Notes under the pieces: generated by a model
What the model was told of the DNA's origin: nothing
Database searches by the model: none
The model's input: only the letters and a program-made list of their open reading frames with translations
Shown: piece by piece, positions 1-64,000 of the stretch
Layout: each line of letters starts with the position of its first letter
Position numbering within the stretch: the stretch's first letter is position 1
DNA from: Prescottella sp. R16
GTDB taxonomy: Bacteria > Actinomycetota > Actinomycetes > Mycobacteriales > Mycobacteriaceae
Assembly (NCBI RefSeq): GCF_030656875.1
Contig: NZ_CP130943.1
Coordinates: 682,001-746,000 of the forward strand
DNA: 64,000 bases
Reading direction: 5' to 3'
Program-made: the position numbers and the translations under genes

Positions 1-519
1 CTGCGGGAGATCACCGGCGACGCCCTCTTCAACGAGGTGTTCCTCGACGACGTGTTCGTCCCCGACGAGTGCGTCGTCGGCCAGGTGAACGGCGGCTGGA
101 AACTCGCCCGCACGACCCTCGCCAACGAGCGAGTCGCGATGAGCGGCGGCTCGTCGCTCGGCAAGGCCGTCGAGGACCTTCTCGAACTGGCCGGCGAGCC
201 CGACCCGGTGACCGCCGACCGACTCGGCGCGCTCATCGCCGAGGCTCTCGTCGGCTCGATCATCGATCTGCGCACCACGCTGCGGCAGCTCGACGGACAG
301 GACCCGGGACCGGCGTCGAGCGTCCGCAAACTCGTCGGTGTGCGCAACCGGCAGGACGTCGCCGAATACGCCGTCGAACTCGCCGGTGAGGCAGGCTGGG
401 TCGAGGGGCCGCTCACCCGTGAGTTCCTCAACACCCGCTGCCTGTCCATCGCGGGCGGTACCACGCAGATCCTGCTCACCGTCGCGGCCGAGCATCTGCT
501 GGGCCTGCCCCGCGGCTGA
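1..519 (+). CDS. Acyl-CoA dehydrogenase, C-terminal part (5' end outside window)
   Basis: The reading frame is open from base 1 and stops at 517-519, leaving 172 visible residues. FNEVFLDDVFVPDE and GGWKLARTTLANERV are the beta-domain/C-terminal transition of acyl-CoA dehydrogenases, and the tail IAGGTTQILL...LLGLP is the usual family ending. The enzyme would oxidise an acyl-CoA to the 2-enoyl-CoA with FAD. It lies directly upstream of chsE1, so a steroid side-chain acyl-CoA is a likely substrate. The tail resembles FadE34/ChsE3-like double-length dehydrogenases from memory, but the N-terminus is missing, so the subfamily cannot be fixed. Confidence 0.85.
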   Translation: MREITGDALFNEVFLDDVFVPDECVVGQVNGGWKLARTTLANERVAMSGGSSLGKAVEDLLELAGEPDPVTADRLGALIAEALVGSIIDLRTTLRQLDGQDPGPASSVRKLVGVRNRQDVAEYAVELAGEAGWVEGPLTREFLNTRCLSIAGGTTQILLTVAAEHLLGLPRG

Positions 520-581
520 CCACGTCGGCGGTGCCGACAGTTCCACACGTGCGACGCACTTCAACAGGACGGAAATCTCAG

Positions 582-1691
582 GTGGACTTCACTTTCGGAA
601 GTGAGCAGCAGGCGGTGGCCGAAGTGGCCGACGCCGTGCTGCAGACGGCGGCGAGCGCCGAGACGCTCGCCGCGATGGACCGCGGCGCCCCCGTGTGGGA
701 CGCCACCCTGTGGCAGCGGCTCGCCGCCGAGGGCGTGCTGTCGCTGCCGCTGCCCGGGTCGCTCGGCGGCGACGATCTGGGCATCGCCGAGATCGGGGTG
801 CTGCTGAACCGGGTCGGACGGGCCGCCGCGCAGGTGCCGGTACTCGAGACCCTCGGGTTCGGCGTGCTGCCGCTGCTCGCGCTCGGTGGGGACCCGCAGC
901 GGTTCCTCGCCGGTGTCACCGACGGTGCGATCCTCACCGCGGCACTGGGCGAGCCGGGGGCACCGCTACCGGCGGTGCCCGCCACGACGGCGGTCGCGGA
1001 CGGCGACGGATACGTCGTCACCGGACGCAAGGTCGGTGTCCGGTACGCCGAGCAGGCCGCGTTCGTGCTGGTTCCGACCGACGCCGGGGTCGCCGTGATC
1101 GCGCCCGACGCCGACGGGGTCACGCTCACCCGCACGTTCACCGCGTCGCTGGCACCCGAATGCACGATGGTGCTCGACGGGGTCCGCATCGACTCCGGCG
1201 CGCTGCTCACCGACGCGCCGGTGCAGGCGCTGTACCGGATCTCCCTCGCCGCGCTCGCAGCCCAGGCCGCGGGCCTGGGCGCCGGCATGACCGCGCTGAC
1301 GGCCGAGCACGTGAGCACCCGCGAGCAGTTCGGTAAGCCGATCGCCGCGTTCCAGGCCGTGTCGCAGCAGCTCGCCGACTCGTACGTCACCGCACGGACC
1401 CTCGAGTTGGCGGCGACGTCGGCGTGCTGGCGGCTCGCCGAGGGCCTCGACGCCACCGAGGACACGTCGGTCGCCGCGTACTGGCTGGCCGAGCAGCTGC
1501 CGGTGTCGATGCAGCAGTGCAGCCACATGCACGGCGGTCTCGGCGCCGACGTCACCTATCCGGCGCACCTGTACTACGAGCAGACCAAGGACCTGGTCCG
1601 GCTCGTCGGTGGCCCGTCGTCCCGTCTGACCATCCTCGGCGTGCTCAGCGCCCGCGACCTCGGTGTGGAGGCAGCATGCTCATCGATCTGA
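582..1691 (+). CDS. fadE28: Acyl-CoA dehydrogenase ChsE1 (FadE28)
   Basis: A 369-residue acyl-CoA dehydrogenase. In mycobacteria FadE28 and FadE29 form an alpha2beta2 enzyme that dehydrogenates the C22 (propionyl side-chain) steroid-CoA. The GTG at 582 gives MDFTFGSEQQAVAEVADAVL, the normal N-terminus, preceded by GGACGG; an ATG at 531 would add 17 residues that do not look like the family. THEGGL-type C-terminal sequence appears as MHGGLGADVTYPAHLYYEQ. It overlaps the next dehydrogenase by 16 bases, and the order fadE28-fadE29-chsH2-chsH1-ltp2 matches M. tuberculosis Rv3544c-Rv3540c, which is the main support for the name. Confidence 0.88.
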   Translation: MDFTFGSEQQAVAEVADAVLQTAASAETLAAMDRGAPVWDATLWQRLAAEGVLSLPLPGSLGGDDLGIAEIGVLLNRVGRAAAQVPVLETLGFGVLPLLALGGDPQRFLAGVTDGAILTAALGEPGAPLPAVPATTAVADGDGYVVTGRKVGVRYAEQAAFVLVPTDAGVAVIAPDADGVTLTRTFTASLAPECTMVLDGVRIDSGALLTDAPVQALYRISLAALAAQAAGLGAGMTALTAEHVSTREQFGKPIAAFQAVSQQLADSYVTARTLELAATSACWRLAEGLDATEDTSVAAYWLAEQLPVSMQQCSHMHGGLGADVTYPAHLYYEQTKDLVRLVGGPSSRLTILGVLSARDLGVEAACSSI

Positions 1692-2842
1692 CCCCGGAAC
1701 AGCGCAAGCTCCAGGCGGAACTGCGCGAATACTTCACGGGCCTGATCTCGCCGGAGGAGGCCGAGATCATGCTCACCGACCGGCACGGGCCGGTCTACCA
1801 CGACGTCATCCGGCGCATGGGCCGCGACGGCTGGCTCGGTGTCGGGTGGCCGAAGGAGTTCGGCGGCAAGGGATTCGGTGAGATCGAACAGCAGATCTTC
1901 ACCAACGAGGCCGTCCGCGCCGACGTGCCGCTGCCGTCGGTGACGCTGCAGACCGTCGGACCGACGCTGCAGACGTACGGCACCGAGGAACAGAAGCGGA
2001 AGTTCCTGCCCGGCATCCTCACCGGCGACGTGCACTTCGCGATCGGCTACACCGAACCCGAGGCGGGCACCGACCTGGCGTCACTGCGCACCACCGCGGT
2101 ACGGGACGGGGACCACTATGTGGTCAACGGCCAGAAGTACTTCACCACCGGAGGCCATGCCGCCGACTACATCTGGCTGGCCGTGCGCACCGGTACCACC
2201 GAGGACCGGCACCGCGGCATCTCGATCCTCATCGTCGACACCACGGACCCGGGCTTCTCGTCGACGCCGGTGATCACCGCGGACGGCGCCCACCACGTCA
2301 ACGCCACCTACTACGAGGACGTGCGTGTTCCCGTCGACATGCTCGTCGGCGAGGAGAACAAGGGCTGGCGGCTCATCACCACCCAGCTCAACCACGAGCG
2401 CGTCATGCTCGGCCCGTCGGGCCGCGTCGGTGGGCTGTACGACCAGGTCAGTGAATGGGCCAAGCGTCCCGGACCCGACGGGCAGCCCCTGGCGACCCAG
2501 CCGGACGTGCAGCGCGGCCTCGGGGAGATCCGGGCGATCTACCGGCTCAACGAACTGCTCAACTGGCAGGTCGCGTCGGCGGCCGGCGAGGTCGACATGG
2601 CCGATGCGTCGGCCACCAAAGTCTTTGCCACCGAGCAGATCCAGCGGATGGGCCGGCTCGCCGAGGAAATCGTCGGACGCTGGGGCGACCCCGCCGACCC
2701 GGAGACCGGGCACCTGTTGCGCTGGCTCGACGCGCAGACCAAGCGCAACCTCGTCATCACGTTCGGCGGCGGCGTCAACGAGGTCATGCGCGACCTCATC
2801 TCCACCGCCGGCCTGGGACTGCCGAAGGTGGCCCGCCGATGA
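1676..2842 (+). CDS. fadE29: Acyl-CoA dehydrogenase ChsE2 (FadE29)
   Basis: A 388-residue acyl-CoA dehydrogenase, close to the 387 of mycobacterial FadE29. It starts at ATG 1676 (MLIDLTPEQRKLQAELREYF) behind GGAGG. AIGYTEPEAGTDLASLRTTA is the FAD/substrate loop, YVVNGQKYFTTGGHAADYIW the central beta domain, and the C-terminal alpha domain holds FGGGVNEVMRDLI. It is the partner subunit of ChsE1 in the side-chain dehydrogenase. Its stop codon overlaps the chsH2 start (ATGA), which suggests translational coupling with the hydratase that acts next. Confidence 0.9.
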   Translation: MLIDLTPEQRKLQAELREYFTGLISPEEAEIMLTDRHGPVYHDVIRRMGRDGWLGVGWPKEFGGKGFGEIEQQIFTNEAVRADVPLPSVTLQTVGPTLQTYGTEEQKRKFLPGILTGDVHFAIGYTEPEAGTDLASLRTTAVRDGDHYVVNGQKYFTTGGHAADYIWLAVRTGTTEDRHRGISILIVDTTDPGFSSTPVITADGAHHVNATYYEDVRVPVDMLVGEENKGWRLITTQLNHERVMLGPSGRVGGLYDQVSEWAKRPGPDGQPLATQPDVQRGLGEIRAIYRLNELLNWQVASAAGEVDMADASATKVFATEQIQRMGRLAEEIVGRWGDPADPETGHLLRWLDAQTKRNLVITFGGGVNEVMRDLISTAGLGLPKVARR

Positions 2843-3837
2843 CCGACATTCTCGCTGCGGCACAGCAGGTTCGGGACGGCGGTGCGAGCAGGGCCCGTGC
2901 CGGACGTGACCCGATCAACCTGCCCATGATCCGCAACTGGGTCGAGGCGATCGGCGACACCAACCCCATCTACGTGGACGAAGAAGCCGCCGTCGCAGCC
3001 GGCCACGGCGGACTCGTCGCACCGCCCGCGATGGCGCAGGTGTGGACGATGCGCGGCCTCGGTGCGGTACGCGAGGCGGACGATCCGCTGGGCCGGATGA
3101 CGGACATCCTCGACGAGGCCGGGTACACGTCGGTCGTCGCCACCAACTGCGACCAGACCTACCACCGCTACCTGCGCCCCGGTGAGGAAGTGACCATCGA
3201 ATCCGTCCTCGAAGACGTTGTCGGGCCGAAGAAGACCGGCCTTGGTGAGGGCTGGTTCTTCACCACCCGCAACTACTGGAAGGTCGGCGACGAGGTCGTC
3301 GCCGAAATGCTGTTCCGGATCCTCAAGTTCGCGCCGCCGACGAAGACCTCCGAACCGGATCCGACGGTCGCCCGATCGGTCAGCGGCGACCCGGTCGACG
3401 ACCTCGACGGCACCCGGATGATGCGTCCGGCCGCGTCGCGGGACACCCAGTTCTTCTGGGACGGTGTCGCCGCGCACGAGCTGCGGTTGCAGCAGCGTCC
3501 CGACGGGAGCCTGCAGCATCCGCCGGTGCCGGCGGTGTGGAAACCCAAGGGGGAGATCACCGATTATGTCGTGGCCTCCGGCCGCGGCACGGTGTTCAGT
3601 TTCGTCGTGCACCATGCACCGAAGGTGCCGGGACGGTCGCTGCCGTTCGTCGTCGCGCTCGTCGAACTGGACGAGGGTGTCCGGATGCTCGGCGAACTGC
3701 GCGGCGTCGACCCCGAGACCGTCGCCGTCGGGCAGCGGGTCGAGGTGGACTTCCTCGACTTCCCGGCCGACCCGGACGACGAGACCAAGGGCCCGTGGAC
3801 GTTGTACGCGTGGCGGGCCGTGGAGGAGAACCGATGA
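2839..3837 (+). CDS. chsH2: ChsH2: MaoC-like hydratase subunit fused to DUF35
   Basis: 332 residues in two parts. About residues 20-180 form a MaoC/hotdog domain (IRNWVEAIGDTNPIYVDEEAA, then GHGGLVAPPAM). About residues 200-330 form a DUF35 OB-fold domain (TQFFWDGVAAHELRLQQRPD ... VALVELDEGVRMLGELRGV). With ChsH1 it hydrates the 17(20)-ene of the C22 steroid-CoA, and the DUF35 part is known to bind and support Ltp2. The stretch where DUF35 proteins usually carry a four-Cys zinc ribbon has no cysteine here. ATGA overlaps join it to fadE29 and chsH1. Confidence 0.92.
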   Translation: MTDILAAAQQVRDGGASRARAGRDPINLPMIRNWVEAIGDTNPIYVDEEAAVAAGHGGLVAPPAMAQVWTMRGLGAVREADDPLGRMTDILDEAGYTSVVATNCDQTYHRYLRPGEEVTIESVLEDVVGPKKTGLGEGWFFTTRNYWKVGDEVVAEMLFRILKFAPPTKTSEPDPTVARSVSGDPVDDLDGTRMMRPAASRDTQFFWDGVAAHELRLQQRPDGSLQHPPVPAVWKPKGEITDYVVASGRGTVFSFVVHHAPKVPGRSLPFVVALVELDEGVRMLGELRGVDPETVAVGQRVEVDFLDFPADPDDETKGPWTLYAWRAVEENR

Positions 3838-4286
3838 GCCCTGTGACTCCCGTGACCCCGCTGAAGCCGCCGGTCGTCGAGGTGGGCGACACCCTGCCCA
3901 CCCTGGTCGTCGAGGGCACGCCGACGTTCGTCGTGTCGACGGCGTTGGCCACCCGCGACTTCCAGGACGTGCACCACGACCGGGATCTCGCGCAGCAGCG
4001 CGGCTCGAAGGACATCTTCGTCAACATCCTCACCGACACCGGTCTGGTGCAGCGGTACGTCACCGACTGGGCCGGGCAGCGTGCGGTGATCAAGTCGATC
4101 CAGCTGCGCCTCGGGGTGCCGTGGTACGCGTACGACACCCTCACCCTCACCGGCGCCGTCGAGGCGATCGACGACGACGGTCTGGTCACCCTCGCGGTCG
4201 TCGGCGTCGACTCGCTGGGCAAGCACATCACCTCCACCGTCACGCTCGTGATGGACGGTTCGATCAATGTGGGGAGCGGCTCGTGA
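3834..4286 (+). CDS. chsH1: ChsH1: MaoC-like enoyl-CoA hydratase subunit
   Basis: A 150-residue single hotdog domain. The segment ATRDFQDVHHDRDLAQQRG has the Asp and His residues expected of the hydratase-2 active site, so this subunit probably supplies catalysis while ChsH2 supplies most of the binding site. In mycobacteria the ChsH1-ChsH2 heterotetramer hydrates 3-oxo-4,17-pregnadiene-20-carboxyl-CoA. The gene starts at ATG 3834 inside the chsH2 stop (ATGA) and ends in a 4-base overlap with ltp2, consistent with equimolar expression. Confidence 0.92.
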   Translation: MSPVTPVTPLKPPVVEVGDTLPTLVVEGTPTFVVSTALATRDFQDVHHDRDLAQQRGSKDIFVNILTDTGLVQRYVTDWAGQRAVIKSIQLRLGVPWYAYDTLTLTGAVEAIDDDGLVTLAVVGVDSLGKHITSTVTLVMDGSINVGSGS

Positions 4287-5455
4287 GCGGACTGTCCGGC
4301 AAGGCGTCGATCGTCGGTATCGGCGCCACCGACTTCTCGAAGGATTCGGGGCGCAGCGAGCTGCGTCTGGCCGCGGAGGCGGTGAACGCGGCACTCGCCG
4401 ACGCGGGCCTCGAGCCCGCCGACGTCGACGGGCTCGTGTCGTTCACGATGGACACCAACATCGAGATCGCGGTCGCGCGGGCGGTCGGGATCCCGGAGCT
4501 GAAGTTCTTCTCCCGCATCCACTACGGCGGTGGCGCGGCCTGCGCGACGATCCAGCAGGCGGCGCTCGCGGTCGCGGGCGGTGTCGCCGACGTCGTCGTC
4601 GCGTACCGGGCGTTCAACGAACGGTCCGGGCACCGGTTCGGCCAGGTCGACTCCGGTCTGGTGAACCAGGTGAACTCGTCGGGCGCGGACTACGCGTTCT
4701 CGTACCCGCACGGGCTGAGCACCCCGGCCGGCAGTGTCGCGATGATGGCCCGCCGGTACATGCACCAGTACGGCGCCACCAGTGAGGATTTCGGCCGGAT
4801 CGCGGTCGCCGACCGCAAGCACGCGGCCACCAATCCGAACGCGTTCTTCTACGGCAAGCCGATCACCCTCGAGGACCACCAGAATTCGCGGTTCATCGCC
4901 GAACCGCTGCATCTGCTGGACTGCTGTCAGGAGTCGGACGGCGGCATCGCGATCGTGGTGGTGTCGGCGGAGCGGGCGAAGGACCTGAGGCAGAAGCCGG
5001 TCTCGATCGCGGCCGCGGCGCAGGGCAGCGCCAAGGACCAGTACACGATGATGAGCTACTACCGGCCCGACCTCGCGTGCATCCCCGAGATGGAACTGGT
5101 CGGCAACCAGCTGTGGGAGCAGTCCGGCCTGCGCCCGCAGGACATGGACATGGCGGTGCTGTACGACCACTTCACCCCGTACGTGCTCATGCAGCTCGAG
5201 GATCTCGGATTCTGCGGGCGCGGCGAGGCGAAGGACTTCGTGCGGCAGCCCGGTGCGCTCGAGGTCGGCGGCGCACTGCCGCTCAACACCCACGGCGGCC
5301 AACTCGGCGAGGCGTACATCCACGGGATGAACGGCATCGCCGAAGGTGTCCGCCAGATCCGCGGTACCTCCGTCAACCAGGTGCCCGACGCCCGCCAGGT
5401 GCTCGTCACCGCCGGCACCGGTGTTCCCACCTCGGGTCTGGTGCTGACGGCGTAG
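4283..5455 (+). CDS. ltp2: Ltp2: thiolase-fold steroid side-chain aldolase
   Basis: 390 residues (mycobacterial Ltp2 386) from GTG 4283, overlapping the chsH1 stop by four bases. The protein has the SCP-2/thiolase fold but no catalytic Cys at the usual nucleophile site (IHYGGGAACATIQQAALAV) and no GHP motif (it reads THGGQLGEAYIHG). Ltp2 is a retro-aldolase that splits the 17-hydroxy C22-CoA into androstenedione and propionyl-CoA in complex with the DUF35 part of ChsH2. YDHFTPY contains conserved tyrosines of the kind reported as catalytic. It is the last gene of the cluster; a hairpin follows at 5467. Confidence 0.93.
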   Translation: MSGLSGKASIVGIGATDFSKDSGRSELRLAAEAVNAALADAGLEPADVDGLVSFTMDTNIEIAVARAVGIPELKFFSRIHYGGGAACATIQQAALAVAGGVADVVVAYRAFNERSGHRFGQVDSGLVNQVNSSGADYAFSYPHGLSTPAGSVAMMARRYMHQYGATSEDFGRIAVADRKHAATNPNAFFYGKPITLEDHQNSRFIAEPLHLLDCCQESDGGIAIVVVSAERAKDLRQKPVSIAAAAQGSAKDQYTMMSYYRPDLACIPEMELVGNQLWEQSGLRPQDMDMAVLYDHFTPYVLMQLEDLGFCGRGEAKDFVRQPGALEVGGALPLNTHGGQLGEAYIHGMNGIAEGVRQIRGTSVNQVPDARQVLVTAGTGVPTSGLVLTA

Positions 5456-5466
5456 GTGTTTCGCGT

Positions 5467-5510
5467 CTGTGCGCCTTTTCGGTGACCGAAACCATCGGAA
5501 AGGCGCACAG
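5467..5510. terminator. Hairpin terminator after ltp2
   Basis: A 12-bp perfect inverted repeat, CTGTGCGCCTTT / AAAGGCGCACAG, lies 12 bases after the ltp2 stop. There is no long T run, as is common in actinomycete terminators. Confidence 0.75.
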
Positions 5511-5573
5511 TCGTGGTCCCACTGGGTAGAAGTTTCCCGGAATCCGGCTCCCCGAGTGGCTACCGTCACAGGT

Positions 5574-7898
5574 ATGTCAGACAGTGTCTTAAATGCGCAT
5601 TCGTTCGCCGGAACCGTCACCGAGAACCTCGCCACCGCGACCCCGGCGTGGCCGTCCCGGCCGCGACCGGACGGCGCGCCGGACGTCGTCGTCATGATCG
5701 TCGACGACATGGGGTATTCCGATATCGGCCCGTTCGGTTCGGAGATCCCCACCCCGCACCTGGACGCGGTCGCCGCAGAGGGGGCGCGGCTCACCGACTT
5801 CCACGTCACCCCCACGTGCTCGCCGACACGGGCGTCACTGATGACGGGGTGTAATTCGCATGCCGTCGGGATGGGTGCGGTCGCCAACGTGGACACCGGT
5901 TTCCCCGGTTACGCCGCCGAACTCCCTGCACATCAGCCGACGATCGCCGAGACGTTCCGTACCGCGGGGTATTCGACGATGGCGATCGGCAAGTGGCACA
6001 TGTGCCGGGAGCAGGACATGCATGCGGCGGGGGACCGGCATTCGTGGCCGTTGCAGCGTGGTTTCGACCAGTACTACGGGTTCCTCGAGGCTCAGGCGAA
6101 CCTGCACGGGCCGGCGCAGTTGTACGAGGGCAACAATCCGGTGCACGTCACGGAGTACCCGGAGGGCTACTACCTCACCGACGACCTGACCGATCGTGCG
6201 GTGTCGATGATCGCCGAGTCGCACGCGTCGGATCCGAACAAGCCGCTGCTGATGTACTACGCGCATGCGGCGGTGCATGCCCCGATGCACATCAAACCCG
6301 GTACAGCCGACAAGTTCCGGGGCCGCTACGACGCCGGCTGGGAGCAGATCCGGGCCGCGCGCCGGGCCCGTCAGGACGAGCTCGGGGTGATCCCGGCAGA
6401 TGTGGGGACCGCACCGCTCGACGATCCGACCGGCTACGACGTCCCGGAGTGGGAGTCGTTGTCGGAGGACGGGAAACGTCTCGCGGCCCGGCACATGGAG
6501 AACTATGCGGCGATGATCGAGACGATCGACGAGTCGGTCGGCCGGATCCGGGACGTGTTGCGCCGGTGCGGGCGTCTGGAGAACACGATCTTCGTGTTCC
6601 TCAGCGACAACGGTGCCTCCGGTGGCGGCGGCGGGGACGTCGGCGTGATCAACCACCTGGCGAACCTGAACCGCACGCACACCCCGTCCACCGAGCAGCG
6701 GGTCGCCGAGGAGATCGGCCGGCTCGACGACATCGGCGGCCCGACGACGTGGCCGCAGTACGCGACGGCGTGGGCGACGGTGGCGAACACCCCGTTCCGG
6801 CGGCACAAGTTCAGCACCTACCGGGGCGGTCACCAGGTGTCGTTCCTGATGTCGTGGCCGGCGGGACTGGGGGAGATCGCGGGCGGGATCCGGCACCAGT
6901 ACGCGCACGTCACCGACCTGTTGCCGACGATCGCGGAACTGGCAGGGGTGCCCGTCGCGACCACCCGGCACGGTCTGGACGCCCGCCCGCTCGACGGGAC
7001 CTCGATGGTGGCGGCGCTGCGGGACCCGGATGCGCCCAGCAGTCACGGCGACCAGTACTACGAGTGCCTCGGCGAGCGCGCCTACTACGCGGGAGACTGG
7101 GAGGCGGTGGCACTCCGCACGCCGATGACTCCGTTCTCCCAGGATCGGTGGGCGCTCTACGATGTGGCGAACGATCCGATCCAGCTGACCGACGTCGCCG
7201 CCGAGAACCCAGATCGGGTCAAGGAACTGGCCTCGGACTGGGAGGACGCGGCGGCCCGTAATCAGGTGTATCCGATGGCCAACGGCAGCCCTCTGCACTG
7301 GTTCCAGCGGGACCCGGACGAGGAACGACTGGCCTGTGAGACGGTGCTGTTGCCGGAAACGCCTCCACTGGAACGGTTCCGGGCGAGCCAGCTGATCGAC
7401 GGACGCTCGTTCGCCGTCGACGTGACGTTGGGGGAGAACGGCTACCGGGCCGGGGACGAGGGTGTTCTGCTCGCCCACGGTGGACAGGAGGCCGGCTACG
7501 TCCTCTACGTCCGCGGCGGTGCGCTGCACCTCGAGCAGAACGCGTGGGGTCGCACGATCACCGCGGACTCGGCACCGATCCCGCCGGGCGCCCGAACGAT
7601 CCGGTTGCGCGTCGACGCCCCCGGCAAGCATCGCTGGGTCGCGGCCCTCGAGATCGACGGGACCGTCGTCCGTGAGGGTGTCGAACTGCTGCAGCTGTCG
7701 TGGCTGGTGCCGTTCAGCGGTCTGAGCGCCGGCACGATGTACCGCTCACCGGTGTCGTGGCAGCTGTACCGCGACCACGGCATGTTCCCGTACACGGGGG
7801 GCTGGGAGCGAATCGTCGTGCGCCCGGGCGAGTACGCCCCCGACGCCCCCGCAGTGATGCTCGATGCGATCCGCAAGATGGGCGCGGCGACGCAGTAG
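5574..7898 (+). CDS. Large type I sulfatase (AtsA/AtsD-like arylsulfatase)
   Basis: 774 residues, near the 787 of mycobacterial AtsA/AtsD. Metal-binding DD is at 44-45 (MIVDDMGYSD) and the formylglycine motif C82-S-P-T-R86 is intact, so the enzyme needs a formylglycine-generating enzyme, not seen in this window. GKWHMCREQD and FLSDNGASGG are further active-site blocks. A beta-rich C-terminal third follows, as in the other large sulfatase here (17417-19759). No signal peptide is apparent. ATG 5574 follows TACCGT (5562-5567) by six bases, so the mRNA may be leaderless. Sulfate ester substrate unknown; steroid sulfates are possible given the neighbours. Confidence 0.9.
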   Translation: MSDSVLNAHSFAGTVTENLATATPAWPSRPRPDGAPDVVVMIVDDMGYSDIGPFGSEIPTPHLDAVAAEGARLTDFHVTPTCSPTRASLMTGCNSHAVGMGAVANVDTGFPGYAAELPAHQPTIAETFRTAGYSTMAIGKWHMCREQDMHAAGDRHSWPLQRGFDQYYGFLEAQANLHGPAQLYEGNNPVHVTEYPEGYYLTDDLTDRAVSMIAESHASDPNKPLLMYYAHAAVHAPMHIKPGTADKFRGRYDAGWEQIRAARRARQDELGVIPADVGTAPLDDPTGYDVPEWESLSEDGKRLAARHMENYAAMIETIDESVGRIRDVLRRCGRLENTIFVFLSDNGASGGGGGDVGVINHLANLNRTHTPSTEQRVAEEIGRLDDIGGPTTWPQYATAWATVANTPFRRHKFSTYRGGHQVSFLMSWPAGLGEIAGGIRHQYAHVTDLLPTIAELAGVPVATTRHGLDARPLDGTSMVAALRDPDAPSSHGDQYYECLGERAYYAGDWEAVALRTPMTPFSQDRWALYDVANDPIQLTDVAAENPDRVKELASDWEDAAARNQVYPMANGSPLHWFQRDPDEERLACETVLLPETPPLERFRASQLIDGRSFAVDVTLGENGYRAGDEGVLLAHGGQEAGYVLYVRGGALHLEQNAWGRTITADSAPIPPGARTIRLRVDAPGKHRWVAALEIDGTVVREGVELLQLSWLVPFSGLSAGTMYRSPVSWQLYRDHGMFPYTGGWERIVVRPGEYAPDAPAVMLDAIRKMGAATQ

Positions 7899-7930
7899 GC
7901 GCTCAGCCCCGGTACACCGGGACCGAGCCG

Positions 7931-7991
7931 CCGATGCGGGCTGTTGCTGTGACCGCCACTCGGGCGATGTTGCAGCAACAGCCCGCATCGG
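7931..7991. terminator. 19-bp hairpin between convergent genes
   Basis: Perfect arms CCGATGCGGGCTGTTGCTG at 7931-7949 and 7973-7991 with a 23-base loop. It lies between the sulfatase (plus) and the enoyl-CoA hydratase (minus), so it can end both transcripts. Confidence 0.75.
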
Positions 7992-8028
7992 GCGCGTGCC
8001 TCGACGCCCACTCACCGAGGGGTCGGAA

Positions 8029-8775
8029 TCACTTGCTTCGGAAGCGGGCGAAGGCGGCCTGTGCTTCGTCGGATCGTCGTCGCTCGGCGAAGTGCTCGGA
8101 CTCCACGTCCAGTGTTTCGAGCACGGTCTCGAGATGCGGGCGACGCAGCAACATCTTGGTCAACGCAACGGATTCGGCCGGCGCCGCTGCCAGACGACTC
8201 GCCCGATCGAGCGCCACTTCGAGTGCCCGCCCCTTCTCGACCACTCGGTTGATCAGCCCGGCCTCGGCGGCTTCGTCGGCATCGAACTCGTCGCCGAGCA
8301 GGAGCAGTTCCGTAGCTCGCTTGAGCCCGGCCACCTGTGGAAGCAGGTAGCTGGATCCACCTTCCGGGGACAATCCCAACGGCACGAACGGAACCCGGAA
8401 TCTGGTGCCGCTGCCGGCGAAGGCGAGATCGCAATGCAGCAGCATCGTGGTGCCGATGCCCACGGCGAAGCCTTCGACGGCCGCGAGGATCGGTTTGCGT
8501 GCAAGGGCCAGCGCCCGCAGAAACGTCATCGCCGCACCTTCCCCGGGCGCTCCGGGTTCAGCCGGTTCCTGGAAGTCGGCGATGTCGTTTCCGCTGGTGA
8601 ACACCCCACCCGAACCGGTGATGACGATCGCCCGCACATCGGGGTCGTGGTCCGTCTCCTCGATCGCAGCCGCGAGCGCACGATAGGCGCCGCGGTCGAG
8701 CGCGTTACGCCGCTCCGGCCTGTCGATGATCAGCAGACGCGTTCCAGCGCTGGGGTTTTCGATTCGTACTGCCAT
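8029..8775 (-). CDS. Enoyl-CoA hydratase/isomerase (crotonase family)
   Basis: 248 residues. The oxyanion-hole segments are TGSGGVFTSGNDIADF and AVEGFAVGIGTTMLLHCDLA; LGLSPEGGSSYLLP carries the Glu position typical of PaaG-like isomerases/hydratases. It is the last gene of a minus-strand operon beginning with the acyl-CoA ligase at 14752. ATG 8775 was chosen because MAVRIENPSAG is the family-like start; upstream in-frame starts (GTG 8787, ATG 8799) remain possible because GGAGG lies 13 bases upstream. Reaction: hydration or double-bond shift of an acyl-CoA made by this operon; substrate unknown. Confidence 0.85.
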   Translation of the reverse strand: MAVRIENPSAGTRLLIIDRPERRNALDRGAYRALAAAIEETDHDPDVRAIVITGSGGVFTSGNDIADFQEPAEPGAPGEGAAMTFLRALALARKPILAAVEGFAVGIGTTMLLHCDLAFAGSGTRFRVPFVPLGLSPEGGSSYLLPQVAGLKRATELLLLGDEFDADEAAEAGLINRVVEKGRALEVALDRASRLAAAPAESVALTKMLLRRPHLETVLETLDVESEHFAERRRSDEAQAAFARFRSK

Positions 8776-8842
8776 GAACTGACTCACGCCTCCATGCATC
8801 CCGATGGTCGTTGCTCTGCCGTCCCACGGACGAGCGATCTGC

Positions 8843-9871
8843 TCAGGTGAGCAGGTCGTGGAGAACGTTCCGGTTCGTCGCGAAGTCGGGGACGGTGCGC
8901 GACTCTTCCGCTTCGGTGATGAGCCGGTACAGGGCCTGGTTGAACGGCACGTCGACGCCATGCTTCGCCGCTACCTCGAGGACCCGGCCGTTGATGAAGT
9001 CTCGTTCGGTCGGAATGCCTTTCCTGAGGTCCTGCAGCATGCTCGCTTCGGCGTGCGGATGCTGCATCAGGATGCGAACCAAGAACTCGGCGTTCTCGTC
9101 GTGTGCCTGCCCGCTCGCTTCGGTGAACCGTTCGGCGGGCCGGCCGAAGACGTCGTCGACCGTGATCCCGTGTGCCCAGCCGGTTCGGATCGACTCCTCG
9201 GCAACGCGAAGAGCGATCTCGATCAACGTGGGATCGTCGATGACCGGCGTCATGTCACAGCCGAGAGCGGCGGACAGACCGCTGAACATCGAATTGACGA
9301 CCAGCTTCGACCATTTCATTCCGGTGATGTTGCTCGAGATGGAGCATTGTCCGACGGCAGAGAGGATCTCGGCGATCTCGCCGATGCGCTCGCTGTGAGA
9401 GCCATCGAGTTCTCCGAGGTCGAAGGCGTGCGCGCGTGTCACTTCGAGGGTGCTGGAGAGCTCACACACCCCGGGCTCCCTCCAGATGGCGGCGAACTGA
9501 ACGTTGCCGGCAACCGTGCGTTCCACTCCGACGATCGAAGCGACCTTGTCCTCAGGTGTTCCGTTCTGGAGTGTGCACACGATGCTGTCGCTCGAGAGGA
9601 ACGGCGAGATGCTGGTGAGAGCGCTTTCCGTTGCCGTCTGCTTGGTCAGCAGGAAGACCAGGTCGTACACACCGTTCAGTTGATCAGGCAGCTTCGCATC
9701 GACAGGGATGACCCTGTCGAGTGCTCCGGTGATTCTCACACCGTTCTCGTTCATGGCATCGACATGGGCTCTGTTCGTGTCGATCAGCTCGATGTTCCTG
9801 CCCTGGTCGGCAATGAGCGCACCCGTGATGGCGCCCAGCGACCCGGCACCGACTACCGCGATTCGGTTCAT
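8843..9871 (-). CDS. Ketopantoate reductase-family (PanE/ApbA) oxidoreductase
   Basis: 342 residues. The Rossmann start MNRIAVVGAGSLGAITGALI and the segments LLTKQTAT, LQNGTPEDKV and NITGMKWSKLVVNSMFSGLSA (Lys and Asn of the PanE active site) place it in the 2-dehydropantoate 2-reductase family. AAGGAG stands 8 bases before ATG 9871. It sits inside a degradative operon with CoA-ester enzymes, so a role in pantothenate synthesis is unlikely; NADPH-dependent reduction of a 2-oxo acid intermediate is more plausible, but this is inference. Confidence 0.85.
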   Translation of the reverse strand: MNRIAVVGAGSLGAITGALIADQGRNIELIDTNRAHVDAMNENGVRITGALDRVIPVDAKLPDQLNGVYDLVFLLTKQTATESALTSISPFLSSDSIVCTLQNGTPEDKVASIVGVERTVAGNVQFAAIWREPGVCELSSTLEVTRAHAFDLGELDGSHSERIGEIAEILSAVGQCSISSNITGMKWSKLVVNSMFSGLSAALGCDMTPVIDDPTLIEIALRVAEESIRTGWAHGITVDDVFGRPAERFTEASGQAHDENAEFLVRILMQHPHAEASMLQDLRKGIPTERDFINGRVLEVAAKHGVDVPFNQALYRLITEAEESRTVPDFATNRNVLHDLLT

Positions 9872-9980
9872 GTCGTAACTCCTTGACTCTGGTCTGTCGG
9901 AGGGGGCCCTGTACAGCGCAGCCGCCAATAGCATTCGGTGACCCGGCCGATTCGCCGATCACAGGGCGGCATCGTGCCCG

Positions 9981-11594
9981 TCAGGCTTGGTAGACCGTGT
10001 CGCCGCCCACGACGGTGCGCAGGACGTGCAGTGCGGACAGATCGCCGACCGGGTCGGCCTGGTCCGGGTCGGTGAGGGGGTCGCCGTCGAGCACCACGAA
10101 ATCGGCCCACAATCCCGGTTCGATCCGCCCCTTGACGCCGTCCTCGCGGGTGATCCGAGCAGCCTCGCTGGTGTAGCCGGCAAGTGCCTGGCGGGTGCTG
10201 ACACGCTCCTGGGCACCGAGGACGTGGCCGTCGCGGGTGACGCGGTGTACCGCGGTGTTCATCGTGAACAGCGGATCGACGGGCGTGACGGGGCAGTCGC
10301 AGTGCAGCGCGTAGGGCAGCCCGGCGGCGGCGACCGACGCGACGGGGCTGATGCGCTCGCCGCGTCCGGGCCCGAGGTAGCGGTCGCGGTGCCGGTCTCC
10401 CCAGTAGTAGACGTGATTGACGAAGATCGACGCGGACACGCCGAGCTCGGTCATACGCCGGATCTGGTCGTCGCGCAGGGTCTGCACGTGCTCGAGGCGG
10501 TGCGCGACATCCTGTTCCGGGTGTGCGGCCCGGGCCTTCTCGATGGCATCGAGACACAGGTCGATGGCCCGGTCGCCGTTGGTGTGGATCGCCACCGACC
10601 GTCCTGCCCCATGGTTTTCGGCGACCAGACGGTCGAGGTCTCCGGACGCGATCGCCATCTCGCCACAATGACAACCGCCGAGGTCGTGGTACGGCTCCGT
10701 CAGCGCCGCGGTGTGCAGCTGGATGGACCCGTCGGAGACGAGCTTCACACCGCCGATCTCCAGATGTGGCGTGGCATCGCCGATGTCGTCCAGCTGGTCG
10801 GCGGCATCGGCGTGGAGATAGAGCCGGGCGCGCAACTGCAATCGGCCGTCCAGGTCGAGCCGGCGGTAGGCCGGGTACAGGTGCGCGGGGACGAGCAGAT
10901 CGTGGTAACTCGTGACGCCGACCTTCGCCATCTCGGCCTGCGCGCGCAGCATCGCGCGGCAGGCGCTCTCGAGGTCGGCCGACGGCATCAGTCCGCCGAA
11001 CATAGACATCGCGGGCAGCTCACGCAGCTCACCGGTGGGGGTACCGTCCTCGAAGCGGACGATGACGCCGCCCTCCGGGTCCGGGGTGTGCGCCTCGACA
11101 CCGGCCTCGGCCAGTGCCACGGAGTTGAGGTAGATGCCGTGGTTCGAGGTGTGCCGCACCATGATCGGGTGCCGGGTGGACGCTCGGTCGAGGTCCTGGG
11201 CGGTCAGTCCACGGTCCTCCGCGACGAGGGAGTCGTCGAAACCCCAGGCCTCGATCAGCGTGCCCTCGGGTGTCTCGGCAGCGCGTGCCGCCAGCGCGGC
11301 CACGACCGCGTCGACCGTGGGGCAGGCTCGGGTGGTCGCGTCGACACCGGCGAGCATCAGCCCCCACATCAGCGGGTGCAGATGCGTCTCGATGAAACCC
11401 GGCACGACGGTGGCTCCGCCGAGGTCGACGACCTCGGCGGTGTCACCGGCCAGCGCCAGGATCTCCGCGTCGGTACCCACGGCAACGAACCTCCCCGCCG
11501 CGCACGCCACGGCGGTCGGCGCAGTCGCGGCCGCCTCTCCCGCGGACATGGTGCGGACGACTCCGTTGACGAACACGCGGTCGGGGCCGGTCAT
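9981..11594 (-). CDS. YtcJ-like metal-dependent amidohydrolase
   Basis: 537 residues of the amidohydrolase_3 family. PGFIETHLHPLMWG carries the HxH metal motif; GGVKLVSDGSIQLHTAAL, AIHTNGDRAID and RLEHVQTL hold the Lys/His/His positions of the barrel, and the C-terminus (EPGLWADFVVLDGDPLTDP) rebuilds the small beta domain. GGAGAAG precedes ATG 11594. It would hydrolyse an amide, cyclic amide or ester. It is 30 bases downstream of the thiolase-like gene in the same operon; substrate unknown. Confidence 0.9.
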   Translation of the reverse strand: MTGPDRVFVNGVVRTMSAGEAAATAPTAVACAAGRFVAVGTDAEILALAGDTAEVVDLGGATVVPGFIETHLHPLMWGLMLAGVDATTRACPTVDAVVAALAARAAETPEGTLIEAWGFDDSLVAEDRGLTAQDLDRASTRHPIMVRHTSNHGIYLNSVALAEAGVEAHTPDPEGGVIVRFEDGTPTGELRELPAMSMFGGLMPSADLESACRAMLRAQAEMAKVGVTSYHDLLVPAHLYPAYRRLDLDGRLQLRARLYLHADAADQLDDIGDATPHLEIGGVKLVSDGSIQLHTAALTEPYHDLGGCHCGEMAIASGDLDRLVAENHGAGRSVAIHTNGDRAIDLCLDAIEKARAAHPEQDVAHRLEHVQTLRDDQIRRMTELGVSASIFVNHVYYWGDRHRDRYLGPGRGERISPVASVAAAGLPYALHCDCPVTPVDPLFTMNTAVHRVTRDGHVLGAQERVSTRQALAGYTSEAARITREDGVKGRIEPGLWADFVVLDGDPLTDPDQADPVGDLSALHVLRTVVGGDTVYQA

Positions 11595-11624
11595 TGTTTC
11601 ACTTCTCCGTTCGTTGGGGCGTTT

Positions 11625-12755
11625 CTAGTCGTCGCCGACCATGATGTGCGCGTAGTTCACGCCACCGGCCCCGATCATGTGCGCGAAACCGATCCGGGCG
11701 TTCGGGTGCTGGCGCTCGCCGGACTGCCCGCGAATCTGCTGGACGATCTCGACGAACTGCGACATGCCGGTTGCGCCGCCGGGATGGCCGCGGCCGATGA
11801 GGCCGCCACTGGGGCTGACCGCGACACGGCCGCCGATGTGGAAGTCCCCGTCGGCCATTGCGATGGACGCCTTGCCTTCGGGTGCGAGACCCAGATCCTC
11901 GATGTACTGCAGCTCCTCGACGCTGAACGCCTCGTGCACTTCGACGACGTCGAGCTGGTCCGGCGTGATACCGGACTGCGCGAAGGCCTTCGCCGAGGTC
12001 CGCTTGGTGACCGTCAGATCCGGCATGAATGCGCCCGCGCTGTGCCACCTGTCGGATTCGGCGACCGCGGCGGCGATCCGGACCGCGCGGACTCCGTTCG
12101 AGGGCTTTCGGCTCGTGATGATCGCGGCTGCCGCGCCGTCGCCGATCGGGCAGGATTCGACTCGGCGCAGGGGGTCCACCAGCATCGGGGAGGCCCGGAG
12201 CTCGTCCATGGTGAGGGCCTTGCTGCGCTGCGCCATCGGGTTACGGCTGGCGTTGTACAGGTTCTTCTCCACCACGAGCAGACCGGCATCGGCGGACTCG
12301 CCGTATCGGTGCATGCGCGCCTGCTTCATCAACGCGAACGGCACCGCGGGCACGGACATGCCGGACACCGAGATCAGGTCCGGATCGCGTTCCTCCTCGG
12401 CGGCGCGGCTCATCAGGAGGGCGCCGAGACTGCCGATGCCGACCACCGCCGCAGTCTCGACCATGCCGGACGCGACGGCATACCGGGCCTGCTCGAAAGC
12501 GGCAGTGCCTGTGGCAGAGGCATTTTCGATGGCATACGTCGGGATGCCGGTCCAGCCCATCTCGTGGAGAACCGAGGGTGCCGCCGACATGTCCGTGCCG
12601 ATGGCGCCGACGACGAGTACGCCGACCTCGTTCCAGTCCAGGCCCGAGTCGGCGAGCGCGACTCCGAGTGCCTGCCCACCCTGGAGAGGGGCTGGGGTCG
12701 TGGTCTGCGAGACGATAGGGGTCATGCCGACGCCTGCGATGTAGGTCTCACGCAT
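11625..12755 (-). CDS. Thiolase-like (SCP-2 type) protein lacking the nucleophilic Cys
   Basis: 376 residues with thiolase fold. The position normally filled by the catalytic Cys reads ENAS80ATGTAAFEQA, i.e. Ser instead of Cys. HEAF replaces the usual NEAF, GRGHPGGATG keeps the His, and the C-terminal Cys block is replaced by AHMIGAGG. This combination suggests non-thiolytic chemistry such as the retro-aldol reaction of Ltp2. AAGGAGG precedes ATG 12755. It overlaps by eight bases the gene for a separate zinc-ribbon DUF35 protein, the usual partner of such enzymes. Confidence 0.88.
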   Translation of the reverse strand: MRETYIAGVGMTPIVSQTTTPAPLQGGQALGVALADSGLDWNEVGVLVVGAIGTDMSAAPSVLHEMGWTGIPTYAIENASATGTAAFEQARYAVASGMVETAAVVGIGSLGALLMSRAAEEERDPDLISVSGMSVPAVPFALMKQARMHRYGESADAGLLVVEKNLYNASRNPMAQRSKALTMDELRASPMLVDPLRRVESCPIGDGAAAAIITSRKPSNGVRAVRIAAAVAESDRWHSAGAFMPDLTVTKRTSAKAFAQSGITPDQLDVVEVHEAFSVEELQYIEDLGLAPEGKASIAMADGDFHIGGRVAVSPSGGLIGRGHPGGATGMSQFVEIVQQIRGQSGERQHPNARIGFAHMIGAGGVNYAHIMVGDD

Positions 12756-13131
12756 CGGAGTCCTCCTTGCCGAAGCCGTAGGTGGTGAACAGGTTGTCGT
12801 CGGAGCCGACGACGCGAGGCACCACGGCGACCTCGTCGCCGATACGCACCCCGTCTGCGCTGACACCGAGGATTTCGATTCCGCTGTCTGCCAGTCGAAC
12901 CTGCGCGATGTGCACCGGGGGCTGCATGCCGGCGATGGGGAACATCGCGGTGGAATGGGATACGACGGTCCCGTTTCCGGTGAGGTCGACGAGGTCGGCG
13001 GGGGCGTAGCAGTTCGCGCAGCGGTCGCGGGAGGGGAAGCTCACGGTGTCGCAGCGGGTGCAGCGGGCGCCGAGAAGGGTGACGCCGGCGTCGTCGCAGC
13101 GCAGCGCGGCGGTGTCGAATGATGGATGCAT
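12748..13131 (-). CDS. Zinc-ribbon DUF35 OB-fold protein, partner of thiolase-like enzyme
   Basis: 127 residues from ATG 13131. ARCTRCDTVSFPSRDRCANC contains two CxxC knuckles, followed by an OB-fold (NGTVVSHSTAMFPIAG ... VRIGDEVAVVP). Such proteins bind SCP-2-type thiolases and are often required for their activity. The gene overlaps the thiolase-like gene by eight bases. A GTG at 13191 overlapping the ligase stop would add 20 residues; neither start has a strong ribosome site, so the start is uncertain. Confidence 0.87.
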   Translation of the reverse strand: MHPSFDTAALRCDDAGVTLLGARCTRCDTVSFPSRDRCANCYAPADLVDLTGNGTVVSHSTAMFPIAGMQPPVHIAQVRLADSGIEILGVSADGVRIGDEVAVVPRVVGSDDNLFTTYGFGKEDSDA

Positions 13132-13183
13132 GTCAATTCGTTTCGTCTCTTGCGTGTGTGTCGATCGGAGGCCGTCCTGCGGG

Positions 13184-14752
13184 TCAGACACGGCGTTTCT
13201 GATCCGTCCAGTACAGCTCGCGGAGGTTCTTCTTGAGGACCTTGCCGTTGACGCTGCGGGGCAGGCGCTCGATGAGGTCGACCCGCTTCGGGGTGCGCAC
13301 GGAGCCGAGCTTCTCGCGGCACAGGTCGATCAGCTCGGCGATGTCGATGTCGGTGTCGGGCTTGAGTTCGACGACGGCGGTGACGGCCTCACCCCACTTG
13401 TCGTCGGGGACTCCGATCACGGCACAGTCCTGGACCGCGGGGTGTGACCAGATGACCTGTTCGACCTCGGCCGGGAACACGTTGAAGCCGCCGGAGATGA
13501 TCATGTCCTTCTTGCGGTCGGTCAGCGTCAGGTATCCGCGGTCGTCGAGGAAGCCGATATCGCCGGTGTGCAGCCAGCCGTCGCGGATTGCCTCGGCCGT
13601 GGCCTCCGGATTGTTGTAGTAGCCCCTCATGACGAGGTCGCCCCGCACACAGATCTCGCCGTGCGTGCCGGCGGGGACCGGCTTGTCCTCGTCGTCGCGG
13701 ATCTCGATCTTGACCAGTGGGAAGGGGCGTCCGCAGCTGAGCAGGCGGGCGTCGTCGGCGATCTCGCCGTCGACGAAATGCTCCTCCGGGCGCAGGAACG
13801 CGATGGAGCCGGGGGCCTCGGTCTGGCCGAAGCACTCGATCATGACCGGGCCGAACAGGCCGATGGCCTGGCGCAGCTTCTCCACGGACATCGGCGCCGA
13901 GCCGTACAGGAAGTAGCGCAGGGATTTCAGGTTGTGATCGGTCAGGCCGGGGGTCTCGATGAGGCGGTAGATCACAGTCGGCGGTAGGAACAGGTCGGTG
14001 ACGCCGAACCGGTCGATGGCGTCGAGCAGCGCGGCGGGGTCGGGTCGGCCCAGCACGACGACGCAGCCGCCGCGGGCGCTGGCGGGCAGGGTGAGGATGC
14101 CCGCGGAGTGGGTCATGGGGGCGGCGGCGAGGTTCACCACCGGTTCGTCGGCCCGGTAGTGCAGGGCCATCATCATCTGCGTGATACAGGTCCCGAAGCT
14201 GCGGTGAGTGTTCATGACGCCCTTGGGCAGGCCCGTCGTGCCGCCGGTGGGTGAGATCACGGCGAGGGAGTCCTGCGGGACATCGACACGCGGCCGGGTG
14301 GCCGGAGCATCGCCGAGCCAGTCCTGCAGCGGCGTGGCGTAAGGGCGGGCTCCGTCGCCTTCTCCGTCGAGGCAGATGTACGTGATGCCGTCGCCGACTG
14401 CCGCATGGATCTCGTCGACCGCCGCGGCCTTCGACGGGTGGTAGAACAGCACCTCGCAGTCGAACCGCTGGATGAAACCGATGCTGTCGGCGGTCGGACT
14501 GTTCGGATTCAGCGGGACCCAGGCGCCGCCGACACGCCAGGCGCCGATGACACACAGCCAGGCGGCCGGGTCGTTCGGGGCGAGCACGGCGATCTTCGTC
14601 TCGAGTTCGATCCCGTCCCGCAGCAGCGCGTTGGACACCCGGCAGGACAGCTCGCCGGCCTCCTGGAAGGTCCACTCGGCGTCGCCGTAGCGGTAGGCCA
14701 CTGCCTCCGGACTGATGTTCCATCCCTGATCGAAGTAGTCCGACAGAGCCAT
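13184..14752 (-). CDS. Acyl-CoA synthetase (AMP-forming)
   Basis: 522 residues of the ANL superfamily. SPTGGTTGLPKGVMN is the phosphate loop, YGSAPMSVEKL and FGQTEAPG the adenylate-binding motifs, WLHTGDIGFLDDRGYL the Asp motif, and RKKDMIISGGFNVFPAEVE the hinge; Lys in SVNGKVLKKNLRE is the adenylation lysine. AAAGGACG precedes ATG 14752. It would activate an imported carboxylic acid to its CoA ester. It is the first gene of the six-gene minus-strand operon and is divergent from an MFS acid transporter. Confidence 0.92.
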   Translation of the reverse strand: MALSDYFDQGWNISPEAVAYRYGDAEWTFQEAGELSCRVSNALLRDGIELETKIAVLAPNDPAAWLCVIGAWRVGGAWVPLNPNSPTADSIGFIQRFDCEVLFYHPSKAAAVDEIHAAVGDGITYICLDGEGDGARPYATPLQDWLGDAPATRPRVDVPQDSLAVISPTGGTTGLPKGVMNTHRSFGTCITQMMMALHYRADEPVVNLAAAPMTHSAGILTLPASARGGCVVVLGRPDPAALLDAIDRFGVTDLFLPPTVIYRLIETPGLTDHNLKSLRYFLYGSAPMSVEKLRQAIGLFGPVMIECFGQTEAPGSIAFLRPEEHFVDGEIADDARLLSCGRPFPLVKIEIRDDEDKPVPAGTHGEICVRGDLVMRGYYNNPEATAEAIRDGWLHTGDIGFLDDRGYLTLTDRKKDMIISGGFNVFPAEVEQVIWSHPAVQDCAVIGVPDDKWGEAVTAVVELKPDTDIDIAELIDLCREKLGSVRTPKRVDLIERLPRSVNGKVLKKNLRELYWTDQKRRV

Positions 14753-15094
14753 GCTGGTCGTCCTTTCCATCCTGCCCATCGAGGACACGGCGGGGTCGTT
14801 TCGGAGAGGTGATCCCACGTCGGCGCAGTGGGTGTGACGGCCGTCTCAGGTCATCGTCATGCAATTTAAACTACATGTCTTTAAGTTTGTTCAGCTGGTG
14901 ATGCAGATCACACTTCGAGATCAACGGTGCAGTATGGCGAGTGTTTGGCCATTGACCAGAAAACTGACCTCCATTAAGTTTTCGTGTGACTGCCGACACA
15001 GTACCGGATGTCGGGTCGCCACGCTCCTCGACCTTGACCGGCTGCCCCCGGCCCGCAGCGCCGGTCTCAGCCTCTCCCTCACGTTAGGAATCTC
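14753..15094. promoter_or_regulatory. Divergent intergenic region, ligase operon / MFS transporter
   Basis: 342 bases without a convincing gene. An AT-rich island at 14860-14890 contains the inverted repeat AAACT-N11-AGTTT (14868-14888), a candidate regulator site for the TetR protein encoded at 16488-17114. GTTAGGA stands just before the transporter ATG. Confidence 0.5.
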
Positions 15095-16429
15095 ATGCCT
15101 ACAGCGCGTGAGCTGATCGACTCCTCGTCGATCGGCCGACTTCAGATCCGTGTGATCCTTCTGTGTGCCCTGGCCGCGATGGCGGAGGGGTACGACATCC
15201 TCTCGATTTCCTTGGCGGTGTTGCCGATCACCGACGACTGGGGGATCTCGGGCACCGAGTCCGGCCTGTTGTTCAGTGCGGGGTTGGTGGGAATGGCGGT
15301 GGGTTCCATCGCGCTCGGCCCGGTCGGCGACCGCTACGGGCGGCGACCCCTGCTGATCGGATCGTTGGTGGTGATCACCGTGGGCATGGCGCTCTCGGCC
15401 GTGGCAGGGGACGTCACCCAGCTCGCACTGCTGCGCCTGCTGACCGGTCTCGGCATGGGCGGGATCATCCCCAGCCTGCCGGTGATCGTCAGCGAGTTCT
15501 CCCCGACGCGGAAGCGCCCGACCTTCATCGCCATGTTCGGTACCGGGATCCCGCTCGGAGGACTGCTCGGCGGCGCCGCGGCGGCGATGCTGCTGAACCA
15601 CTACAGCTGGCATTCCGTGTTCTGGCTCGGTGCGGTCCTGACCGGCGTCATCGCACTCGTCGCCTACCTGTCCATCCCCGAATCGCCGGATTACCTCGAG
15701 TCCAAGGGGACCGAGTCCGCGCGCACGCGGCTCGACGAGCTGATCCGGAAGATGAACCTGCAGCCGGCCGCCACAAGGGCCGCCGCTCCGGCGGCGGCGC
15801 CCTCCGGCGCGGGGACCGCGGCGCTGAAGTCATGGGCGATCGTCATCACTTGCCTGGTGTTCTTCCTGGTCAACTCCATTTACTTCTTCGGTAACTCGTG
15901 GACTCCGAAGCTCCTCACGCTGGCCGGTCTGTCGCAGGGCGAGGGCATCAGCGGTGCTCTGCTGTTCTCGCTCGGCGGTGTGATCGGCAACCTGATCTTC
16001 GCCGTGCTCGCGATCCGGTTCACCGCGATGTGGGTCGCCTGCGGTTTCGCGTTGGGCGGCTCGGCGCTGTTCTGTTTCATGTCGCTGATCTCGACGCAGC
16101 TCGGCCCGGTCCTGGTGTCCACGGCGCTGCTCGGTGTCTGCCTGATGGCAACCTTCACCGGCCTGTACGTCATGGTGCCGGTGCTCTTCCGCCCGGAGGC
16201 TCGGGTCTCGGCGATGGGCATCGCCGCGGGTCTCGGACGCGTCGGCAGCATCGCCACCCCGATGGTGGTGGGCTGGCTGGTCGACGCGAACTGGGCCACC
16301 AGCTCGATCTTCATGGTGTTCGTGATCCCGGCGGCGCTCGCGGCGCTCGGAATCGGCTACGCCCAGGTCCGTAACAATCGAACTGTGGCCACGGCCGGCG
16401 ACTCCGACAAGATACTGGCCTCGGCCTAG
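15095..16429 (+). CDS. MFS transporter, aromatic-acid:H+ symporter-like
   Basis: 444 residues with about 12 hydrophobic helices. The N-terminus RVILLCALAAMAEGYDILSI carries the acidic Asp of helix 1 typical of AAHS transporters (usual form DGYD/DGFD), and GPVGDRYGRRPLLIG is the MFS signature loop. The central loop (about 205-250) is Ala/Pro-rich. Divergent from the acyl-CoA ligase operon, it probably imports the acid that the ligase activates. Substrate not known. Confidence 0.85.
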   Translation: MPTARELIDSSSIGRLQIRVILLCALAAMAEGYDILSISLAVLPITDDWGISGTESGLLFSAGLVGMAVGSIALGPVGDRYGRRPLLIGSLVVITVGMALSAVAGDVTQLALLRLLTGLGMGGIIPSLPVIVSEFSPTRKRPTFIAMFGTGIPLGGLLGGAAAAMLLNHYSWHSVFWLGAVLTGVIALVAYLSIPESPDYLESKGTESARTRLDELIRKMNLQPAATRAAAPAAAPSGAGTAALKSWAIVITCLVFFLVNSIYFFGNSWTPKLLTLAGLSQGEGISGALLFSLGGVIGNLIFAVLAIRFTAMWVACGFALGGSALFCFMSLISTQLGPVLVSTALLGVCLMATFTGLYVMVPVLFRPEARVSAMGIAAGLGRVGSIATPMVVGWLVDANWATSSIFMVFVIPAALAALGIGYAQVRNNRTVATAGDSDKILASA

Positions 16430-16487
16430 CGTCGGGACAGGAGACCGGTTGCCTCGGCGGAGGCAGATGTTGCTGCCCGACGGTGCG

Positions 16488-17114
16488 TCAGCCCACCCGG
16501 TTCTCGTGCGTCACACCGAACAGGAAGTTCCGCATCATCTGCTCGTAGAGCTGACGCGGAGTGGACTGGTTCGATTCCAGCGCAGCGCTGAGGACCGGGT
16601 GCTCGGCCGCGTTGACATTGGCGAAGACCGCGGCCTGCTGCGACTCCGGGCGCATCGCTTCCGCCACGATGGCGCCAAGCGTGAGCTTCTCCACGCCGTT
16701 GAGGATCGGAACGTGCAGCTGGGTCGGGACGCCGGACTCCTCGAGATAGATGGCAGTTTCTTCCCACATGTCGGTGACGATGTCGGCGGGAAGGAACTGC
16801 AGCAGCACCGCTGCCGCCTTACGGTGCCGCAGGACAGCTTTACGAAAGTTCAAGCCGTAGGCGACGATCCAGTCCTGCCATTGTCCCGATGCCGGCCTCC
16901 GCGGGATGCGCGTCTGCAAGACGATGGCGCGTGCCACCTCGGCGAGGATTTCCGATTTATCGGCGAAGTGGTGATAGAGCGCGGGAGCGGTGACGCCGAG
17001 GCTCCGCGCGAGGCGCGGCAGGCTGAACGCTTCCAAGCCCTCGCCGTCGATGATCTCGAGCGCCGCGGCCACAGCACCGTCTCGGTTGATCAACGGCTTG
17101 GACGGTCGAGCCAT
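16488..17114 (-). CDS. TetR-family regulator
   Basis: 208 residues. The N-terminal helix-turn-helix is GLEAFSLPRLARSLGVTAPALYHHFADKSEI, followed by an alpha-helical ligand domain. GAGGAG precedes ATG 17114. It is convergent with the MFS transporter and likely controls the transporter/ligase divergent promoter; target inferred from position only. Confidence 0.88.
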   Translation of the reverse strand: MARPSKPLINRDGAVAAALEIIDGEGLEAFSLPRLARSLGVTAPALYHHFADKSEILAEVARAIVLQTRIPRRPASGQWQDWIVAYGLNFRKAVLRHRKAAAVLLQFLPADIVTDMWEETAIYLEESGVPTQLHVPILNGVEKLTLGAIVAEAMRPESQQAAVFANVNAAEHPVLSAALESNQSTPRQLYEQMMRNFLFGVTHENRVG

Positions 17115-17416
17115 GGCCCGGGATCTCCTCTGGTCGGTATCGGGATTCCGCGGCAGGTTCGCGACGGCGGTCTCGGCGATCGTACAAGCCGTGAGCGCGG
17201 CGATGGCATCGAAGCACGGCATCCGTCGCTGGTCGCAGAACCACGACACGTGGCGTCCGAGGAGGCAGGGCAGCGGTGAAATCGTCTCACGTGACCCTGC
17301 GGGGAAACAGGCGTCGACCCGGGGAGAGAGGACGCGGGTCCCGTTCGGCTTCGGATGTGCTGTTCGCACTTTCGTCCTGCCGAGCGAGACCCGCGCCCGT
17401 TGCTACCGATGTACGC
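17115..17416. other. Intergenic region with hairpin at 17334-17394
   Basis: About 300 bases between the TetR gene start and the sulfatase end. No credible gene was found. GCGGGTC at 17334-17340 pairs with GACCCGC at 17388-17394, with further partial pairing inside (CGTTCGG / CCGAGCG), consistent with a terminator for the sulfatase on the minus strand. The rest shows nothing I can name. Confidence 0.45.
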
Positions 17417-19759
17417 CTAGTGCGTCGCCAGTGCGATCCGCTGGCGTTCGGCCGCGGTTTCGGGTCGACCCTCGCCGGGCAGATCGACGCGGACGTGGTG
17501 GAGGCGTCCGGTGAAGTCGAAGCGACCGGTGATGTCGCTGCACACGGGGCTGCCGCGGTTGAGGCCGATGTCGAGCTGTTCGTTCATGCTGAACATTGCG
17601 CGGGTGGTTTCCTCGATGCGGCCGCGGGCCACCTCGACACCGTCGACGGACAGGATTGCGGTGCCGCCCTTGCCGAGACCGCCGCCGTCGTAGACGAACT
17701 CGACGGAGACCTCACGGGTGGCGTCGGTGAGTTCGACGTCGGAGCGGATGTAGGTGAGTCCGCCGCCACTGAAGTGGTAGCAGAACACCGGTGTGGAGTC
17801 GACGACGTACAGGGCGAGTCCGCCGAACGATCCGCCGAGGCTCGCCAGGACGCCTTCACACGGCTTTCCGCCGGTCTCGAGGGAGGCGGTGAGCGTGTAC
17901 GAGCGGTTGAACAGCGGCGGTGCCGCCTTCTCCGGCAGGCCGTTCATGTGCGGGTACAGGGTGATCGAGGTGCGTCCGCGCAGCGGGTGCGGCGGCCGGT
18001 CCTCGGGGGCGGCGTTACGGGTCACGGTCCGGTCGTCGAGCGGCAGTACCTGGAACTTGGCGGCCTCGACGAGGAACTTCTGCTTGAGTTCCTCGAGTTT
18101 CTCGGGGAACTCGGCGGCCACGTCCCGGGCCTGCGACCAGTCGACGGTGGTGTCGTACAGTTCCCACCGGTCCTCGTCGAACGTGGGCAGTTGCAGCCCG
18201 TAGGTGGCCATCAGCCACGGCGCCCGGTGCAGTGTCACTGCGGTCCAGCCGTGGTCGTAGATGCCGCGGTTGCCGTAGATCTCGAAGTACTGGGTGGTGT
18301 GCCGGTCGGCGGCGTCGGCGTCGGCGAACGTGTAGTTCATCGAGACACCTTCCATCGGCTTCTGGGGGACACCGTCGACGGTGTCCGGGGCCGGGACGCC
18401 GACGGCCTCGAGGATCGTCGGGGTGATGTCGACGCAGTGGTGCCACTGGTTCCGGACGACACCGGTGTCACTGATTCCCTTGGGCCAGTGCGCGATCAGA
18501 CCGTTGCGGGTGCCGCCGTAGTGCGACGCGGCCTGCTTGGTCCACTGGTAGGGGGTGTCGAGGGCCATCGCCCACGACGCCGGATAGTGCGGGTAGCTCT
18601 CCGGGGTGCCCAGCAGGTCGAGCTTCTCGAGCACCTCCGCGGTGGTCTGCTTGTAGCCGTTGAGGCCGGCGAGGTAGTTGAACGAGCCCTCCATACCGCC
18701 CTCGGCGGATGCGCCGTTGTCGCCGAGCATGTACAGCACCAGCGTGTTGTCGAGAGCGCCGGACGCCTGCAGGTGGTCGACGAGCCGGCCGACCTGGTCG
18801 TCGGTGTGCTCGAGGAACGCCGCATACAGTTCCATGAGGCGTGCGGAGACGAGCTTCTGATCGTCGTCCAGTTCGTCCCAGTGTGGCAGTCCCGGTGCCC
18901 ACGGTGCGAGTTCGGTCTCGGGCGGTACGACGCCGAGCTGCTTCTGCTTCTCGAGGGTGATCTCGCGCAGGCGGTCCCAGCCCTCGTCGAACTCGCCGCG
19001 GTACGTGTCGAGGTAGCTGTCCGGCACCTGGAGCGGGGCGTGGCATGCACCGAACGGCAGGTAGCAGAACCACGGCTTGTCGGGGTCCATCGTGGACACC
19101 GAGTCGATCCACTCGATCGCGTTGTCCACCAAGTCTTCCGACATGTGGTACCCCTCCTCGGGGGTACGCGGCAGGTCGACGACGGTGAAGTCGCGGTAGA
19201 GGACGGGGGAGAACTGGTCGGACTCGGCGCCGAGGAAGCCGTAGAAGCGGTCGAAGCCTTCACGGGTGGGCCACCGGTCGAACGGGCCGGCCTCGCTGAT
19301 CTCCCACGTCGGCGTCTGATGCATCTTGCCGAACGCGCCGGTGGCATAGCCGTTGCCCTGCAGGACGCGGGCCACGGTTGCGGCCGACGCCGGACGGGTC
19401 CCGTTGTAACCCGGTGCGGCCGTAGCCTGTTCGGCGATAACGCCGAAGCCGACACTGTGGTGGTTGCGGCCGGTGAGGGTGGCGGCGCGGGTCGGCGAGC
19501 ACAGTGCGGTGGTGTGGAACCGGGTGTACTTGACGCCGTCGGACGCCAGTCGTTCCGCGGTGGGGGTGCGGCACGGTCCACCGAATGCCGACGCGGCGCC
19601 GAAGCCGACGTCGTCGAGCATCACCAGCAGGACGTTGGGGGCACCGGCGGGCGGGCGCACCGGCTGCGGGCGGGTGAACGGCTCCTTCTGGTCGCGGTAG
19701 TCGACGGATGCCGGCGGCTGTGGATCGTTCGGCACGATCGGTATCGAATGACGGTTCAC
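17417..19759 (-). CDS. Large type I sulfatase (AtsA/AtsD-like arylsulfatase)
   Basis: 780 residues. DD at 49-50 (LLVMLDDVGFG), formylglycine motif C87-S-P-T-R91, GKMHQTP, MLGDNGASAEGG; a beta-rich C-terminal region from about residue 560. GTG 19759 is chosen for the GAGAGG seven bases upstream; a start at 19810 would place the hairpin at 19783-19806 inside the coding region. It is divergent from a TetR gene, with a 15-bp palindrome between them, and a TauD-type dioxygenase follows that TetR. Together they look like a sulfate-ester/sulfonate scavenging unit. No signal peptide seen. Confidence 0.9.
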   Translation of the reverse strand: MNRHSIPIVPNDPQPPASVDYRDQKEPFTRPQPVRPPAGAPNVLLVMLDDVGFGAASAFGGPCRTPTAERLASDGVKYTRFHTTALCSPTRAATLTGRNHHSVGFGVIAEQATAAPGYNGTRPASAATVARVLQGNGYATGAFGKMHQTPTWEISEAGPFDRWPTREGFDRFYGFLGAESDQFSPVLYRDFTVVDLPRTPEEGYHMSEDLVDNAIEWIDSVSTMDPDKPWFCYLPFGACHAPLQVPDSYLDTYRGEFDEGWDRLREITLEKQKQLGVVPPETELAPWAPGLPHWDELDDDQKLVSARLMELYAAFLEHTDDQVGRLVDHLQASGALDNTLVLYMLGDNGASAEGGMEGSFNYLAGLNGYKQTTAEVLEKLDLLGTPESYPHYPASWAMALDTPYQWTKQAASHYGGTRNGLIAHWPKGISDTGVVRNQWHHCVDITPTILEAVGVPAPDTVDGVPQKPMEGVSMNYTFADADAADRHTTQYFEIYGNRGIYDHGWTAVTLHRAPWLMATYGLQLPTFDEDRWELYDTTVDWSQARDVAAEFPEKLEELKQKFLVEAAKFQVLPLDDRTVTRNAAPEDRPPHPLRGRTSITLYPHMNGLPEKAAPPLFNRSYTLTASLETGGKPCEGVLASLGGSFGGLALYVVDSTPVFCYHFSGGGLTYIRSDVELTDATREVSVEFVYDGGGLGKGGTAILSVDGVEVARGRIEETTRAMFSMNEQLDIGLNRGSPVCSDITGRFDFTGRLHHVRVDLPGEGRPETAAERQRIALATH

Positions 19760-19782
19760 ATCAAGGCCTCTCGATCGATTTA

Positions 19783-19806
19783 GGAGGTGCCGCGGTCGGC
19801 ACCTCC
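19783..19806. other. 5' UTR hairpin ahead of sulfatase
   Basis: Perfect 10-bp stem GGAGGTGCCG / CGGCACCTCC with a 4-base loop, just upstream of the sulfatase ribosome site. A second hairpin, CCCGCCTT / AAGGCGGG (19860-19878, 3-base loop), lies further upstream. Confidence 0.5.
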
Positions 19807-19914
19807 ACACATGTAAGGCACGTTCTTAAAGTCCGTGGGGTGGAGTTTCGTCAACCGATCCCGCCTTGTCAAGGCGGGTGCCCGAGGTGCGGTACGGCGC
19901 CGCCACTTGACGTT

Positions 19915-19929
19915 TAAGTCAGTGACTTA
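19915..19929. promoter_or_regulatory. 15-bp palindromic operator candidate, TAAGTCAGTGACTTA
   Basis: Perfect palindrome centred on G19922, ending 14 bases before the TetR GTG start and lying in the TetR/sulfatase divergent region. TACGGT at 19931-19936 may be the -10 box of a leaderless TetR transcript, so binding here would block it. Position argues for autoregulation. Confidence 0.65.
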
Positions 19930-19943
19930 CTACGGTTCGGTGT

Positions 19944-20576
19944 GTGACCAGCTCCGGTAGTGCCAAGGACGCGATGATCGAAGTAGCTGAACGCATGTTC
20001 GCCGAAAAGGGCATCGACGGTGTATCGATGCGCGACGTCGCCTCTGCTGCCGGGCAGAAGAACAATTCGGCGGTCCAATACCACTTCGGTGGCCGAGACG
20101 GACTCCTGCTCGAGGTGTTCCGGCGCCGTATGAAGGAGATCAACCGGAGCCGACGGCAGTTCCTCGACGACATCGACGCCGACGGACGCGGCCACGACGT
20201 ACGTGCCCTCGTCGAGGCCGTCGTGCTTCCGCTCGCGGACTATCTGCGCACTTCCGGGACCGAGTCCTACTACGCGCAGTTCATCGCCCGTGTCTCGCCG
20301 ATGGTGGACATGGGCAGTCCCGACCTGGAGGCGGTCAGCGACGCGAGTCGTGCGGTGTCGGCGCGGCTGATCGCCGCGCTCGACCACCTTCCGCGGCGGG
20401 CCGCGGCGGCCCGTACCGCACTGATGCTCAACATGGCGGTGTCCGGGCTCGCGATGTACGAGCAGCTCCGCGCCCACGGCAAGGCGATGGAGTCCGCGAA
20501 CTTCGACGAGACGGTCGCGCATCTCGTCGACATGTCGGTCGGTGCACTCGAAGCGCCCTTCACCCCACAACCCTGA
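19944..20576 (+). CDS. TetR-family regulator, divergent from sulfatase
   Basis: 210 residues from GTG 19944. The helix-turn-helix is GIDGVSMRDVASAAGQKNNSAVQYHFGGRDGL. The C-terminal domain is all-helical. The 15-bp palindrome at 19915 next to its start and the divergent sulfatase indicate that it controls both, and probably also the dioxygenase 52 bases downstream. Ligand unknown. Confidence 0.88.
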   Translation: MTSSGSAKDAMIEVAERMFAEKGIDGVSMRDVASAAGQKNNSAVQYHFGGRDGLLLEVFRRRMKEINRSRRQFLDDIDADGRGHDVRALVEAVVLPLADYLRTSGTESYYAQFIARVSPMVDMGSPDLEAVSDASRAVSARLIAALDHLPRRAAAARTALMLNMAVSGLAMYEQLRAHGKAMESANFDETVAHLVDMSVGALEAPFTPQP

Positions 20577-20628
20577 GCGACAACCCCGAGCCGGCGGAAG
20601 CCGCTCGAATCGACGATCGGAGAATGCA

Positions 20629-21546
20629 GTGCAGACCTTGACGACGTCCCGCACGGTCGAAATCGGAAGCCACTCGATCGAGTTCGGGCCGCGCGGAATG
20701 CGCAGGTGCGCTGACGGTTTCGAGGCGGAGCCGTACACGCGGTTCGAGGTTCGCCCGGTGACGCCGTACATCGGTGCCGAAATCCACGGCGTCGATCTAC
20801 GTGATCCGAGCGACGAGGTGATCGCGGACCTGCGCCGTGCGCTGCTGGAGTGGAAGGTCGTGTTCTTCCGTGATCAGCAGATCACCGGCGCCCATCACCG
20901 CGACTTTGCGCGGCACTGGGGCGAACTCGAGGTTCATCCGCTGCTGCCGCAGGGCGAGGTCTCCGAGGTGGTGCACTTCGAACGCGGCGAGCACAACCCG
21001 GGTACCGAGAACATCTGGCACGTCGACGTCACATGGCAGCAGCGTCCGCCGCTCGGTTCGGTGCTGCGCGCCCTCGACGTGCCGTCGGCCGGCGGCGACA
21101 CGCTGTGGGCCGACATGGGCAACGCGTACGACTGCTTGTCGGACGAGGTGAAGGAGCAGATCGAGGGTCGCGTCGCGATCCACGACTTCGTGCCGTCGTT
21201 CGGTCGGAGCATGTCCCCGGAGAAGCTCGCCGCGATGCGCGAGCAGTATCCGCCGGTCGCGCATCCGATCGTCCGCACCCATCCGGAGACCGGCCGGCGG
21301 ACGCTGTTCGTCAACAGTTTGTTCACCACCCACATCCCGGACATGGACCCCGCGGAGGGGGAAGCATTGCTGCGGCACCTGTTCGATCAGGCCAAGGTGC
21401 CGGACTTCCAGTGCCGGTTCAAGTGGCAGCCGAACTCGATTGCCTTCTGGGACAACCGGGCAACACAGCACTACGCGGCCAGCGACTACTTCCCGCACCG
21501 TCGGGTCATGGAGCGGGTGTCGATTCTCGGCGACGTCCCGGCATGA
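20629..21546 (+). CDS. TauD/TfdA-family Fe(II)/2-oxoglutarate dioxygenase
   Basis: 305 residues. Iron ligands H131-x-D133 (ENIWHVDVTW) and the distal His in FWDNRATQHYA; the 2-oxoglutarate Arg is in PHRRVMERVS. The C-terminus closely follows E. coli TauD (NRVTQHYANADY) and mycobacterial alkylsulfatase Rv3406. Such enzymes hydroxylate sulfonates or alkyl sulfates next to sulfur and release sulfite or sulfate. GGAGA precedes GTG 20629. Placement beside a sulfatase and its TetR supports a sulfur-scavenging or desulfation role. Confidence 0.9.
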   Translation: MQTLTTSRTVEIGSHSIEFGPRGMRRCADGFEAEPYTRFEVRPVTPYIGAEIHGVDLRDPSDEVIADLRRALLEWKVVFFRDQQITGAHHRDFARHWGELEVHPLLPQGEVSEVVHFERGEHNPGTENIWHVDVTWQQRPPLGSVLRALDVPSAGGDTLWADMGNAYDCLSDEVKEQIEGRVAIHDFVPSFGRSMSPEKLAAMREQYPPVAHPIVRTHPETGRRTLFVNSLFTTHIPDMDPAEGEALLRHLFDQAKVPDFQCRFKWQPNSIAFWDNRATQHYAASDYFPHRRVMERVSILGDVPA

Positions 21547-21625
21547 TCGACGGGGCGACGCCCGACCGGGCGTGCGTATCGTGAGGCCGACGACCAGCAC
21601 GGCCGGTCGGGAGGAGAGCACCGCG

Positions 21626-21988
21626 ATGACGCGACAGCAGTGGCGACCGAAGTCGTTCCGGGAAGGTGACGATCCGGATCCCCGGTTCACCCTCGCGAAC
21701 GAACGGACGTTCCTCGCATGGGTACGGACCGGCCTGGGCCTGATCGCGGCCGCGGTGGGTCTCGAGGCGTTCGGTTCCGACGTGGTCGGCCCGGCCGTGC
21801 ACACGGTGCTCGTCGTGGGCCTGCTGGTCGGGGCGTTGCTGCTGGTCGTGTTCGCGTTCCTGCGCTGGATGTCGGTGGAGGCGGCGATGCGGCACGGCCG
21901 CAGCCTCCCGGTGCCGGCGCTCGCCGCGATACTGGTCTGCATGATCGCCGGGGCGGCCGTCACGCTGCTCGTCGTCATGGTGCGCTGA
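21626..21988 (+). CDS. DUF202 membrane protein (first of pair)
   Basis: 120 residues with three predicted membrane helices. RFTLANERTFLAWVRTGLGLIAAAVGLE is the DUF202 signature. GGGAGGAGA precedes ATG 21626. Function of the family is unknown. It is followed after four bases by a second DUF202 protein. Confidence 0.85.
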   Translation: MTRQQWRPKSFREGDDPDPRFTLANERTFLAWVRTGLGLIAAAVGLEAFGSDVVGPAVHTVLVVGLLVGALLLVVFAFLRWMSVEAAMRHGRSLPVPALAAILVCMIAGAAVTLLVVMVR

Positions 21989-21992
21989 CGCG

Positions 21993-22328
21993 ATGCCGCC
22001 GATCGCCGACGGGCACGGAGACCCCGGGCTCCAACCGGAGCGGACCACGCTCGCCTGGGTGCGCACCGCGGCGAGCCTCGCGGCCGTCGCGTTCCTGTGC
22101 CTGCGGTACGTGCCCGGGTCGTCCACGATCGTGCAGGTCGTCGGGGTGTGGGCGGTGCTGGCGGCGTCGGTGACGATCGTGACCACCCGCCGTCGCCACC
22201 AGCGGGTCAGCGACAGGTTCGGGGCGGGATACGTCGACTACCCGTTCCTGCTCGTGGTGGGACTGACCGCGACGGTGGTGGCGCTCGCCGGGGTATCGGC
22301 GATCGTGGTCCTCACCACCGGAACGTGA
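21993..22328 (+). CDS. DUF202 membrane protein (second of pair)
   Basis: 111 residues, three hydrophobic helices; LQPERTTLAWVRTAASLAAVAF is the DUF202 signature. It starts four bases after the first DUF202 gene, so the two are probably co-translated and may form a hetero-oligomer. Function unknown. Confidence 0.83.
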   Translation: MPPIADGHGDPGLQPERTTLAWVRTAASLAAVAFLCLRYVPGSSTIVQVVGVWAVLAASVTIVTTRRRHQRVSDRFGAGYVDYPFLLVVGLTATVVALAGVSAIVVLTTGT

Positions 22329-22410
22329 CTGCCGGGTAGACGGCACAGGACATCGAAACTCCCGGTGGACGGGATCGGTGACCGGAGACACACCGGCGGC
22401 AGGTACTGAT

Positions 22411-22443
22411 GAAAGTGGACCCATCGTGTCCGAAAGTGGACCC
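22411..22443. repeat. Two direct repeats GAAAGTGGACCC, 21 bp apart
   Basis: Identical 12-mers at 22411-22422 and 22432-22443, 43 bases before the SDR start. The 21-bp period equals two helical turns, as expected for an activator bound as a tandem dimer on one face. Confidence 0.6.
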
Positions 22444-22486
22444 GACCGTGCCGTCACGGCCGCACGCCCCCGAGGAGAGGAACATC

Positions 22487-23332
22487 ATGGACGAATTCTC
22501 GAGTTTCGAGGGCCGCGTCGCCCTGATCACCGGAGCCGCCCGCGGACAGGGCCGGTCGCATGCGGTGGCGCTCGCCGAACGCGGCGCCGACATCGTCATC
22601 TGCGATCGGTGCGAGACGCCCGACGAAGTGGCCTACCCGCTCGCCACCGAGGACGATCTGGCCGAGACCGTGCGCCTCGTCGAGGCCACCGGACGCAAGT
22701 GCATCGCGGTCAAGGCGGACACCGCCGACCGGGCGGCGATGGATGCGCTCGTCGCGCGGGCGGAAGCCGAGTTCGGACGCATCGACATCGCGGTCGCGAA
22801 CGCCGGCATCACGCTCGCCGCACCCGTGCAGTCGATGACGTCGGCGCAGTGGGACGAGATCATCGCCAGCAACCTCACGGGTGTCTTCAACACGCTCGCC
22901 GCGGTCTCCCCCGGCATGGTCGAGCGTGGCTACGGCCGGATCGTGACGATCTCCTCGATGCTCGGCCGCGCCGGCAACACCAACATGGTCGGCTACTCGG
23001 CGTCGAAGTGGGGCGTCATCGGCATGTCCAAGAGTGCGGCACTGGACCTCGCCCAGCACGGCATCACCGTCAATGTGATTGCGCCGGGGAATGTCTCGAC
23101 CGGGATGATCCACAACGACATGCTGTACTCGATGATGCGTCCCGACCTCGAGGTGCCGACGGCGGACGATGTCGCCCCGATCTTCCAGGGCCTGCACGCG
23201 CAGCCGGTTCCGTGGCTCGAACCGTACGAGATCACCCGCGCCGTCCTGTTCTACGCCGCAGAGGCCAGCGCCCACATCAGTGGCACCGTCCTCCCGATCG
23301 ACGCCGGTAACGCAGCGCGTGTGACCGGGTGA
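22487..23332 (+). CDS. Mycofactocin-type short-chain dehydrogenase
   Basis: 281 residues from ATG 22487 behind GAGGAGAGG. The start RVALITGAARGQGRSHAVAL and the insert VAYPLATEDDLAETVRLVEA are hallmarks of the mycofactocin-coupled SDR family, in which NAD stays bound and electrons pass to mycofactocin. Catalytic Ser (ISSMLG) and Tyr-x3-Lys (GYSASKWG) are present. It overlaps the MFS gene by four bases. Substrate probably a secondary alcohol; a steroid alcohol is possible. Confidence 0.87.
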   Translation: MDEFSSFEGRVALITGAARGQGRSHAVALAERGADIVICDRCETPDEVAYPLATEDDLAETVRLVEATGRKCIAVKADTADRAAMDALVARAEAEFGRIDIAVANAGITLAAPVQSMTSAQWDEIIASNLTGVFNTLAAVSPGMVERGYGRIVTISSMLGRAGNTNMVGYSASKWGVIGMSKSAALDLAQHGITVNVIAPGNVSTGMIHNDMLYSMMRPDLEVPTADDVAPIFQGLHAQPVPWLEPYEITRAVLFYAAEASAHISGTVLPIDAGNAARVTG

Positions 23333-24834
23333 CGACACCACCGGCACCCGAGTCGTCCGGGACGCCCGCCCCACGCACTGCGCGGGGCGGGCTCGCCGTC
23401 GCGGTCCTGAGTCTGAGCGGCATTCTCGTCGCACTGCTGCAGACGCTGATGGTGCCGGTACTGCCGTCGTTCGCCGTCGACCTCGGTATCCCGGCCACGA
23501 GCGCGTCCTGGTTGGTCACGATCACCTTGCTCACCGGCGCCGTCGGTACCCCACTGATCGGCCGGCTCGCCGACATGTTCGGTAAACGCACGATGCTGCT
23601 CGTGTGTCTCGCCCTGATGGTGGCCGGTTCGGTCGTCGCGATCCTCGGATCGGGTTTCGCGGCGGCGGTCGTCGGCCGGGGCCTGCAGGGATTCGCGGTG
23701 GCGTTGATGCCCGTCGGGATCAGCATGATGCGCGACATCCTGCCGGTGGAGAAACTCGGCACCGGGGTCGCGTTGATGAGCGCCACGATCGGTATCGGCA
23801 GCGTGTTCGGGGCCCCGCTCGCCGGTGTGCTCTACGACCACCTCGGTTGGCGGTCGCTGTTCTGGGTGCCCGCGGCGGGCGCGATCCTCATGGCCGTCCT
23901 GCTGCCGCTCGTCGTCCCCGAATCGGCCACCCGCTCCGGCGGCCGATTCGACTACGCGGGCGCCGTGCTGTTCACGACCGCACTCACCGCGATCCTGCTC
24001 GCGATCTCCAAGGGTGGGGCGTGGGGGTGGTCGAGTCCGGCAGTGATCGCTCTCGCCCTCGTCGGAATACTCGGGCTGGCGTCGTGGATTCCGTTGCAGT
24101 TGAAGACGTCCGAACCGCTCGTCGATCTGCGTACCTCGGTCCGTCGGCCCGTGCTGGTCGCCAACACGTGCGCGCTGCTGCTCGGCTTCGCGATGTTCCT
24201 CAGTTCGTACGCGTCGTTGCAGGAACTACAGGTGCCGGCGGCGACGGGCTTCGGTCTCGGCCTCAGTGCCACCCTGGCCGGGATGGTGATGTTGCCCGGC
24301 GGTGTCGCGATGATCGTCCTGGCACCGGTCACGGCAGCGATGATCCGCCGGTGGGGTGCTCGGGTGACACTCGTGATCGCGGCCGGTGTGATGGCCGTCG
24401 GATTCGCGGAGCGGGGCGTCCTGGGCAGCACCGTGCTCACCGTCGGCATCAGCGCCTTCGTCATCTCGATCGGTGTCGCGTTCGCGTTGGCCGCGATGCC
24501 GGTCCTCATCACCACGTCGGTGCCGCTCGACCAGACCGCGTCGGCCAACAGCGTCAACAGCCTCGTGCGGGCCGTCGGCACGTCCACTGCGAGCGCGGTC
24601 GGTGCCGCGGTCGTCGCCGCGTCGACCGTGACGGTCGGTGCCGCGGTGGTGCCCGCCCAGACCGGTCTCGACCGGCTGTTCTGGCTCGGGACGGCCGTCT
24701 CGGCGGTCGCGCTGATCGTCGTCGGGTGCATCCCGTTGGTGGCCGGGAAACAGGAGAACTCCGGGAACACGAACGCCGGCGGCGGCCACGACGTGCGTGG
24801 CGCCACCGGCGTCGATGTCACCGAACCTGCCTAG
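23329..24834 (+). CDS. MFS transporter, DHA2-like (14 helices)
   Basis: 501 residues, about 13-14 hydrophobic helices. SASWLVTITLLTGAVGTPLIG and GRLADMFGKRTMLLV are MFS loop motifs, and GRGLQGFAVALMPVGIS resembles the DHA2 antiporter motif. GTG 23329 overlaps the SDR stop. Probably a drug or metabolite exporter, or uptake of the SDR substrate; direction cannot be told from sequence. Confidence 0.87.
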   Translation: MTTPPAPESSGTPAPRTARGGLAVAVLSLSGILVALLQTLMVPVLPSFAVDLGIPATSASWLVTITLLTGAVGTPLIGRLADMFGKRTMLLVCLALMVAGSVVAILGSGFAAAVVGRGLQGFAVALMPVGISMMRDILPVEKLGTGVALMSATIGIGSVFGAPLAGVLYDHLGWRSLFWVPAAGAILMAVLLPLVVPESATRSGGRFDYAGAVLFTTALTAILLAISKGGAWGWSSPAVIALALVGILGLASWIPLQLKTSEPLVDLRTSVRRPVLVANTCALLLGFAMFLSSYASLQELQVPAATGFGLGLSATLAGMVMLPGGVAMIVLAPVTAAMIRRWGARVTLVIAAGVMAVGFAERGVLGSTVLTVGISAFVISIGVAFALAAMPVLITTSVPLDQTASANSVNSLVRAVGTSTASAVGAAVVAASTVTVGAAVVPAQTGLDRLFWLGTAVSAVALIVVGCIPLVAGKQENSGNTNAGGGHDVRGATGVDVTEPA

Positions 24835-24837
24835 GCG

Positions 24838-26691
24838 TCACATCTTCGGCAGCAGGCGATCCATGAACGAGTTCGTGAAGATACGGTGCGGATCGATCTC
24901 GTCGTACCGGGCCCGCGCGGTGTCCCAGTTGTGGACGTTCGACACGCCCTCCATGTAGGTGGCGCGCATCCCCTTCTCGACGATGTCCGTGTCGGTGTAC
25001 GGGTTCGGGCCGAACGCCCAGCCCTTCGACCACTCGGGGCGGAACGTGGCGTTGTCGTCGTTGTAGTGCTGACGCATCCACTGCTCCATCTCCCGGTAGA
25101 ACTCGAACATGCCGGGGGTACCGGGCACGCCGAGAACGTTCAGCCAGATGGCGACGTCCCAGTCCTGGTGGTCGGGGCGCGGGCGGGTCGCGGCGATGGT
25201 CGGGGCGCCGGCCGACGGGACCAGCACCTCGCTCGCCTGGTCGAGACCACAGCACCGGATCTCGACGGGGCCGTTGAGCGGGAACTCGCCCTTGGCGCGG
25301 TACTCCTCGATCTTCCCGTGGAACCACTGCGTGAAGTCGTGGATGACGGTCGCGATGTTCGCGCGGCTCGTGACGACGGCGCCGCCGCCCTCCGTCAACC
25401 GCAGGGTGGTCGCCTTGATGTAGAACTGGACGTCCTTCGACCAGCCCCAGATATCGCTCGAATTGGTCGCGGCCAGGCCGAGTTTGGTGATCTCGTACAT
25501 CGCCGGACCGAACATCGGCGCGATGCCGGGGTTACCGGAGTTGATCGCCCCGATCATGTCGGTGAGCGGCTCCGGCAGATTGTCGGAGAAGATGTAGTTG
25601 TAGGGGGCGTTCACCTCACGCGACTGCGGCGGCTTGCCGACCAACGATCCGGCGCTGCCGAGGCTTCCGGAGCTGCCGACCTCGTTCGACGAATCCGGCT
25701 TGGTGGGGGAGACGGTCCACACCTTCATCCACGGCTTGTCCGTGAACGGGTACCAGATGGCCTCGGCACCACCGGATTCGGCGACGTACTTCTCGAAGGT
25801 GCGCCCCTTCGCGCCCTTCGCGGCGAACAGTTCCTGCCACGGGATGTCGGTGAAGCTCTGGCACCGCTGCCGGATGTTGGGGCCGGCCTGCAGTGTCACC
25901 GACGTCAGGAAACACCGGCCGAGGTTGGTGAGCAGCGGCAGAATCTCGGGGTCGTTGCGCTTGTAGGTCTTCAGCGCGTACGCGCTGCCGTTCCACTCGA
26001 CTGCGGTGAGTTCGGTGACCAGGTTGCTCAGCGAGCCGTAGGTGTGCCCGGGAAGAGTCGACTGCCCCTCGGCGGGCAGCGCGGCACCGTGCGCGTTGAC
26101 CGCGAGCGCACCCGCGATCGACAGCACACCCGGCGCCGGCAGGTTCGCGAAACCGAGGTCGTGTTTCTGCAGTTCGGTGACGATCGCGTCGAGGCTCGCG
26201 CCCGCACCGGCGGTGACGGTGTTCGGGTCACCGGGATTGACGGTGATCGAGTTCAGGTGCGTCATGGTGTCGGCGAGGATCACCTTCTCGACGTTCGCGC
26301 CGTTCTCGACGGTGAGCGGCGTCCACCCGTGCATCGCGCCCCGCGGACGGATCTTGTAGCCCTTGTCGTGGGCCCAGTTCACGAGACGGACGACGTCGTC
26401 GGCCGACTTCGGCGAGCACACCCAGGTGGCGTCCAGGACGATCTCCTTGGACCAGTTCTGGTACGCCTGCTGGAACAGGGCGATGCCGTCCGGGAAGTCC
26501 GGCGGCGTCGGCAGCGGGGCGACCGGCCCCGTCGAACCGAGCGAGCCGAGGGAACCTGCGGACCCGGAGGATCCGGCCGGAACAGCAAAGGCCGGGGTCC
26601 AGCCGCCGACCACCGCGCCGGCCGCCAGCACGCCCGCGCCGGCGGCGAGGAACCCGCGCCGTGAAAGCCGGGACTCGTCGAGTGACGTCAT
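24838..26691 (-). CDS. Tat-exported BCO2-type (class II) cholesterol oxidase
   Basis: 617 residues of the vanillyl-alcohol-oxidase family. Tat signal SRRGFLAAGAG at 10-20. FAD is probably bound covalently at His121 (RPRGAMH121GW), which coincides in number with BCO2 of Brevibacterium sterolicum. Glu310, Glu477 and Arg479 (PVEIR) match the BCO2 catalytic Glu311, Glu475 and Arg477. It converts cholesterol to cholest-4-en-3-one with O2. Two Gly/Ser-rich stretches (41-54 and 339-351) are unusual. The gene is convergent with the MFS gene (3 bases apart). Confidence 0.92.
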   Translation of the reverse strand: MTSLDESRLSRRGFLAAGAGVLAAGAVVGGWTPAFAVPAGSSGSAGSLGSLGSTGPVAPLPTPPDFPDGIALFQQAYQNWSKEIVLDATWVCSPKSADDVVRLVNWAHDKGYKIRPRGAMHGWTPLTVENGANVEKVILADTMTHLNSITVNPGDPNTVTAGAGASLDAIVTELQKHDLGFANLPAPGVLSIAGALAVNAHGAALPAEGQSTLPGHTYGSLSNLVTELTAVEWNGSAYALKTYKRNDPEILPLLTNLGRCFLTSVTLQAGPNIRQRCQSFTDIPWQELFAAKGAKGRTFEKYVAESGGAEAIWYPFTDKPWMKVWTVSPTKPDSSNEVGSSGSLGSAGSLVGKPPQSREVNAPYNYIFSDNLPEPLTDMIGAINSGNPGIAPMFGPAMYEITKLGLAATNSSDIWGWSKDVQFYIKATTLRLTEGGGAVVTSRANIATVIHDFTQWFHGKIEEYRAKGEFPLNGPVEIRCCGLDQASEVLVPSAGAPTIAATRPRPDHQDWDVAIWLNVLGVPGTPGMFEFYREMEQWMRQHYNDDNATFRPEWSKGWAFGPNPYTDTDIVEKGMRATYMEGVSNVHNWDTARARYDEIDPHRIFTNSFMDRLLPKM

Positions 26692-26742
26692 TCCTGTACT
26701 CCAAAAATGTCGAGGGGGAGGGAGATTCGGATGCAGATGTGC

Positions 26743-26774
26743 CCGGTCGGGCCGGCTGATGCCGACCCGACCGG
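26743..26774. terminator. Hairpin terminator after the kstD operon
   Basis: CCGGTCGGG (26743-26751) pairs with CCCGACCGG (26766-26774), plus inner CGGC/GCCG. It follows the minus-strand MaoC gene by about 20 bases. Confidence 0.6.
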
Positions 26775-26795
26775 TAGAGCTGTGCCGGTCCGGAA

Positions 26796-27656
26796 CTACG
26801 CGACGGTGAGCACGACGTCCGCCAGGGCGGGGGAGTCGTCGCGCTCGGGAACGGTTGCCGAGAGCAGCAACCGGTCGCCGTCTCGCCAGATCCGCGTCCG
26901 CAGCGTCTCGCCGGGGAAGACCACCCCGGCGAACCGGGCGCGAAATCCCTTGACGCGGTCGGCGTCACCGCCGAGGACGGCGTCGGTCGCGGCCTTGCAC
27001 ACGATTCCGTACGTGCACAGTCCATGCAGGATAGGCGCAGGGAAGCCGGCTCCGGAGGCGAATGCGGGATCCGAATGGAGAGGATTGCGGTCTCCGCACA
27101 TCCGGTACAGCAGAGCCTGCTGCGGCAGGACCGGTGACAGGACCTCCGCATCGGGTGCACGGTCGGGCAGTGCGACGGATTCCGACGGGCCGCGGTCACC
27201 CCCGAAACCGCCCTCGCCACGCGCGAAGATCGACGACCGGGCCGTCCACAGCGGGGTGCCGTCGAGGTCCACCGTCTCGGACTCCTGCACGATCACCGCA
27301 GCCTTGCCCTTGTCCCACACTTCGGCGATGCGGGTGGTGGTCCGGGCCGATCCGGATGCCGGAATCGACTGATGCACAGCCACTTCCTGGCTGCCGTGAA
27401 CGACCTTCGCCAGGTCGATCTCCACGCCCGGGAACGACACCCGGGGGGCCTCCGTCGCATGGATGTTGGCGACGACGGTCGCGAACGACGGCAGCACCTG
27501 AGGCTTCGCGTCGTCGAGGTACCGCAGTTCCTGCGGGTCGAGCGGGCGGGCGCCCGCCCCGATTCCGAGGTGGTAGAGCTGTACGTCCGACGGCGTCCAG
27601 GAGAACTCCTGGGCCGGCAGCTCGGCTCCGATCGCGATCGACGGATCGATGGGCAC
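26796..27656 (-). CDS. hsd4B: MaoC-type steroid enoyl-CoA hydratase (Rv3538/ChsH3-like)
   Basis: 286 residues, the same length as M. tuberculosis Rv3538, which also lies just after kstD. Double-hotdog protein; the C-terminal half has the hydratase-2 motif YRMCGDRNPLHSDPAFA followed by GFPAPILHGLCTYG. Proposed role: R-specific hydration of a steroid side-chain enoyl-CoA. GTG 27656 follows GGAGAG and lies 13 bases after the kstD stop, so it is the second gene of the kstD operon. Confidence 0.87.
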   Translation of the reverse strand: MPIDPSIAIGAELPAQEFSWTPSDVQLYHLGIGAGARPLDPQELRYLDDAKPQVLPSFATVVANIHATEAPRVSFPGVEIDLAKVVHGSQEVAVHQSIPASGSARTTTRIAEVWDKGKAAVIVQESETVDLDGTPLWTARSSIFARGEGGFGGDRGPSESVALPDRAPDAEVLSPVLPQQALLYRMCGDRNPLHSDPAFASGAGFPAPILHGLCTYGIVCKAATDAVLGGDADRVKGFRARFAGVVFPGETLRTRIWRDGDRLLLSATVPERDDSPALADVVLTVA

Positions 27657-27669
27657 GTCGTCTCTCCTG

Positions 27670-29361
27670 TCAGTTGGCGGCGGGCGCGGCGGCGGCCTCG
27701 GCGCGGGCAGCGATGTCGAGGACGGCCAGATACGCGAACGTCATGGCGGGGCCGATGGTCGCGCCCGGGCCGGCGTACGTGTGCCCCATGACCGGCGAAC
27801 TGCAGTTGCCGGCGGCGTAGAGGCCCTCGATCCAGCTGCCGTCCTCACGCAGGGCGCGGCCGTCGACGTCGGTGACGATGCCGCCCTTGGTGCCGAGATC
27901 GCCCGGCACCATCTTGATCGCGTAGTACGGGGCCTTGCTGATCTCGGCGAGGCTGGGATTCTTCAGCCGCGGATCGCCGTAGTAGTGGTCGTAGCCGCTG
28001 TCGCCACGGCCGAAGTCCTCGTCCTTACCGGCACGGGCGAAGCCGTTGAACCGCTCCACCTCGGCAGTGAGGGCGTCGACCGGAAGCCCGGTCTTCTCGG
28101 CGAGCTCGGCGATCGTGCCGGCCTTGACGACGACGCCGGCCTTGAGCCAGCGTCCCGGGAACGGGGTGCGCGGGGTGATGCCCGCGAACGTGTACCGATT
28201 GCGGTAGCGCTGGTCGAGGATCATCCACGTCGGGATGTTCTCGCCCGGGCCCTCGCCCTGGCCGTACTCGCCGCCGTACATCGTGTGGACCGCCTCGACG
28301 TACGGGGCGGCCTCGTTACCGAACCGCTTGCCGGACGTGTTGACCATCATGCATCCGGGCAGGGTGCGCTCGGACAGCGCGAACCACGGGCCGCCCGTCA
28401 GCGGGATCGACGGACCCCACCACGCATCGTCCATGAAACCGACTGCCGCACCCAGCTTCTGGCCGGCCAGGATGCCGTCGCCGGTGTTGGCCTCGGCGCC
28501 GACCGTCCACTCGGTGCCGATCGGGGCGCGCTGGTACTTCTTGCGCATCTCGTCGTTGTGCTCGAAGCCACCCGAACCGAGCACCACACCGTGCCGGGCG
28601 TGGATGATCTGCTCGGTGCCGTCGACGAGCACCTTGACACCCTTGACGGTGTCCCCTTCGGTGTAGAGCTCGGTGAGCGGGGTGTTCAGCAGGATCGGGA
28701 CACCCGCGTCGCGCAGGCCCAGACGCAGTCCCGCGATGAGGGCCTGGCCGCGCACCAGCAGATCCTTGCCGGTGGCCTTGGCCGCGAGGAAACGCAGGCC
28801 GACCTTCATGGCACGCATCGGACCGCGACGGTTGCGCATGAGCAGGTTGAGCCACTTGTAGTCGGCCTGGGTGATGACGAAGTTCTTGGGCGCCTTCGCG
28901 TAGTCGGGCTCGAGGTTCTTGCGATCGTCCCCGAGCCGGTTGCCGTCGAAGATCTGCGGTTCGACGGAGCGGCCGCCGAGCCGGCCGCCGGGGGCCTCCG
29001 GGTAGTAGTCCGAGTAGCCCGGCACCCACTGCAGTTCCAGGGCACTGTGCTTCAGCACGAACGAGAGCATCTCGGGACCGCGCTCGAGATACGTGTCGAT
29101 CTTCTCGGGCTCCACGACGTCCCCGATGATGCTGTGCAGATACGTACGGGCCGCCTCGGCGGTGTCGGTGACACCGTCCCGGGCGAGTACCTCGTTGTTC
29201 GGGATCCACACGCCACCGCCCGAACGTGCGGTCGAACCGCCGTAGTGTGCGGCCTTCTCCACGATGACCACGCTCAGCCCGTGCTGGGCCGCGGTCAGGG
29301 CCGCGGTCATGCCGGCGCCACCGCTGCCGACGACGACGATGTCGTATTCCTGCTTGCTCAT
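27670..29361 (-). CDS. kstD: 3-Ketosteroid delta1-dehydrogenase KstD
   Basis: 563 residues. The FAD dinucleotide motif is DIVVVGSGGAGMTAALTAA at the N-terminus; GGSTARSGGGVWIPNN and the C-terminal PYYAIKMVPGDLGTKGG (Tyr and Gly of the active site) identify KstD. It introduces the 1(2) double bond in 3-ketosteroids, and together with KshA opens ring B. The ATG at 29361 is only one base from a KstR box, so the transcript probably has little or no leader. Confidence 0.95.
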   Translation of the reverse strand: MSKQEYDIVVVGSGGAGMTAALTAAQHGLSVVIVEKAAHYGGSTARSGGGVWIPNNEVLARDGVTDTAEAARTYLHSIIGDVVEPEKIDTYLERGPEMLSFVLKHSALELQWVPGYSDYYPEAPGGRLGGRSVEPQIFDGNRLGDDRKNLEPDYAKAPKNFVITQADYKWLNLLMRNRRGPMRAMKVGLRFLAAKATGKDLLVRGQALIAGLRLGLRDAGVPILLNTPLTELYTEGDTVKGVKVLVDGTEQIIHARHGVVLGSGGFEHNDEMRKKYQRAPIGTEWTVGAEANTGDGILAGQKLGAAVGFMDDAWWGPSIPLTGGPWFALSERTLPGCMMVNTSGKRFGNEAAPYVEAVHTMYGGEYGQGEGPGENIPTWMILDQRYRNRYTFAGITPRTPFPGRWLKAGVVVKAGTIAELAEKTGLPVDALTAEVERFNGFARAGKDEDFGRGDSGYDHYYGDPRLKNPSLAEISKAPYYAIKMVPGDLGTKGGIVTDVDGRALREDGSWIEGLYAAGNCSSPVMGHTYAGPGATIGPAMTFAYLAVLDIAARAEAAAAPAAN

Positions 29362-29362
29362 G

Positions 29363-29376
29363 TAGAACACGTTATA
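29363..29376. promoter_or_regulatory. KstR box at kstD promoter (TAGAACACGTTATA)
   Basis: Fits the mycobacterial KstR consensus TnnAACnnGTTnnA exactly. It ends one base before the kstD start codon, overlapping the expected promoter. Confidence 0.85.
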
Positions 29377-29485
29377 GAACCGACATAGGATGAGTCCATG
29401 CTTTCTGCCAGGAAGTACATGTCGGAAGTGTGGATCTTCCCCGAAAAAACGAACACACGTTCCAGGAATGCGGTGGGGGAAGACA

Positions 29486-29533
29486 CGAAACGGCAGGCCG
29501 TGCACCCGAACGGGTGCACGGCCTGCCGTTTCG
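29486..29533. terminator. 23-bp perfect hairpin after kshA operon
   Basis: Arms 29486-29508 and 29511-29533 are perfectly complementary (begins CGAAACGGCAGGCCG) with a 2-base centre. It lies between the small Cys protein gene (ends 29562) and kstD. Confidence 0.75.
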
Positions 29534-29561
29534 CGCGTCTGCCGGACGCCGGGAACTACAG

Positions 29562-29894
29562 CTATGCCTCGGGGTCGCGGACCTCGAGGATGCCCTCCAG
29601 CACGGCGTGCTCGATACTCGCGAGCAGCCGCGGACACGTCTGCCGGGACGCCGGGCCGCCGCCCGCCCCGGTGAACTCCGGGCACACCTGTGCCGGATCG
29701 CCCTGCCACTGGATGCTGGTGTGACGGAGGCTGTTCTTCTGCACCAGCACGCATGTCCCGCACGTGCGGCACTGCACTTCCTGCAGTCCCTCGTCCAGGT
29801 AGTGGTGCTGGTCGACCACGGTCTGCGAGCGAACGGCCTCGACCCGGGCCGGGTCGTCCGCGAAAGCCGGGGCCTTGGCCCAGGTCGAGGTCAT
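29562..29894 (-). CDS. Small Cys-rich protein co-transcribed with kshA
   Basis: 110 residues, not a family I recognise. Cysteines at 42, 45 and 48 (CRTCGTC), 71 (CPEF) and 87 (CPRL) suggest an Fe-S or zinc site. The ATG at 29894 lies two bases after the kshA stop, so the two are almost certainly co-transcribed under KstR control. M. tuberculosis also has an uncharacterised gene (Rv3527) directly after kshA; homology was not tested. A ferredoxin-like or assembly role for the oxygenase is inference. Confidence 0.75.
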   Translation of the reverse strand: MTSTWAKAPAFADDPARVEAVRSQTVVDQHHYLDEGLQEVQCRTCGTCVLVQKNSLRHTSIQWQGDPAQVCPEFTGAGGGPASRQTCPRLLASIEHAVLEGILEVRDPEA

Positions 29895-29896
29895 CG

Positions 29897-31054
29897 TCAC
29901 ACTCCCGTCTTGTGGTCCGCCGCTTCGGCGGCGGCCTTCTCGGCCGCCTGACGCGCCAGGTTCTCGTCGACCTCGCGCTGCCAGGCCTCGACGGCCTTGG
30001 TGGTGTCGATCTCGTACTCGAAACGCTCCGTGGCCTTCGGGTCGATGTCGGCGACATCGACGTAGAACTGGTCGTACCAGCGACGCAGCTGGTAGACCGG
30101 ACCGTCCTCCTCGCACAGCAGCGGATTGTCGATCTTGGTCTTGTTCTTCCAGATCGCGACGTCCTGCTCGAAGCCCATCGTGACGCCCGCAGTGAACTTG
30201 CGTGCCAGCTTCGCCGTGGTGGCGTCGTCGAGGCCCTGCGGCTTCTGCACGCTCACGCCGTACATCAGCACGAACGAGTCGTGGGTGACGGGGTAGTGGC
30301 AGTTGATCAGCAGGCTCTCGACCTTGTAGCCGCTGTAGTTGTTGTGCAGCCAGTTGACCATGAACGACGGGCCGAAGTACACGGCCTCGGAGTCGAGGAT
30401 CGTGTCGCCGTACTGGGTTCCCATCTGTCCGACGTCGGGCCGGCCGTGGTTCTGCAGGTACTGCGACGCGACGTGTCCCTCGAAGACGTTCTTGAAGTAC
30501 TTCGGGAAACCGAAGTGGACGTAGAAGAAGTGCGCCATGTCCACGACGTTGTCGACGATCTCGCGGCAGTTCGAGCCCTTGATCTCGAGGCGGTGCCACT
30601 CCCAGTCCGTCCACTCGTCCGTGAGGACCTCGGGGAGTTCGGGGATCGTCACGTCCGCGGGCGGCGGGTTGCCCTCCGGGTCGTGCCACACGTAGAGCAT
30701 CTTGTTGCGCTGCAGCGTCGTCCAGGCCCGGGTCTTCGCGATCGGGGGCACGCGGCGGGCGTAGGGGATGTCGGTGCACTTGCCGTTGCCGCCCCAGCGC
30801 CAGTCGTGGAACGGGCACGCGATCGAATCGCCCTTGATCTCGCCCTGGCTCAAGTCACCGCCCATGTGCCGGCAGTATGCGTCGAGAACCTTGAGATCGC
30901 CCTTGCTGTCCGCGAACACGACGAGCTTGGTGCCGAACGCCTCCACCGAGTGCGGTTTCCCGTCGAGGAACTCCCGCTCCAGGCCGATGCAGTGCCAACC
31001 GCGTGCGAAACGCGTCGGGGCGGCTCCCACGTCGATCTCACGAATCTGCGCCAT
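29897..31054 (-). CDS. kshA: 3-Ketosteroid 9alpha-hydroxylase oxygenase KshA
   Basis: 385 residues. Rieske ligands C61-x-H63 and C80-x2-H83 (YCRHMGGDL, CPFHDW); mononuclear iron ligands H175 and H180 (VDMAHFFYVH). It hydroxylates C9 of 3-ketosteroids, after which ring B opens. The reductase KshB is not in this window. A KstR box lies 31 bases upstream of the ATG at 31054, and GTGAGG stands just before the start. Confidence 0.95.
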   Translation of the reverse strand: MAQIREIDVGAAPTRFARGWHCIGLEREFLDGKPHSVEAFGTKLVVFADSKGDLKVLDAYCRHMGGDLSQGEIKGDSIACPFHDWRWGGNGKCTDIPYARRVPPIAKTRAWTTLQRNKMLYVWHDPEGNPPPADVTIPELPEVLTDEWTDWEWHRLEIKGSNCREIVDNVVDMAHFFYVHFGFPKYFKNVFEGHVASQYLQNHGRPDVGQMGTQYGDTILDSEAVYFGPSFMVNWLHNNYSGYKVESLLINCHYPVTHDSFVLMYGVSVQKPQGLDDATTAKLARKFTAGVTMGFEQDVAIWKNKTKIDNPLLCEEDGPVYQLRRWYDQFYVDVADIDPKATERFEYEIDTTKAVEAWQREVDENLARQAAEKAAAEAADHKTGV

Positions 31055-31084
31055 CAGTACCTCACATCCCTTCCTAGCTGTTGC

Positions 31085-31098
31085 TAGAACACGTTATA
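31085..31098. promoter_or_regulatory. KstR box at kshA promoter (TAGAACACGTTATA)
   Basis: Identical to the kstD box and a full match to TnnAACnnGTTnnA, 31 bases upstream of the kshA start on the minus strand. Confidence 0.87.
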
Positions 31099-31188
31099 GA
31101 ACTCGGACAGATTCCGCTAGATAACGCATGCTTGCGATCGGTAACAACTGTGCGTAACCGGTGGAATACGGGTGTCCTCGACACGAGG

Positions 31189-31202
31189 GAGAACGTGTTC
31201 TA
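31189..31202. promoter_or_regulatory. KstR box at hsaA promoter (GAGAACGTGTTCTA)
   Basis: Matches the KstR consensus except for the first base (G for T). It lies 45 bases upstream of hsaA and 104 bp (centre to centre) from the kshA box in the shared divergent region. Confidence 0.8.
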
Positions 31203-31246
31203 GTCTCAGGGCAAGTGAACATCGATAACACAGACGGGAGCGTCCA

Positions 31247-32422
31247 GTGGGTGACCATGACAGCCGCGAGGTGATGCAGCGGATCGACGCGCTACTGCCG
31301 GTGCTGCGTGAACGTGCGCAGGAAACCGAGGATCTGCGCCGCATCCCCGACGAGTCCATCAAGGCACTGCAGGAGACCGGCTTCTTCCGTCTGTTGCAGC
31401 CGAAGCAGTGGGGTGGCTACGAGGTCGACCCCGTCACCTTCTACACCGCGGTGCGCAATCTTGCGAGCGCGTGCGGTTCCACCGGGTGGGTCGCCGGCAT
31501 CATCGGTGTCCACAACTGGCACCTCGCCCTGTTCGACCAGCAGGCGCAGGAAGACGTGTGGGGCAAGGACACCGACGTTCGCATCTCGTCGTCGTACGCC
31601 CCGATGGGTGCCGGTGAGGTCGTCGACGGCGGCTACAAGGTCAACGGTGCATGGGCCTGGTCTTCGGGCAGCGACCACGCGTCGTGGGTCGTCGTCGGTG
31701 GTCCGGTCATCAAGGACGGTCGCCCCGTCGACTTCGGTAGCTTCCTCATCCCGCGCGAGGACTACGAGATCGACGACGTCTGGAACGTCGTCGGCCTGCG
31801 CGGCACCGGCTCCAACACGATCGTCGTCAAGGACGTGTTCGTGCCGCGGCACCGGTTCCTGAGCTTCAAGGCCATGAGCGACCTCACCGCGCCGGGCCTG
31901 CAGAACAACACGGCGCCCGTCTACAAGATGCCGTGGGGCACCATTCATCCCACCACCATCTCCACTCCGATCGTCGGAATGGCCTACGGCGCCTACGATG
32001 CGCACGTCGAGCACCAGGGTAAGCGGGTCCGTGCCGCGTACGCCGGTGAGAAGGCCAAGGACGACCCGTTCGCCAAGGTGCGCGTCGCCGAGGCCGCCAG
32101 CGACATCGACGCCGCGTGGCGTCAGCTGTCCGGCAACGTCGCCGACGAGTACGCACACCTGCTCGCGGGCGAAGAGGTTCCGATGGAGCTTCGGCTGCGC
32201 GCCCGCCGCGACCAGGTCCGTGCCACGGGCCGCGCGATCGCGTCGATCGATCTGCTGTTCGAGAACTCGGGTGCCACCGCGCTCGCGAACGGCACTCCGA
32301 TCCAGCGTTTCTGGCGCGACGCCCATGCCGGCCGGGTCCATGCGGCCAACGACGCCGAGCGCGCCTACGTCATGTTCGGTGGTGCCGAGTTCGGTCTGCC
32401 GCTCACGGACACGATGGTCTAG
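31247..32422 (+). CDS. hsaA: HsaA: flavin-dependent 3-HSA monooxygenase, oxygenase subunit
   Basis: 391 residues with an acyl-CoA-dehydrogenase-like fold. GTG 31247 follows GGGAG. SACGSTGWVAGIIGVHNWHLA and NVVGLRGTGSNTIVVKDVFVP are typical of the two-component HsaA/HpaB-like group. It hydroxylates 3-HSA to the catechol 3,4-DHSA using FMNH2 from HsaB. First gene of hsaA-hsaD-hsaC-hsaB. Confidence 0.94.
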   Translation: MGDHDSREVMQRIDALLPVLRERAQETEDLRRIPDESIKALQETGFFRLLQPKQWGGYEVDPVTFYTAVRNLASACGSTGWVAGIIGVHNWHLALFDQQAQEDVWGKDTDVRISSSYAPMGAGEVVDGGYKVNGAWAWSSGSDHASWVVVGGPVIKDGRPVDFGSFLIPREDYEIDDVWNVVGLRGTGSNTIVVKDVFVPRHRFLSFKAMSDLTAPGLQNNTAPVYKMPWGTIHPTTISTPIVGMAYGAYDAHVEHQGKRVRAAYAGEKAKDDPFAKVRVAEAASDIDAAWRQLSGNVADEYAHLLAGEEVPMELRLRARRDQVRATGRAIASIDLLFENSGATALANGTPIQRFWRDAHAGRVHAANDAERAYVMFGGAEFGLPLTDTMV

Positions 32423-34205
<1,783 letters not shown>

Positions 34206-34206
<1 letters not shown>

Positions 34207-34787
34207 TGTCCGCGCAGGAGACGTCCGGAACCGGTGCGGAACTCGATCCGCGCCAGTTCCGCAACGTCCTCGGCCAGTTCTGCACCGGCGTCACGATCAT
34301 CACGACCGTGGACGACGGCGCCCCGGTCGGGTTCGCGTGCCAGTCGTTCGCGGCGCTGTCGCTCGACCCGCCGCTCGTGCTGTTCTGCCCCACCAAGGCG
34401 TCGCGGTCGTGGGCGTCGATCGAACGGTCCGGCCACTTCGCCGTCAACGTCCTCGCCGAGGAACAGCAGGCGACGTGCGCCCGGTTCGGATCCCGCGAAC
34501 CCGACAAGTTCACGGGCATCGACTGGACGCCGTCACCACTGGGCTCGCCGATCCTCACCGGATCACTCGCCCACATCGACTGCACCGTCGAAACCGTCCA
34601 CGACGGCGGCGACCACTACGTCGTCTTCGGTCGCGTGCACTCGATGAGCGAGATCAAAGACGAACGGCCACTGTTGTTCTACCGAGGCCAGTACACCGGT
34701 ATCGAACCGGACAAGACCGTGCCGGCCACATGGCGGGACGACCTCGAGGCGTTCCTCACCGCCACCACCGAGGACACCTGGCTGTAG
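34206..34787 (+). CDS. hsaB: HsaB: flavin reductase of the HsaAB monooxygenase
   Basis: 193 residues of the flavin-reductase-like FMN-binding fold. RNVLGQFCTGVTIITTVDDG and GFACQSFAALSLDPPLVLFC are typical. It supplies FMNH2 to HsaA. ATG 34206 overlaps the hsaC stop by one base. Last gene of the hsa operon; hsaEFG are not present here. Confidence 0.94.
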
Positions 34788-34813
34788 CAAGACCCAGGGG
34801 GACGGGGAAGGCT

Positions 34814-34846
34814 GAAGGGTCCCTTCGTGTGAACGAAGGGACCTTT
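34814..34846. terminator. Hairpin terminator after hsaB
   Basis: GAAGGGTCCCTTCGT pairs with ACGAAGGGACC(T)TTC, one mismatch, 2-4-base loop, about 27 bases after the hsaB stop. A member of the GAAGGG hairpin group. Confidence 0.75.
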
Positions 34847-35021
34847 CGTCTGTCCGAGTCCTTCAAAACTGCAGTCGGCGGGGCTAGGATCGGAAGTAAT
34901 GCTCGTGCAGGTGCCGCCCTGTTGATCGTGAAAGCGGCTGTACGAGCAGTCAATCGGCGCGAGTGCGCCAACCTCCTGCGTGCCGCGTCGACCGCTGTCG
35001 CGAGTCGAGGATGTGAGATTC

Positions 35022-35477
35022 ATGGCCAAGACGCTGCGGACGGACGAATCCGTCGTCATCAATCGTCCGCTTCCCGAAGTGTTCGAGTACTTCACCGATC
35101 CCGATCATGCCCTGGAATGGGGCACGAATGTCACCGAGTACAAGATGCTGTCCGGTGCGCCCGACGAGGTCGGTTCGGTGGCATCGCTCGAGGCACGGGT
35201 GGCCGGCGCGAAGGTTCACGCAACCGAGGAGATCACCGCGTACGAGAAGAACAAGCGGATCGGCTTCGAGTCGCGGGAATCGAAGATCGGGTACACGCGT
35301 GAACTGGACTTCGAGAGCGACGGCGACGGTGCCACCAAGGTGACGTTCCGGCAGGACGGGGAGGAGGGGTCGGGCCTCTTCAAGTTCGCCGATGCCATCG
35401 CGCAGAAGTTGTACGCCCGTGACGTGCGCGGAAACCTGGAGAATGCCAAGGAAATTCTGGAGTCCAGCGGCAGCTGA
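35022..35477 (+). CDS. SRPBCC (polyketide cyclase/START-like) protein
   Basis: 151 residues. VVINRPLPEVFEYFTDPDHALEW at the N-terminus is the SRPBCC entry motif; a beta-rich core and a C-terminal helix (ARDVRGNLENAKEIL) complete the fold. GAGG precedes ATG 35022. Such proteins bind hydrophobic ligands; a role with sterols is only suggested by position. The stop codon lies inside the terminator stem. Confidence 0.85.
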   Translation: MAKTLRTDESVVINRPLPEVFEYFTDPDHALEWGTNVTEYKMLSGAPDEVGSVASLEARVAGAKVHATEEITAYEKNKRIGFESRESKIGYTRELDFESDGDGATKVTFRQDGEEGSGLFKFADAIAQKLYARDVRGNLENAKEILESSGS

Positions 35478-35523
35478 AGGGTTCCTTGGTGCGCTTGCTG
35501 CGCACCAAGGAACCCTTCAGCTG
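35471..35523. terminator. 24-bp perfect bidirectional hairpin
   Basis: Arms 35471-35494 and 35500-35523 are perfectly complementary (begins CAGCTGAAGGGTTCC), loop TTGCT. It includes the SRPBCC stop codon and lies between convergent genes. Confidence 0.8.
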
Positions 35524-35534
35524 ATACCGGGGCG

Positions 35535-37592
35535 CTAGCGGACGGTGAAGTCGGCGGAGGTTCCGGTGAGCGCGAAGACCGCACCCTCGGGGTTCTTCCA
35601 GTTCCCGAAGTGCTGGATGCGGTAGGTGCCCGCCGGGGTACCGGCGGGAACGTCCCACGTGATGCGGGTGATCGACGCGTTGAGGCCGTCGCGCCGCCAG
35701 TGGTACCTGGTGGCCCAGTCGCCGTCGTCGGCGTGCCGGATCCACCGGTTGCCGTCGCGGCGCTGCACCTCGAAATACGTTCCGCCGCGGCGCAGGTCGT
35801 TCTTGGGGTGTCCGGTGACGAACTCGACGGCCACCTGCTCGCCGGTGCCGACGGTTCCGGCCGGCTGGACCAGGACGTCACCGAAGTCCCGCCCGGGAAG
35901 CGGTGTGTCGAACGGGACGTCGCGCCCGAAGCCGGGCTGGAAGCCGGACAGGTCCCGGGGTGCGGGCCCGCGGGGGACATCGGTGCCGGCTTTCATCGCG
36001 GCCGCCAGGGCCGCGAAGCCCTGCTGGTAGGCGGGAAGAGTGTTGCGGCCGAACAGGGTCGAGCCGCCCTCGTACTGCTGGGCGTCGTACTCCTCGGGGG
36101 TGGTGCAGTAGCTGGAGTACGCGTTGGCGTAGCCGTTGAAGACGACGTTCTCGAGCGGGACGCCGAGTTCCTCGGCGACGGTGCGCCGGATCCGCAGACC
36201 GGAGACGATCGTGAACTCGGCCGGCCCGCCCACGACGTAGACGTCACCGATGCGGATGATCTGGATCTTGAGCACGTGCGGCACCCAGCCGTCCGGGGGC
36301 AGCAGGCCGACCGGAACGAGTACCAGTTTGGGTGCCTGCGCGTCCGCGAGCCACTGCGGGGTCTCCGCGTCGATGCCGCCGAGCGCGTCGATGAGCGGGT
36401 TGCGGGTGCCCTCGGTGAAGATCTCGATCGCGGGCCCGTCCTCGGTGCTGCCCGCCGCCATCGCGGCACCGATGCACGCCGGCGCGGTACGGCGGGTCTG
36501 CCCGTCGGACGTGTACTTGCCGTCCACGACCTGGTTCGCCATGTCCAGGTACATGATTCGGCTGTCCACGACGGGTGCGGACATCGCGGTGGCCTGCTCG
36601 AACGCCTCCCGTGCCGCCGCGACCTGCCGCTCGCCGATGATGCGGGCATTCTCGAACTCGTCGCCGGTCGGGCCCTGCCCGGGCTTCAGATCGAGGTTCG
36701 GCGACATGTCCCCGGTGTTGGTCTGCGGGAAGCACGCCACGAACCCGGGCGCGCCGTCGAGGTAGCGTACCCCGGCGACGTCGTGCTCCCAGAAGTAGGC
36801 GGCGGCACCCTTGTTGTCGCCCGAGATCAGGTGGTTCTCGTTGGTGAGCGATGCACCGTGGGTGGGAAACCAGCCGATGCCGCCGACGTTGTCGCCGCCC
36901 TGGCCGATCCGGAGCACCCGCATCGCGGTGTCGATACCGAGCGGGTAGTAGTCCTTGTCGCGCTGCGGGTTCCGGTCGAAGGCCGCCCGCGACCGGTTCA
37001 CGCTGGCGTCGGTCAGTTCGCTGCGCCCGTACGCGACGGTGCCGGACGCCAGATTGTCGTGCGCGGCGACGATCGCCTCGACCGTGCCGTCGACCTCGGC
37101 GTCGAACACCTGCGGTTGGAAGCCCAGCGTCGCCAGACTGTACGCATAGTCCTGCGAGGCACCACCGCACGCGGCATGCGAGTGCACGGCGGTGAGCATG
37201 ACGTTCTTCTCGGTGTACCGGTCGCCGAACTTCTCGGCGAGACGGGCCAGGACGGCGTCGTGCACGGCCTGGAAGACCATGCACGTGTCGGCGCAGGTGT
37301 ACACGACCCGGTTGTCGTCGGCGTCGGCGAAGACGTAGGCGCGCACGCGGGTCCGCTGATGCAGGCCCTCGGCCCGCTGGTCGAACTGCGAGTAGCCCAT
37401 CATGCCGTTCTCGGCGACCGGCCCGGTCACGTCCGACAGGCCGACACCGACCCGGAAGCCCCGGTCGGGCGTGTCCCGCCGGGCGGGGCCGGTGGCGGCG
37501 TGCGGTCGGGCGGAAGCGGTTGCGCTGGTCATGGCTGCGAGCGCCGGTGCGGCCGCGACTCCGGCCAGCACACTGCGTCGACTGATCGTCAA
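35535..37592 (-). CDS. Tat-exported neutral ceramidase
   Basis: 685 residues. TTG 37592, seven bases after AAAGGA, gives a Tat signal (ISRRSVLAGVAAAPALAAM). VGVGLSDVTGP starts the mature enzyme, and TNTGDMSPN is the neutral-ceramidase active-site block (usual form GDVSPN) with the catalytic Ser; TAVHSHAACGG holds zinc-binding His residues. The C-terminal Ig-like domain is complete. It hydrolyses the amide of ceramides to sphingosine and fatty acid outside the membrane. Family member in M. tuberculosis: Rv0669c. Confidence 0.9.
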   Translation of the reverse strand: MTISRRSVLAGVAAAPALAAMTSATASARPHAATGPARRDTPDRGFRVGVGLSDVTGPVAENGMMGYSQFDQRAEGLHQRTRVRAYVFADADDNRVVYTCADTCMVFQAVHDAVLARLAEKFGDRYTEKNVMLTAVHSHAACGGASQDYAYSLATLGFQPQVFDAEVDGTVEAIVAAHDNLASGTVAYGRSELTDASVNRSRAAFDRNPQRDKDYYPLGIDTAMRVLRIGQGGDNVGGIGWFPTHGASLTNENHLISGDNKGAAAYFWEHDVAGVRYLDGAPGFVACFPQTNTGDMSPNLDLKPGQGPTGDEFENARIIGERQVAAAREAFEQATAMSAPVVDSRIMYLDMANQVVDGKYTSDGQTRRTAPACIGAAMAAGSTEDGPAIEIFTEGTRNPLIDALGGIDAETPQWLADAQAPKLVLVPVGLLPPDGWVPHVLKIQIIRIGDVYVVGGPAEFTIVSGLRIRRTVAEELGVPLENVVFNGYANAYSSYCTTPEEYDAQQYEGGSTLFGRNTLPAYQQGFAALAAAMKAGTDVPRGPAPRDLSGFQPGFGRDVPFDTPLPGRDFGDVLVQPAGTVGTGEQVAVEFVTGHPKNDLRRGGTYFEVQRRDGNRWIRHADDGDWATRYHWRRDGLNASITRITWDVPAGTPAGTYRIQHFGNWKNPEGAVFALTGTSADFTVR

Positions 37593-37708
37593 GACGTAAT
37601 CCTTTGCGCGAGGTGGAGAATCGAAGTTGATCAAATGTCCAAGTCTTCAGCACACACCAGTTGGTCTCGATTCGCAAGAGGAACCACGCCGAACATTCCC
37701 GGAGTGGA

Positions 37709-38440
37709 TCAGACGGCGACCGCGTCGCCGAACGTCATCCGCAGATCGGGGATCGTGGTCGTCATCAGGGCCCGACGAGGCAGACCGAGCGAGCGCAGCT
37801 CGTCGGCGATCGGATGGCTGCCGAGTCGCAGCCGGGCACCACCGATCCGGGTGCGGACCCCGGTCGGATTCATGTCCCACGCCGTATGACGGGTGACGCC
37901 GTCGAGGTGCGAGTACGCCTCCACCGAGGCGTGGGCGCCGCCGCCGGGGGTGCGGATGCCCTGCTTCACGAGCAGTTCCGCGACGAGTCGACCGTCCTGG
38001 CCGACCGCGCCGCGTCGGATCGGACCGCTGTGGTCGGCCTCGAAGTCGGCCAGGATCTTCGGGAAGCCCCAGATGCCGCGTCCGGCAGCGAGCGTGAACT
38101 CGCCGTCGACCGGGAGTCGATGGATCAGCGCCCCCGCGTTGCCGCCGGCCAGCGATCGAAGATCGCCGAGCACCGACGACCGTCCACGCCGGCGGTGGTC
38201 GCGCACCATGAACGTGACGCCGAATTCGTTGTACGGCCCGAGATCGCCGTCGACGTAGTCGACGAAGACGAGTCCGCACAGTCCGCGTCCGGGCCGGTAC
38301 TGCAGGATCTCGAGGCCCGTGTAGTCGATCAGTCTCTGGGCAGCCTTCGTCGGGACGGAGTACATCGCCATGAACGCCGACGCTGCCCGGATCTCGACCG
38401 GCATGTCGACCTGCTTGCCGAGCACCTGATGGGAACTCAC
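37709..38440 (-). CDS. Acetoacetate decarboxylase-family protein
   Basis: 243 residues. GRGIWGFPKILADFE contains the ADC-family core with the Lys that forms the Schiff base in true decarboxylases; YNEFGVTFMVRD is also conserved. GTG 38440 start with AGGAG 11 bases upstream. Family members include decarboxylases and lyases of unknown substrate; no neighbour fixes the role. Confidence 0.8.
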   Translation of the reverse strand: MSSHQVLGKQVDMPVEIRAASAFMAMYSVPTKAAQRLIDYTGLEILQYRPGRGLCGLVFVDYVDGDLGPYNEFGVTFMVRDHRRRGRSSVLGDLRSLAGGNAGALIHRLPVDGEFTLAAGRGIWGFPKILADFEADHSGPIRRGAVGQDGRLVAELLVKQGIRTPGGGAHASVEAYSHLDGVTRHTAWDMNPTGVRTRIGGARLRLGSHPIADELRSLGLPRRALMTTTIPDLRMTFGDAVAV

Positions 38441-38705
38441 TGTGACACCGCTCCTCGTGCGCCGGATACCCCGCCGATAGTAGGAGCCGGTTCCGTTGTC
38501 CGGGAGGGTTCGGGTGATTCTCGAGACTTTCGGACGAGCGCCGTGGATCGAACCTTCCCGTTCGCCGGGACACCGGTCTTGTAGCCGTGAGCAGGTGCTG
38601 TGAACCTGGGGTGATCGGACCCGAGCGATGCGCCCGCTCCCTCCGGGACTGCGGCCTGTTTGCTCTCCGGATTCGAAATACCGAACGCAAGAGAGGAAAA
38701 GTCAC

Positions 38706-39668
38706 GTGGGAGAGGTTCGCCGATCCGATTTGCATCCTGATGTGGAAGCAATGCTGGACGTTCTCGAGTCCAGTTTCCCGGACGTCACGCAGTACTCGCC
38801 TCAGGAACTCCGCGAGATCATCGCCTCTCGTCGAGCGCCACTGACCCGCACACCCGACATGCGGGTCGCGCGCGACGTCCTCATCGACGGTCCGGGTGGA
38901 GATCTGCCACTGCGCATCTATGTCCCCCACGCCGAGACGAACGACCCGCTACCGGTGATCGTGTTCGCTCACGGTGGGGGATTCGTCTTCTGCGGCCTGG
39001 ATTCCCACGACGAGTTCTGCCGCTCGATGGCGGACGCAGTGGATTCGGTGGTCGTCTCGGTCGACTACCGGCTTGCACCGGAACACCAGGCGCCCGCCGC
39101 GATGGAGGATGTCTACGCAGCGCTGCTGTGGACCGCAGAGAATGTCGGTGAGTACGGAGGGGATCCGGGTCGTATCGCGGTCGCCGGAGACAGCGCCGGC
39201 GGGAATCTCGCGGCGACGGTGTCGCTGGCAGCTCGGGAGCGAGGTGTTCCGCGCATCGCTGCCCAGATCCTCCTTTACCCGGTCATCGACGACGACTTCA
39301 CGACCGAGTCGTACCAGCAGTACGGCGTGGGTTACTACAACACCACGAAGGCGATGCGCTGGTATTGGGAGCAGTACGCGCCCGGTGACCGGACGAGCGA
39401 GTTCGTCGTCCCCACCCGAGCTGCATCGCTCGCGGGGCTCCCGCCGGCACTCGTCGTCACAGCCGAGCTGGACCCGCCCTGCACGGCAGGGGACCAGTAT
39501 GCCGAGCGTCTCGCGGACGACGGCGTCCCCGTGATCGCGCACCGCTTCGACGGCCTGTTCCACGGGTTCCTCACCTTCCCCAAACTGTCGCTCACGGGGC
39601 CGGCCCGTCTCGAGCTGTGGCAGCTGATTCGACGCGTGCTGAAGCCGAGCGAATCCGCGGCACGCTGA
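38706..39668 (+). CDS. HSL-type alpha/beta-hydrolase esterase
   Basis: 320 residues. HGGGFVFCG oxyanion motif, nucleophile GDSAGG, and FDGLFHGF near the C-terminus with the catalytic His define the hormone-sensitive-lipase group (LipN/Aes-like). GAGGA precedes GTG 38706. No signal peptide. It would hydrolyse short-chain esters; a steroid ester is possible. Confidence 0.9.
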   Translation: MGEVRRSDLHPDVEAMLDVLESSFPDVTQYSPQELREIIASRRAPLTRTPDMRVARDVLIDGPGGDLPLRIYVPHAETNDPLPVIVFAHGGGFVFCGLDSHDEFCRSMADAVDSVVVSVDYRLAPEHQAPAAMEDVYAALLWTAENVGEYGGDPGRIAVAGDSAGGNLAATVSLAARERGVPRIAAQILLYPVIDDDFTTESYQQYGVGYYNTTKAMRWYWEQYAPGDRTSEFVVPTRAASLAGLPPALVVTAELDPPCTAGDQYAERLADDGVPVIAHRFDGLFHGFLTFPKLSLTGPARLELWQLIRRVLKPSESAAR

Positions 39669-39673
39669 ATGCC

Positions 39674-39706
39674 GACCGTGGCTGTCCGGGTAGGGCAGCC
39701 ACGGTC
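39674..39706. terminator. Hairpin terminator after esterase
   Basis: GACCGTGGCTG (39674-39684) pairs with CAGCCACGGTC (39696-39706), 11-bp stem, six bases after the stop. Confidence 0.75.
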
Positions 39707-39848
39707 TTCGGTCTCGCCTTGTTCCGGTCGTGGGCGGCACTCGGGTAGACCTGCAACACACTGTCTTTCACCCGGTCGTGCCGGGAACCACTCGAAACGT
39801 GGGTGCTCACTCCGTGGAACATCCGAGATTCTGGATCGTGAGGTAGAT

Positions 39849-40649
39849 GTGAGAATGCAGGGAAAAGTCGTGCTCGTTACCGGAGCGGCACAAAGCCAGG
39901 GGCGTAATCACGCGGTAGCCATGGCGACCGAAGGTGCCGACGTCATTGCGATCGATATCTGCCGGCAAGAGGATCTCGTCCCCTACCCGATGGGGACGAG
40001 CGAGGGACTTGCGGAGACGGCGCGCATGGTCGAAGCGGCCGGGCGCCGCGTCCACATCGCGGAGGCCGATGTCCGCGACCGAGGTGGATTGCAGCGAGCC
40101 GTCTCCGAAGGCGTCGAGAAGCTGGGGCGGTTGGACGTCGTCGTCGCCAATGCGTCGATTTGTACCGTCCAACCCCACGAGGAGGTCACCGAGGAACTCT
40201 GGCAGGCGACCCTCGACGTCAACCTCACCGGAGTGTGGAACACCTGTGCAGTCTCCATCCCGCACCTGGAAGCTGCCGGTGGCGGAAGCATCGTGATCAC
40301 CGGTTCGACGGCGAGCACGATCGGGCTCCCCTTCTACCTGCCGTACGTTGCCTCCAAGCACGCACTCACGGGGCTGTGTAGATCGTTGGCTCTCGAACTC
40401 TCCGACCGGAACATCCGTGTGAACATGATCAATCCTACGGGAGTCGATACGCCACAAGGTCATTCGCAGGTTCTACCGGGACTGCTGGAGCAGCGACCCG
40501 ATCTCGCGCCCATCTTCGTCAACTCGTTGCCGGTCGAACGGATCGATGTCTCCGACGTCACCGGTGCATTGATGTATCTCACCTCGACCGACGCTCGATA
40601 TGTCACCGGGATCTCCCTGCCGGTCGACGCCGGTTCGACCATCCGGTGA
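39849..40649 (+). CDS. Mycofactocin-type short-chain dehydrogenase
   Basis: 266 residues. VVLVTGAAQSQGRNHAVAMA and the insert YPMGTSEGLAETARMVEAAG mark the mycofactocin-coupled SDR family; Ser (TGSTAS) and Tyr-x3-Lys (YVASKHAL) are present. GTG 39849, five bases after GAGG, is chosen over ATG 39855. Monocistronic. Probably oxidises an alcohol with electrons passed to mycofactocin; substrate unknown. Confidence 0.86.
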   Translation: MRMQGKVVLVTGAAQSQGRNHAVAMATEGADVIAIDICRQEDLVPYPMGTSEGLAETARMVEAAGRRVHIAEADVRDRGGLQRAVSEGVEKLGRLDVVVANASICTVQPHEEVTEELWQATLDVNLTGVWNTCAVSIPHLEAAGGGSIVITGSTASTIGLPFYLPYVASKHALTGLCRSLALELSDRNIRVNMINPTGVDTPQGHSQVLPGLLEQRPDLAPIFVNSLPVERIDVSDVTGALMYLTSTDARYVTGISLPVDAGSTIR

Positions 40650-40713
40650 CACGACTCGCGCAGACGCGTACGGACCCGCGAGCGGTGGGTCGCGGGATTC
40701 CGGCGAATCGCGT

Positions 40714-41589
40714 CTACGCCGGTGCACCCATGTTCATCCGGTCCGGATGGAACCCGACCCGGGTACCGTCGTCGAGGGTTGCGATGTCGGCGAGGTCCTG
40801 ATCGGTGAGCTGGAAGTCGAACACGTCGATGTTCTGCGCGATCCGGTCGGTGTGCACCGACTTCGGGATGACGATCAGCCCGTTCTGCAGGTGCCAGCGG
40901 ATGAGGACCTGGGCGGCCGACTTGCCGTGCCGTGCGCCGACCCGGGCGACGACAGGGTCGTCGAGCAGGGTGTTGGGCTTGGACGCGTCGCCCCAGCCGG
41001 AATTGGCGGTGCCGCCGAGTGGGCTCCACGACTCGACCGCGATGCCGTGCAGGGCGGCGAAGTCGCGGATCGCGTGCTGCGGGAGACGAGGATGCAGTTC
41101 CACCTGGTCCACGGCCGGGAGCAGACCGCCCCGGTCGACGAGTTCCTGCAGGTGGTGGGGTTCGAAGTTACAGACTCCGATCGCCTTGGCCCGCCCGGAT
41201 TCGGCGATCGTCTCGAGTGCGTCCCATGTGCGCAGGCGGGTGTCCCGATCCTGGAGCGGCCAGTGGATCAGGTACAGGTCGACGTAGTCGAGGCCGAGCC
41301 GGGACAGACTCGCGTCGAACGCCGCGAGCGCTGGCTCGTACCCCTGGTCGGAGTTCCACAGCTTGGTGGTGACGAAGATGTCCTCGCGGGGCACCGACGA
41401 GGTCGCGACGCCGCGGCCGACGCCCTCCTCGTTGCCGTACGCGGCGGCGGTGTCGACGTGCCGGTAGCCGGCCTCGTCCAACGCGAAGCGCACGGCACGC
41501 TCGGTCTCGTCGTCGGTGGCCTGCCATACGCCCAGGCCGAGCTGCGGGACGACTGTTCCGGAATTCAGGGCGATCTCTGGGGTGGTCAT
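40714..41589 (-). CDS. Aldo/keto reductase (AKR5-like)
   Basis: 291 residues. Catalytic Asp and Tyr in VDTAAAYGNEEGVGRG, Lys in VTTKLWNSDQG, His in YLIHWPLQ; VIPKSVHTDRIAQN binds NADPH. Broad carbonyl reductase of the 2,5-diketogluconate reductase type. No strong ribosome site before ATG 41589. Physiological substrate not indicated. Confidence 0.9.
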   Translation of the reverse strand: MTTPEIALNSGTVVPQLGLGVWQATDDETERAVRFALDEAGYRHVDTAAAYGNEEGVGRGVATSSVPREDIFVTTKLWNSDQGYEPALAAFDASLSRLGLDYVDLYLIHWPLQDRDTRLRTWDALETIAESGRAKAIGVCNFEPHHLQELVDRGGLLPAVDQVELHPRLPQHAIRDFAALHGIAVESWSPLGGTANSGWGDASKPNTLLDDPVVARVGARHGKSAAQVLIRWHLQNGLIVIPKSVHTDRIAQNIDVFDFQLTDQDLADIATLDDGTRVGFHPDRMNMGAPA

Positions 41590-41791
41590 GGGTCCAGGCT
41601 AGGAGCCTTCCGGCCGCGCTGCAGTGCGACCGGGCGCTCTTCGTGGAGTGCCACACGGCGGTTCGTCCGATCGGGACGATTCCACGGAATTCGTTCGGGC
41701 ACCATGAATCCCGTTCGGTGAGAAACGGAAACCGCGTGAGCTTTCCGGACTGCCACCGGGGAGCACTGTCGGAGCGGACGGAGGAGGGGCG
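41590..41791. other. Intergenic stretch before broken SDR
   Basis: About 200 bases with a short inverted repeat GATTCC-GGAATTC around 41690. No gene seen; may hold promoters for the aldo/keto reductase (minus) and the pseudogene (plus). Confidence 0.35.
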
Positions 41792-42063
41792 GTGGCGTAC
41801 CCGTTCGACGTCACGGGCAGTGACGGCACCACGGACGCGCTCGCCCGAGTGACGGACCTGGTGGGCGACGTCGGCATCCTCGTCCCCATCGCCGGCGTCC
41901 CCGACGATTCCGCTGTGCAGAAGATGATTCGGGGGATTCCGATCGGCCGGCTCGGTACCGGTGTGCCGATGTCGGTGCGGCGATCCTGTGGCTGTGCAGC
42001 GAGGCCGGCAGCCTGGTGAACGCTCAGGTGATCCACCTCAACGGTGGCACCGTGTTCGGCCGT
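41792..42063 (+). pseudogene. Broken SDR (FabG-like) remnant
   Basis: From GTG 41792, behind an intact GGAGGAGG, the frame reads FDVTGSDGTTDALARVTDLV and GDVGILVPIAGV, i.e. the middle of an SDR. It then jumps to IPIGRLGT and, after a frameshift near 41958-41965, continues in another frame as ADVGAAILWLCSEAGSLVNA and HLNGGTVFG, the normal SDR C-terminus. The cofactor-binding N-terminus and the Ser-Tyr-Lys region are missing. It cannot encode an active enzyme. The intact HAD gene follows. Confidence 0.75.
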
Positions 42064-42106
42064 CGACCGAGGTCGGGCCGGATTCCGCGTCTGGGATCAT
42101 CGACGG

Positions 42107-42925
42107 GTGACGCGAATCGAACTGGTGGCCTCCGACCTCGACGGGACCCTGCTGCGGTCCGACCGGACGGTGTCGCCGCGTACTGCGAAGGCGATGGCAG
42201 CGGCGCGGGACGCCGGTGTCGAGGTGGTGTGGGCGACCGCGCGCGCCCGGCATTCGGTCGACGCGCTCGCCCGGTCCTGCGGGTTCCGCGGCGAGGTGAT
42301 CTGCGCCAACGGGGCTGTCACCCTCGATCTCGCCGACGGCACCCCGGAGATCACCGGCACCGTTTCGATCGAGGTCGCCGAGGCTCTCGCCGCGATGGAA
42401 CAGGTCCGCACGCTCGTGCCGGGTGTGGTGTTCGCGAACGTCGGTCCCACGACGTTCGTCGCCGAACCGGAGTATGCGGCGCTGTGCGACTACGCCGACC
42501 ATCACCGGACCCTGGACGAGATGATTCTCGAGGAAGAACTGCCACGGACGGGGGAGCCGATGGTCAAGATCGTCGCGCGGCACCCGGAGGTCCCCAGCCG
42601 CGAGCTGTACCGGCTGGCGGTCGAAGCCGGCGTCGACGGTGTCGAGCTGACGCACTCGGGTGCGCCGTACGTGGAGATGGCGGCGACCGGGGTGTCGAAG
42701 GCCAGCGCGCTCGCACGGCTGTGTGCGGCGAGAGGTATTGCGGCGCACGAGGTCGCCGTCGTCGGTGATGCGATGAACGACGTCCCGATGCTGGCCTGGG
42801 CGGGCACCGCACTGGCCCCGGCGAACGCGCTGCCCGAGGTGCTGGCGCTGGCCGACCGGGTGTTGCCGTCGAACGACGAGGACGGTGTCGCGCAGTATCT
42901 CGAGGAGTTGTGCGACAAGGAGTGA
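42107..42925 (+). CDS. Cof-type HAD-superfamily phosphatase
   Basis: 272 residues. Motif I DLDGTLLRSD at the N-terminus, cap domain in the middle, Lys in TGVSKASAL and motif IV VVGDAMNDVPML. Hydrolyses a small phosphorylated metabolite; substrate not predictable. GTG 42107 has no clear ribosome site and may be leaderless. Confidence 0.9.
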   Translation: MTRIELVASDLDGTLLRSDRTVSPRTAKAMAAARDAGVEVVWATARARHSVDALARSCGFRGEVICANGAVTLDLADGTPEITGTVSIEVAEALAAMEQVRTLVPGVVFANVGPTTFVAEPEYAALCDYADHHRTLDEMILEEELPRTGEPMVKIVARHPEVPSRELYRLAVEAGVDGVELTHSGAPYVEMAATGVSKASALARLCAARGIAAHEVAVVGDAMNDVPMLAWAGTALAPANALPEVLALADRVLPSNDEDGVAQYLEELCDKE

Positions 42926-42938
42926 ACTGCAACGAGAT

Positions 42939-42982
42939 ACGCCGAGGGCCGGCCCGGAATCTTCCGGACCGGCCCTCGGCGT
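42939..42982. terminator. Bidirectional hairpin terminator
   Basis: ACGCCGAGGGCCGG pairs with CCGGCCCTCGGCGT, with inner CCGGAA/TTCCGG. It lies between the convergent HAD and fadE33 genes. Confidence 0.78.
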
Positions 42983-42997
42983 GTGCAGGGGAGGGAA

Positions 42998-44134
42998 TCA
43001 GGCGGACAGGCCCGCGAGCGTCTCCATCTCTGCGAGGAACTCTTCGGGCTGGCCGAGGAGCTGCGCGCTGCCGTGGGCGCGCTTGAAGAACAGGTGCGCG
43101 TCGTGCTCCCACGTGATGGCGATGCCGCCGTGCAGCTGGATGGAATCGCCGGTGATCGCGAGGAACGCCTCCGAGCAGTACGCCTTCGCGACGGCGGCGT
43201 CGGCGGCAGCCGTCGGCAGGCCCTCGGCCAGCGAGTGCACGGCCGCGTACGACGCCGACCGGGCCGTCTCCACGAGGAAGTACAGATCGGCCATGCGGTG
43301 CTTGAGGGCCTGGAAGCTGCCGATCGCGCGACCGAACTGGACGCGGTCCTTGCTGTAGTCCACGGTCATCTGCAGGCAGCGTGCCGCGGCGCCGACCTGC
43401 TCGGCCGTCAGCGCGACGATCGCGATCTGCCGCACCCGCTCGAGCGCGGCGGACGCGTCGTCGGCGGTGAGCCGGACCGCGGGAGCGGACGCGAACTCCA
43501 CCAACGACATCGGACGGGTCAGGTCCATCGTCGGCAGCTGGCGGCGGGCGACGCCGTCGGCGGACGGGTCGACCTCGAACAGTGCGATCGCGCCGTCTGT
43601 GCCTTCCACGACTGCAGCCACGATGAGCACGTCGGCGTGCGCGCCGTCGAGCACATAGTGCGCGGTCCCGGAGACGGTGTAGCCGTCGGCATCGCTGCCG
43701 GCGGCCGTGCACGCGACATCGTCACTGCGCCAATGCCCTTCGGGGCCCACCCAGCACAGTGCGGCGACGGACGAGCCCTCGGCGATGCCGGGCAGCAGGC
43801 GCTCGCACGCCTCCGTGTTGCCGGTCGCCAGGATCGTCTGCGCGGCCAGGACGGCCGAACCGAACATCGGTGACGGCGTCAGCGCGGCACCGAGCTCCTC
43901 GAGCACCAGATGCTGCTCGACGACGGTCGCGCCGAAGCCACCGAACTCCTCGGGGATCGCGAGAGCCGCGACACCGACCTGCTGGCACAGCACGTCCCAC
44001 AGGCCACGATCGAACGGCTCACCCGATTCGAGGGTCTTGCGCAGCGCAGCCGCGTCGGCCCGCTTGGCGAGCAACTGGGCAACGGTCTTGCGGAGCTCGA
44101 TCTGCTCCTCCGAGAACACACCGACCCCACTCAC
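42998..44134 (-). CDS. fadE33: Acyl-CoA dehydrogenase FadE33-like
   Basis: 378 residues; N-terminal FSEEQIELRKTVAQLLAKRA, PEEFGGFGATVVEQHLVLEEL, and C-terminal FGRAIGSFQALKHRMADLY ... QLHGGIAITWEHDAHLFFKR are acyl-CoA dehydrogenase blocks. GTG 44134 overlaps the upstream stop (GTGA). Named by order after fadD3-fadE31-fadE32 as in M. tuberculosis Rv3561-Rv3564; it is longer than the 318 residues I recall for mycobacterial FadE33. FadE31 with FadE32 or FadE33 forms heteromeric enzymes acting on HIP-derived CoA esters. Confidence 0.8.
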   Translation of the reverse strand: MSGVGVFSEEQIELRKTVAQLLAKRADAAALRKTLESGEPFDRGLWDVLCQQVGVAALAIPEEFGGFGATVVEQHLVLEELGAALTPSPMFGSAVLAAQTILATGNTEACERLLPGIAEGSSVAALCWVGPEGHWRSDDVACTAAGSDADGYTVSGTAHYVLDGAHADVLIVAAVVEGTDGAIALFEVDPSADGVARRQLPTMDLTRPMSLVEFASAPAVRLTADDASAALERVRQIAIVALTAEQVGAAARCLQMTVDYSKDRVQFGRAIGSFQALKHRMADLYFLVETARSASYAAVHSLAEGLPTAAADAAVAKAYCSEAFLAITGDSIQLHGGIAITWEHDAHLFFKRAHGSAQLLGQPEEFLAEMETLAGLSA

Positions 44135-45120
44135 AGCGCACTCGCAATCCGTGCGCGGTGTGCAGAAGCGGTGCCCCACGCGGACTGCAGTGCCCGCGTC
44201 TTGGTCAGCCACAGCGACAGGTCGCACTCGAGGGTGTAACCGATCGCGCCGTGGACCTGCAGCGCCTTGCGGGACGCCACGTAGGCGGCGTTCGCGGCGG
44301 CCACCTTGGCGGCCGACACGTCTCGGGCGACCGTGGTGCTGCCTTCGGCGATGGAGATCGCCGCGCCGTACACGAGCGGGGTCGCCATCTCGACGGCCAC
44401 CTTCGCGTCGGACAGGTGATGCTTGACGGCCTGGAAGCTGCCGATGACGCGACCGAACTGCGAACGGTTCTTCGCGTACTCGGTGGCGGTGTCGATCATC
44501 GCGTGACCGGCACCGATCAGCTGCGCGGACGCGGCCAGAACCGCGAGGTCGTAGGCCTTCTCGGCGGCCGCGGCGACATCCGCGCCCTGTGCGAGGGTCT
44601 CGACCGACTCGACCTCGAACAGGCGGCGGGCCGGATCGACGGACTCGAGCTGCGTCGTCGGGCGCACCAGCTCGAGGGTGTCCCCGGAGACCTTCAGAAC
44701 GGCGTCGGCGAGATCAGCGTCGAGAGCCCGCGGGGTGGACGGCTCGAGCACCAGCGACGCGAGCGCACTGCCCTCGGCGATACCCGGCAGGAACCGCTTG
44801 GCCGGGGCCTGGTCGGTCAGGGCCGACAGCAGCGCGGGAACGGCGGCTGCCGTCTCGACGAGCGGGCCGGGCACCGCGGCGCGACCCAGCTCGATGAACG
44901 CGACCGCGAGATCGGCCGGATGCGCCCCGATACCGTCGTATTCCTCGGGCACCGCGAGCGCGGTCACACCGGTCTCGGCGAGCTGGGTCAGCAGCTCACG
45001 GCCGGCAGTGGTGTCGTTCTCACCCCACGCACGGACGACGGCGGGGGTGTTGGCGCCTGCGAGCAGGCCGCGGAGGCTGTCCGCGAAGTCGCGCTGCTCG
45101 GTGGTGAGAGAAAATTTCAT
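44131..45120 (-). CDS. fadE32: Acyl-CoA dehydrogenase FadE32-like
   Basis: 329 residues, near the 322 of mycobacterial FadE32. MKFSLTTEQRDFADSLRGLL, VPEEYDGIGAHPADLAVAFI and C-terminal FGRVIGSFQAVKHHLSDAKV ... QVHGAIGYTLECDLSLWLTK are dehydrogenase blocks. ATG 45120 overlaps the fadE31 stop (ATGA). The compact beta domain is typical of the partner subunit in alpha2beta2 steroid acyl-CoA dehydrogenases. Confidence 0.82.
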   Translation of the reverse strand: MKFSLTTEQRDFADSLRGLLAGANTPAVVRAWGENDTTAGRELLTQLAETGVTALAVPEEYDGIGAHPADLAVAFIELGRAAVPGPLVETAAAVPALLSALTDQAPAKRFLPGIAEGSALASLVLEPSTPRALDADLADAVLKVSGDTLELVRPTTQLESVDPARRLFEVESVETLAQGADVAAAAEKAYDLAVLAASAQLIGAGHAMIDTATEYAKNRSQFGRVIGSFQAVKHHLSDAKVAVEMATPLVYGAAISIAEGSTTVARDVSAAKVAAANAAYVASRKALQVHGAIGYTLECDLSLWLTKTRALQSAWGTASAHRARIASAL

Positions 45121-46256
45121 CGATCCGCCTTCGGGAGTCCGAGCAGCCGCTCGGCAACGATGTTGCGCTGAATTTCGTTGGTGCCGGCGTAGATCGGGCC
45201 GGACAGCGAGAACAGGTACCCGTCCTGCCACTTGCCGGCGAGCTCGCCGTCGGCGCCCAGCAGGTCGAGAGCGGTCTCGTGGATGCGGACGTCGAGTTCC
45301 GACCAGAAGATCTTGTTGATCGAGCCCTCGACACCGAGCGGCACACCCTCGAGCATGCGGGTCACGGTGCCCCACGTGTGCAGGCGGTACGCCTCGGCGC
45401 CGATCCACGCGTCGACGACACGGTCCCGCGCGGCCGTGTCGGTGGCGTCGGAGTTCGCCTTCCACACCTCGATCAGGCGGTCGACCGCGGACATGAACCG
45501 GCCCGGGCTGCGCAGCGACAGGCCACGCTCGTTGGACGCGGTACTCATCGCGACCCGCCAGCCGTTGTTCACCTCGCCGACCACGTCGGTGTCCGGCACG
45601 AACACGTCCTCGAAGAAGATCTCCGCAAAGCCCGGCTCGCCGTCGAGCTGCGGGATCGCCCGGACGGTGACACCGTCCTGGTTCAGCGGGAACATGAAGT
45701 ACGTCAGACCCTTGTGGCGCTGCGCCTCCGGGTCGGTACGGAACATGCCGAAGCCCCAGTCCGCGTACACGGCACGCGAGCTCCACGTCTTCTGCCCGTT
45801 GAGGATCCAGCCGCCGTCGGTGCGACGCGCCGTCGACCGGATACCCGCCAGGTCGGAACCGGCCTCCGGCTCGGACCACGCCTGCGCCCAGATGTCGTCG
45901 GCGCGGGACATGCGCGGCATGATGCGCGCGAGCTGCTCCTCGGTGCCGTGCTCGAACAGCGTCGGCGCGAACAGGAAGATGCCGTTCTGACTGACACGGC
46001 CGGGAGCACCGGCCTTGTAGTACTCCTCTTCGAAGATGATCCACTCGATCATCGACGCGTCGCGTCCGCCGTACTCCGCGGGCCATGCGACGGTGGACAG
46101 GCGGGCGTCGGCGAGCTTGTGCTCCCACGCACGGTGGGCCTCGAAGCCCTCCGCGGTGTCCATCGACGGCAGCGGCTCCGCCGGGACGTTGGCCGCGAGC
46201 CATTCGCGCACTTCCAGTTGGAAGGCGCGGGCCTTTTCATCCAGTTCGAGATCCAC
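45117..46256 (-). CDS. fadE31: Acyl-CoA dehydrogenase FadE31
   Basis: 379 residues (mycobacterial FadE31 377). QAWSEPEAGSDLAGIRSTAR, WILNGQKTWSSRAVYADWGF and YAGTNEIQRNIVAERLLGLP are the full set of dehydrogenase motifs, so this subunit probably carries FAD binding. GTG 46256 shares one base with the TAG of the upstream hydratase gene and follows GAAGG. Part of the fadD3 operon for ring C/D degradation. Confidence 0.87.
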   Translation of the reverse strand: MDLELDEKARAFQLEVREWLAANVPAEPLPSMDTAEGFEAHRAWEHKLADARLSTVAWPAEYGGRDASMIEWIIFEEEYYKAGAPGRVSQNGIFLFAPTLFEHGTEEQLARIMPRMSRADDIWAQAWSEPEAGSDLAGIRSTARRTDGGWILNGQKTWSSRAVYADWGFGMFRTDPEAQRHKGLTYFMFPLNQDGVTVRAIPQLDGEPGFAEIFFEDVFVPDTDVVGEVNNGWRVAMSTASNERGLSLRSPGRFMSAVDRLIEVWKANSDATDTAARDRVVDAWIGAEAYRLHTWGTVTRMLEGVPLGVEGSINKIFWSELDVRIHETALDLLGADGELAGKWQDGYLFSLSGPIYAGTNEIQRNIVAERLLGLPKADR

Positions 46257-47119
46257 TATTTCGCCTTCGCTTTCATACTGTTGACGTCCATTCCACCCAG
46301 GGAGTCCCGACCGATCTCGGCATTGTGGGCGTGGGCAAAGTGGTGCAGGCCGAACACCGAGTCCATACCGGCGCGCTGACCCATGAGGTCCTCGCACTGG
46401 TTGACGGCCTTCTTGGTGAGTGCCAGCCCGAACCGCGGCATCTCCGCGATCCGCGCGGCCAGCGCGATCGTCTCCGACGCGAGATCGTCGCGCGGGACGA
46501 CCCGGTTGACCATGCCGACCTCGTACGCGCGCTGCGCCGGGAAGCGGTCACCGGTGAACAGGACCTCCTTCGCGAACCGCGACCCCAGCACCCACGGGTG
46601 CGCGAAGTACTCGACACCCGGAATGCCCATCCGGACAACGGGATCGGCGAAGAAGGCGTCGTCCGATGCCACGATCAGGTCGCAGCACCAGGCGAGCATC
46701 AGGCCACCGGCGATGCACGCGCCGTGCACCTGGGCGATCATCGGCTTCGGGATCTCCCGCCAGCGGCGGCACATTCCCAGATACACCTCGGTCTCCCGCG
46801 AGAACCGTTGCTCGCCGGCGTCCTTGCCGAGATGGTCCCACCACAGGGCGGCCTTGTTCTCGTAGTGCACGTGATGGTCGCGGCCGGGCGTGCCGATGTC
46901 GTGGCCCGCGCTGAAGTGCTCGCCGTTTCCGGCCAGCACGATCACCTTGACGTCGTCGTCCTCGACGGCCCGCTCGAACGCGGCGTCGAGGGCGTACGTC
47001 ATCACCGAGTTCTGCGCGTTGCGGTAATCGGGACGATTCAGCGTCACGAACGCGACGTGATCGCGGACCTCGTAGGTGACGACCTCACCCTCGTCGGGAA
47101 GATCGACGGGGACGGTCAT
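46256..47119 (-). CDS. Enoyl-CoA hydratase/crotonase in the fadD3 operon
   Basis: 287 residues. AGNGEHFSAGHDIGTPGRDH and VHGACIAGGLMLAWCCDLIV form the oxyanion hole; DPVVRMGIPGVEYFAHPWVLG lines the active site. ATG 47119 overlaps the fadD3 stop (ATGA). It would hydrate an enoyl-CoA made by FadE31-33. In M. tuberculosis fadE31 follows fadD3 directly, so this gene is an insertion relative to that order. Confidence 0.87.
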   Translation of the reverse strand: MTVPVDLPDEGEVVTYEVRDHVAFVTLNRPDYRNAQNSVMTYALDAAFERAVEDDDVKVIVLAGNGEHFSAGHDIGTPGRDHHVHYENKAALWWDHLGKDAGEQRFSRETEVYLGMCRRWREIPKPMIAQVHGACIAGGLMLAWCCDLIVASDDAFFADPVVRMGIPGVEYFAHPWVLGSRFAKEVLFTGDRFPAQRAYEVGMVNRVVPRDDLASETIALAARIAEMPRFGLALTKKAVNQCEDLMGQRAGMDSVFGLHHFAHAHNAEIGRDSLGGMDVNSMKAKAK

Positions 47120-48705
47120 GCCCTGCCCTCCCGCAGATCGTTCTTGAGCACCTTGCCCGACGGATTGCGGGGCAGCGCGCCGACGATCGCCACCTCACGC
47201 GGGATCTTGAAGTTCGCCAGGCGCTCCTTGCAGAACGCGATGACCTCTTCCGCGGTGACGGTGACGCCGGCCTTCGGCACGACGTAGGCACGGCCGACCT
47301 CGCCCATCCGCTCGTCCGGGATGCCGATGACGGCGGCCTCGGCGAGGGAATCCATTCGGGCGAGCGCGTTCTCGATCTCCGCGGGGTACACGTTGAAGCC
47401 GCCGGAGATGTACATGTCCTTGAGGCGGTCGGTGATGTCGAGGTAGCCGCGCTCGTCGAGCACGCCCACGTCGCCGGTGTGCAGCCAGCCGTCGGCGTCG
47501 ATCGTCTTCTTCGTCGACTCGGGGTCGTCGAGGTAGCCGAGCATGACGTTCTCGCCGCGCACCAGGATCTCCCCGTGCTCACCGATCTTGACTTCCATGC
47601 CGGGGATCGCGCGGCCCGACGACGTCGCCACCGTGACCGGGTCGTCGTCGGTACGGCACATCGTCACCACGACCGCCTCGGTCTGGCCGTAGGCGGTGAT
47701 GACGGCGTCGTAGCCGAGTTCGGCCTGCATGCGCTCGACGAGGACGACGGGCACCGCTGCGGCACCGGTGATCGCGACGCGCAGGCTCGACAGGTCGTAG
47801 TCGTCGCGGGTCGGGAAGTCGAGGATCGTCTGGTGGATCGTCGGGGCGCCCGGCAGCACGCTGATCTTCTCGTTCGCGATGGTCGCCATGATCGTGGGCA
47901 CGTCGAAGACCGCCGCCGGGACCATCGTGGCGCCGCGCAGGATGCACACCATGAGTCCGGCCTTGTAGCCGAAGGTGTGGAAGAACGGGTTGATGACGAG
48001 GTAGCGGTCGTTGCTGTCGACCTCGGCGCAGTCGGCCCACGCGTCGGCGATGCCGACGGTCTGGCGGTGCGCGGTCATGACGCCCTTGCTCTTGCCGGTG
48101 GTGCCGGACGTGAACAGGATGTCGGCGACGTCGTCGGGGGAGACGGCGCGGGCACGAGCGTCGGCCTCCTCCACGGAAACCGGCTCGGCCGCGGCGGCGA
48201 GCTGATCCCACTCGAGGATCTCGCCGCCCGGGAACTCGGTGGTCGGGGCGCCGGCCGCAGGATCGTCCGACGGCGTGCGCAGCACGAGCTGCAGCGTCGG
48301 GATGCCGTCCGGGCCGGCGGCCTTGAGGACGTCCGCGAGGCGATCGTTCTTGAGGAAGCGGTCCGGGACGACCAGGACCTTGGCCCGGGTGCGCTCGAGC
48401 AGATCGAGAGCCTCGTGACCGGTGTAGCGGGTGCTGATCGGCACCAACGTCGCGCCGACGTACTGCGCGGCGAGGAAGGCCTCGATCCAGTGATGGGTGT
48501 TGGGCGCCCAGACCGCGACGCGGTCGCCGGCCTCGACACCCTTGGCCATCAACGCCCGGGCTGCGAGGCGCACGCGCTCCAGCAGCTCGGTGTACGTGGT
48601 CCGGTCGGATCCGTCCGCTACAGCCTCGTTCGATCCGAATTGCTCAGCGGCGCGCCACAGCGCAGCCGGGGTCGTCCGGGGCTCGGTGGTCACATTCGTG
48701 CTCAC
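47116..48705 (-). CDS. fadD3: FadD3: HIP-CoA synthetase
   Basis: 529 residues. LFTSGTTGKSKGVMTAHRQT phosphate loop, VITAYGQTEAVVVTMC, GWLHTGDVGVLDERGYLDIT and RLKDMYISGGFNVYPAEIEN are ANL motifs; NPSGKVLKNDLRE has the catalytic Lys. FadD3 activates HIP, the rings C/D product released by HsaD. GAGGAGA precedes GTG 48705. It is divergent from fadE30 with one KstR2 operator between, the same arrangement as in mycobacteria. Confidence 0.93.
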   Translation of the reverse strand: MSTNVTTEPRTTPAALWRAAEQFGSNEAVADGSDRTTYTELLERVRLAARALMAKGVEAGDRVAVWAPNTHHWIEAFLAAQYVGATLVPISTRYTGHEALDLLERTRAKVLVVPDRFLKNDRLADVLKAAGPDGIPTLQLVLRTPSDDPAAGAPTTEFPGGEILEWDQLAAAAEPVSVEEADARARAVSPDDVADILFTSGTTGKSKGVMTAHRQTVGIADAWADCAEVDSNDRYLVINPFFHTFGYKAGLMVCILRGATMVPAAVFDVPTIMATIANEKISVLPGAPTIHQTILDFPTRDDYDLSSLRVAITGAAAVPVVLVERMQAELGYDAVITAYGQTEAVVVTMCRTDDDPVTVATSSGRAIPGMEVKIGEHGEILVRGENVMLGYLDDPESTKKTIDADGWLHTGDVGVLDERGYLDITDRLKDMYISGGFNVYPAEIENALARMDSLAEAAVIGIPDERMGEVGRAYVVPKAGVTVTAEEVIAFCKERLANFKIPREVAIVGALPRNPSGKVLKNDLREGRA

Positions 48706-48735
48706 AATCTCTCCTCAACGAGGCAGAACCTCTAT

Positions 48736-48753
48736 ACAAAGCAAGTGCTTGGT
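48736..48753. promoter_or_regulatory. KstR2 operator, fadD3/fadE30 (ACAAAGCAAGTGCTTGGT)
   Basis: 18-bp imperfect palindrome containing AGCAAGTGCTTGGT, an exact match to the mycobacterial KstR2 consensus AnCAAGnnCTTGnT. It lies 31 bases from fadD3 and 17 from fadE30, so one site covers both promoters. Confidence 0.88.
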
Positions 48754-48769
48754 AGGGTACCGTATCGCT

Positions 48770-49977
<1,208 letters not shown>

Positions 49978-49981
<4 letters not shown>

Positions 49982-50787
49982 CCGCCACCATCAAGTCCCC
50001 GCTCTCCGTCGCTCCCGAAGAGGTCGCGGGCCACGACCTGCTCAAGGGCAAGAAGGTCGTCGTGACCGCCGCGGCCGGCACCGGCATCGGCTTCTCCACC
50101 GCGCGTCGCGCACTGCTCGAGGGGGCCGACGTCCTGGTCTCGGACTTCCACGAGCGTCGTCTCGGTGAGACCGTCGAGAAGCTGTCCGCCGAGTTCGGCG
50201 ACCGGCAGGTCGAGTCGTTCGTGTGCGACGTCTCGAGCACCGAGCAGGTCGACGCCCTCATCGCCGGCGCCGCCGAGAAGCTCGGCCGCATCGACGTTCT
50301 CGTCAACAACGCCGGCCTGGGCGGCGAGACCCCGATCGTCGACATGACCGACGAGCAGTGGGACCGCGTCGTCGACATCACGCTGACGAGCACCTTCCGT
50401 GCCACCCGCGCCGCGCTGCGCTACTTCAAGGACGCCCCGCACGGCGGCGTCATCGTCAACAACGCCTCCGTCCTGGGCTGGCGCGCGCAGCACTCGCAGT
50501 CGCACTACGCGGCTGCGAAGGCCGGCGTCATGGCGCTCACCCGCTGCTCCGCGATCGAGGCCGCCGAGTTCGGCGTCCGCATCAACGCGGTGTCGCCGTC
50601 CATCGCCAAGCACCCGTTCCTGGCGAAGGTCACCAGCGACGAGCTGCTCGACAGCCTGGCCTCGCGTGAGGCCTACGGTCGCGCCGCCGAGGTGTGGGAG
50701 ATCGCGTCGGTCATCGCGATGCTCGCGAGCGACTACACCACCTACATGACCGGCGAGATCGTCTCGGTCTCCAGCCAGCGCGCGTAG
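49978..50787 (+). CDS. ipdF: IpdF: SDR of HIP degradation (Rv3559c-like)
   Basis: 269 residues. Cofactor motif is TAAAGTGIGFSTARRALLEG (variant of TGxxxGIG), VNNAGLGG, Ser in NNASVLGW and Tyr-x3-Lys in HYAAAKAGV. IpdF oxidises the 5-hydroxyl of a HIP-derived CoA ester. It follows fadE30 as Rv3559c follows Rv3560c. A 14-bp hairpin begins at 50805. Confidence 0.9.
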
Positions 50788-50804
50788 GTTCTCCACTTCA
50801 CCCG

Positions 50805-50861
50805 CTCGGCCGAATGTCGCACGGGTTCGGTTGGACCGAACACAGGTGACATTCGGCCGAG
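50805..50861. terminator. Terminator after ipdF (nested hairpin)
   Basis: CTCGGCCGAATGTC (50805-50818) pairs with GACATTCGGCCGAG (50848-50861); an inner hairpin GTTCGG/CCGAAC lies in the loop. Confidence 0.78.
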
Positions 50862-50881
50862 TGCCGGGGGTGAACCCGATA

Positions 50882-50899
50882 CCCAAGCAATCGCTTGGT
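50882..50899. promoter_or_regulatory. KstR2 operator at its own promoter (CCCAAGCAATCGCTTGGT)
   Basis: Same 18-bp palindrome type as at 48736 and 60878. It lies directly upstream of the -10 box TAGAAT (50903-50908), so binding would block kstR2 transcription. Confidence 0.87.
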
Positions 50900-50902
50900 T
50901 GC

Positions 50903-50908
50903 TAGAAT
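50903..50908 (+). promoter_or_regulatory. kstR2 -10 box TAGAAT
   Basis: Good -10 hexamer ending seven bases before ATG 50916. Transcription would start at or next to that ATG, giving a leaderless message and deciding the start codon. Confidence 0.65.
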
Positions 50909-50915
50909 GGACGAC

Positions 50916-51539
50916 ATGACTCCACCCCGAGGCGCCGACGAGTCGTCGAACAAGTCCGAGCGCCGCGCCGAGCTCCTCGAACTCGCTGCGGGCCTGTTCG
51001 CCGAACGCGGCCTGCGGGCCACCACCGTCCGCGACATCGCGGACGCGGCCGGGATCCTCTCGGGCAGCCTCTACCACCACTTCGACTCCAAGGAGTCGAT
51101 GGTCGACGAGATCCTACGAGGCTTCCAGGACGAACTGTTCGGCCGCTACCGGGAGATCGTCGACGCCGGAATGGGGTCGCGCGAAACCTTCGAAGCTCTC
51201 GTGATCGCGTCGTTCGAGGCAATCGACGCCTCGCACAGCGCCGTCGCGATCTACCAGGACGAGGCCAAGCATCTCGCCGCAAACGAGCGGTTCGCCTACC
51301 TCGCCGAACGCAACCAGGAATTCCGCGACCTGTGGGTCGGCGTGCTCGAGACCGGCGTCGCGGACGGCAGCTTCCGCCAGGACCTCGACATCGAACTGGT
51401 CTTCCGTTTCATGCGCGACACCGTCTGGGTGGCCGTGCGCTGGTACCGCCCCGGCGGCTCGAAGGCCGCTGCCGCCGTCGCCGGGCAGTACCTTTCCATC
51501 GTTCTCGACGGGCTCGCCAGCCCCGACTCCCGCAAGTAA
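50916..51539 (+). CDS. kstR2: KstR2: TetR-family repressor of the HIP regulon
   Basis: 207 residues (mycobacterial KstR2 200). Helix-turn-helix GLRATTVRDIADAAGILSGSLYHHFDSKESM. It lies just upstream of fadA6 as Rv3557c does, and KstR2-type operators occur at its own promoter and at two other promoters here. KstR2 is released from DNA by HIP-CoA. ATG 50916 is preferred over ATG 50907 because the latter overlaps the -10 box. Confidence 0.93.
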   Translation: MTPPRGADESSNKSERRAELLELAAGLFAERGLRATTVRDIADAAGILSGSLYHHFDSKESMVDEILRGFQDELFGRYREIVDAGMGSRETFEALVIASFEAIDASHSAVAIYQDEAKHLAANERFAYLAERNQEFRDLWVGVLETGVADGSFRQDLDIELVFRFMRDTVWVAVRWYRPGGSKAAAAVAGQYLSIVLDGLASPDSRK

Positions 51540-51561
51540 TCCGACCACCAGGAGCGTTCTC

Positions 51562-52716
<1,155 letters not shown>

Positions 52717-52733
52717 CCGCACCGGTTCCGCGC

Positions 52734-52771
52734 GAACGCCCTCCCACCCCGCCCGGGGTGGGAGGGCGTTC
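52734..52771. terminator. 17-bp hairpin terminator after fadA6
   Basis: GAACGCCCTCCCACCCC pairs perfectly with GGGGTGGGAGGGCGTTC, loop GCCC. Confidence 0.8.
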
Positions 52772-53092
52772 ACGTCGTCGGGGGCGACGGAAGCGGAGTG
52801 ACGTATCCGACAGTCGTACCGGTCGGTAACCGCAGGTATATTCTGTGTCGCACATGTCCGGCTCGGGGGTTCGGGTCGGCGGGGGAAGATCATCGCAGGC
52901 AGAAGCGGCGGCGTTGCCCAGGGGGAATACCGGGGGTTCGCATGCCCGGGCAGAGACGCGTCACACACGGTCCGCGCCGGTTCCGTTCGCCTTCGTTCTT
53001 CGAGAATTCCCGCGCCGGACCGCCCGGCCGGCCCGACCAGCGCGTCGTGGCACCCGCCGCGATGCATCCGAAGTTCTTGGGGGAGTTCGTCA
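52772..53092 (+). promoter_or_regulatory. Promoter and long GC-rich leader of secreted protein gene
   Basis: TATATT at 52837-52842 is the best -10 box in the stretch. It implies a leader of about 240 bases with several G-rich runs and possible stems (for example around 52912-52960). No gene and no riboswitch I can name were found. Confidence 0.45.
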
Positions 53093-54238
53093 ATGGGTAA
53101 GCACCACCGGAGTCGCGCGTCGGCAGTCGCCCGCGCCGCCATCGTTCCGTCCGCAGCCGCGGCCGTTCTCGTCGCCGCATCGGGCGTCGCCTCGGCCGCA
53201 CCGGAAGAACTACCGTCACAGGGCGGCGTCACGTCCGCACCGTCCACCCAGGGCGGGGTGACCGCGACCCCGCCGGCAACCGGGACCACCCCGGTGACCC
53301 CGGCCCAGCCGGAACCGGTCTACTGGGTCGAGCCGCCCACCCGATACCAGAACATCGAGTACCAGCCGCTCGAGAACTACGACTACGACACCGACACCTA
53401 CAGCGCACCCGAGAACTACTACGTGGCGCCCCTGCAGGTCCAAGAACTGCACATGCCCACCTACGTCGAGCCCACCGCGCCCATCATCGCGCCGCGGGAA
53501 ACCCTGCGACTCGGCACCTTCCACACCCCGCAGCCCAACTGGGTCACCGACGGCGACCTCGACCGCACCAACAACACGTCCGCCGTCGTCGAAGCCGAAG
53601 TCTCCACGTTCTGGCGGTCCCTCGGCGCCCCGACCACTCGCGCCAACCGCCTCGCCGCCGCCCAGATCGGTATGGGAGCGGTCGGGGCCGGGGTCATGGG
53701 GGCAGGTGGCGCCCTGGTCGGTGGACTCGTTGGTGGCGGGATCGGCACCTACGTGGGTGCGGTGACAGGGTTGGGTACGGAGGGGATCTTCCTGCCTGGT
53801 GTCGGAGCCGTCACCACGGCGGGTACTGCGACGGGTGCAGCGATCGGTGCCGCAGTTCTGGGCATCCCCGCCGCGGTGGCCGGCGGAGTCGTCGGCGCCG
53901 GCATCGGAACCTGGATCGGTGCCGGCGATCTCGGGGAGCCGGTGGATCTGCCGATCCCGGACGTCGATCAGCCGGTCGTCACCGAGCGTACGCAGCAGAC
54001 GCTGACGGAGTGGGATGCCACTCCACAGGGTGCCGTCGCCGCGTCGACGGTCCGGAACGTCGTGGAGTCTGCTCCCGAGATCGACCGTCGGGCACGGGAT
54101 TTCGTTTCGGAGCAGCCGGGTGGTGACACTGTCCTCGCGCAGATCGACACCGGACTGACGACGTTCGTCACCGATTCGTCGCTCGGTGTCGCGACGCGGA
54201 TGATCAGCGAAGCGGTCGGCGCCGGAATCCAGGCGTGA
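53093..54238 (+). CDS. Secreted protein with Gly/Ala-rich hydrophobic domain
   Basis: 381 residues, behind GGGGGAG. Signal peptide of about 36 residues (basic start KHHRSRASAVARAA, hydrophobic run, AxA at SGVASAAP). Then a Pro/Thr/Tyr-rich region with a repeated QGGVT, an ordered middle part, and a long Gly/Ala segment (about residues 195-275; GVMGAGGALVGGLVGGGIGT) of glycine-zipper character. Resembles hypothetical secreted proteins of rhodococci. A membrane-inserting or cell-envelope role is inference. Confidence 0.8.
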   Translation: MGKHHRSRASAVARAAIVPSAAAAVLVAASGVASAAPEELPSQGGVTSAPSTQGGVTATPPATGTTPVTPAQPEPVYWVEPPTRYQNIEYQPLENYDYDTDTYSAPENYYVAPLQVQELHMPTYVEPTAPIIAPRETLRLGTFHTPQPNWVTDGDLDRTNNTSAVVEAEVSTFWRSLGAPTTRANRLAAAQIGMGAVGAGVMGAGGALVGGLVGGGIGTYVGAVTGLGTEGIFLPGVGAVTTAGTATGAAIGAAVLGIPAAVAGGVVGAGIGTWIGAGDLGEPVDLPIPDVDQPVVTERTQQTLTEWDATPQGAVAASTVRNVVESAPEIDRRARDFVSEQPGGDTVLAQIDTGLTTFVTDSSLGVATRMISEAVGAGIQA

Positions 54239-54242
54239 TCGG

Positions 54243-54275
54243 GGTGGGGCGGGCGCGGACGGCGCCCGCCCCACC
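54243..54275. terminator. Hairpin after secreted protein gene
   Basis: GGTGGGGCGGGCGC pairs with GCGCCCGCCCCACC, about 5-base loop. It lies between the secreted protein and the next gene on the same strand, so it may attenuate rather than stop transcription. Confidence 0.65.
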
Positions 54276-54289
54276 GGCAGGGAGGAAAG

Positions 54290-54901
54290 ATGCGGACGGA
54301 CGAAGACCCGAACCTCGGGCGCACCCCGACCTGGTTGACGAGTGACGCCCCGGCCATCGGCGTGCCGAGACGGCGCGTCCCACCCGCGCTGTGGGTCGGG
54401 GGTGCGCTGCTCGCGGTCGTCGTGGTGCTCGCGGGGATCGCGTTCGCCGTGGTCCGGTCGGTGTCGGCCCCGACGGTGGGGTCGGCCCGGCCGGTCGCCG
54501 CCGAGATGCCGGTACCCGCCGCGGAGTCGGCCCCGCCGGAACCGTGGTGTGTCGAATCGGTGGAGGGCGGGCGCAGCGTCGGACGCGGTCCCGGCAGCAC
54601 CTCGGACGGCCCCGGCGCGATCCGGGCGTTCGACCACGCCTACTACGTCGAGCGGGACGGCGGCCGGGTCGCATCGCTCATGGTGGACCCCAATCCGGTG
54701 GCGGAGATCCAGCGGTGGATCGACGCAGTCCCCGCCGGAACCGAGCATTGCGTCACCGTCGTGTCCACGTCCACCCCGGACGTCTACGACGTCGAACTCG
54801 GGTTGCGTATGCCGGGGCGCGCGGACGGCGTCATCCGTCAGACGGTCACCGTCGTGCCCTCCCCGGACGGCTACCGGATCGCCCGGGTCGAGGACGCATA
54901 A
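54290..54901 (+). CDS. Single-TM hypothetical protein
   Basis: 203 residues, not recognised. About 30 cytoplasmic residues, one transmembrane helix (ALWVGGALLAVVVVLAGIAF), then a Pro/Ala linker and a small outer domain of about 120 residues with two Cys (PWCVES, EHCVTV) that could form a disulfide. The fold resembles small mycobacterial extracytoplasmic domains, but I cannot name it. GGGAGGAAAG precedes ATG 54290. Confidence 0.8.
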   Translation: MRTDEDPNLGRTPTWLTSDAPAIGVPRRRVPPALWVGGALLAVVVVLAGIAFAVVRSVSAPTVGSARPVAAEMPVPAAESAPPEPWCVESVEGGRSVGRGPGSTSDGPGAIRAFDHAYYVERDGGRVASLMVDPNPVAEIQRWIDAVPAGTEHCVTVVSTSTPDVYDVELGLRMPGRADGVIRQTVTVVPSPDGYRIARVEDA

Positions 54902-54979
54902 CGAGCCGGTGTGCGGGTCCCGCCGCGTAGACTCGGCGGTACAGAACCACCGGCACAAGACATTTCGGTACGGGTACAT

Positions 54980-57280
54980 ATGGCAGTCAAACCGGGGAAT
55001 CTGCCGATCGAACTGACCGGCTTCGTCGGTCGGCAGACGGAGATCGCCGAGGCGCGCCGCCTGCTGTCGGAGTCGCGTCTCGTGACGCTGACAGGCCCCG
55101 GTGGCGTGGGCAAGACCCGTCTCGCGCTCCGGATCGCCGAGGACTCCCGTCTCCGGACGTTCGTGGACGGAACCTGGCTCGTCGAGTTGGGGGAACTGCG
55201 GGATCCTGCGCTGCTCGAACAGGTGATCGTTTCCGCGCTCGGGATCCAGGACCGGTCGGCGCGCCCGCCGCGGACGATCCTGATCGAGCATCTCGACGGG
55301 AACCGTCTGCTGCTGGTGCTGGACAACTGCGAACATCTGATCGCCGCGGTGGCGGAGGTGACCGTCGAACTGTTGCGGAACTGTCCGGGGCTGTCGATCC
55401 TGGCGACGAGCCGGGAGCCGTTGGGTGTCGCCGGTGAGTACGTGATGCGGGTGGCGCCGATGGCGACCGCCGACGGGGATTCCGGGCCGGACGGATCCGG
55501 GTCGTCCGACGACGCACTGCTGCTGTTCGAGCAGCGGGCGCAGGCGGCGCTGCCGGACTTCCGGCTCGCCGCCGACAACCGGAACTCGGTAAGGCAGATC
55601 TGCCGCCGGCTGGAGGGGTTGCCGTTGCCGATCGAACTGGCGGCGGCCCGTCTGCGGGCGATGTCCGTCGACGAGGTGTTGAGCCGGCTCGAGGACCGGT
55701 TTCGCCTGTTGACCCGCGGCAGCCGTAATGCGCCGAGCCGGCAACAGGCGCTGCGATACAGCATCGACTGGAGCTACGACCTGTGCACACCCGACGAGCA
55801 ATGGCTGTGGACGCGACTGACCGTGTTCTCCGGAACGTTCGACTGGGACGCGGTGGACGGTGTCCTCGGCGAACTCGCCCCGAACGGTGATCTCCTCGAC
55901 CCCCTGATGTCGCTCGTCGACAAGTCGGTTCTCATCCGGGACGACATCGATGCCACGGTGCGGTACCGGATGCTCGAAACTCTCCGTGACTACGGTCGGG
56001 AACGATTCGAGGACCCCGACGAGTACCGGAATCTGCAACGACGACACCGGGATTGGTACGAGGCTTTGCTCGTTCGCGGACGCGCGGAATGGATCGGCCC
56101 ACACCAGGTGGAGTGGACTGCGCGGCTCGAGGGTGAGCAGGCCAACTTCCGTGACGCGTTCGAGTTCAGTCTCACCGAACCGGATCCGGGTGGTTCCGCG
56201 CTGCATCTCGCGGTGGGGCTGCCGGACTACTGGATTCTGCGTGGACGACTCAGCGAGGGCCGCTACTGGTTCGAGCGTGCACTCGCGCGAACGGACGGGC
56301 CACCGCAGGACCGGCTGGGCGCAATCGTCACCGGAAGTCTCCTCGCGGCACTGCAACGCGATGTCACCGCGGCCTCCGCCCTCGCCGACGAGGCAACCCG
56401 TCTGGCCGACGAACTGCACGACGCCGCCGCGTCCGCGGCTGCGACGTTCGCGGTCGGTATCGGCGCCATCGCCGACGGTGACCTGCCACGGGGCATCGGG
56501 CTCCTCGAACAGGCCATCGACCGGTTCCGGGTCGACAACGACCTCTCCAGGCTGGTTCCGGCACTGTACTGGCTCGGCTGCGCATACTTCACGGTCGGTG
56601 ATGTCGACCGCGCCGCCCCCGTCTACGAGGAACAGTTGCGGATCACCGAATCCCGCGGCGAGGTCATGTGGCGGTCGATGGCGCTGTCCGACTACGGCTC
56701 GACCCTGTGGCGGCGGGGAGACCGGGAACGTGGACGCGCACTGCTCGACGAGGCACTGGCAGCGATGCGCAGACTCGTCAACCTGTTCGGATGTGCCTGG
56801 TGTTTCGAAGAGGCCGCCTGGGCGGCAGCCGACACCGATCCCGAGCTCGCCGCGATGCTGCTCGGCGCCGCCGCGGCACAGTTCGCGGCGACCGGCAGCC
56901 CCATGGACACCTTCGCCCTACTGAGTTCCTGCCACGACACCTGCATGCAAACCGCGCAGAAAGCGCTCGGGGACAAAGGGTTCGACACGGCATTCGCACT
57001 CGGCCGCAGCCTGAGCCCCGGCGACATGATCGCCCGGGCGCTGGGGGAACAGCAGGGGGAACCCGAGCCACAACAGGAGCCCGGGGAGACCGCCCTGACC
57101 GCCCGCGAACAGGAAGTCGCCGACCTGGTCGCACAGGGCCTGACGAACAAGGTCATCGCCGAGAAACTCGTCATCTCCCAGCGGACCGTCGAAGGTCACG
57201 TCGAGCACATCCGCGACAAACTCGGGTTCTCCTCGCGTACCCAGATCGCGACCTGGGTACTGCAGCACACCGATTCGTGA
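54980..57280 (+). CDS. LuxR-family regulator with AAA/NB-ARC ATPase and TPR-like repeats
   Basis: 766 residues. N-terminal ATPase: P-loop GPGGVGKTRLAL, Walker B LLLVLDNCEHL, ILATSREPLG. Helical repeats fill about 380-680. C-terminal LuxR HTH: LTAREQEVADLVAQGLTNKV and ISQRTVEGHVEHIRDKLGFS. Such proteins act as ATP-driven transcription activators. A -10-like TAGACT lies at 54928-54933. ATG 54980 was chosen because MAVKPGNLPIELTGFVGR is the usual start. Targets unknown. Confidence 0.9.
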   Translation: MAVKPGNLPIELTGFVGRQTEIAEARRLLSESRLVTLTGPGGVGKTRLALRIAEDSRLRTFVDGTWLVELGELRDPALLEQVIVSALGIQDRSARPPRTILIEHLDGNRLLLVLDNCEHLIAAVAEVTVELLRNCPGLSILATSREPLGVAGEYVMRVAPMATADGDSGPDGSGSSDDALLLFEQRAQAALPDFRLAADNRNSVRQICRRLEGLPLPIELAAARLRAMSVDEVLSRLEDRFRLLTRGSRNAPSRQQALRYSIDWSYDLCTPDEQWLWTRLTVFSGTFDWDAVDGVLGELAPNGDLLDPLMSLVDKSVLIRDDIDATVRYRMLETLRDYGRERFEDPDEYRNLQRRHRDWYEALLVRGRAEWIGPHQVEWTARLEGEQANFRDAFEFSLTEPDPGGSALHLAVGLPDYWILRGRLSEGRYWFERALARTDGPPQDRLGAIVTGSLLAALQRDVTAASALADEATRLADELHDAAASAAATFAVGIGAIADGDLPRGIGLLEQAIDRFRVDNDLSRLVPALYWLGCAYFTVGDVDRAAPVYEEQLRITESRGEVMWRSMALSDYGSTLWRRGDRERGRALLDEALAAMRRLVNLFGCAWCFEEAAWAAADTDPELAAMLLGAAAAQFAATGSPMDTFALLSSCHDTCMQTAQKALGDKGFDTAFALGRSLSPGDMIARALGEQQGEPEPQQEPGETALTAREQEVADLVAQGLTNKVIAEKLVISQRTVEGHVEHIRDKLGFSSRTQIATWVLQHTDS

Positions 57281-57296
57281 ACACCCCCACCTGCAA

Positions 57297-57347
57297 AGCC
57301 GAAGGGTCCCTTCGCGCGCTCGTGGCGCACGAAGGGACCCTTCGGCT
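57297..57347. terminator. Bidirectional hairpin, GAAGGG group
   Basis: AGCCGAAGGGTCCCTTCG pairs with CGAAGGGACCCTTCGGCT, plus inner GCGC/GCGC. It lies between the convergent LuxR and ipdC genes. Confidence 0.8.
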
Positions 57348-57367
57348 GAAAAGGCGAGCCGGCCGCG

Positions 57368-58432
57368 TCAGGCCTTGAACTTGCCGAGAGCGTCGATGCG
57401 CGTCACGGCGTCGGCCACGATGCGGTCGATCAGTTCCTGGCAGCTGGGCAGGTCGTCGATCATGCCGACCACCTGACCGGAGGCGAGGACGCCGGCCTCG
57501 GTGTTGCCCTCGACCAGTCCGGCCTTGAGCAGCATCGGGGTGTTGGCGGCCATGATGATCTGCTGCCAGGTGCGGTCGGACGACTTCTTCATCGCCAGTC
57601 CGTCCTTGGCGAGCGTCGAGAACTTCATGCCGGTCATCGCCTTGAACTTCAGGGCGTTCTTGGCGGCTGCGACGAGTCCCTTGGCGTAGCTGGACTTCTC
57701 GAGCGCGTTCACCAGGTCCGTGTTGAGGACGCGGTGCGGCATGCCGTCGACCTTGAGGGACACGGTGGTGTCCTGCAGGCCGCGCTGAAGGTACTGCTGC
57801 TTGACGGAGTCCGGCACGGCGGAGTCGCTGGTGAGCAGGAATCGGGTGCCCATCGCGACACCGGCGGCACCGTACGACAGGGCCGCGGCGAGGCCACGGC
57901 CGTCGAAGAAGCCGCCGCCCGCGACGACGGGGATGTCGACCGCGTCCAGCACGGACGGCAGCAGCAGCGTCGTCGCGACACCGCCGGTGTGGCCGCCACC
58001 CTCGCCGCCCTGCACGATCACCGCGTCGGCGCCCCAGGAGGCGACCTTGACGGCGTGCTTGGCGGCACCGATCGACGGGATCACGACGATCCCGTTGTCC
58101 TTGAGCTTGGCGATCAGGTCCTTCTTGGGTGCCAGCGCGAACGAGGCAACCTTGACGCCCTCACGGATCAGCAGGTCGCAGCGCTGTCCGGCGTCGGACG
58201 CGTCGGCGCGCATGTTCACGCCGAACGGCTTGTCGGTCAGCGACTTGGTCTTCTTGATCGCCGCCTCGAGCTCGTCGTACGTCATCGTCGCCGAGGCGAG
58301 GATGCCGAGACCGCCCGCGTTGGCCGTCGCCGCCGTCAGGCGCGGGCCGGACACCCAGCCCATGCCCGTCTGCACGATCGGATGCTCGACGCCGACCAGT
58401 TCGGTGAACGGCGTCTTCAGCACCTGGCTCAC
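57368..58432 (-). CDS. ipdC: IpdC: flavin-dependent HIEC-CoA oxidoreductase
   Basis: 354 residues of the nitronate monooxygenase-like TIM-barrel family. PIVQTGMGWVSGPRLTAATA, VIVQGGEGGGHTGG and VVAGGGFFDGRGLAAALSYGA are FMN-binding blocks. In M. tuberculosis IpdC (Rv3553) follows ipdAB and acts in ring C/D degradation. GTG 58432 overlaps the ipdB stop. Confidence 0.92.
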   Translation of the reverse strand: MSQVLKTPFTELVGVEHPIVQTGMGWVSGPRLTAATANAGGLGILASATMTYDELEAAIKKTKSLTDKPFGVNMRADASDAGQRCDLLIREGVKVASFALAPKKDLIAKLKDNGIVVIPSIGAAKHAVKVASWGADAVIVQGGEGGGHTGGVATTLLLPSVLDAVDIPVVAGGGFFDGRGLAAALSYGAAGVAMGTRFLLTSDSAVPDSVKQQYLQRGLQDTTVSLKVDGMPHRVLNTDLVNALEKSSYAKGLVAAAKNALKFKAMTGMKFSTLAKDGLAMKKSSDRTWQQIIMAANTPMLLKAGLVEGNTEAGVLASGQVVGMIDDLPSCQELIDRIVADAVTRIDALGKFKA

Positions 58433-59178
58433 AGGGAGACCTCGCGGTCACGCAGGCTCTTCGGGTCGATGACCTCGCGGATCAGGCGCAGCTCCTCGGC
58501 GGTGGGCTCGCGGGTGATGCCCGCCGAGTCCAGGTCCGCGATCTCGAAGGAGGTGTTGGCCCGAACGTCCTCGGCGGTGACGCCGGGGTGCAGGGTGATC
58601 GCACGCATCGTCTGGTCGGGGCCCTGGAAGTCGAACACACCCAGGTTGGTGACCACCCGGTGGTTCTTCAGGAAGCGGAACGCCGGGTTCTCCGGGTCCA
58701 CCTTGTCGTAGCCGACACCGCACACCACGTCGACCTTCTCGGCGAACACGCGCGAGGAGTGCTTGCCCACCCAGTAGCTGGTGGCGTGGTTGATGGTGTT
58801 GCCGGGAGCGCCGCGCAGACCGAACATCTGGCGGGTCGGCTTGTCCAGCGGGCCGAACGCCGAGAGGTTCTGGTTGCCGTACTTGTCGATCTGGTTCGCG
58901 CCCATCACCACGTGGCGTCGGCCGGAGGCCACCACGTCGAACACCTTGGAGAACGGGATGTAGCCCTCGATCGGCGCGCTGGCACCGATGGCCGGGGCGT
59001 CGGCCAGGATCAGGGCCTCGCCGTCGGTGATGATCAGGTCGGGCTCGGTGGTGAGCTTGGCCAGGCGCGCACCGATCAGCGGCAGCGTCGCCATGGGGGA
59101 GGCGAAGATCTCGCCGGCGTCGGCGAACAGCTCGGCGCAAGCGACGGCGCAGTACTCTGCGCGGGTTACCTCGGTCAT
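58429..59178 (-). CDS. ipdB: IpdB: beta subunit of COCHEA-CoA hydrolase
   Basis: 249 residues, CoA-transferase-like fold. LADAPAIGASAPIEGYIPFSK, GANQIDKYGNQNLSAFG and HATSYWVGKHSSRVF are typical. IpdAB hydrolyses the last ring, C, of the COCHEA-CoA intermediate. ATGA overlap with ipdA. Confidence 0.94.
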   Translation of the reverse strand: MTEVTRAEYCAVACAELFADAGEIFASPMATLPLIGARLAKLTTEPDLIITDGEALILADAPAIGASAPIEGYIPFSKVFDVVASGRRHVVMGANQIDKYGNQNLSAFGPLDKPTRQMFGLRGAPGNTINHATSYWVGKHSSRVFAEKVDVVCGVGYDKVDPENPAFRFLKNHRVVTNLGVFDFQGPDQTMRAITLHPGVTAEDVRANTSFEIADLDSAGITREPTAEELRLIREVIDPKSLRDREVSL

Positions 59179-60065
59179 GACTTCTGCTCCTCTGCGAACT
59201 TGCGCACGGCTGCCTGGTAGTCGTCCTCGCTGCCGGACAGGTAGGTGTCGGCGAAGGCCTGCCACGCCTCGGGCGTCTTGGCGGACTCGGCGTAGTGGCG
59301 CTGGAACTTCTCGTCGCGCTTGTAGCCGCCGGCGAAGGTGAAGTGGGCGCCGTTCGGGGCCTCGGTGACGGTGTCGACCATCGCGCGGTTCAGGATCAGG
59401 GCCTGATTCGGGACGGACTTGACGAGTTCCTCGGTCGAGACGATCTTGTCGACGCTGAGGATGCGCTGCTCGGCCGCGAGGCAGAACAGGTCGTCGAAGT
59501 ACGGGTCGACGCCGGTGTAGGCGGCGTTGCCCCGCTCGTCGGCCAGGTCCAGGTGGACCAGTGCGGCGTCGAGGTTCAGTGCCGGCATCGCCAGCAGCGT
59601 CTCGGTGCGGCCGTCGGCGGCCGGGTACGGGGACGCGACGGTCTTGAGCTCGTCGCCCCAGACGGTCTGCGCATCCGAGCCGAGGCCGGCGCGGATCGGC
59701 ATGAACGGCAGGCGCGCGGCGGCGGCCTGCAGGCCGGCCTTGACCATGCCCTCGTCCATCTCGCGGGACTCGATGGTCCCGGCGACACGAGCCTGGGCGA
59801 ACCAGGGATCGTAGAACGGCGCCGAGTCCAGGGACACGAAGCCGTAGTAGGCGCGCTTGACCTTGCCGGCCGAGATCAGCAGGCCGAGGTCCGGGCCGAG
59901 GTACCCGACGACGGTCAGGTCCTTGACGTCGGTCCGCAGGAGTGCGCGCACGAGGGCCATCGGCTTGCGCCGCGAGCCCCAGCCGCCGATACCGATGGTC
60001 ATCCCGCTCTGGATGCCGGCGACGGCCTCATCCAATGAGCGGCGCTTTTCGCGCTTCTCAGCCAT
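59175..60065 (-). CDS. ipdA: IpdA: alpha subunit of COCHEA-CoA hydrolase
   Basis: 296 residues. Glycine-rich start SGMTIGIGGWGSRRKPMALV, and Glu105 (SREMDE105GMVKAG), which coincides with the essential Glu105 reported for the rhodococcal enzyme. ATG 60065 shares one base with the echA20 stop (TAA). Confidence 0.95.
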   Translation of the reverse strand: MAEKREKRRSLDEAVAGIQSGMTIGIGGWGSRRKPMALVRALLRTDVKDLTVVGYLGPDLGLLISAGKVKRAYYGFVSLDSAPFYDPWFAQARVAGTIESREMDEGMVKAGLQAAAARLPFMPIRAGLGSDAQTVWGDELKTVASPYPAADGRTETLLAMPALNLDAALVHLDLADERGNAAYTGVDPYFDDLFCLAAEQRILSVDKIVSTEELVKSVPNQALILNRAMVDTVTEAPNGAHFTFAGGYKRDEKFQRHYAESAKTPEAWQAFADTYLSGSEDDYQAAVRKFAEEQKS

Positions 60066-60850
60066 TACTTGCTGTCTCCCTTGGGTGCGGTGGTGTTCGA
60101 CTTGGGCTTGCCCGTGGCGACGAACTCGTCGCGGTGCTCGTCGGCGACACCGGCGAGGTTGAGCTCGAACGTGAAGCCCTGCTCGATCCGGTAGCTGGTG
60201 TGCACGTCCATCACGTCGATGCGGTTGATGGCTTCCTTGGCGCGGCGGATGACCCGGGTGTCCTTCTTCGCGATGTCGGTCGCGACCTCGCGCGCGGCGG
60301 CGTCGAGATCGGCGCGCGGGACGACCTTGTACACGGAGCCGAAGTGCTCGAGCGTCTTGGCGTCGACGTTCTTGGCCGTGTAGTACAGCGTGCGCATCAT
60401 GTGCTGCGGAACGAGGCGGGCGAGGTGCGTGGCCGCGCCGAGCGCGCCGCGGTCCACCTCGGGCAGGCCGAAGATCGCGTCGTCGGACGCGACGATGACG
60501 TCGGCGTTGCCGACCAGGCCGATGCCGCCGCCGACGCAGAAGCCGTTGACGGCGACGACGACGGGAACCTCGCAGTCGTAGACGGCGCCGAAGGCTGCCG
60601 CGCAACCGCGGTTGGCGTCGATCAGGGCGCCGTGGCCCTCGGTGGCCTGCATCTCCTTGATGTCGACGCCGGCGTTGAAGCCGCGTCCCTCGGCGCGCAG
60701 GATCACCACGTGGGTGCTGGGGTCCTTGCCTGCGGCGAGGATGGCGTCGGCCAGCTCGAACCAGCCCTTGGAGGGGATGGCGTTCACGGGCGGGTAGTCG
60801 ACGGTGACCGTGGTGATTCCGGCACCGTCCGAAGTCGAGGTGATGCCCAT
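60065..60850 (-). CDS. echA20: EchA20: ring D-opening crotonase
   Basis: 261 residues. AEGRGFNAGVDIKEMQATEG and VNGFCVGGGIGLVGNADVIV form the oxyanion hole; GLPEVDRGALGAATHLARLV lines the active site. EchA20 hydrolyses ring D of HIEC-CoA. AAGGA precedes ATG 60850. First gene of echA20-ipdA-ipdB-ipdC. Confidence 0.94.
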   Translation of the reverse strand: MGITSTSDGAGITTVTVDYPPVNAIPSKGWFELADAILAAGKDPSTHVVILRAEGRGFNAGVDIKEMQATEGHGALIDANRGCAAAFGAVYDCEVPVVVAVNGFCVGGGIGLVGNADVIVASDDAIFGLPEVDRGALGAATHLARLVPQHMMRTLYYTAKNVDAKTLEHFGSVYKVVPRADLDAAAREVATDIAKKDTRVIRRAKEAINRIDVMDVHTSYRIEQGFTFELNLAGVADEHRDEFVATGKPKSNTTAPKGDSK

Positions 60851-60877
60851 GGCATGTTCCTTACGTCTATTGACCGA

Positions 60878-60895
60878 ACCAAGCGATTGCTTGGT
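60878..60895. promoter_or_regulatory. KstR2 operator, echA20/SDR (ACCAAGCGATTGCTTGGT)
   Basis: 18-bp palindrome with 7-bp perfect arms. It lies between the divergent echA20 (27 bases) and SDR (121 bases) starts, and between a -35-like TTGACC (60870) and TAAGTT (60895). Confidence 0.87.
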
Positions 60896-61016
60896 AAGTT
60901 ATCACAGACGGGTCCGGACAAGCCGTGCCGTTCGTGCGGACGACGCACCCCCGACGGCCGCGGCAACCGGGCGAACGCCCGGCCTGCCCGGCCGCGGCAA
61001 CTACCAAGGAGAACAA

Positions 61017-61931
61017 GTGAGCGGATTGCTTGACGGCCGAGTCGTCATCATCACCGGCGCGGGCCGTGGCATCGGCCGGGCCCACGCACTGGCCTTTGCG
61101 GCCGAGGGCGCCAAGGTCGTCGTCAACGACATCGGTGTCGGCGGCGACGGCTCCACCACCGGCGAGACCCCGGCCGAGCAGGTCGTCGCGGAGATCAAGG
61201 CCGCGGGCGGTGAGGCCGTCGTCAACGGTGACGACGTCGCGTCGTGGGAGGGGGCCCAGAACCTGATCCAGACCGCGATCGATACTTTCGGTGGGCTGGA
61301 CATCCTGGTCAACAACGCGGGCTTCCTGCGTGACCGCATGCTCGTCGGCATGAGCGAGGAAGAGTGGGACGCGGTGATCCGCGTGCACCTCAAGGGCCAC
61401 TTCGCCCCGCTGCGTCACGCCGCCGCCTACTGGCGTGCCGAGTCCAAGGCCGGACGTCCCGTCGACGCCCGCATCATCAACACCAGTTCCGGCGCGGGCC
61501 TGCAGGGCTCCATCGGCCAGGGCAACTACGCCGCCGCCAAGGCCGGCATCGCCGAGATGACCATCCAGGCTGCTGCCGAACTGAAGAACTACGGCGTCTC
61601 CGTCAACGCGATCGCCCCCGCGGCCCGCACCCGCATGACCGTCGGTGCCGGTGGCGCGATGGCCGAGGCGATGGCCGCTCCGGAGGAGGGCTTCGACGCC
61701 ATGGCGCCGGAGAACATCTCCCCGCTGGTCGTGTGGCTCGGCTCCGCCGAGTCGAAGGACGTCACCGGCCGCGTCTTCGAGGTCGAAGGCGGCAAGATCA
61801 CGGTCGCCGAGGGCTGGCGCCACGGCCCGGCCCAGGACAAGGGCGACCGCTGGGATCCGAAGGAACTCGGCCCGGTCGTCGCGGACCTGCTGGCCAAGGC
61901 CGAGACCCCCACGCCGGTCTACGGAGCATAG
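61017..61931 (+). CDS. SDR of the KstR2 regulon (Rv3548c-like)
   Basis: 304 residues, with the full set of motifs: VVIITGAGRGIGRAHALAFA, NNAGFLRD, Ser in NTSSGAGLQG and Tyr-x3-Lys in NYAAAKAGI. It has a C-terminal extension of about 40 residues as in 17beta-HSD4-like SDRs. AAGGAGA precedes GTG 61017. Divergent from echA20 under the same KstR2 site, as Rv3548c/Rv3549c are in M. tuberculosis. Exact step unknown. Confidence 0.88.
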   Translation: MSGLLDGRVVIITGAGRGIGRAHALAFAAEGAKVVVNDIGVGGDGSTTGETPAEQVVAEIKAAGGEAVVNGDDVASWEGAQNLIQTAIDTFGGLDILVNNAGFLRDRMLVGMSEEEWDAVIRVHLKGHFAPLRHAAAYWRAESKAGRPVDARIINTSSGAGLQGSIGQGNYAAAKAGIAEMTIQAAAELKNYGVSVNAIAPAARTRMTVGAGGAMAEAMAAPEEGFDAMAPENISPLVVWLGSAESKDVTGRVFEVEGGKITVAEGWRHGPAQDKGDRWDPKELGPVVADLLAKAETPTPVYGA

Positions 61932-61941
61932 GCACTTCACG

Positions 61942-61991
61942 CTCGTGCGCCTTCAGCGGTGGTCGCTGCTACCGCTGAAGGCGCACGAGCG
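61942..61991. terminator. 20-bp perfect hairpin between convergent genes
   Basis: Arms 61942-61961 and 61972-61991 pair perfectly (GCTCGTGCGCCTTCAGCGGT), loop 10 bases. Contains GTGCGCCTT, also found in the stem at 5467. Confidence 0.8.
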
Positions 61992-62002
61992 GTTCCGCGG
62001 CC

Positions 62003-62674
62003 TCAGGCCGGGGCGCGGACGACCAGCGTCGTGCCGGGGAAGTAGGCGGCCAGTTCGCTGCGGGCCTGCTTGAGCGACGCGGTGCCGTAGCCCTGTTTGC
62101 GGGCGTCGGGGGCCACCCAGATCGCGACGTCGACTTCGTTGCCGGCGAGTTCGCCGAACACCAGACCGACGCACGACGGCCGTTCTCCGGTGGTGCATTC
62201 GGCAACGAACCAGGCCGCGGATTCGTCGTCCATGCGGGCGAGGCCGCTCGTGCGTTCCTGTTCGACACGGTCGGCGTCCCACGGTGTGCCGGTGTCGTCG
62301 AGACGCTCGGTGGAGCGGGTTCGGAACAGGGCGGCGTCGGCGTCGGAATTCGTGAAGGGGCGCAGTCGAACTCCCGATCCGGTGCTGTACGGACGCTGTT
62401 CGGGCAGCCATTGCAGGGTGGCGTCGAGATCTTCGAGTTCGGTGCGGATCCGGTCGCGCTCCTTGACGGTGAGCCGGTCGAAACGCAGGCCCAGCACGGC
62501 TTCGGCGCAGTAGTCCGACGTGCCGAGCAGTTCGCGGACCGCGGTGACTGCGGCATCGCGATCCTTGCTCTCGACGATGGCGTCCAGGACCTCGTGACGC
62601 CGGTCGAGCGCTTTCAGCAGTGCCGATGCGATCTCTCGTCGGTCGATCACCTGGTCGTGGTTCTTCACAGTCAT
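62003..62674 (-). CDS. GyrA coiled-coil tip-like domain fused to GNAT acetyltransferase
   Basis: 223 residues. Residues 10-85 (LLKALDRRHEVLDAIVESKD, then CAEAVLGLRFDRLTVKERDR) follow the C-gate coiled-coil tip of gyrase A (mycobacterial GyrA LVKALDALDEVIALIRAS and QAQAILDMQLRRLAALERQR). Residues 100-220 are a GNAT domain with the acetyl-CoA loop RKQGYGTA at 192-199. The catalytic Tyr of GyrA and its DNA-binding parts are absent. ATG 62674 is chosen over ATG 62683 for spacing from GGAGG. Possible gyrase-binding acetyltransferase; inference. Confidence 0.8.
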   Translation of the reverse strand: MTVKNHDQVIDRREIASALLKALDRRHEVLDAIVESKDRDAAVTAVRELLGTSDYCAEAVLGLRFDRLTVKERDRIRTELEDLDATLQWLPEQRPYSTGSGVRLRPFTNSDADAALFRTRSTERLDDTGTPWDADRVEQERTSGLARMDDESAAWFVAECTTGERPSCVGLVFGELAGNEVDVAIWVAPDARKQGYGTASLKQARSELAAYFPGTTLVVRAPA

Positions 62675-62773
62675 GTGCGACATTCCTCCTCGGGACCGGG
62701 CATGCCCGACTCCGGTGTGCCGGGCGTCGCCCACCATTATTCCCACGAATCCGCGGCGGGGGAGTGTCGTGCG

Positions 62774-64000
<1,227 letters not shown>

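Follow-up and report, generated by a model that had tools for sequence, protein, structure and literature searches.

Thiolases are textbook cysteine enzymes, in which replacement of the cysteine by serine is a crippling change. In the steroid aldolases Sal and Ltp2, the tyrosine of a YD[HC][FY] motif is required for function (PMC12329534). Two further described systems process carboxylic acids as CoA thioesters. In acetovanillone catabolism by Rhodococcus, the available excerpts of the source present HpeE and HpeF as a proposed CoA synthetase and 3-ketoacyl-CoA hydrolase homologous to CouL and CouO. In the piperine pathway of R. ruber, the accessible part of the source describes PipU, PipV, PipW and PipX as jointly converting piperic acid to piperonylic acid, with the ligase step of PipU the only one seen singly.

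The window analyzed here, a stretch of 64,000 nucleotides from Prescottella sp. R16 (contig NZ_CP130943.1, positions 682,001 to 746,000), contains a gene set with the following features:

8029..8775 (-): crotonase-fold protein lacking the two hydratase glutamates, PE motif present (PF00378)
8843..9871 (-): PanE/ApbA-like NAD(P)-dependent oxidoreductase (PF02558 and PF08546; TIGR00745)
9981..11594 (-): amidohydrolase, Amidohydro_3, YtcJ-like (PF07969, 5.5e-99)
11625..12755 (-): serine-type thiolase-like protein, 376 aa (Ser80; His274 in HEAF; His324 in GHP)
12748..13131 (-): DUF35 protein, zinc ribbon and OB fold (PF12172 above cut-off; PF01796 below cut-off)
13184..14752 (-): AMP-forming acyl-CoA ligase, 522 aa (PF00501, 2e-71, and PF13193)
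14867..14888 (-): operator-like site 1, AAACTTAAAGACATGTAGTTTA, 14.4 bits, rank 2 in the window
14960..14981 (-): operator-like site 2, AAACTTAATGGAGGTCAGTTTT, 18.9 bits, rank 1 in the window
15095..16429 (+): divergent MFS transporter resembling aromatic-acid/H+ symporters (TIGR00895, 5.9e-83, below the curated cut-off)
16488..17114 (-): TetR-family regulator, presumed to control the gene set (PF00440)

The six minus-strand genes and the divergent plus-strand MFS gene of the preliminary description were all recovered with clear family assignments, the start of the thiolase-like gene being fixed from six close homologs. Proceeding from the crotonase to the ligase gene, the intergenic gaps are 67, 109, 30, -8 and 52 bases, the negative value reflecting an 8-base overlap shared by the DUF35 and thiolase genes. 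The label "AAHS-like" previously given to the transporter is fair, since TIGR00895 (aromatic acid/H+ symport) is its best-scoring family, where it reaches 279 bits, short of the 418.55 required for strict membership. The TetR gene previously attributed to the operon exists, but lies beyond the range 8029..16429 assigned to the gene set.

Comparison with related loci reveals that only part of this arrangement is conserved. The order TetR-MFS-ligase-DUF35-thiolase is present in all five intact loci (the window, three from Rhodococcus and one from Amycolatopsis), and the four other loci encode orthologs of the ligase (73-86% identity, at the equivalent position in L048, L049, L050 and L052), of the MFS transporter (65-81%) and, adjoining the latter, of the TetR regulator (62-72%). 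The amidohydrolase gene occurs in three of the five, lying 3' of the thiolase gene also in L048 (82%) and L052 (66%), and the PanE and crotonase genes in the window alone. This distribution rules out the six genes as an ancestral unit, and the earlier view of them as a conserved set gives way to one in which the conserved part comprises the TetR, MFS, ligase, DUF35 and thiolase genes. Recurrence of this core order in other species and one other genus, together with two conserved 22-base sites between the ligase and MFS genes, indicates that the arrangement goes beyond chance. In a 396-genome sample of the phylum, no other genome matched at E 1e-90.

The first of the two 22-base operator-like sites is kept in all five intergenic regions. 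Scored with a matrix derived from other genomes only, the two sites rank first and second in the window; site 2 (18.9 bits) stands well above the best scores of 40 simulated windows (mean 9.7, maximum 13.5 bits), and the rest of the window presents no strong operator-like site (next best, 9.8 bits). Across the whole genome, the operator pattern yields two matches and a reversed-pattern control also two, so that genome-wide uniqueness of the operator tells little. These data are consistent with the proposal of a dedicated TetR regulator, which would act on the gene set through these sites.

The most distinctive member of the core is the thiolase-like protein. Its nucleophile position, occupied by cysteine in BbsB and in SCP2-type thiolases, is Ser80 (NASATG), and serine is found in 116 of 116 homologs checked (collected through shared words; best 120 of 236). 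Both catalytic histidines are retained in the H[DE]xF and GHP motifs typical of thiolases. An AlphaFold2 model (mean pLDDT 93.3) predicts a thiolase fold, closest to those of SCP2-thiolase and benzoylsuccinyl-CoA thiolase, with matches also to C123S and C88S thiolase structures annotated as engineered variants. The adjacent DUF35 gene encodes the zinc-ribbon OB-fold protein expected of DUF35-thiolase complexes, with its C4 ribbon (C-x2-C-x10-C-x2-C) intact, and is presumed to provide the partner subunit. No description of a serine-type thiolase was found in the open-access literature, subscription papers lying outside the search. Current source annotations name members of the clade "acetyl-CoA acetyltransferase" or "thiolase family protein".

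The neighborhoods of relatives bear on the reaction. Twenty-nine relative loci were read, 5 Ser-type and 24 Cys-type; a separate genome scan used two peptide patterns, one containing the serine motif, and is thus biased toward Ser-type loci, the Cys-type relatives having been obtained by other searches. Near distant Ser-type relatives, a hydratase is encoded in 11 of 11 loci (controls, 0 of 27) and an SDR in 10 of 11 (controls, 4 of 27). Twelve of the controls are orthologous regions (11 from a single genus), and the PanE-anchored controls span less than 16 kb. This enrichment makes 3-ketoacyl-CoA cleavage the best reading. Within 8 kb of the four close intact relatives there is no ECH or PanE gene, and two of the four lack an SDR, in a scan whose references included proteins from L107, L117, L119 and L051 themselves; arguing from this absence, the keto acid would be preformed or made elsewhere.

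From the gene content, the recurring core, the operator-like sites, the residue changes and the predicted fold, we tentatively infer a TetR-controlled module for the use of an external carboxylic acid, which seems to us plausible at somewhat short of even confidence. The MFS protein would import the acid and the ligase would form its CoA thioester, after which the thiolase-like protein, its active site closed by DUF35, would split a 3-ketoacyl-CoA by a retro-Claisen reaction, yielding acetyl- or acyl-CoA together with a chain-shortened acid or acyl-CoA. Serine, or CoA or water attacking directly, would replace the usual cysteine, a point that counts against this reading in view of the crippling effect of that change in thiolases. 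The core could suffice alone for a substrate that is already a 3-keto acid, and the three extra enzymes of the window genome might broaden entry. The sequence of uptake, CoA activation and C-C cleavage suggested in the preliminary description is thus consistent with the gene set.

The same protein might instead be a retro-aldolase that works like Ltp2, Sal or IpfD, converting a 3-hydroxyacyl-CoA to an aldehyde or ketone and an acyl-CoA, in which case the core would need no dehydrogenase. The co-encoded DUF35 protein, the missing nucleophilic cysteine, as in Sal, and the lack of a dedicated dehydrogenase in the close clade all fit such an activity. However, the position of the YD[HC][FY] tyrosine required in Sal and Ltp2 is histidine in 116 of 116 homologs checked, and the inferred tree places the Ser-type proteins in a single group next to the SCP2 thiolases (98/94), separate from the four aldolase-type rows (100/100). 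With the predicted fold also nearer to thiolases, a retro-aldolase is unlikely, and the sequence motifs set the protein apart both from cysteine thiolases and from tyrosine-type aldolases such as Ltp2, Sal and IpfD.

The genomic surroundings raise a second alternative. The window constitutes an additional, accessory steroid locus of this genome, containing cholesterol oxidase, KshA and genes resembling, by Pfam and gene order, KstD, HsaA, HsaD, HsaC and ChsH/Ltp2; two sulfatases with a CSPTR motif flank the operon, and a TauD-family (dioxygenase-like) gene lies at 20542. It is not the main steroid cluster of the genus, a role ruled out by another cluster at 4.15-4.27 Mb of the same genome, whose order is common to the examined parts of three genus mates. 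A steroid-specific unit would cooperate with these sulfatases and the TauD-like enzyme to remove the side chain, or part of a ring, from a sulfated steroid or bile compound. Yet KshA, HsaC, HsaA, cholesterol oxidase and sulfatase have no match within 8 kb in any of the four intact close relatives, the window holds no third strong operator-like site, and the transporter resembles those of aromatic acids, all of which makes a steroid-specific role distinctly unlikely. No sulfated-steroid pathway fitting the gene set was found in the open-access literature.

The three accessory enzymes bear on a further reading, ordinary beta-oxidation of an unsaturated acid by activation, hydration, oxidation and thiolysis, the order of the preliminary description. 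Every activity class is nominally in the window, but alignment shows that the crotonase has Thr and Phe where enoyl-CoA hydratases have the catalytic Glu144/Glu164-type pair, retained by 9 of the 11 ECHs encoded near distant Ser-type relatives; the hydration step is therefore not borne out. With the thiolase lacking its cysteine, and PanE and crotonase missing from the four other intact core loci, beta-oxidation of this kind is improbable. The five solved structures nearest to the crotonase also lack both glutamates, though mostly named hydratases by their depositors, and its SPEGGS sequence carries the PE motif of isomerase-like crotonases, which we take to resemble that of ECI2 (Delta3,Delta2-enoyl-CoA isomerase). 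Within the retro-Claisen module, the crotonase might shift a double bond and the PanE-like protein convert a hydroxy acid to a keto acid. The latter scores 167.3 bits against TIGR00745, above the cut-off of 141.35 for the ketopantoate reductase family; in a comparison based on two references and including two truncated regions, PanE lies near a 3-keto acid cleavage protein in two of two plasmid regions and in none of the 12 regions from actinobacterial genomes, a linkage only suggestive of a 3-hydroxyacid dehydrogenase. The amidohydrolase, which has metal-ligand-like motifs, might free the acid from a conjugate or hydrolyze a product, which is a guess. A second copy (62% match) lies elsewhere in the genome; 10 of the 13 genus mates, and a single genome from a different genus, also encode relatives (60-62%). 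The 12 regions examined around these relatives and the paralog contain no other operon gene. By eye and from sequence starts, neighbors in the two of these 12 regions with genes listed resemble peptide ABC transporter genes.

A biosynthetic condensing or acyl-transferring system in the manner of PhlABC is very improbable: PhlC- and PhlB-like entries do appear among the sequence and fold relatives and the best match of the DUF35 protein is of Phl type, but that match is weak, the thiolase subunit is less similar to Phl than to BbsB and SCP2-thiolase, the operon has no PhlA-like gene, and the transporter, ligase, TetR and relatives' neighbors look catabolic.

Taken together, the gene set hints at a degradation route perhaps not yet described. 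More broadly, and with rather less assurance than for the module itself, the thiolase-like protein may represent a widespread undescribed class of DUF35-dependent, 3-ketoacyl-CoA-cleaving thiolases that use serine or no covalent nucleophile and arose once from cysteine enzymes, the TetR-MFS-ligase-DUF35-thiolase core being the smallest complete version, in which an imported keto acid would pass directly to the cleavage step. Such a compact unit of regulator, operator, transporter, ligase and cleavage enzyme would make substrate discovery practical, with the TetR and its putative operators usable as a biosensor.

Synteny with a characterized pathway, which would have argued against novelty, was seen with none of CouL/CouO, HpeE/HpeF, PipU-X, IpfDEF, Ltp2-ChsH2 or Sal-Shy, several of which were compared through excerpts of papers rather than sequence. 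As far as the available excerpts go, CouL/CouO (p-hydroxycinnamate, Rhodococcus) and HpeE/HpeF resemble the window set in pairing a ligase with subsequent 3-ketoacyl-CoA cleavage, but the DUF35-thiolase pair of the window does not figure in these descriptions of them or of PipU-X. The ibuprofen genes ipfF, ipfD and ipfE (pIBU218; L155:4621-7827), assigned from gene order in a record that itself names none, likewise place ligase, OB-fold and thiolase-like genes side by side. Unlike the window set, they adjoin an aromatic-ring-hydroxylating dioxygenase, and IpfD (29% identity over 184 aa to the window protein) has YDAF, with Tyr at the GHP position, a motif that rules out the same system. The steroid aldolases Ltp2-ChsH2 and Sal-Shy share with the window pair a thiolase fold, a DUF35 partner and the lack of a nucleophilic cysteine, but use Tyr in YDHF or YDCY where the window protein has His, and their DUF35 domain is fused to a MaoC domain rather than encoded as a separate small protein. 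The benzoylsuccinyl-CoA thiolase BbsAB, one of the two nearest folds, also combines DUF35 and thiolase subunits and has HDAF and GHP motifs, whereas BbsB retains the nucleophilic cysteine (ACSAG) in place of the serine of NASATG. If our reading is true, an all-serine clade with both histidines, encoded in degradation-type operons, would represent a third solution beside cysteine thiolases and tyrosine aldolases.

All six minus-strand genes that the preliminary description assigned to the operon, together with the divergent MFS transporter gene, are present and fall in clear Pfam families; profile score also places the PanE-like enzyme in its family. Within the six-gene series, neighboring genes overlap by 8 bases at one junction and lie at most 109 bases apart elsewhere. 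A TetR gene, the operon's presumed regulator, is also present, but at 16488-17114, beyond the span proposed for the operon. Refined starts of four of the genes are as follows.

Start 8775 (refined), minus strand: crotonase gene
Start 9871 (refined), minus strand: PanE-like gene
Start 12755, minus strand: thiolase-like protein, 376 aa, start shared with its six closest homologs
Start 14752 (refined), minus strand: ligase gene

The operon thiolase is absent from 13 genus mates, where its best match reaches 36% identity. A scan of named genomes, using peptide patterns biased toward the serine motif that replaces the nucleophilic cysteine in these proteins (Ser-type), yielded 14 loci. Among these, the core (TetR, MFS, ligase, DUF35 and thiolase) occurs in the window's gene order in Rhodococcus sp. 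ARC_M6, R. erythropolis NBRC 15567, Rhodococcus sp. P-2 and Amycolatopsis jejuensis; the R. erythropolis and P-2 loci are near-copies, and the A. jejuensis TetR gene is reversed relative to the window. The proposed six-gene set is hence not the conserved unit: the core is found in 5/5 intact loci, window included, but the amidohydrolase in three and PanE with this crotonase in one. Two more close thiolases, known here from protein sequences alone, carry the name Streptomyces. Rhodococcus sp. IEGM 1379 harbors a decayed copy, excluded from locus counts, in which the TetR, MFS, thiolase and amidohydrolase genes survive only in pieces. Third-position G+C is 0.859-0.908 in ligase, DUF35, thiolase, amidohydrolase and MFS but drops to 0.802 in PanE and 0.755 in crotonase, consistent with a later arrival of these two genes, though TetR is low too (0.828).

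The ligase-MFS intergenic region contains two sites resembling AAACCTAAYG-N6-GGTTTA in all five intact loci. With a matrix of six sites drawn only from three intact relatives (L048, L049 and L052; window left out), the window's two sites rank first and second across 64 kb (18.9 and 14.4 bits; third-ranked, 9.8), and the best scores in 40 first-order Markov windows average 9.7 bits, with a maximum of 13.5. A site-derived pattern allowing up to 2 mismatches finds no further match in the whole 4.57 Mb genome; the reversed-pattern control likewise gives two matches, so that genome-wide uniqueness adds little. TetR is presumed to bind the two candidate sites. Nowhere in the window was there any indication of the same putative sites serving steroid or sulfatase genes.

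The genome has a steroid cluster at 4.15-4.27 Mb, and the window constitutes a second, accessory locus for steroid degradation; several of the window's steroid gene names were assigned from Pfam and gene order.

37-5455: ACADs and ChsH2-, ChsH1- and Ltp2-like genes
5469-7898 and 17417-19810: genes for large sulfatases of 809 and 797 aa, one on each side of the operon
24838-34206: cholesterol oxidase, KshA, and KstD-, HsaA-, HsaD- and HsaC-like genes
Reaching about 61931: further acyl-CoA genes

The Ltp2-like protein shares 70% identity with its counterpart in the other cluster, and one sulfatase gene directly follows the Ltp2-like gene. The sulfatases share 37% identity over 639 aa, and both carry CSPTR. 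Five steroid or sulfatase markers gave no match within 8 kb of the operon's four intact relatives, and the steroid setting of the operon may therefore be incidental. At 19944-21546 in the window, a TetR gene precedes the gene for a TauD-family dioxygenase, whose nearest PDB entries are taurine dioxygenases, with Rv3406 and the alkylsulfatase AtsK ranking lower. A neutral ceramidase gene (35535-37634) lies within the steroid locus.

The hydration step suggested at first is not supported by the crotonase alignments, which place Thr and Phe where the hydratase glutamates belong and reveal a PE motif that we take to resemble that of ECI2. No hydratase gene lies within 8 kb in the window's clade. 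More distant Ser-type loci (n=11; 37-53% identity) all have a gene of the enoyl-CoA hydratase type (ECH) within 8 kb, and 10 have a dehydrogenase (SDR) gene in that range; both are present in all six loci examined whose thiolases keep the cysteine. The 27 control loci, chosen around homologs of the amidohydrolase or of PanE and not all independent of one another, gave 0/27 for ECH and 4/27 for SDR. Of the 11 ECHs, only those of L053 and L055 deviate at the hydratase glutamates, with Gln in place of the first; the other nine have the complete pair. This neighborhood matches the order hydration, oxidation, cleavage, and argues for 3-ketoacyl-CoA cleavage as the predicted reaction of Ser-type thiolases. 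The operon would then import a 3-keto acid, activate it and cleave it, with oxidation, isomerization and hydrolysis as optional extra steps in the window's genome. PanE homologs at 45% identity adjoin a 3-keto-5-aminohexanoate cleavage protein gene on Paracoccus and Priestia plasmids; this pairing was found in 0/12 actinobacterial regions. In two separate genomes (L048:1814-5160 and L106:3440-5959), Ser-type units have genes for a flavin monooxygenase (FMO/BVMO-like) and an Abhydrolase_3-type protein nearby, possibly providing an upstream ketone-to-ester step.

Near the other steroid cluster, L071:281-7981 resembles the operon's gene set assembled from other families: DUF35-like, thiolase-like and ligase genes, and an apparent amidohydrolase of another type, as judged by eye, with no NCBIfam match at 1e-30. 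For comparison, published work describes Rhodococcus CouL/CouO and relatives as ligase and 3-ketoacyl-CoA hydrolase (PMC9618137) and PipU-X as involved in piperine breakdown (PMC12753220); the ibuprofen genes compared derive from PMC9195938. No described pathway containing a Ser-type DUF35-thiolase was found in the open-access literature searched. The operon is best seen as a new form of CoA-dependent acid catabolism, itself a known type of system, built around an enzyme that can be put to the test.
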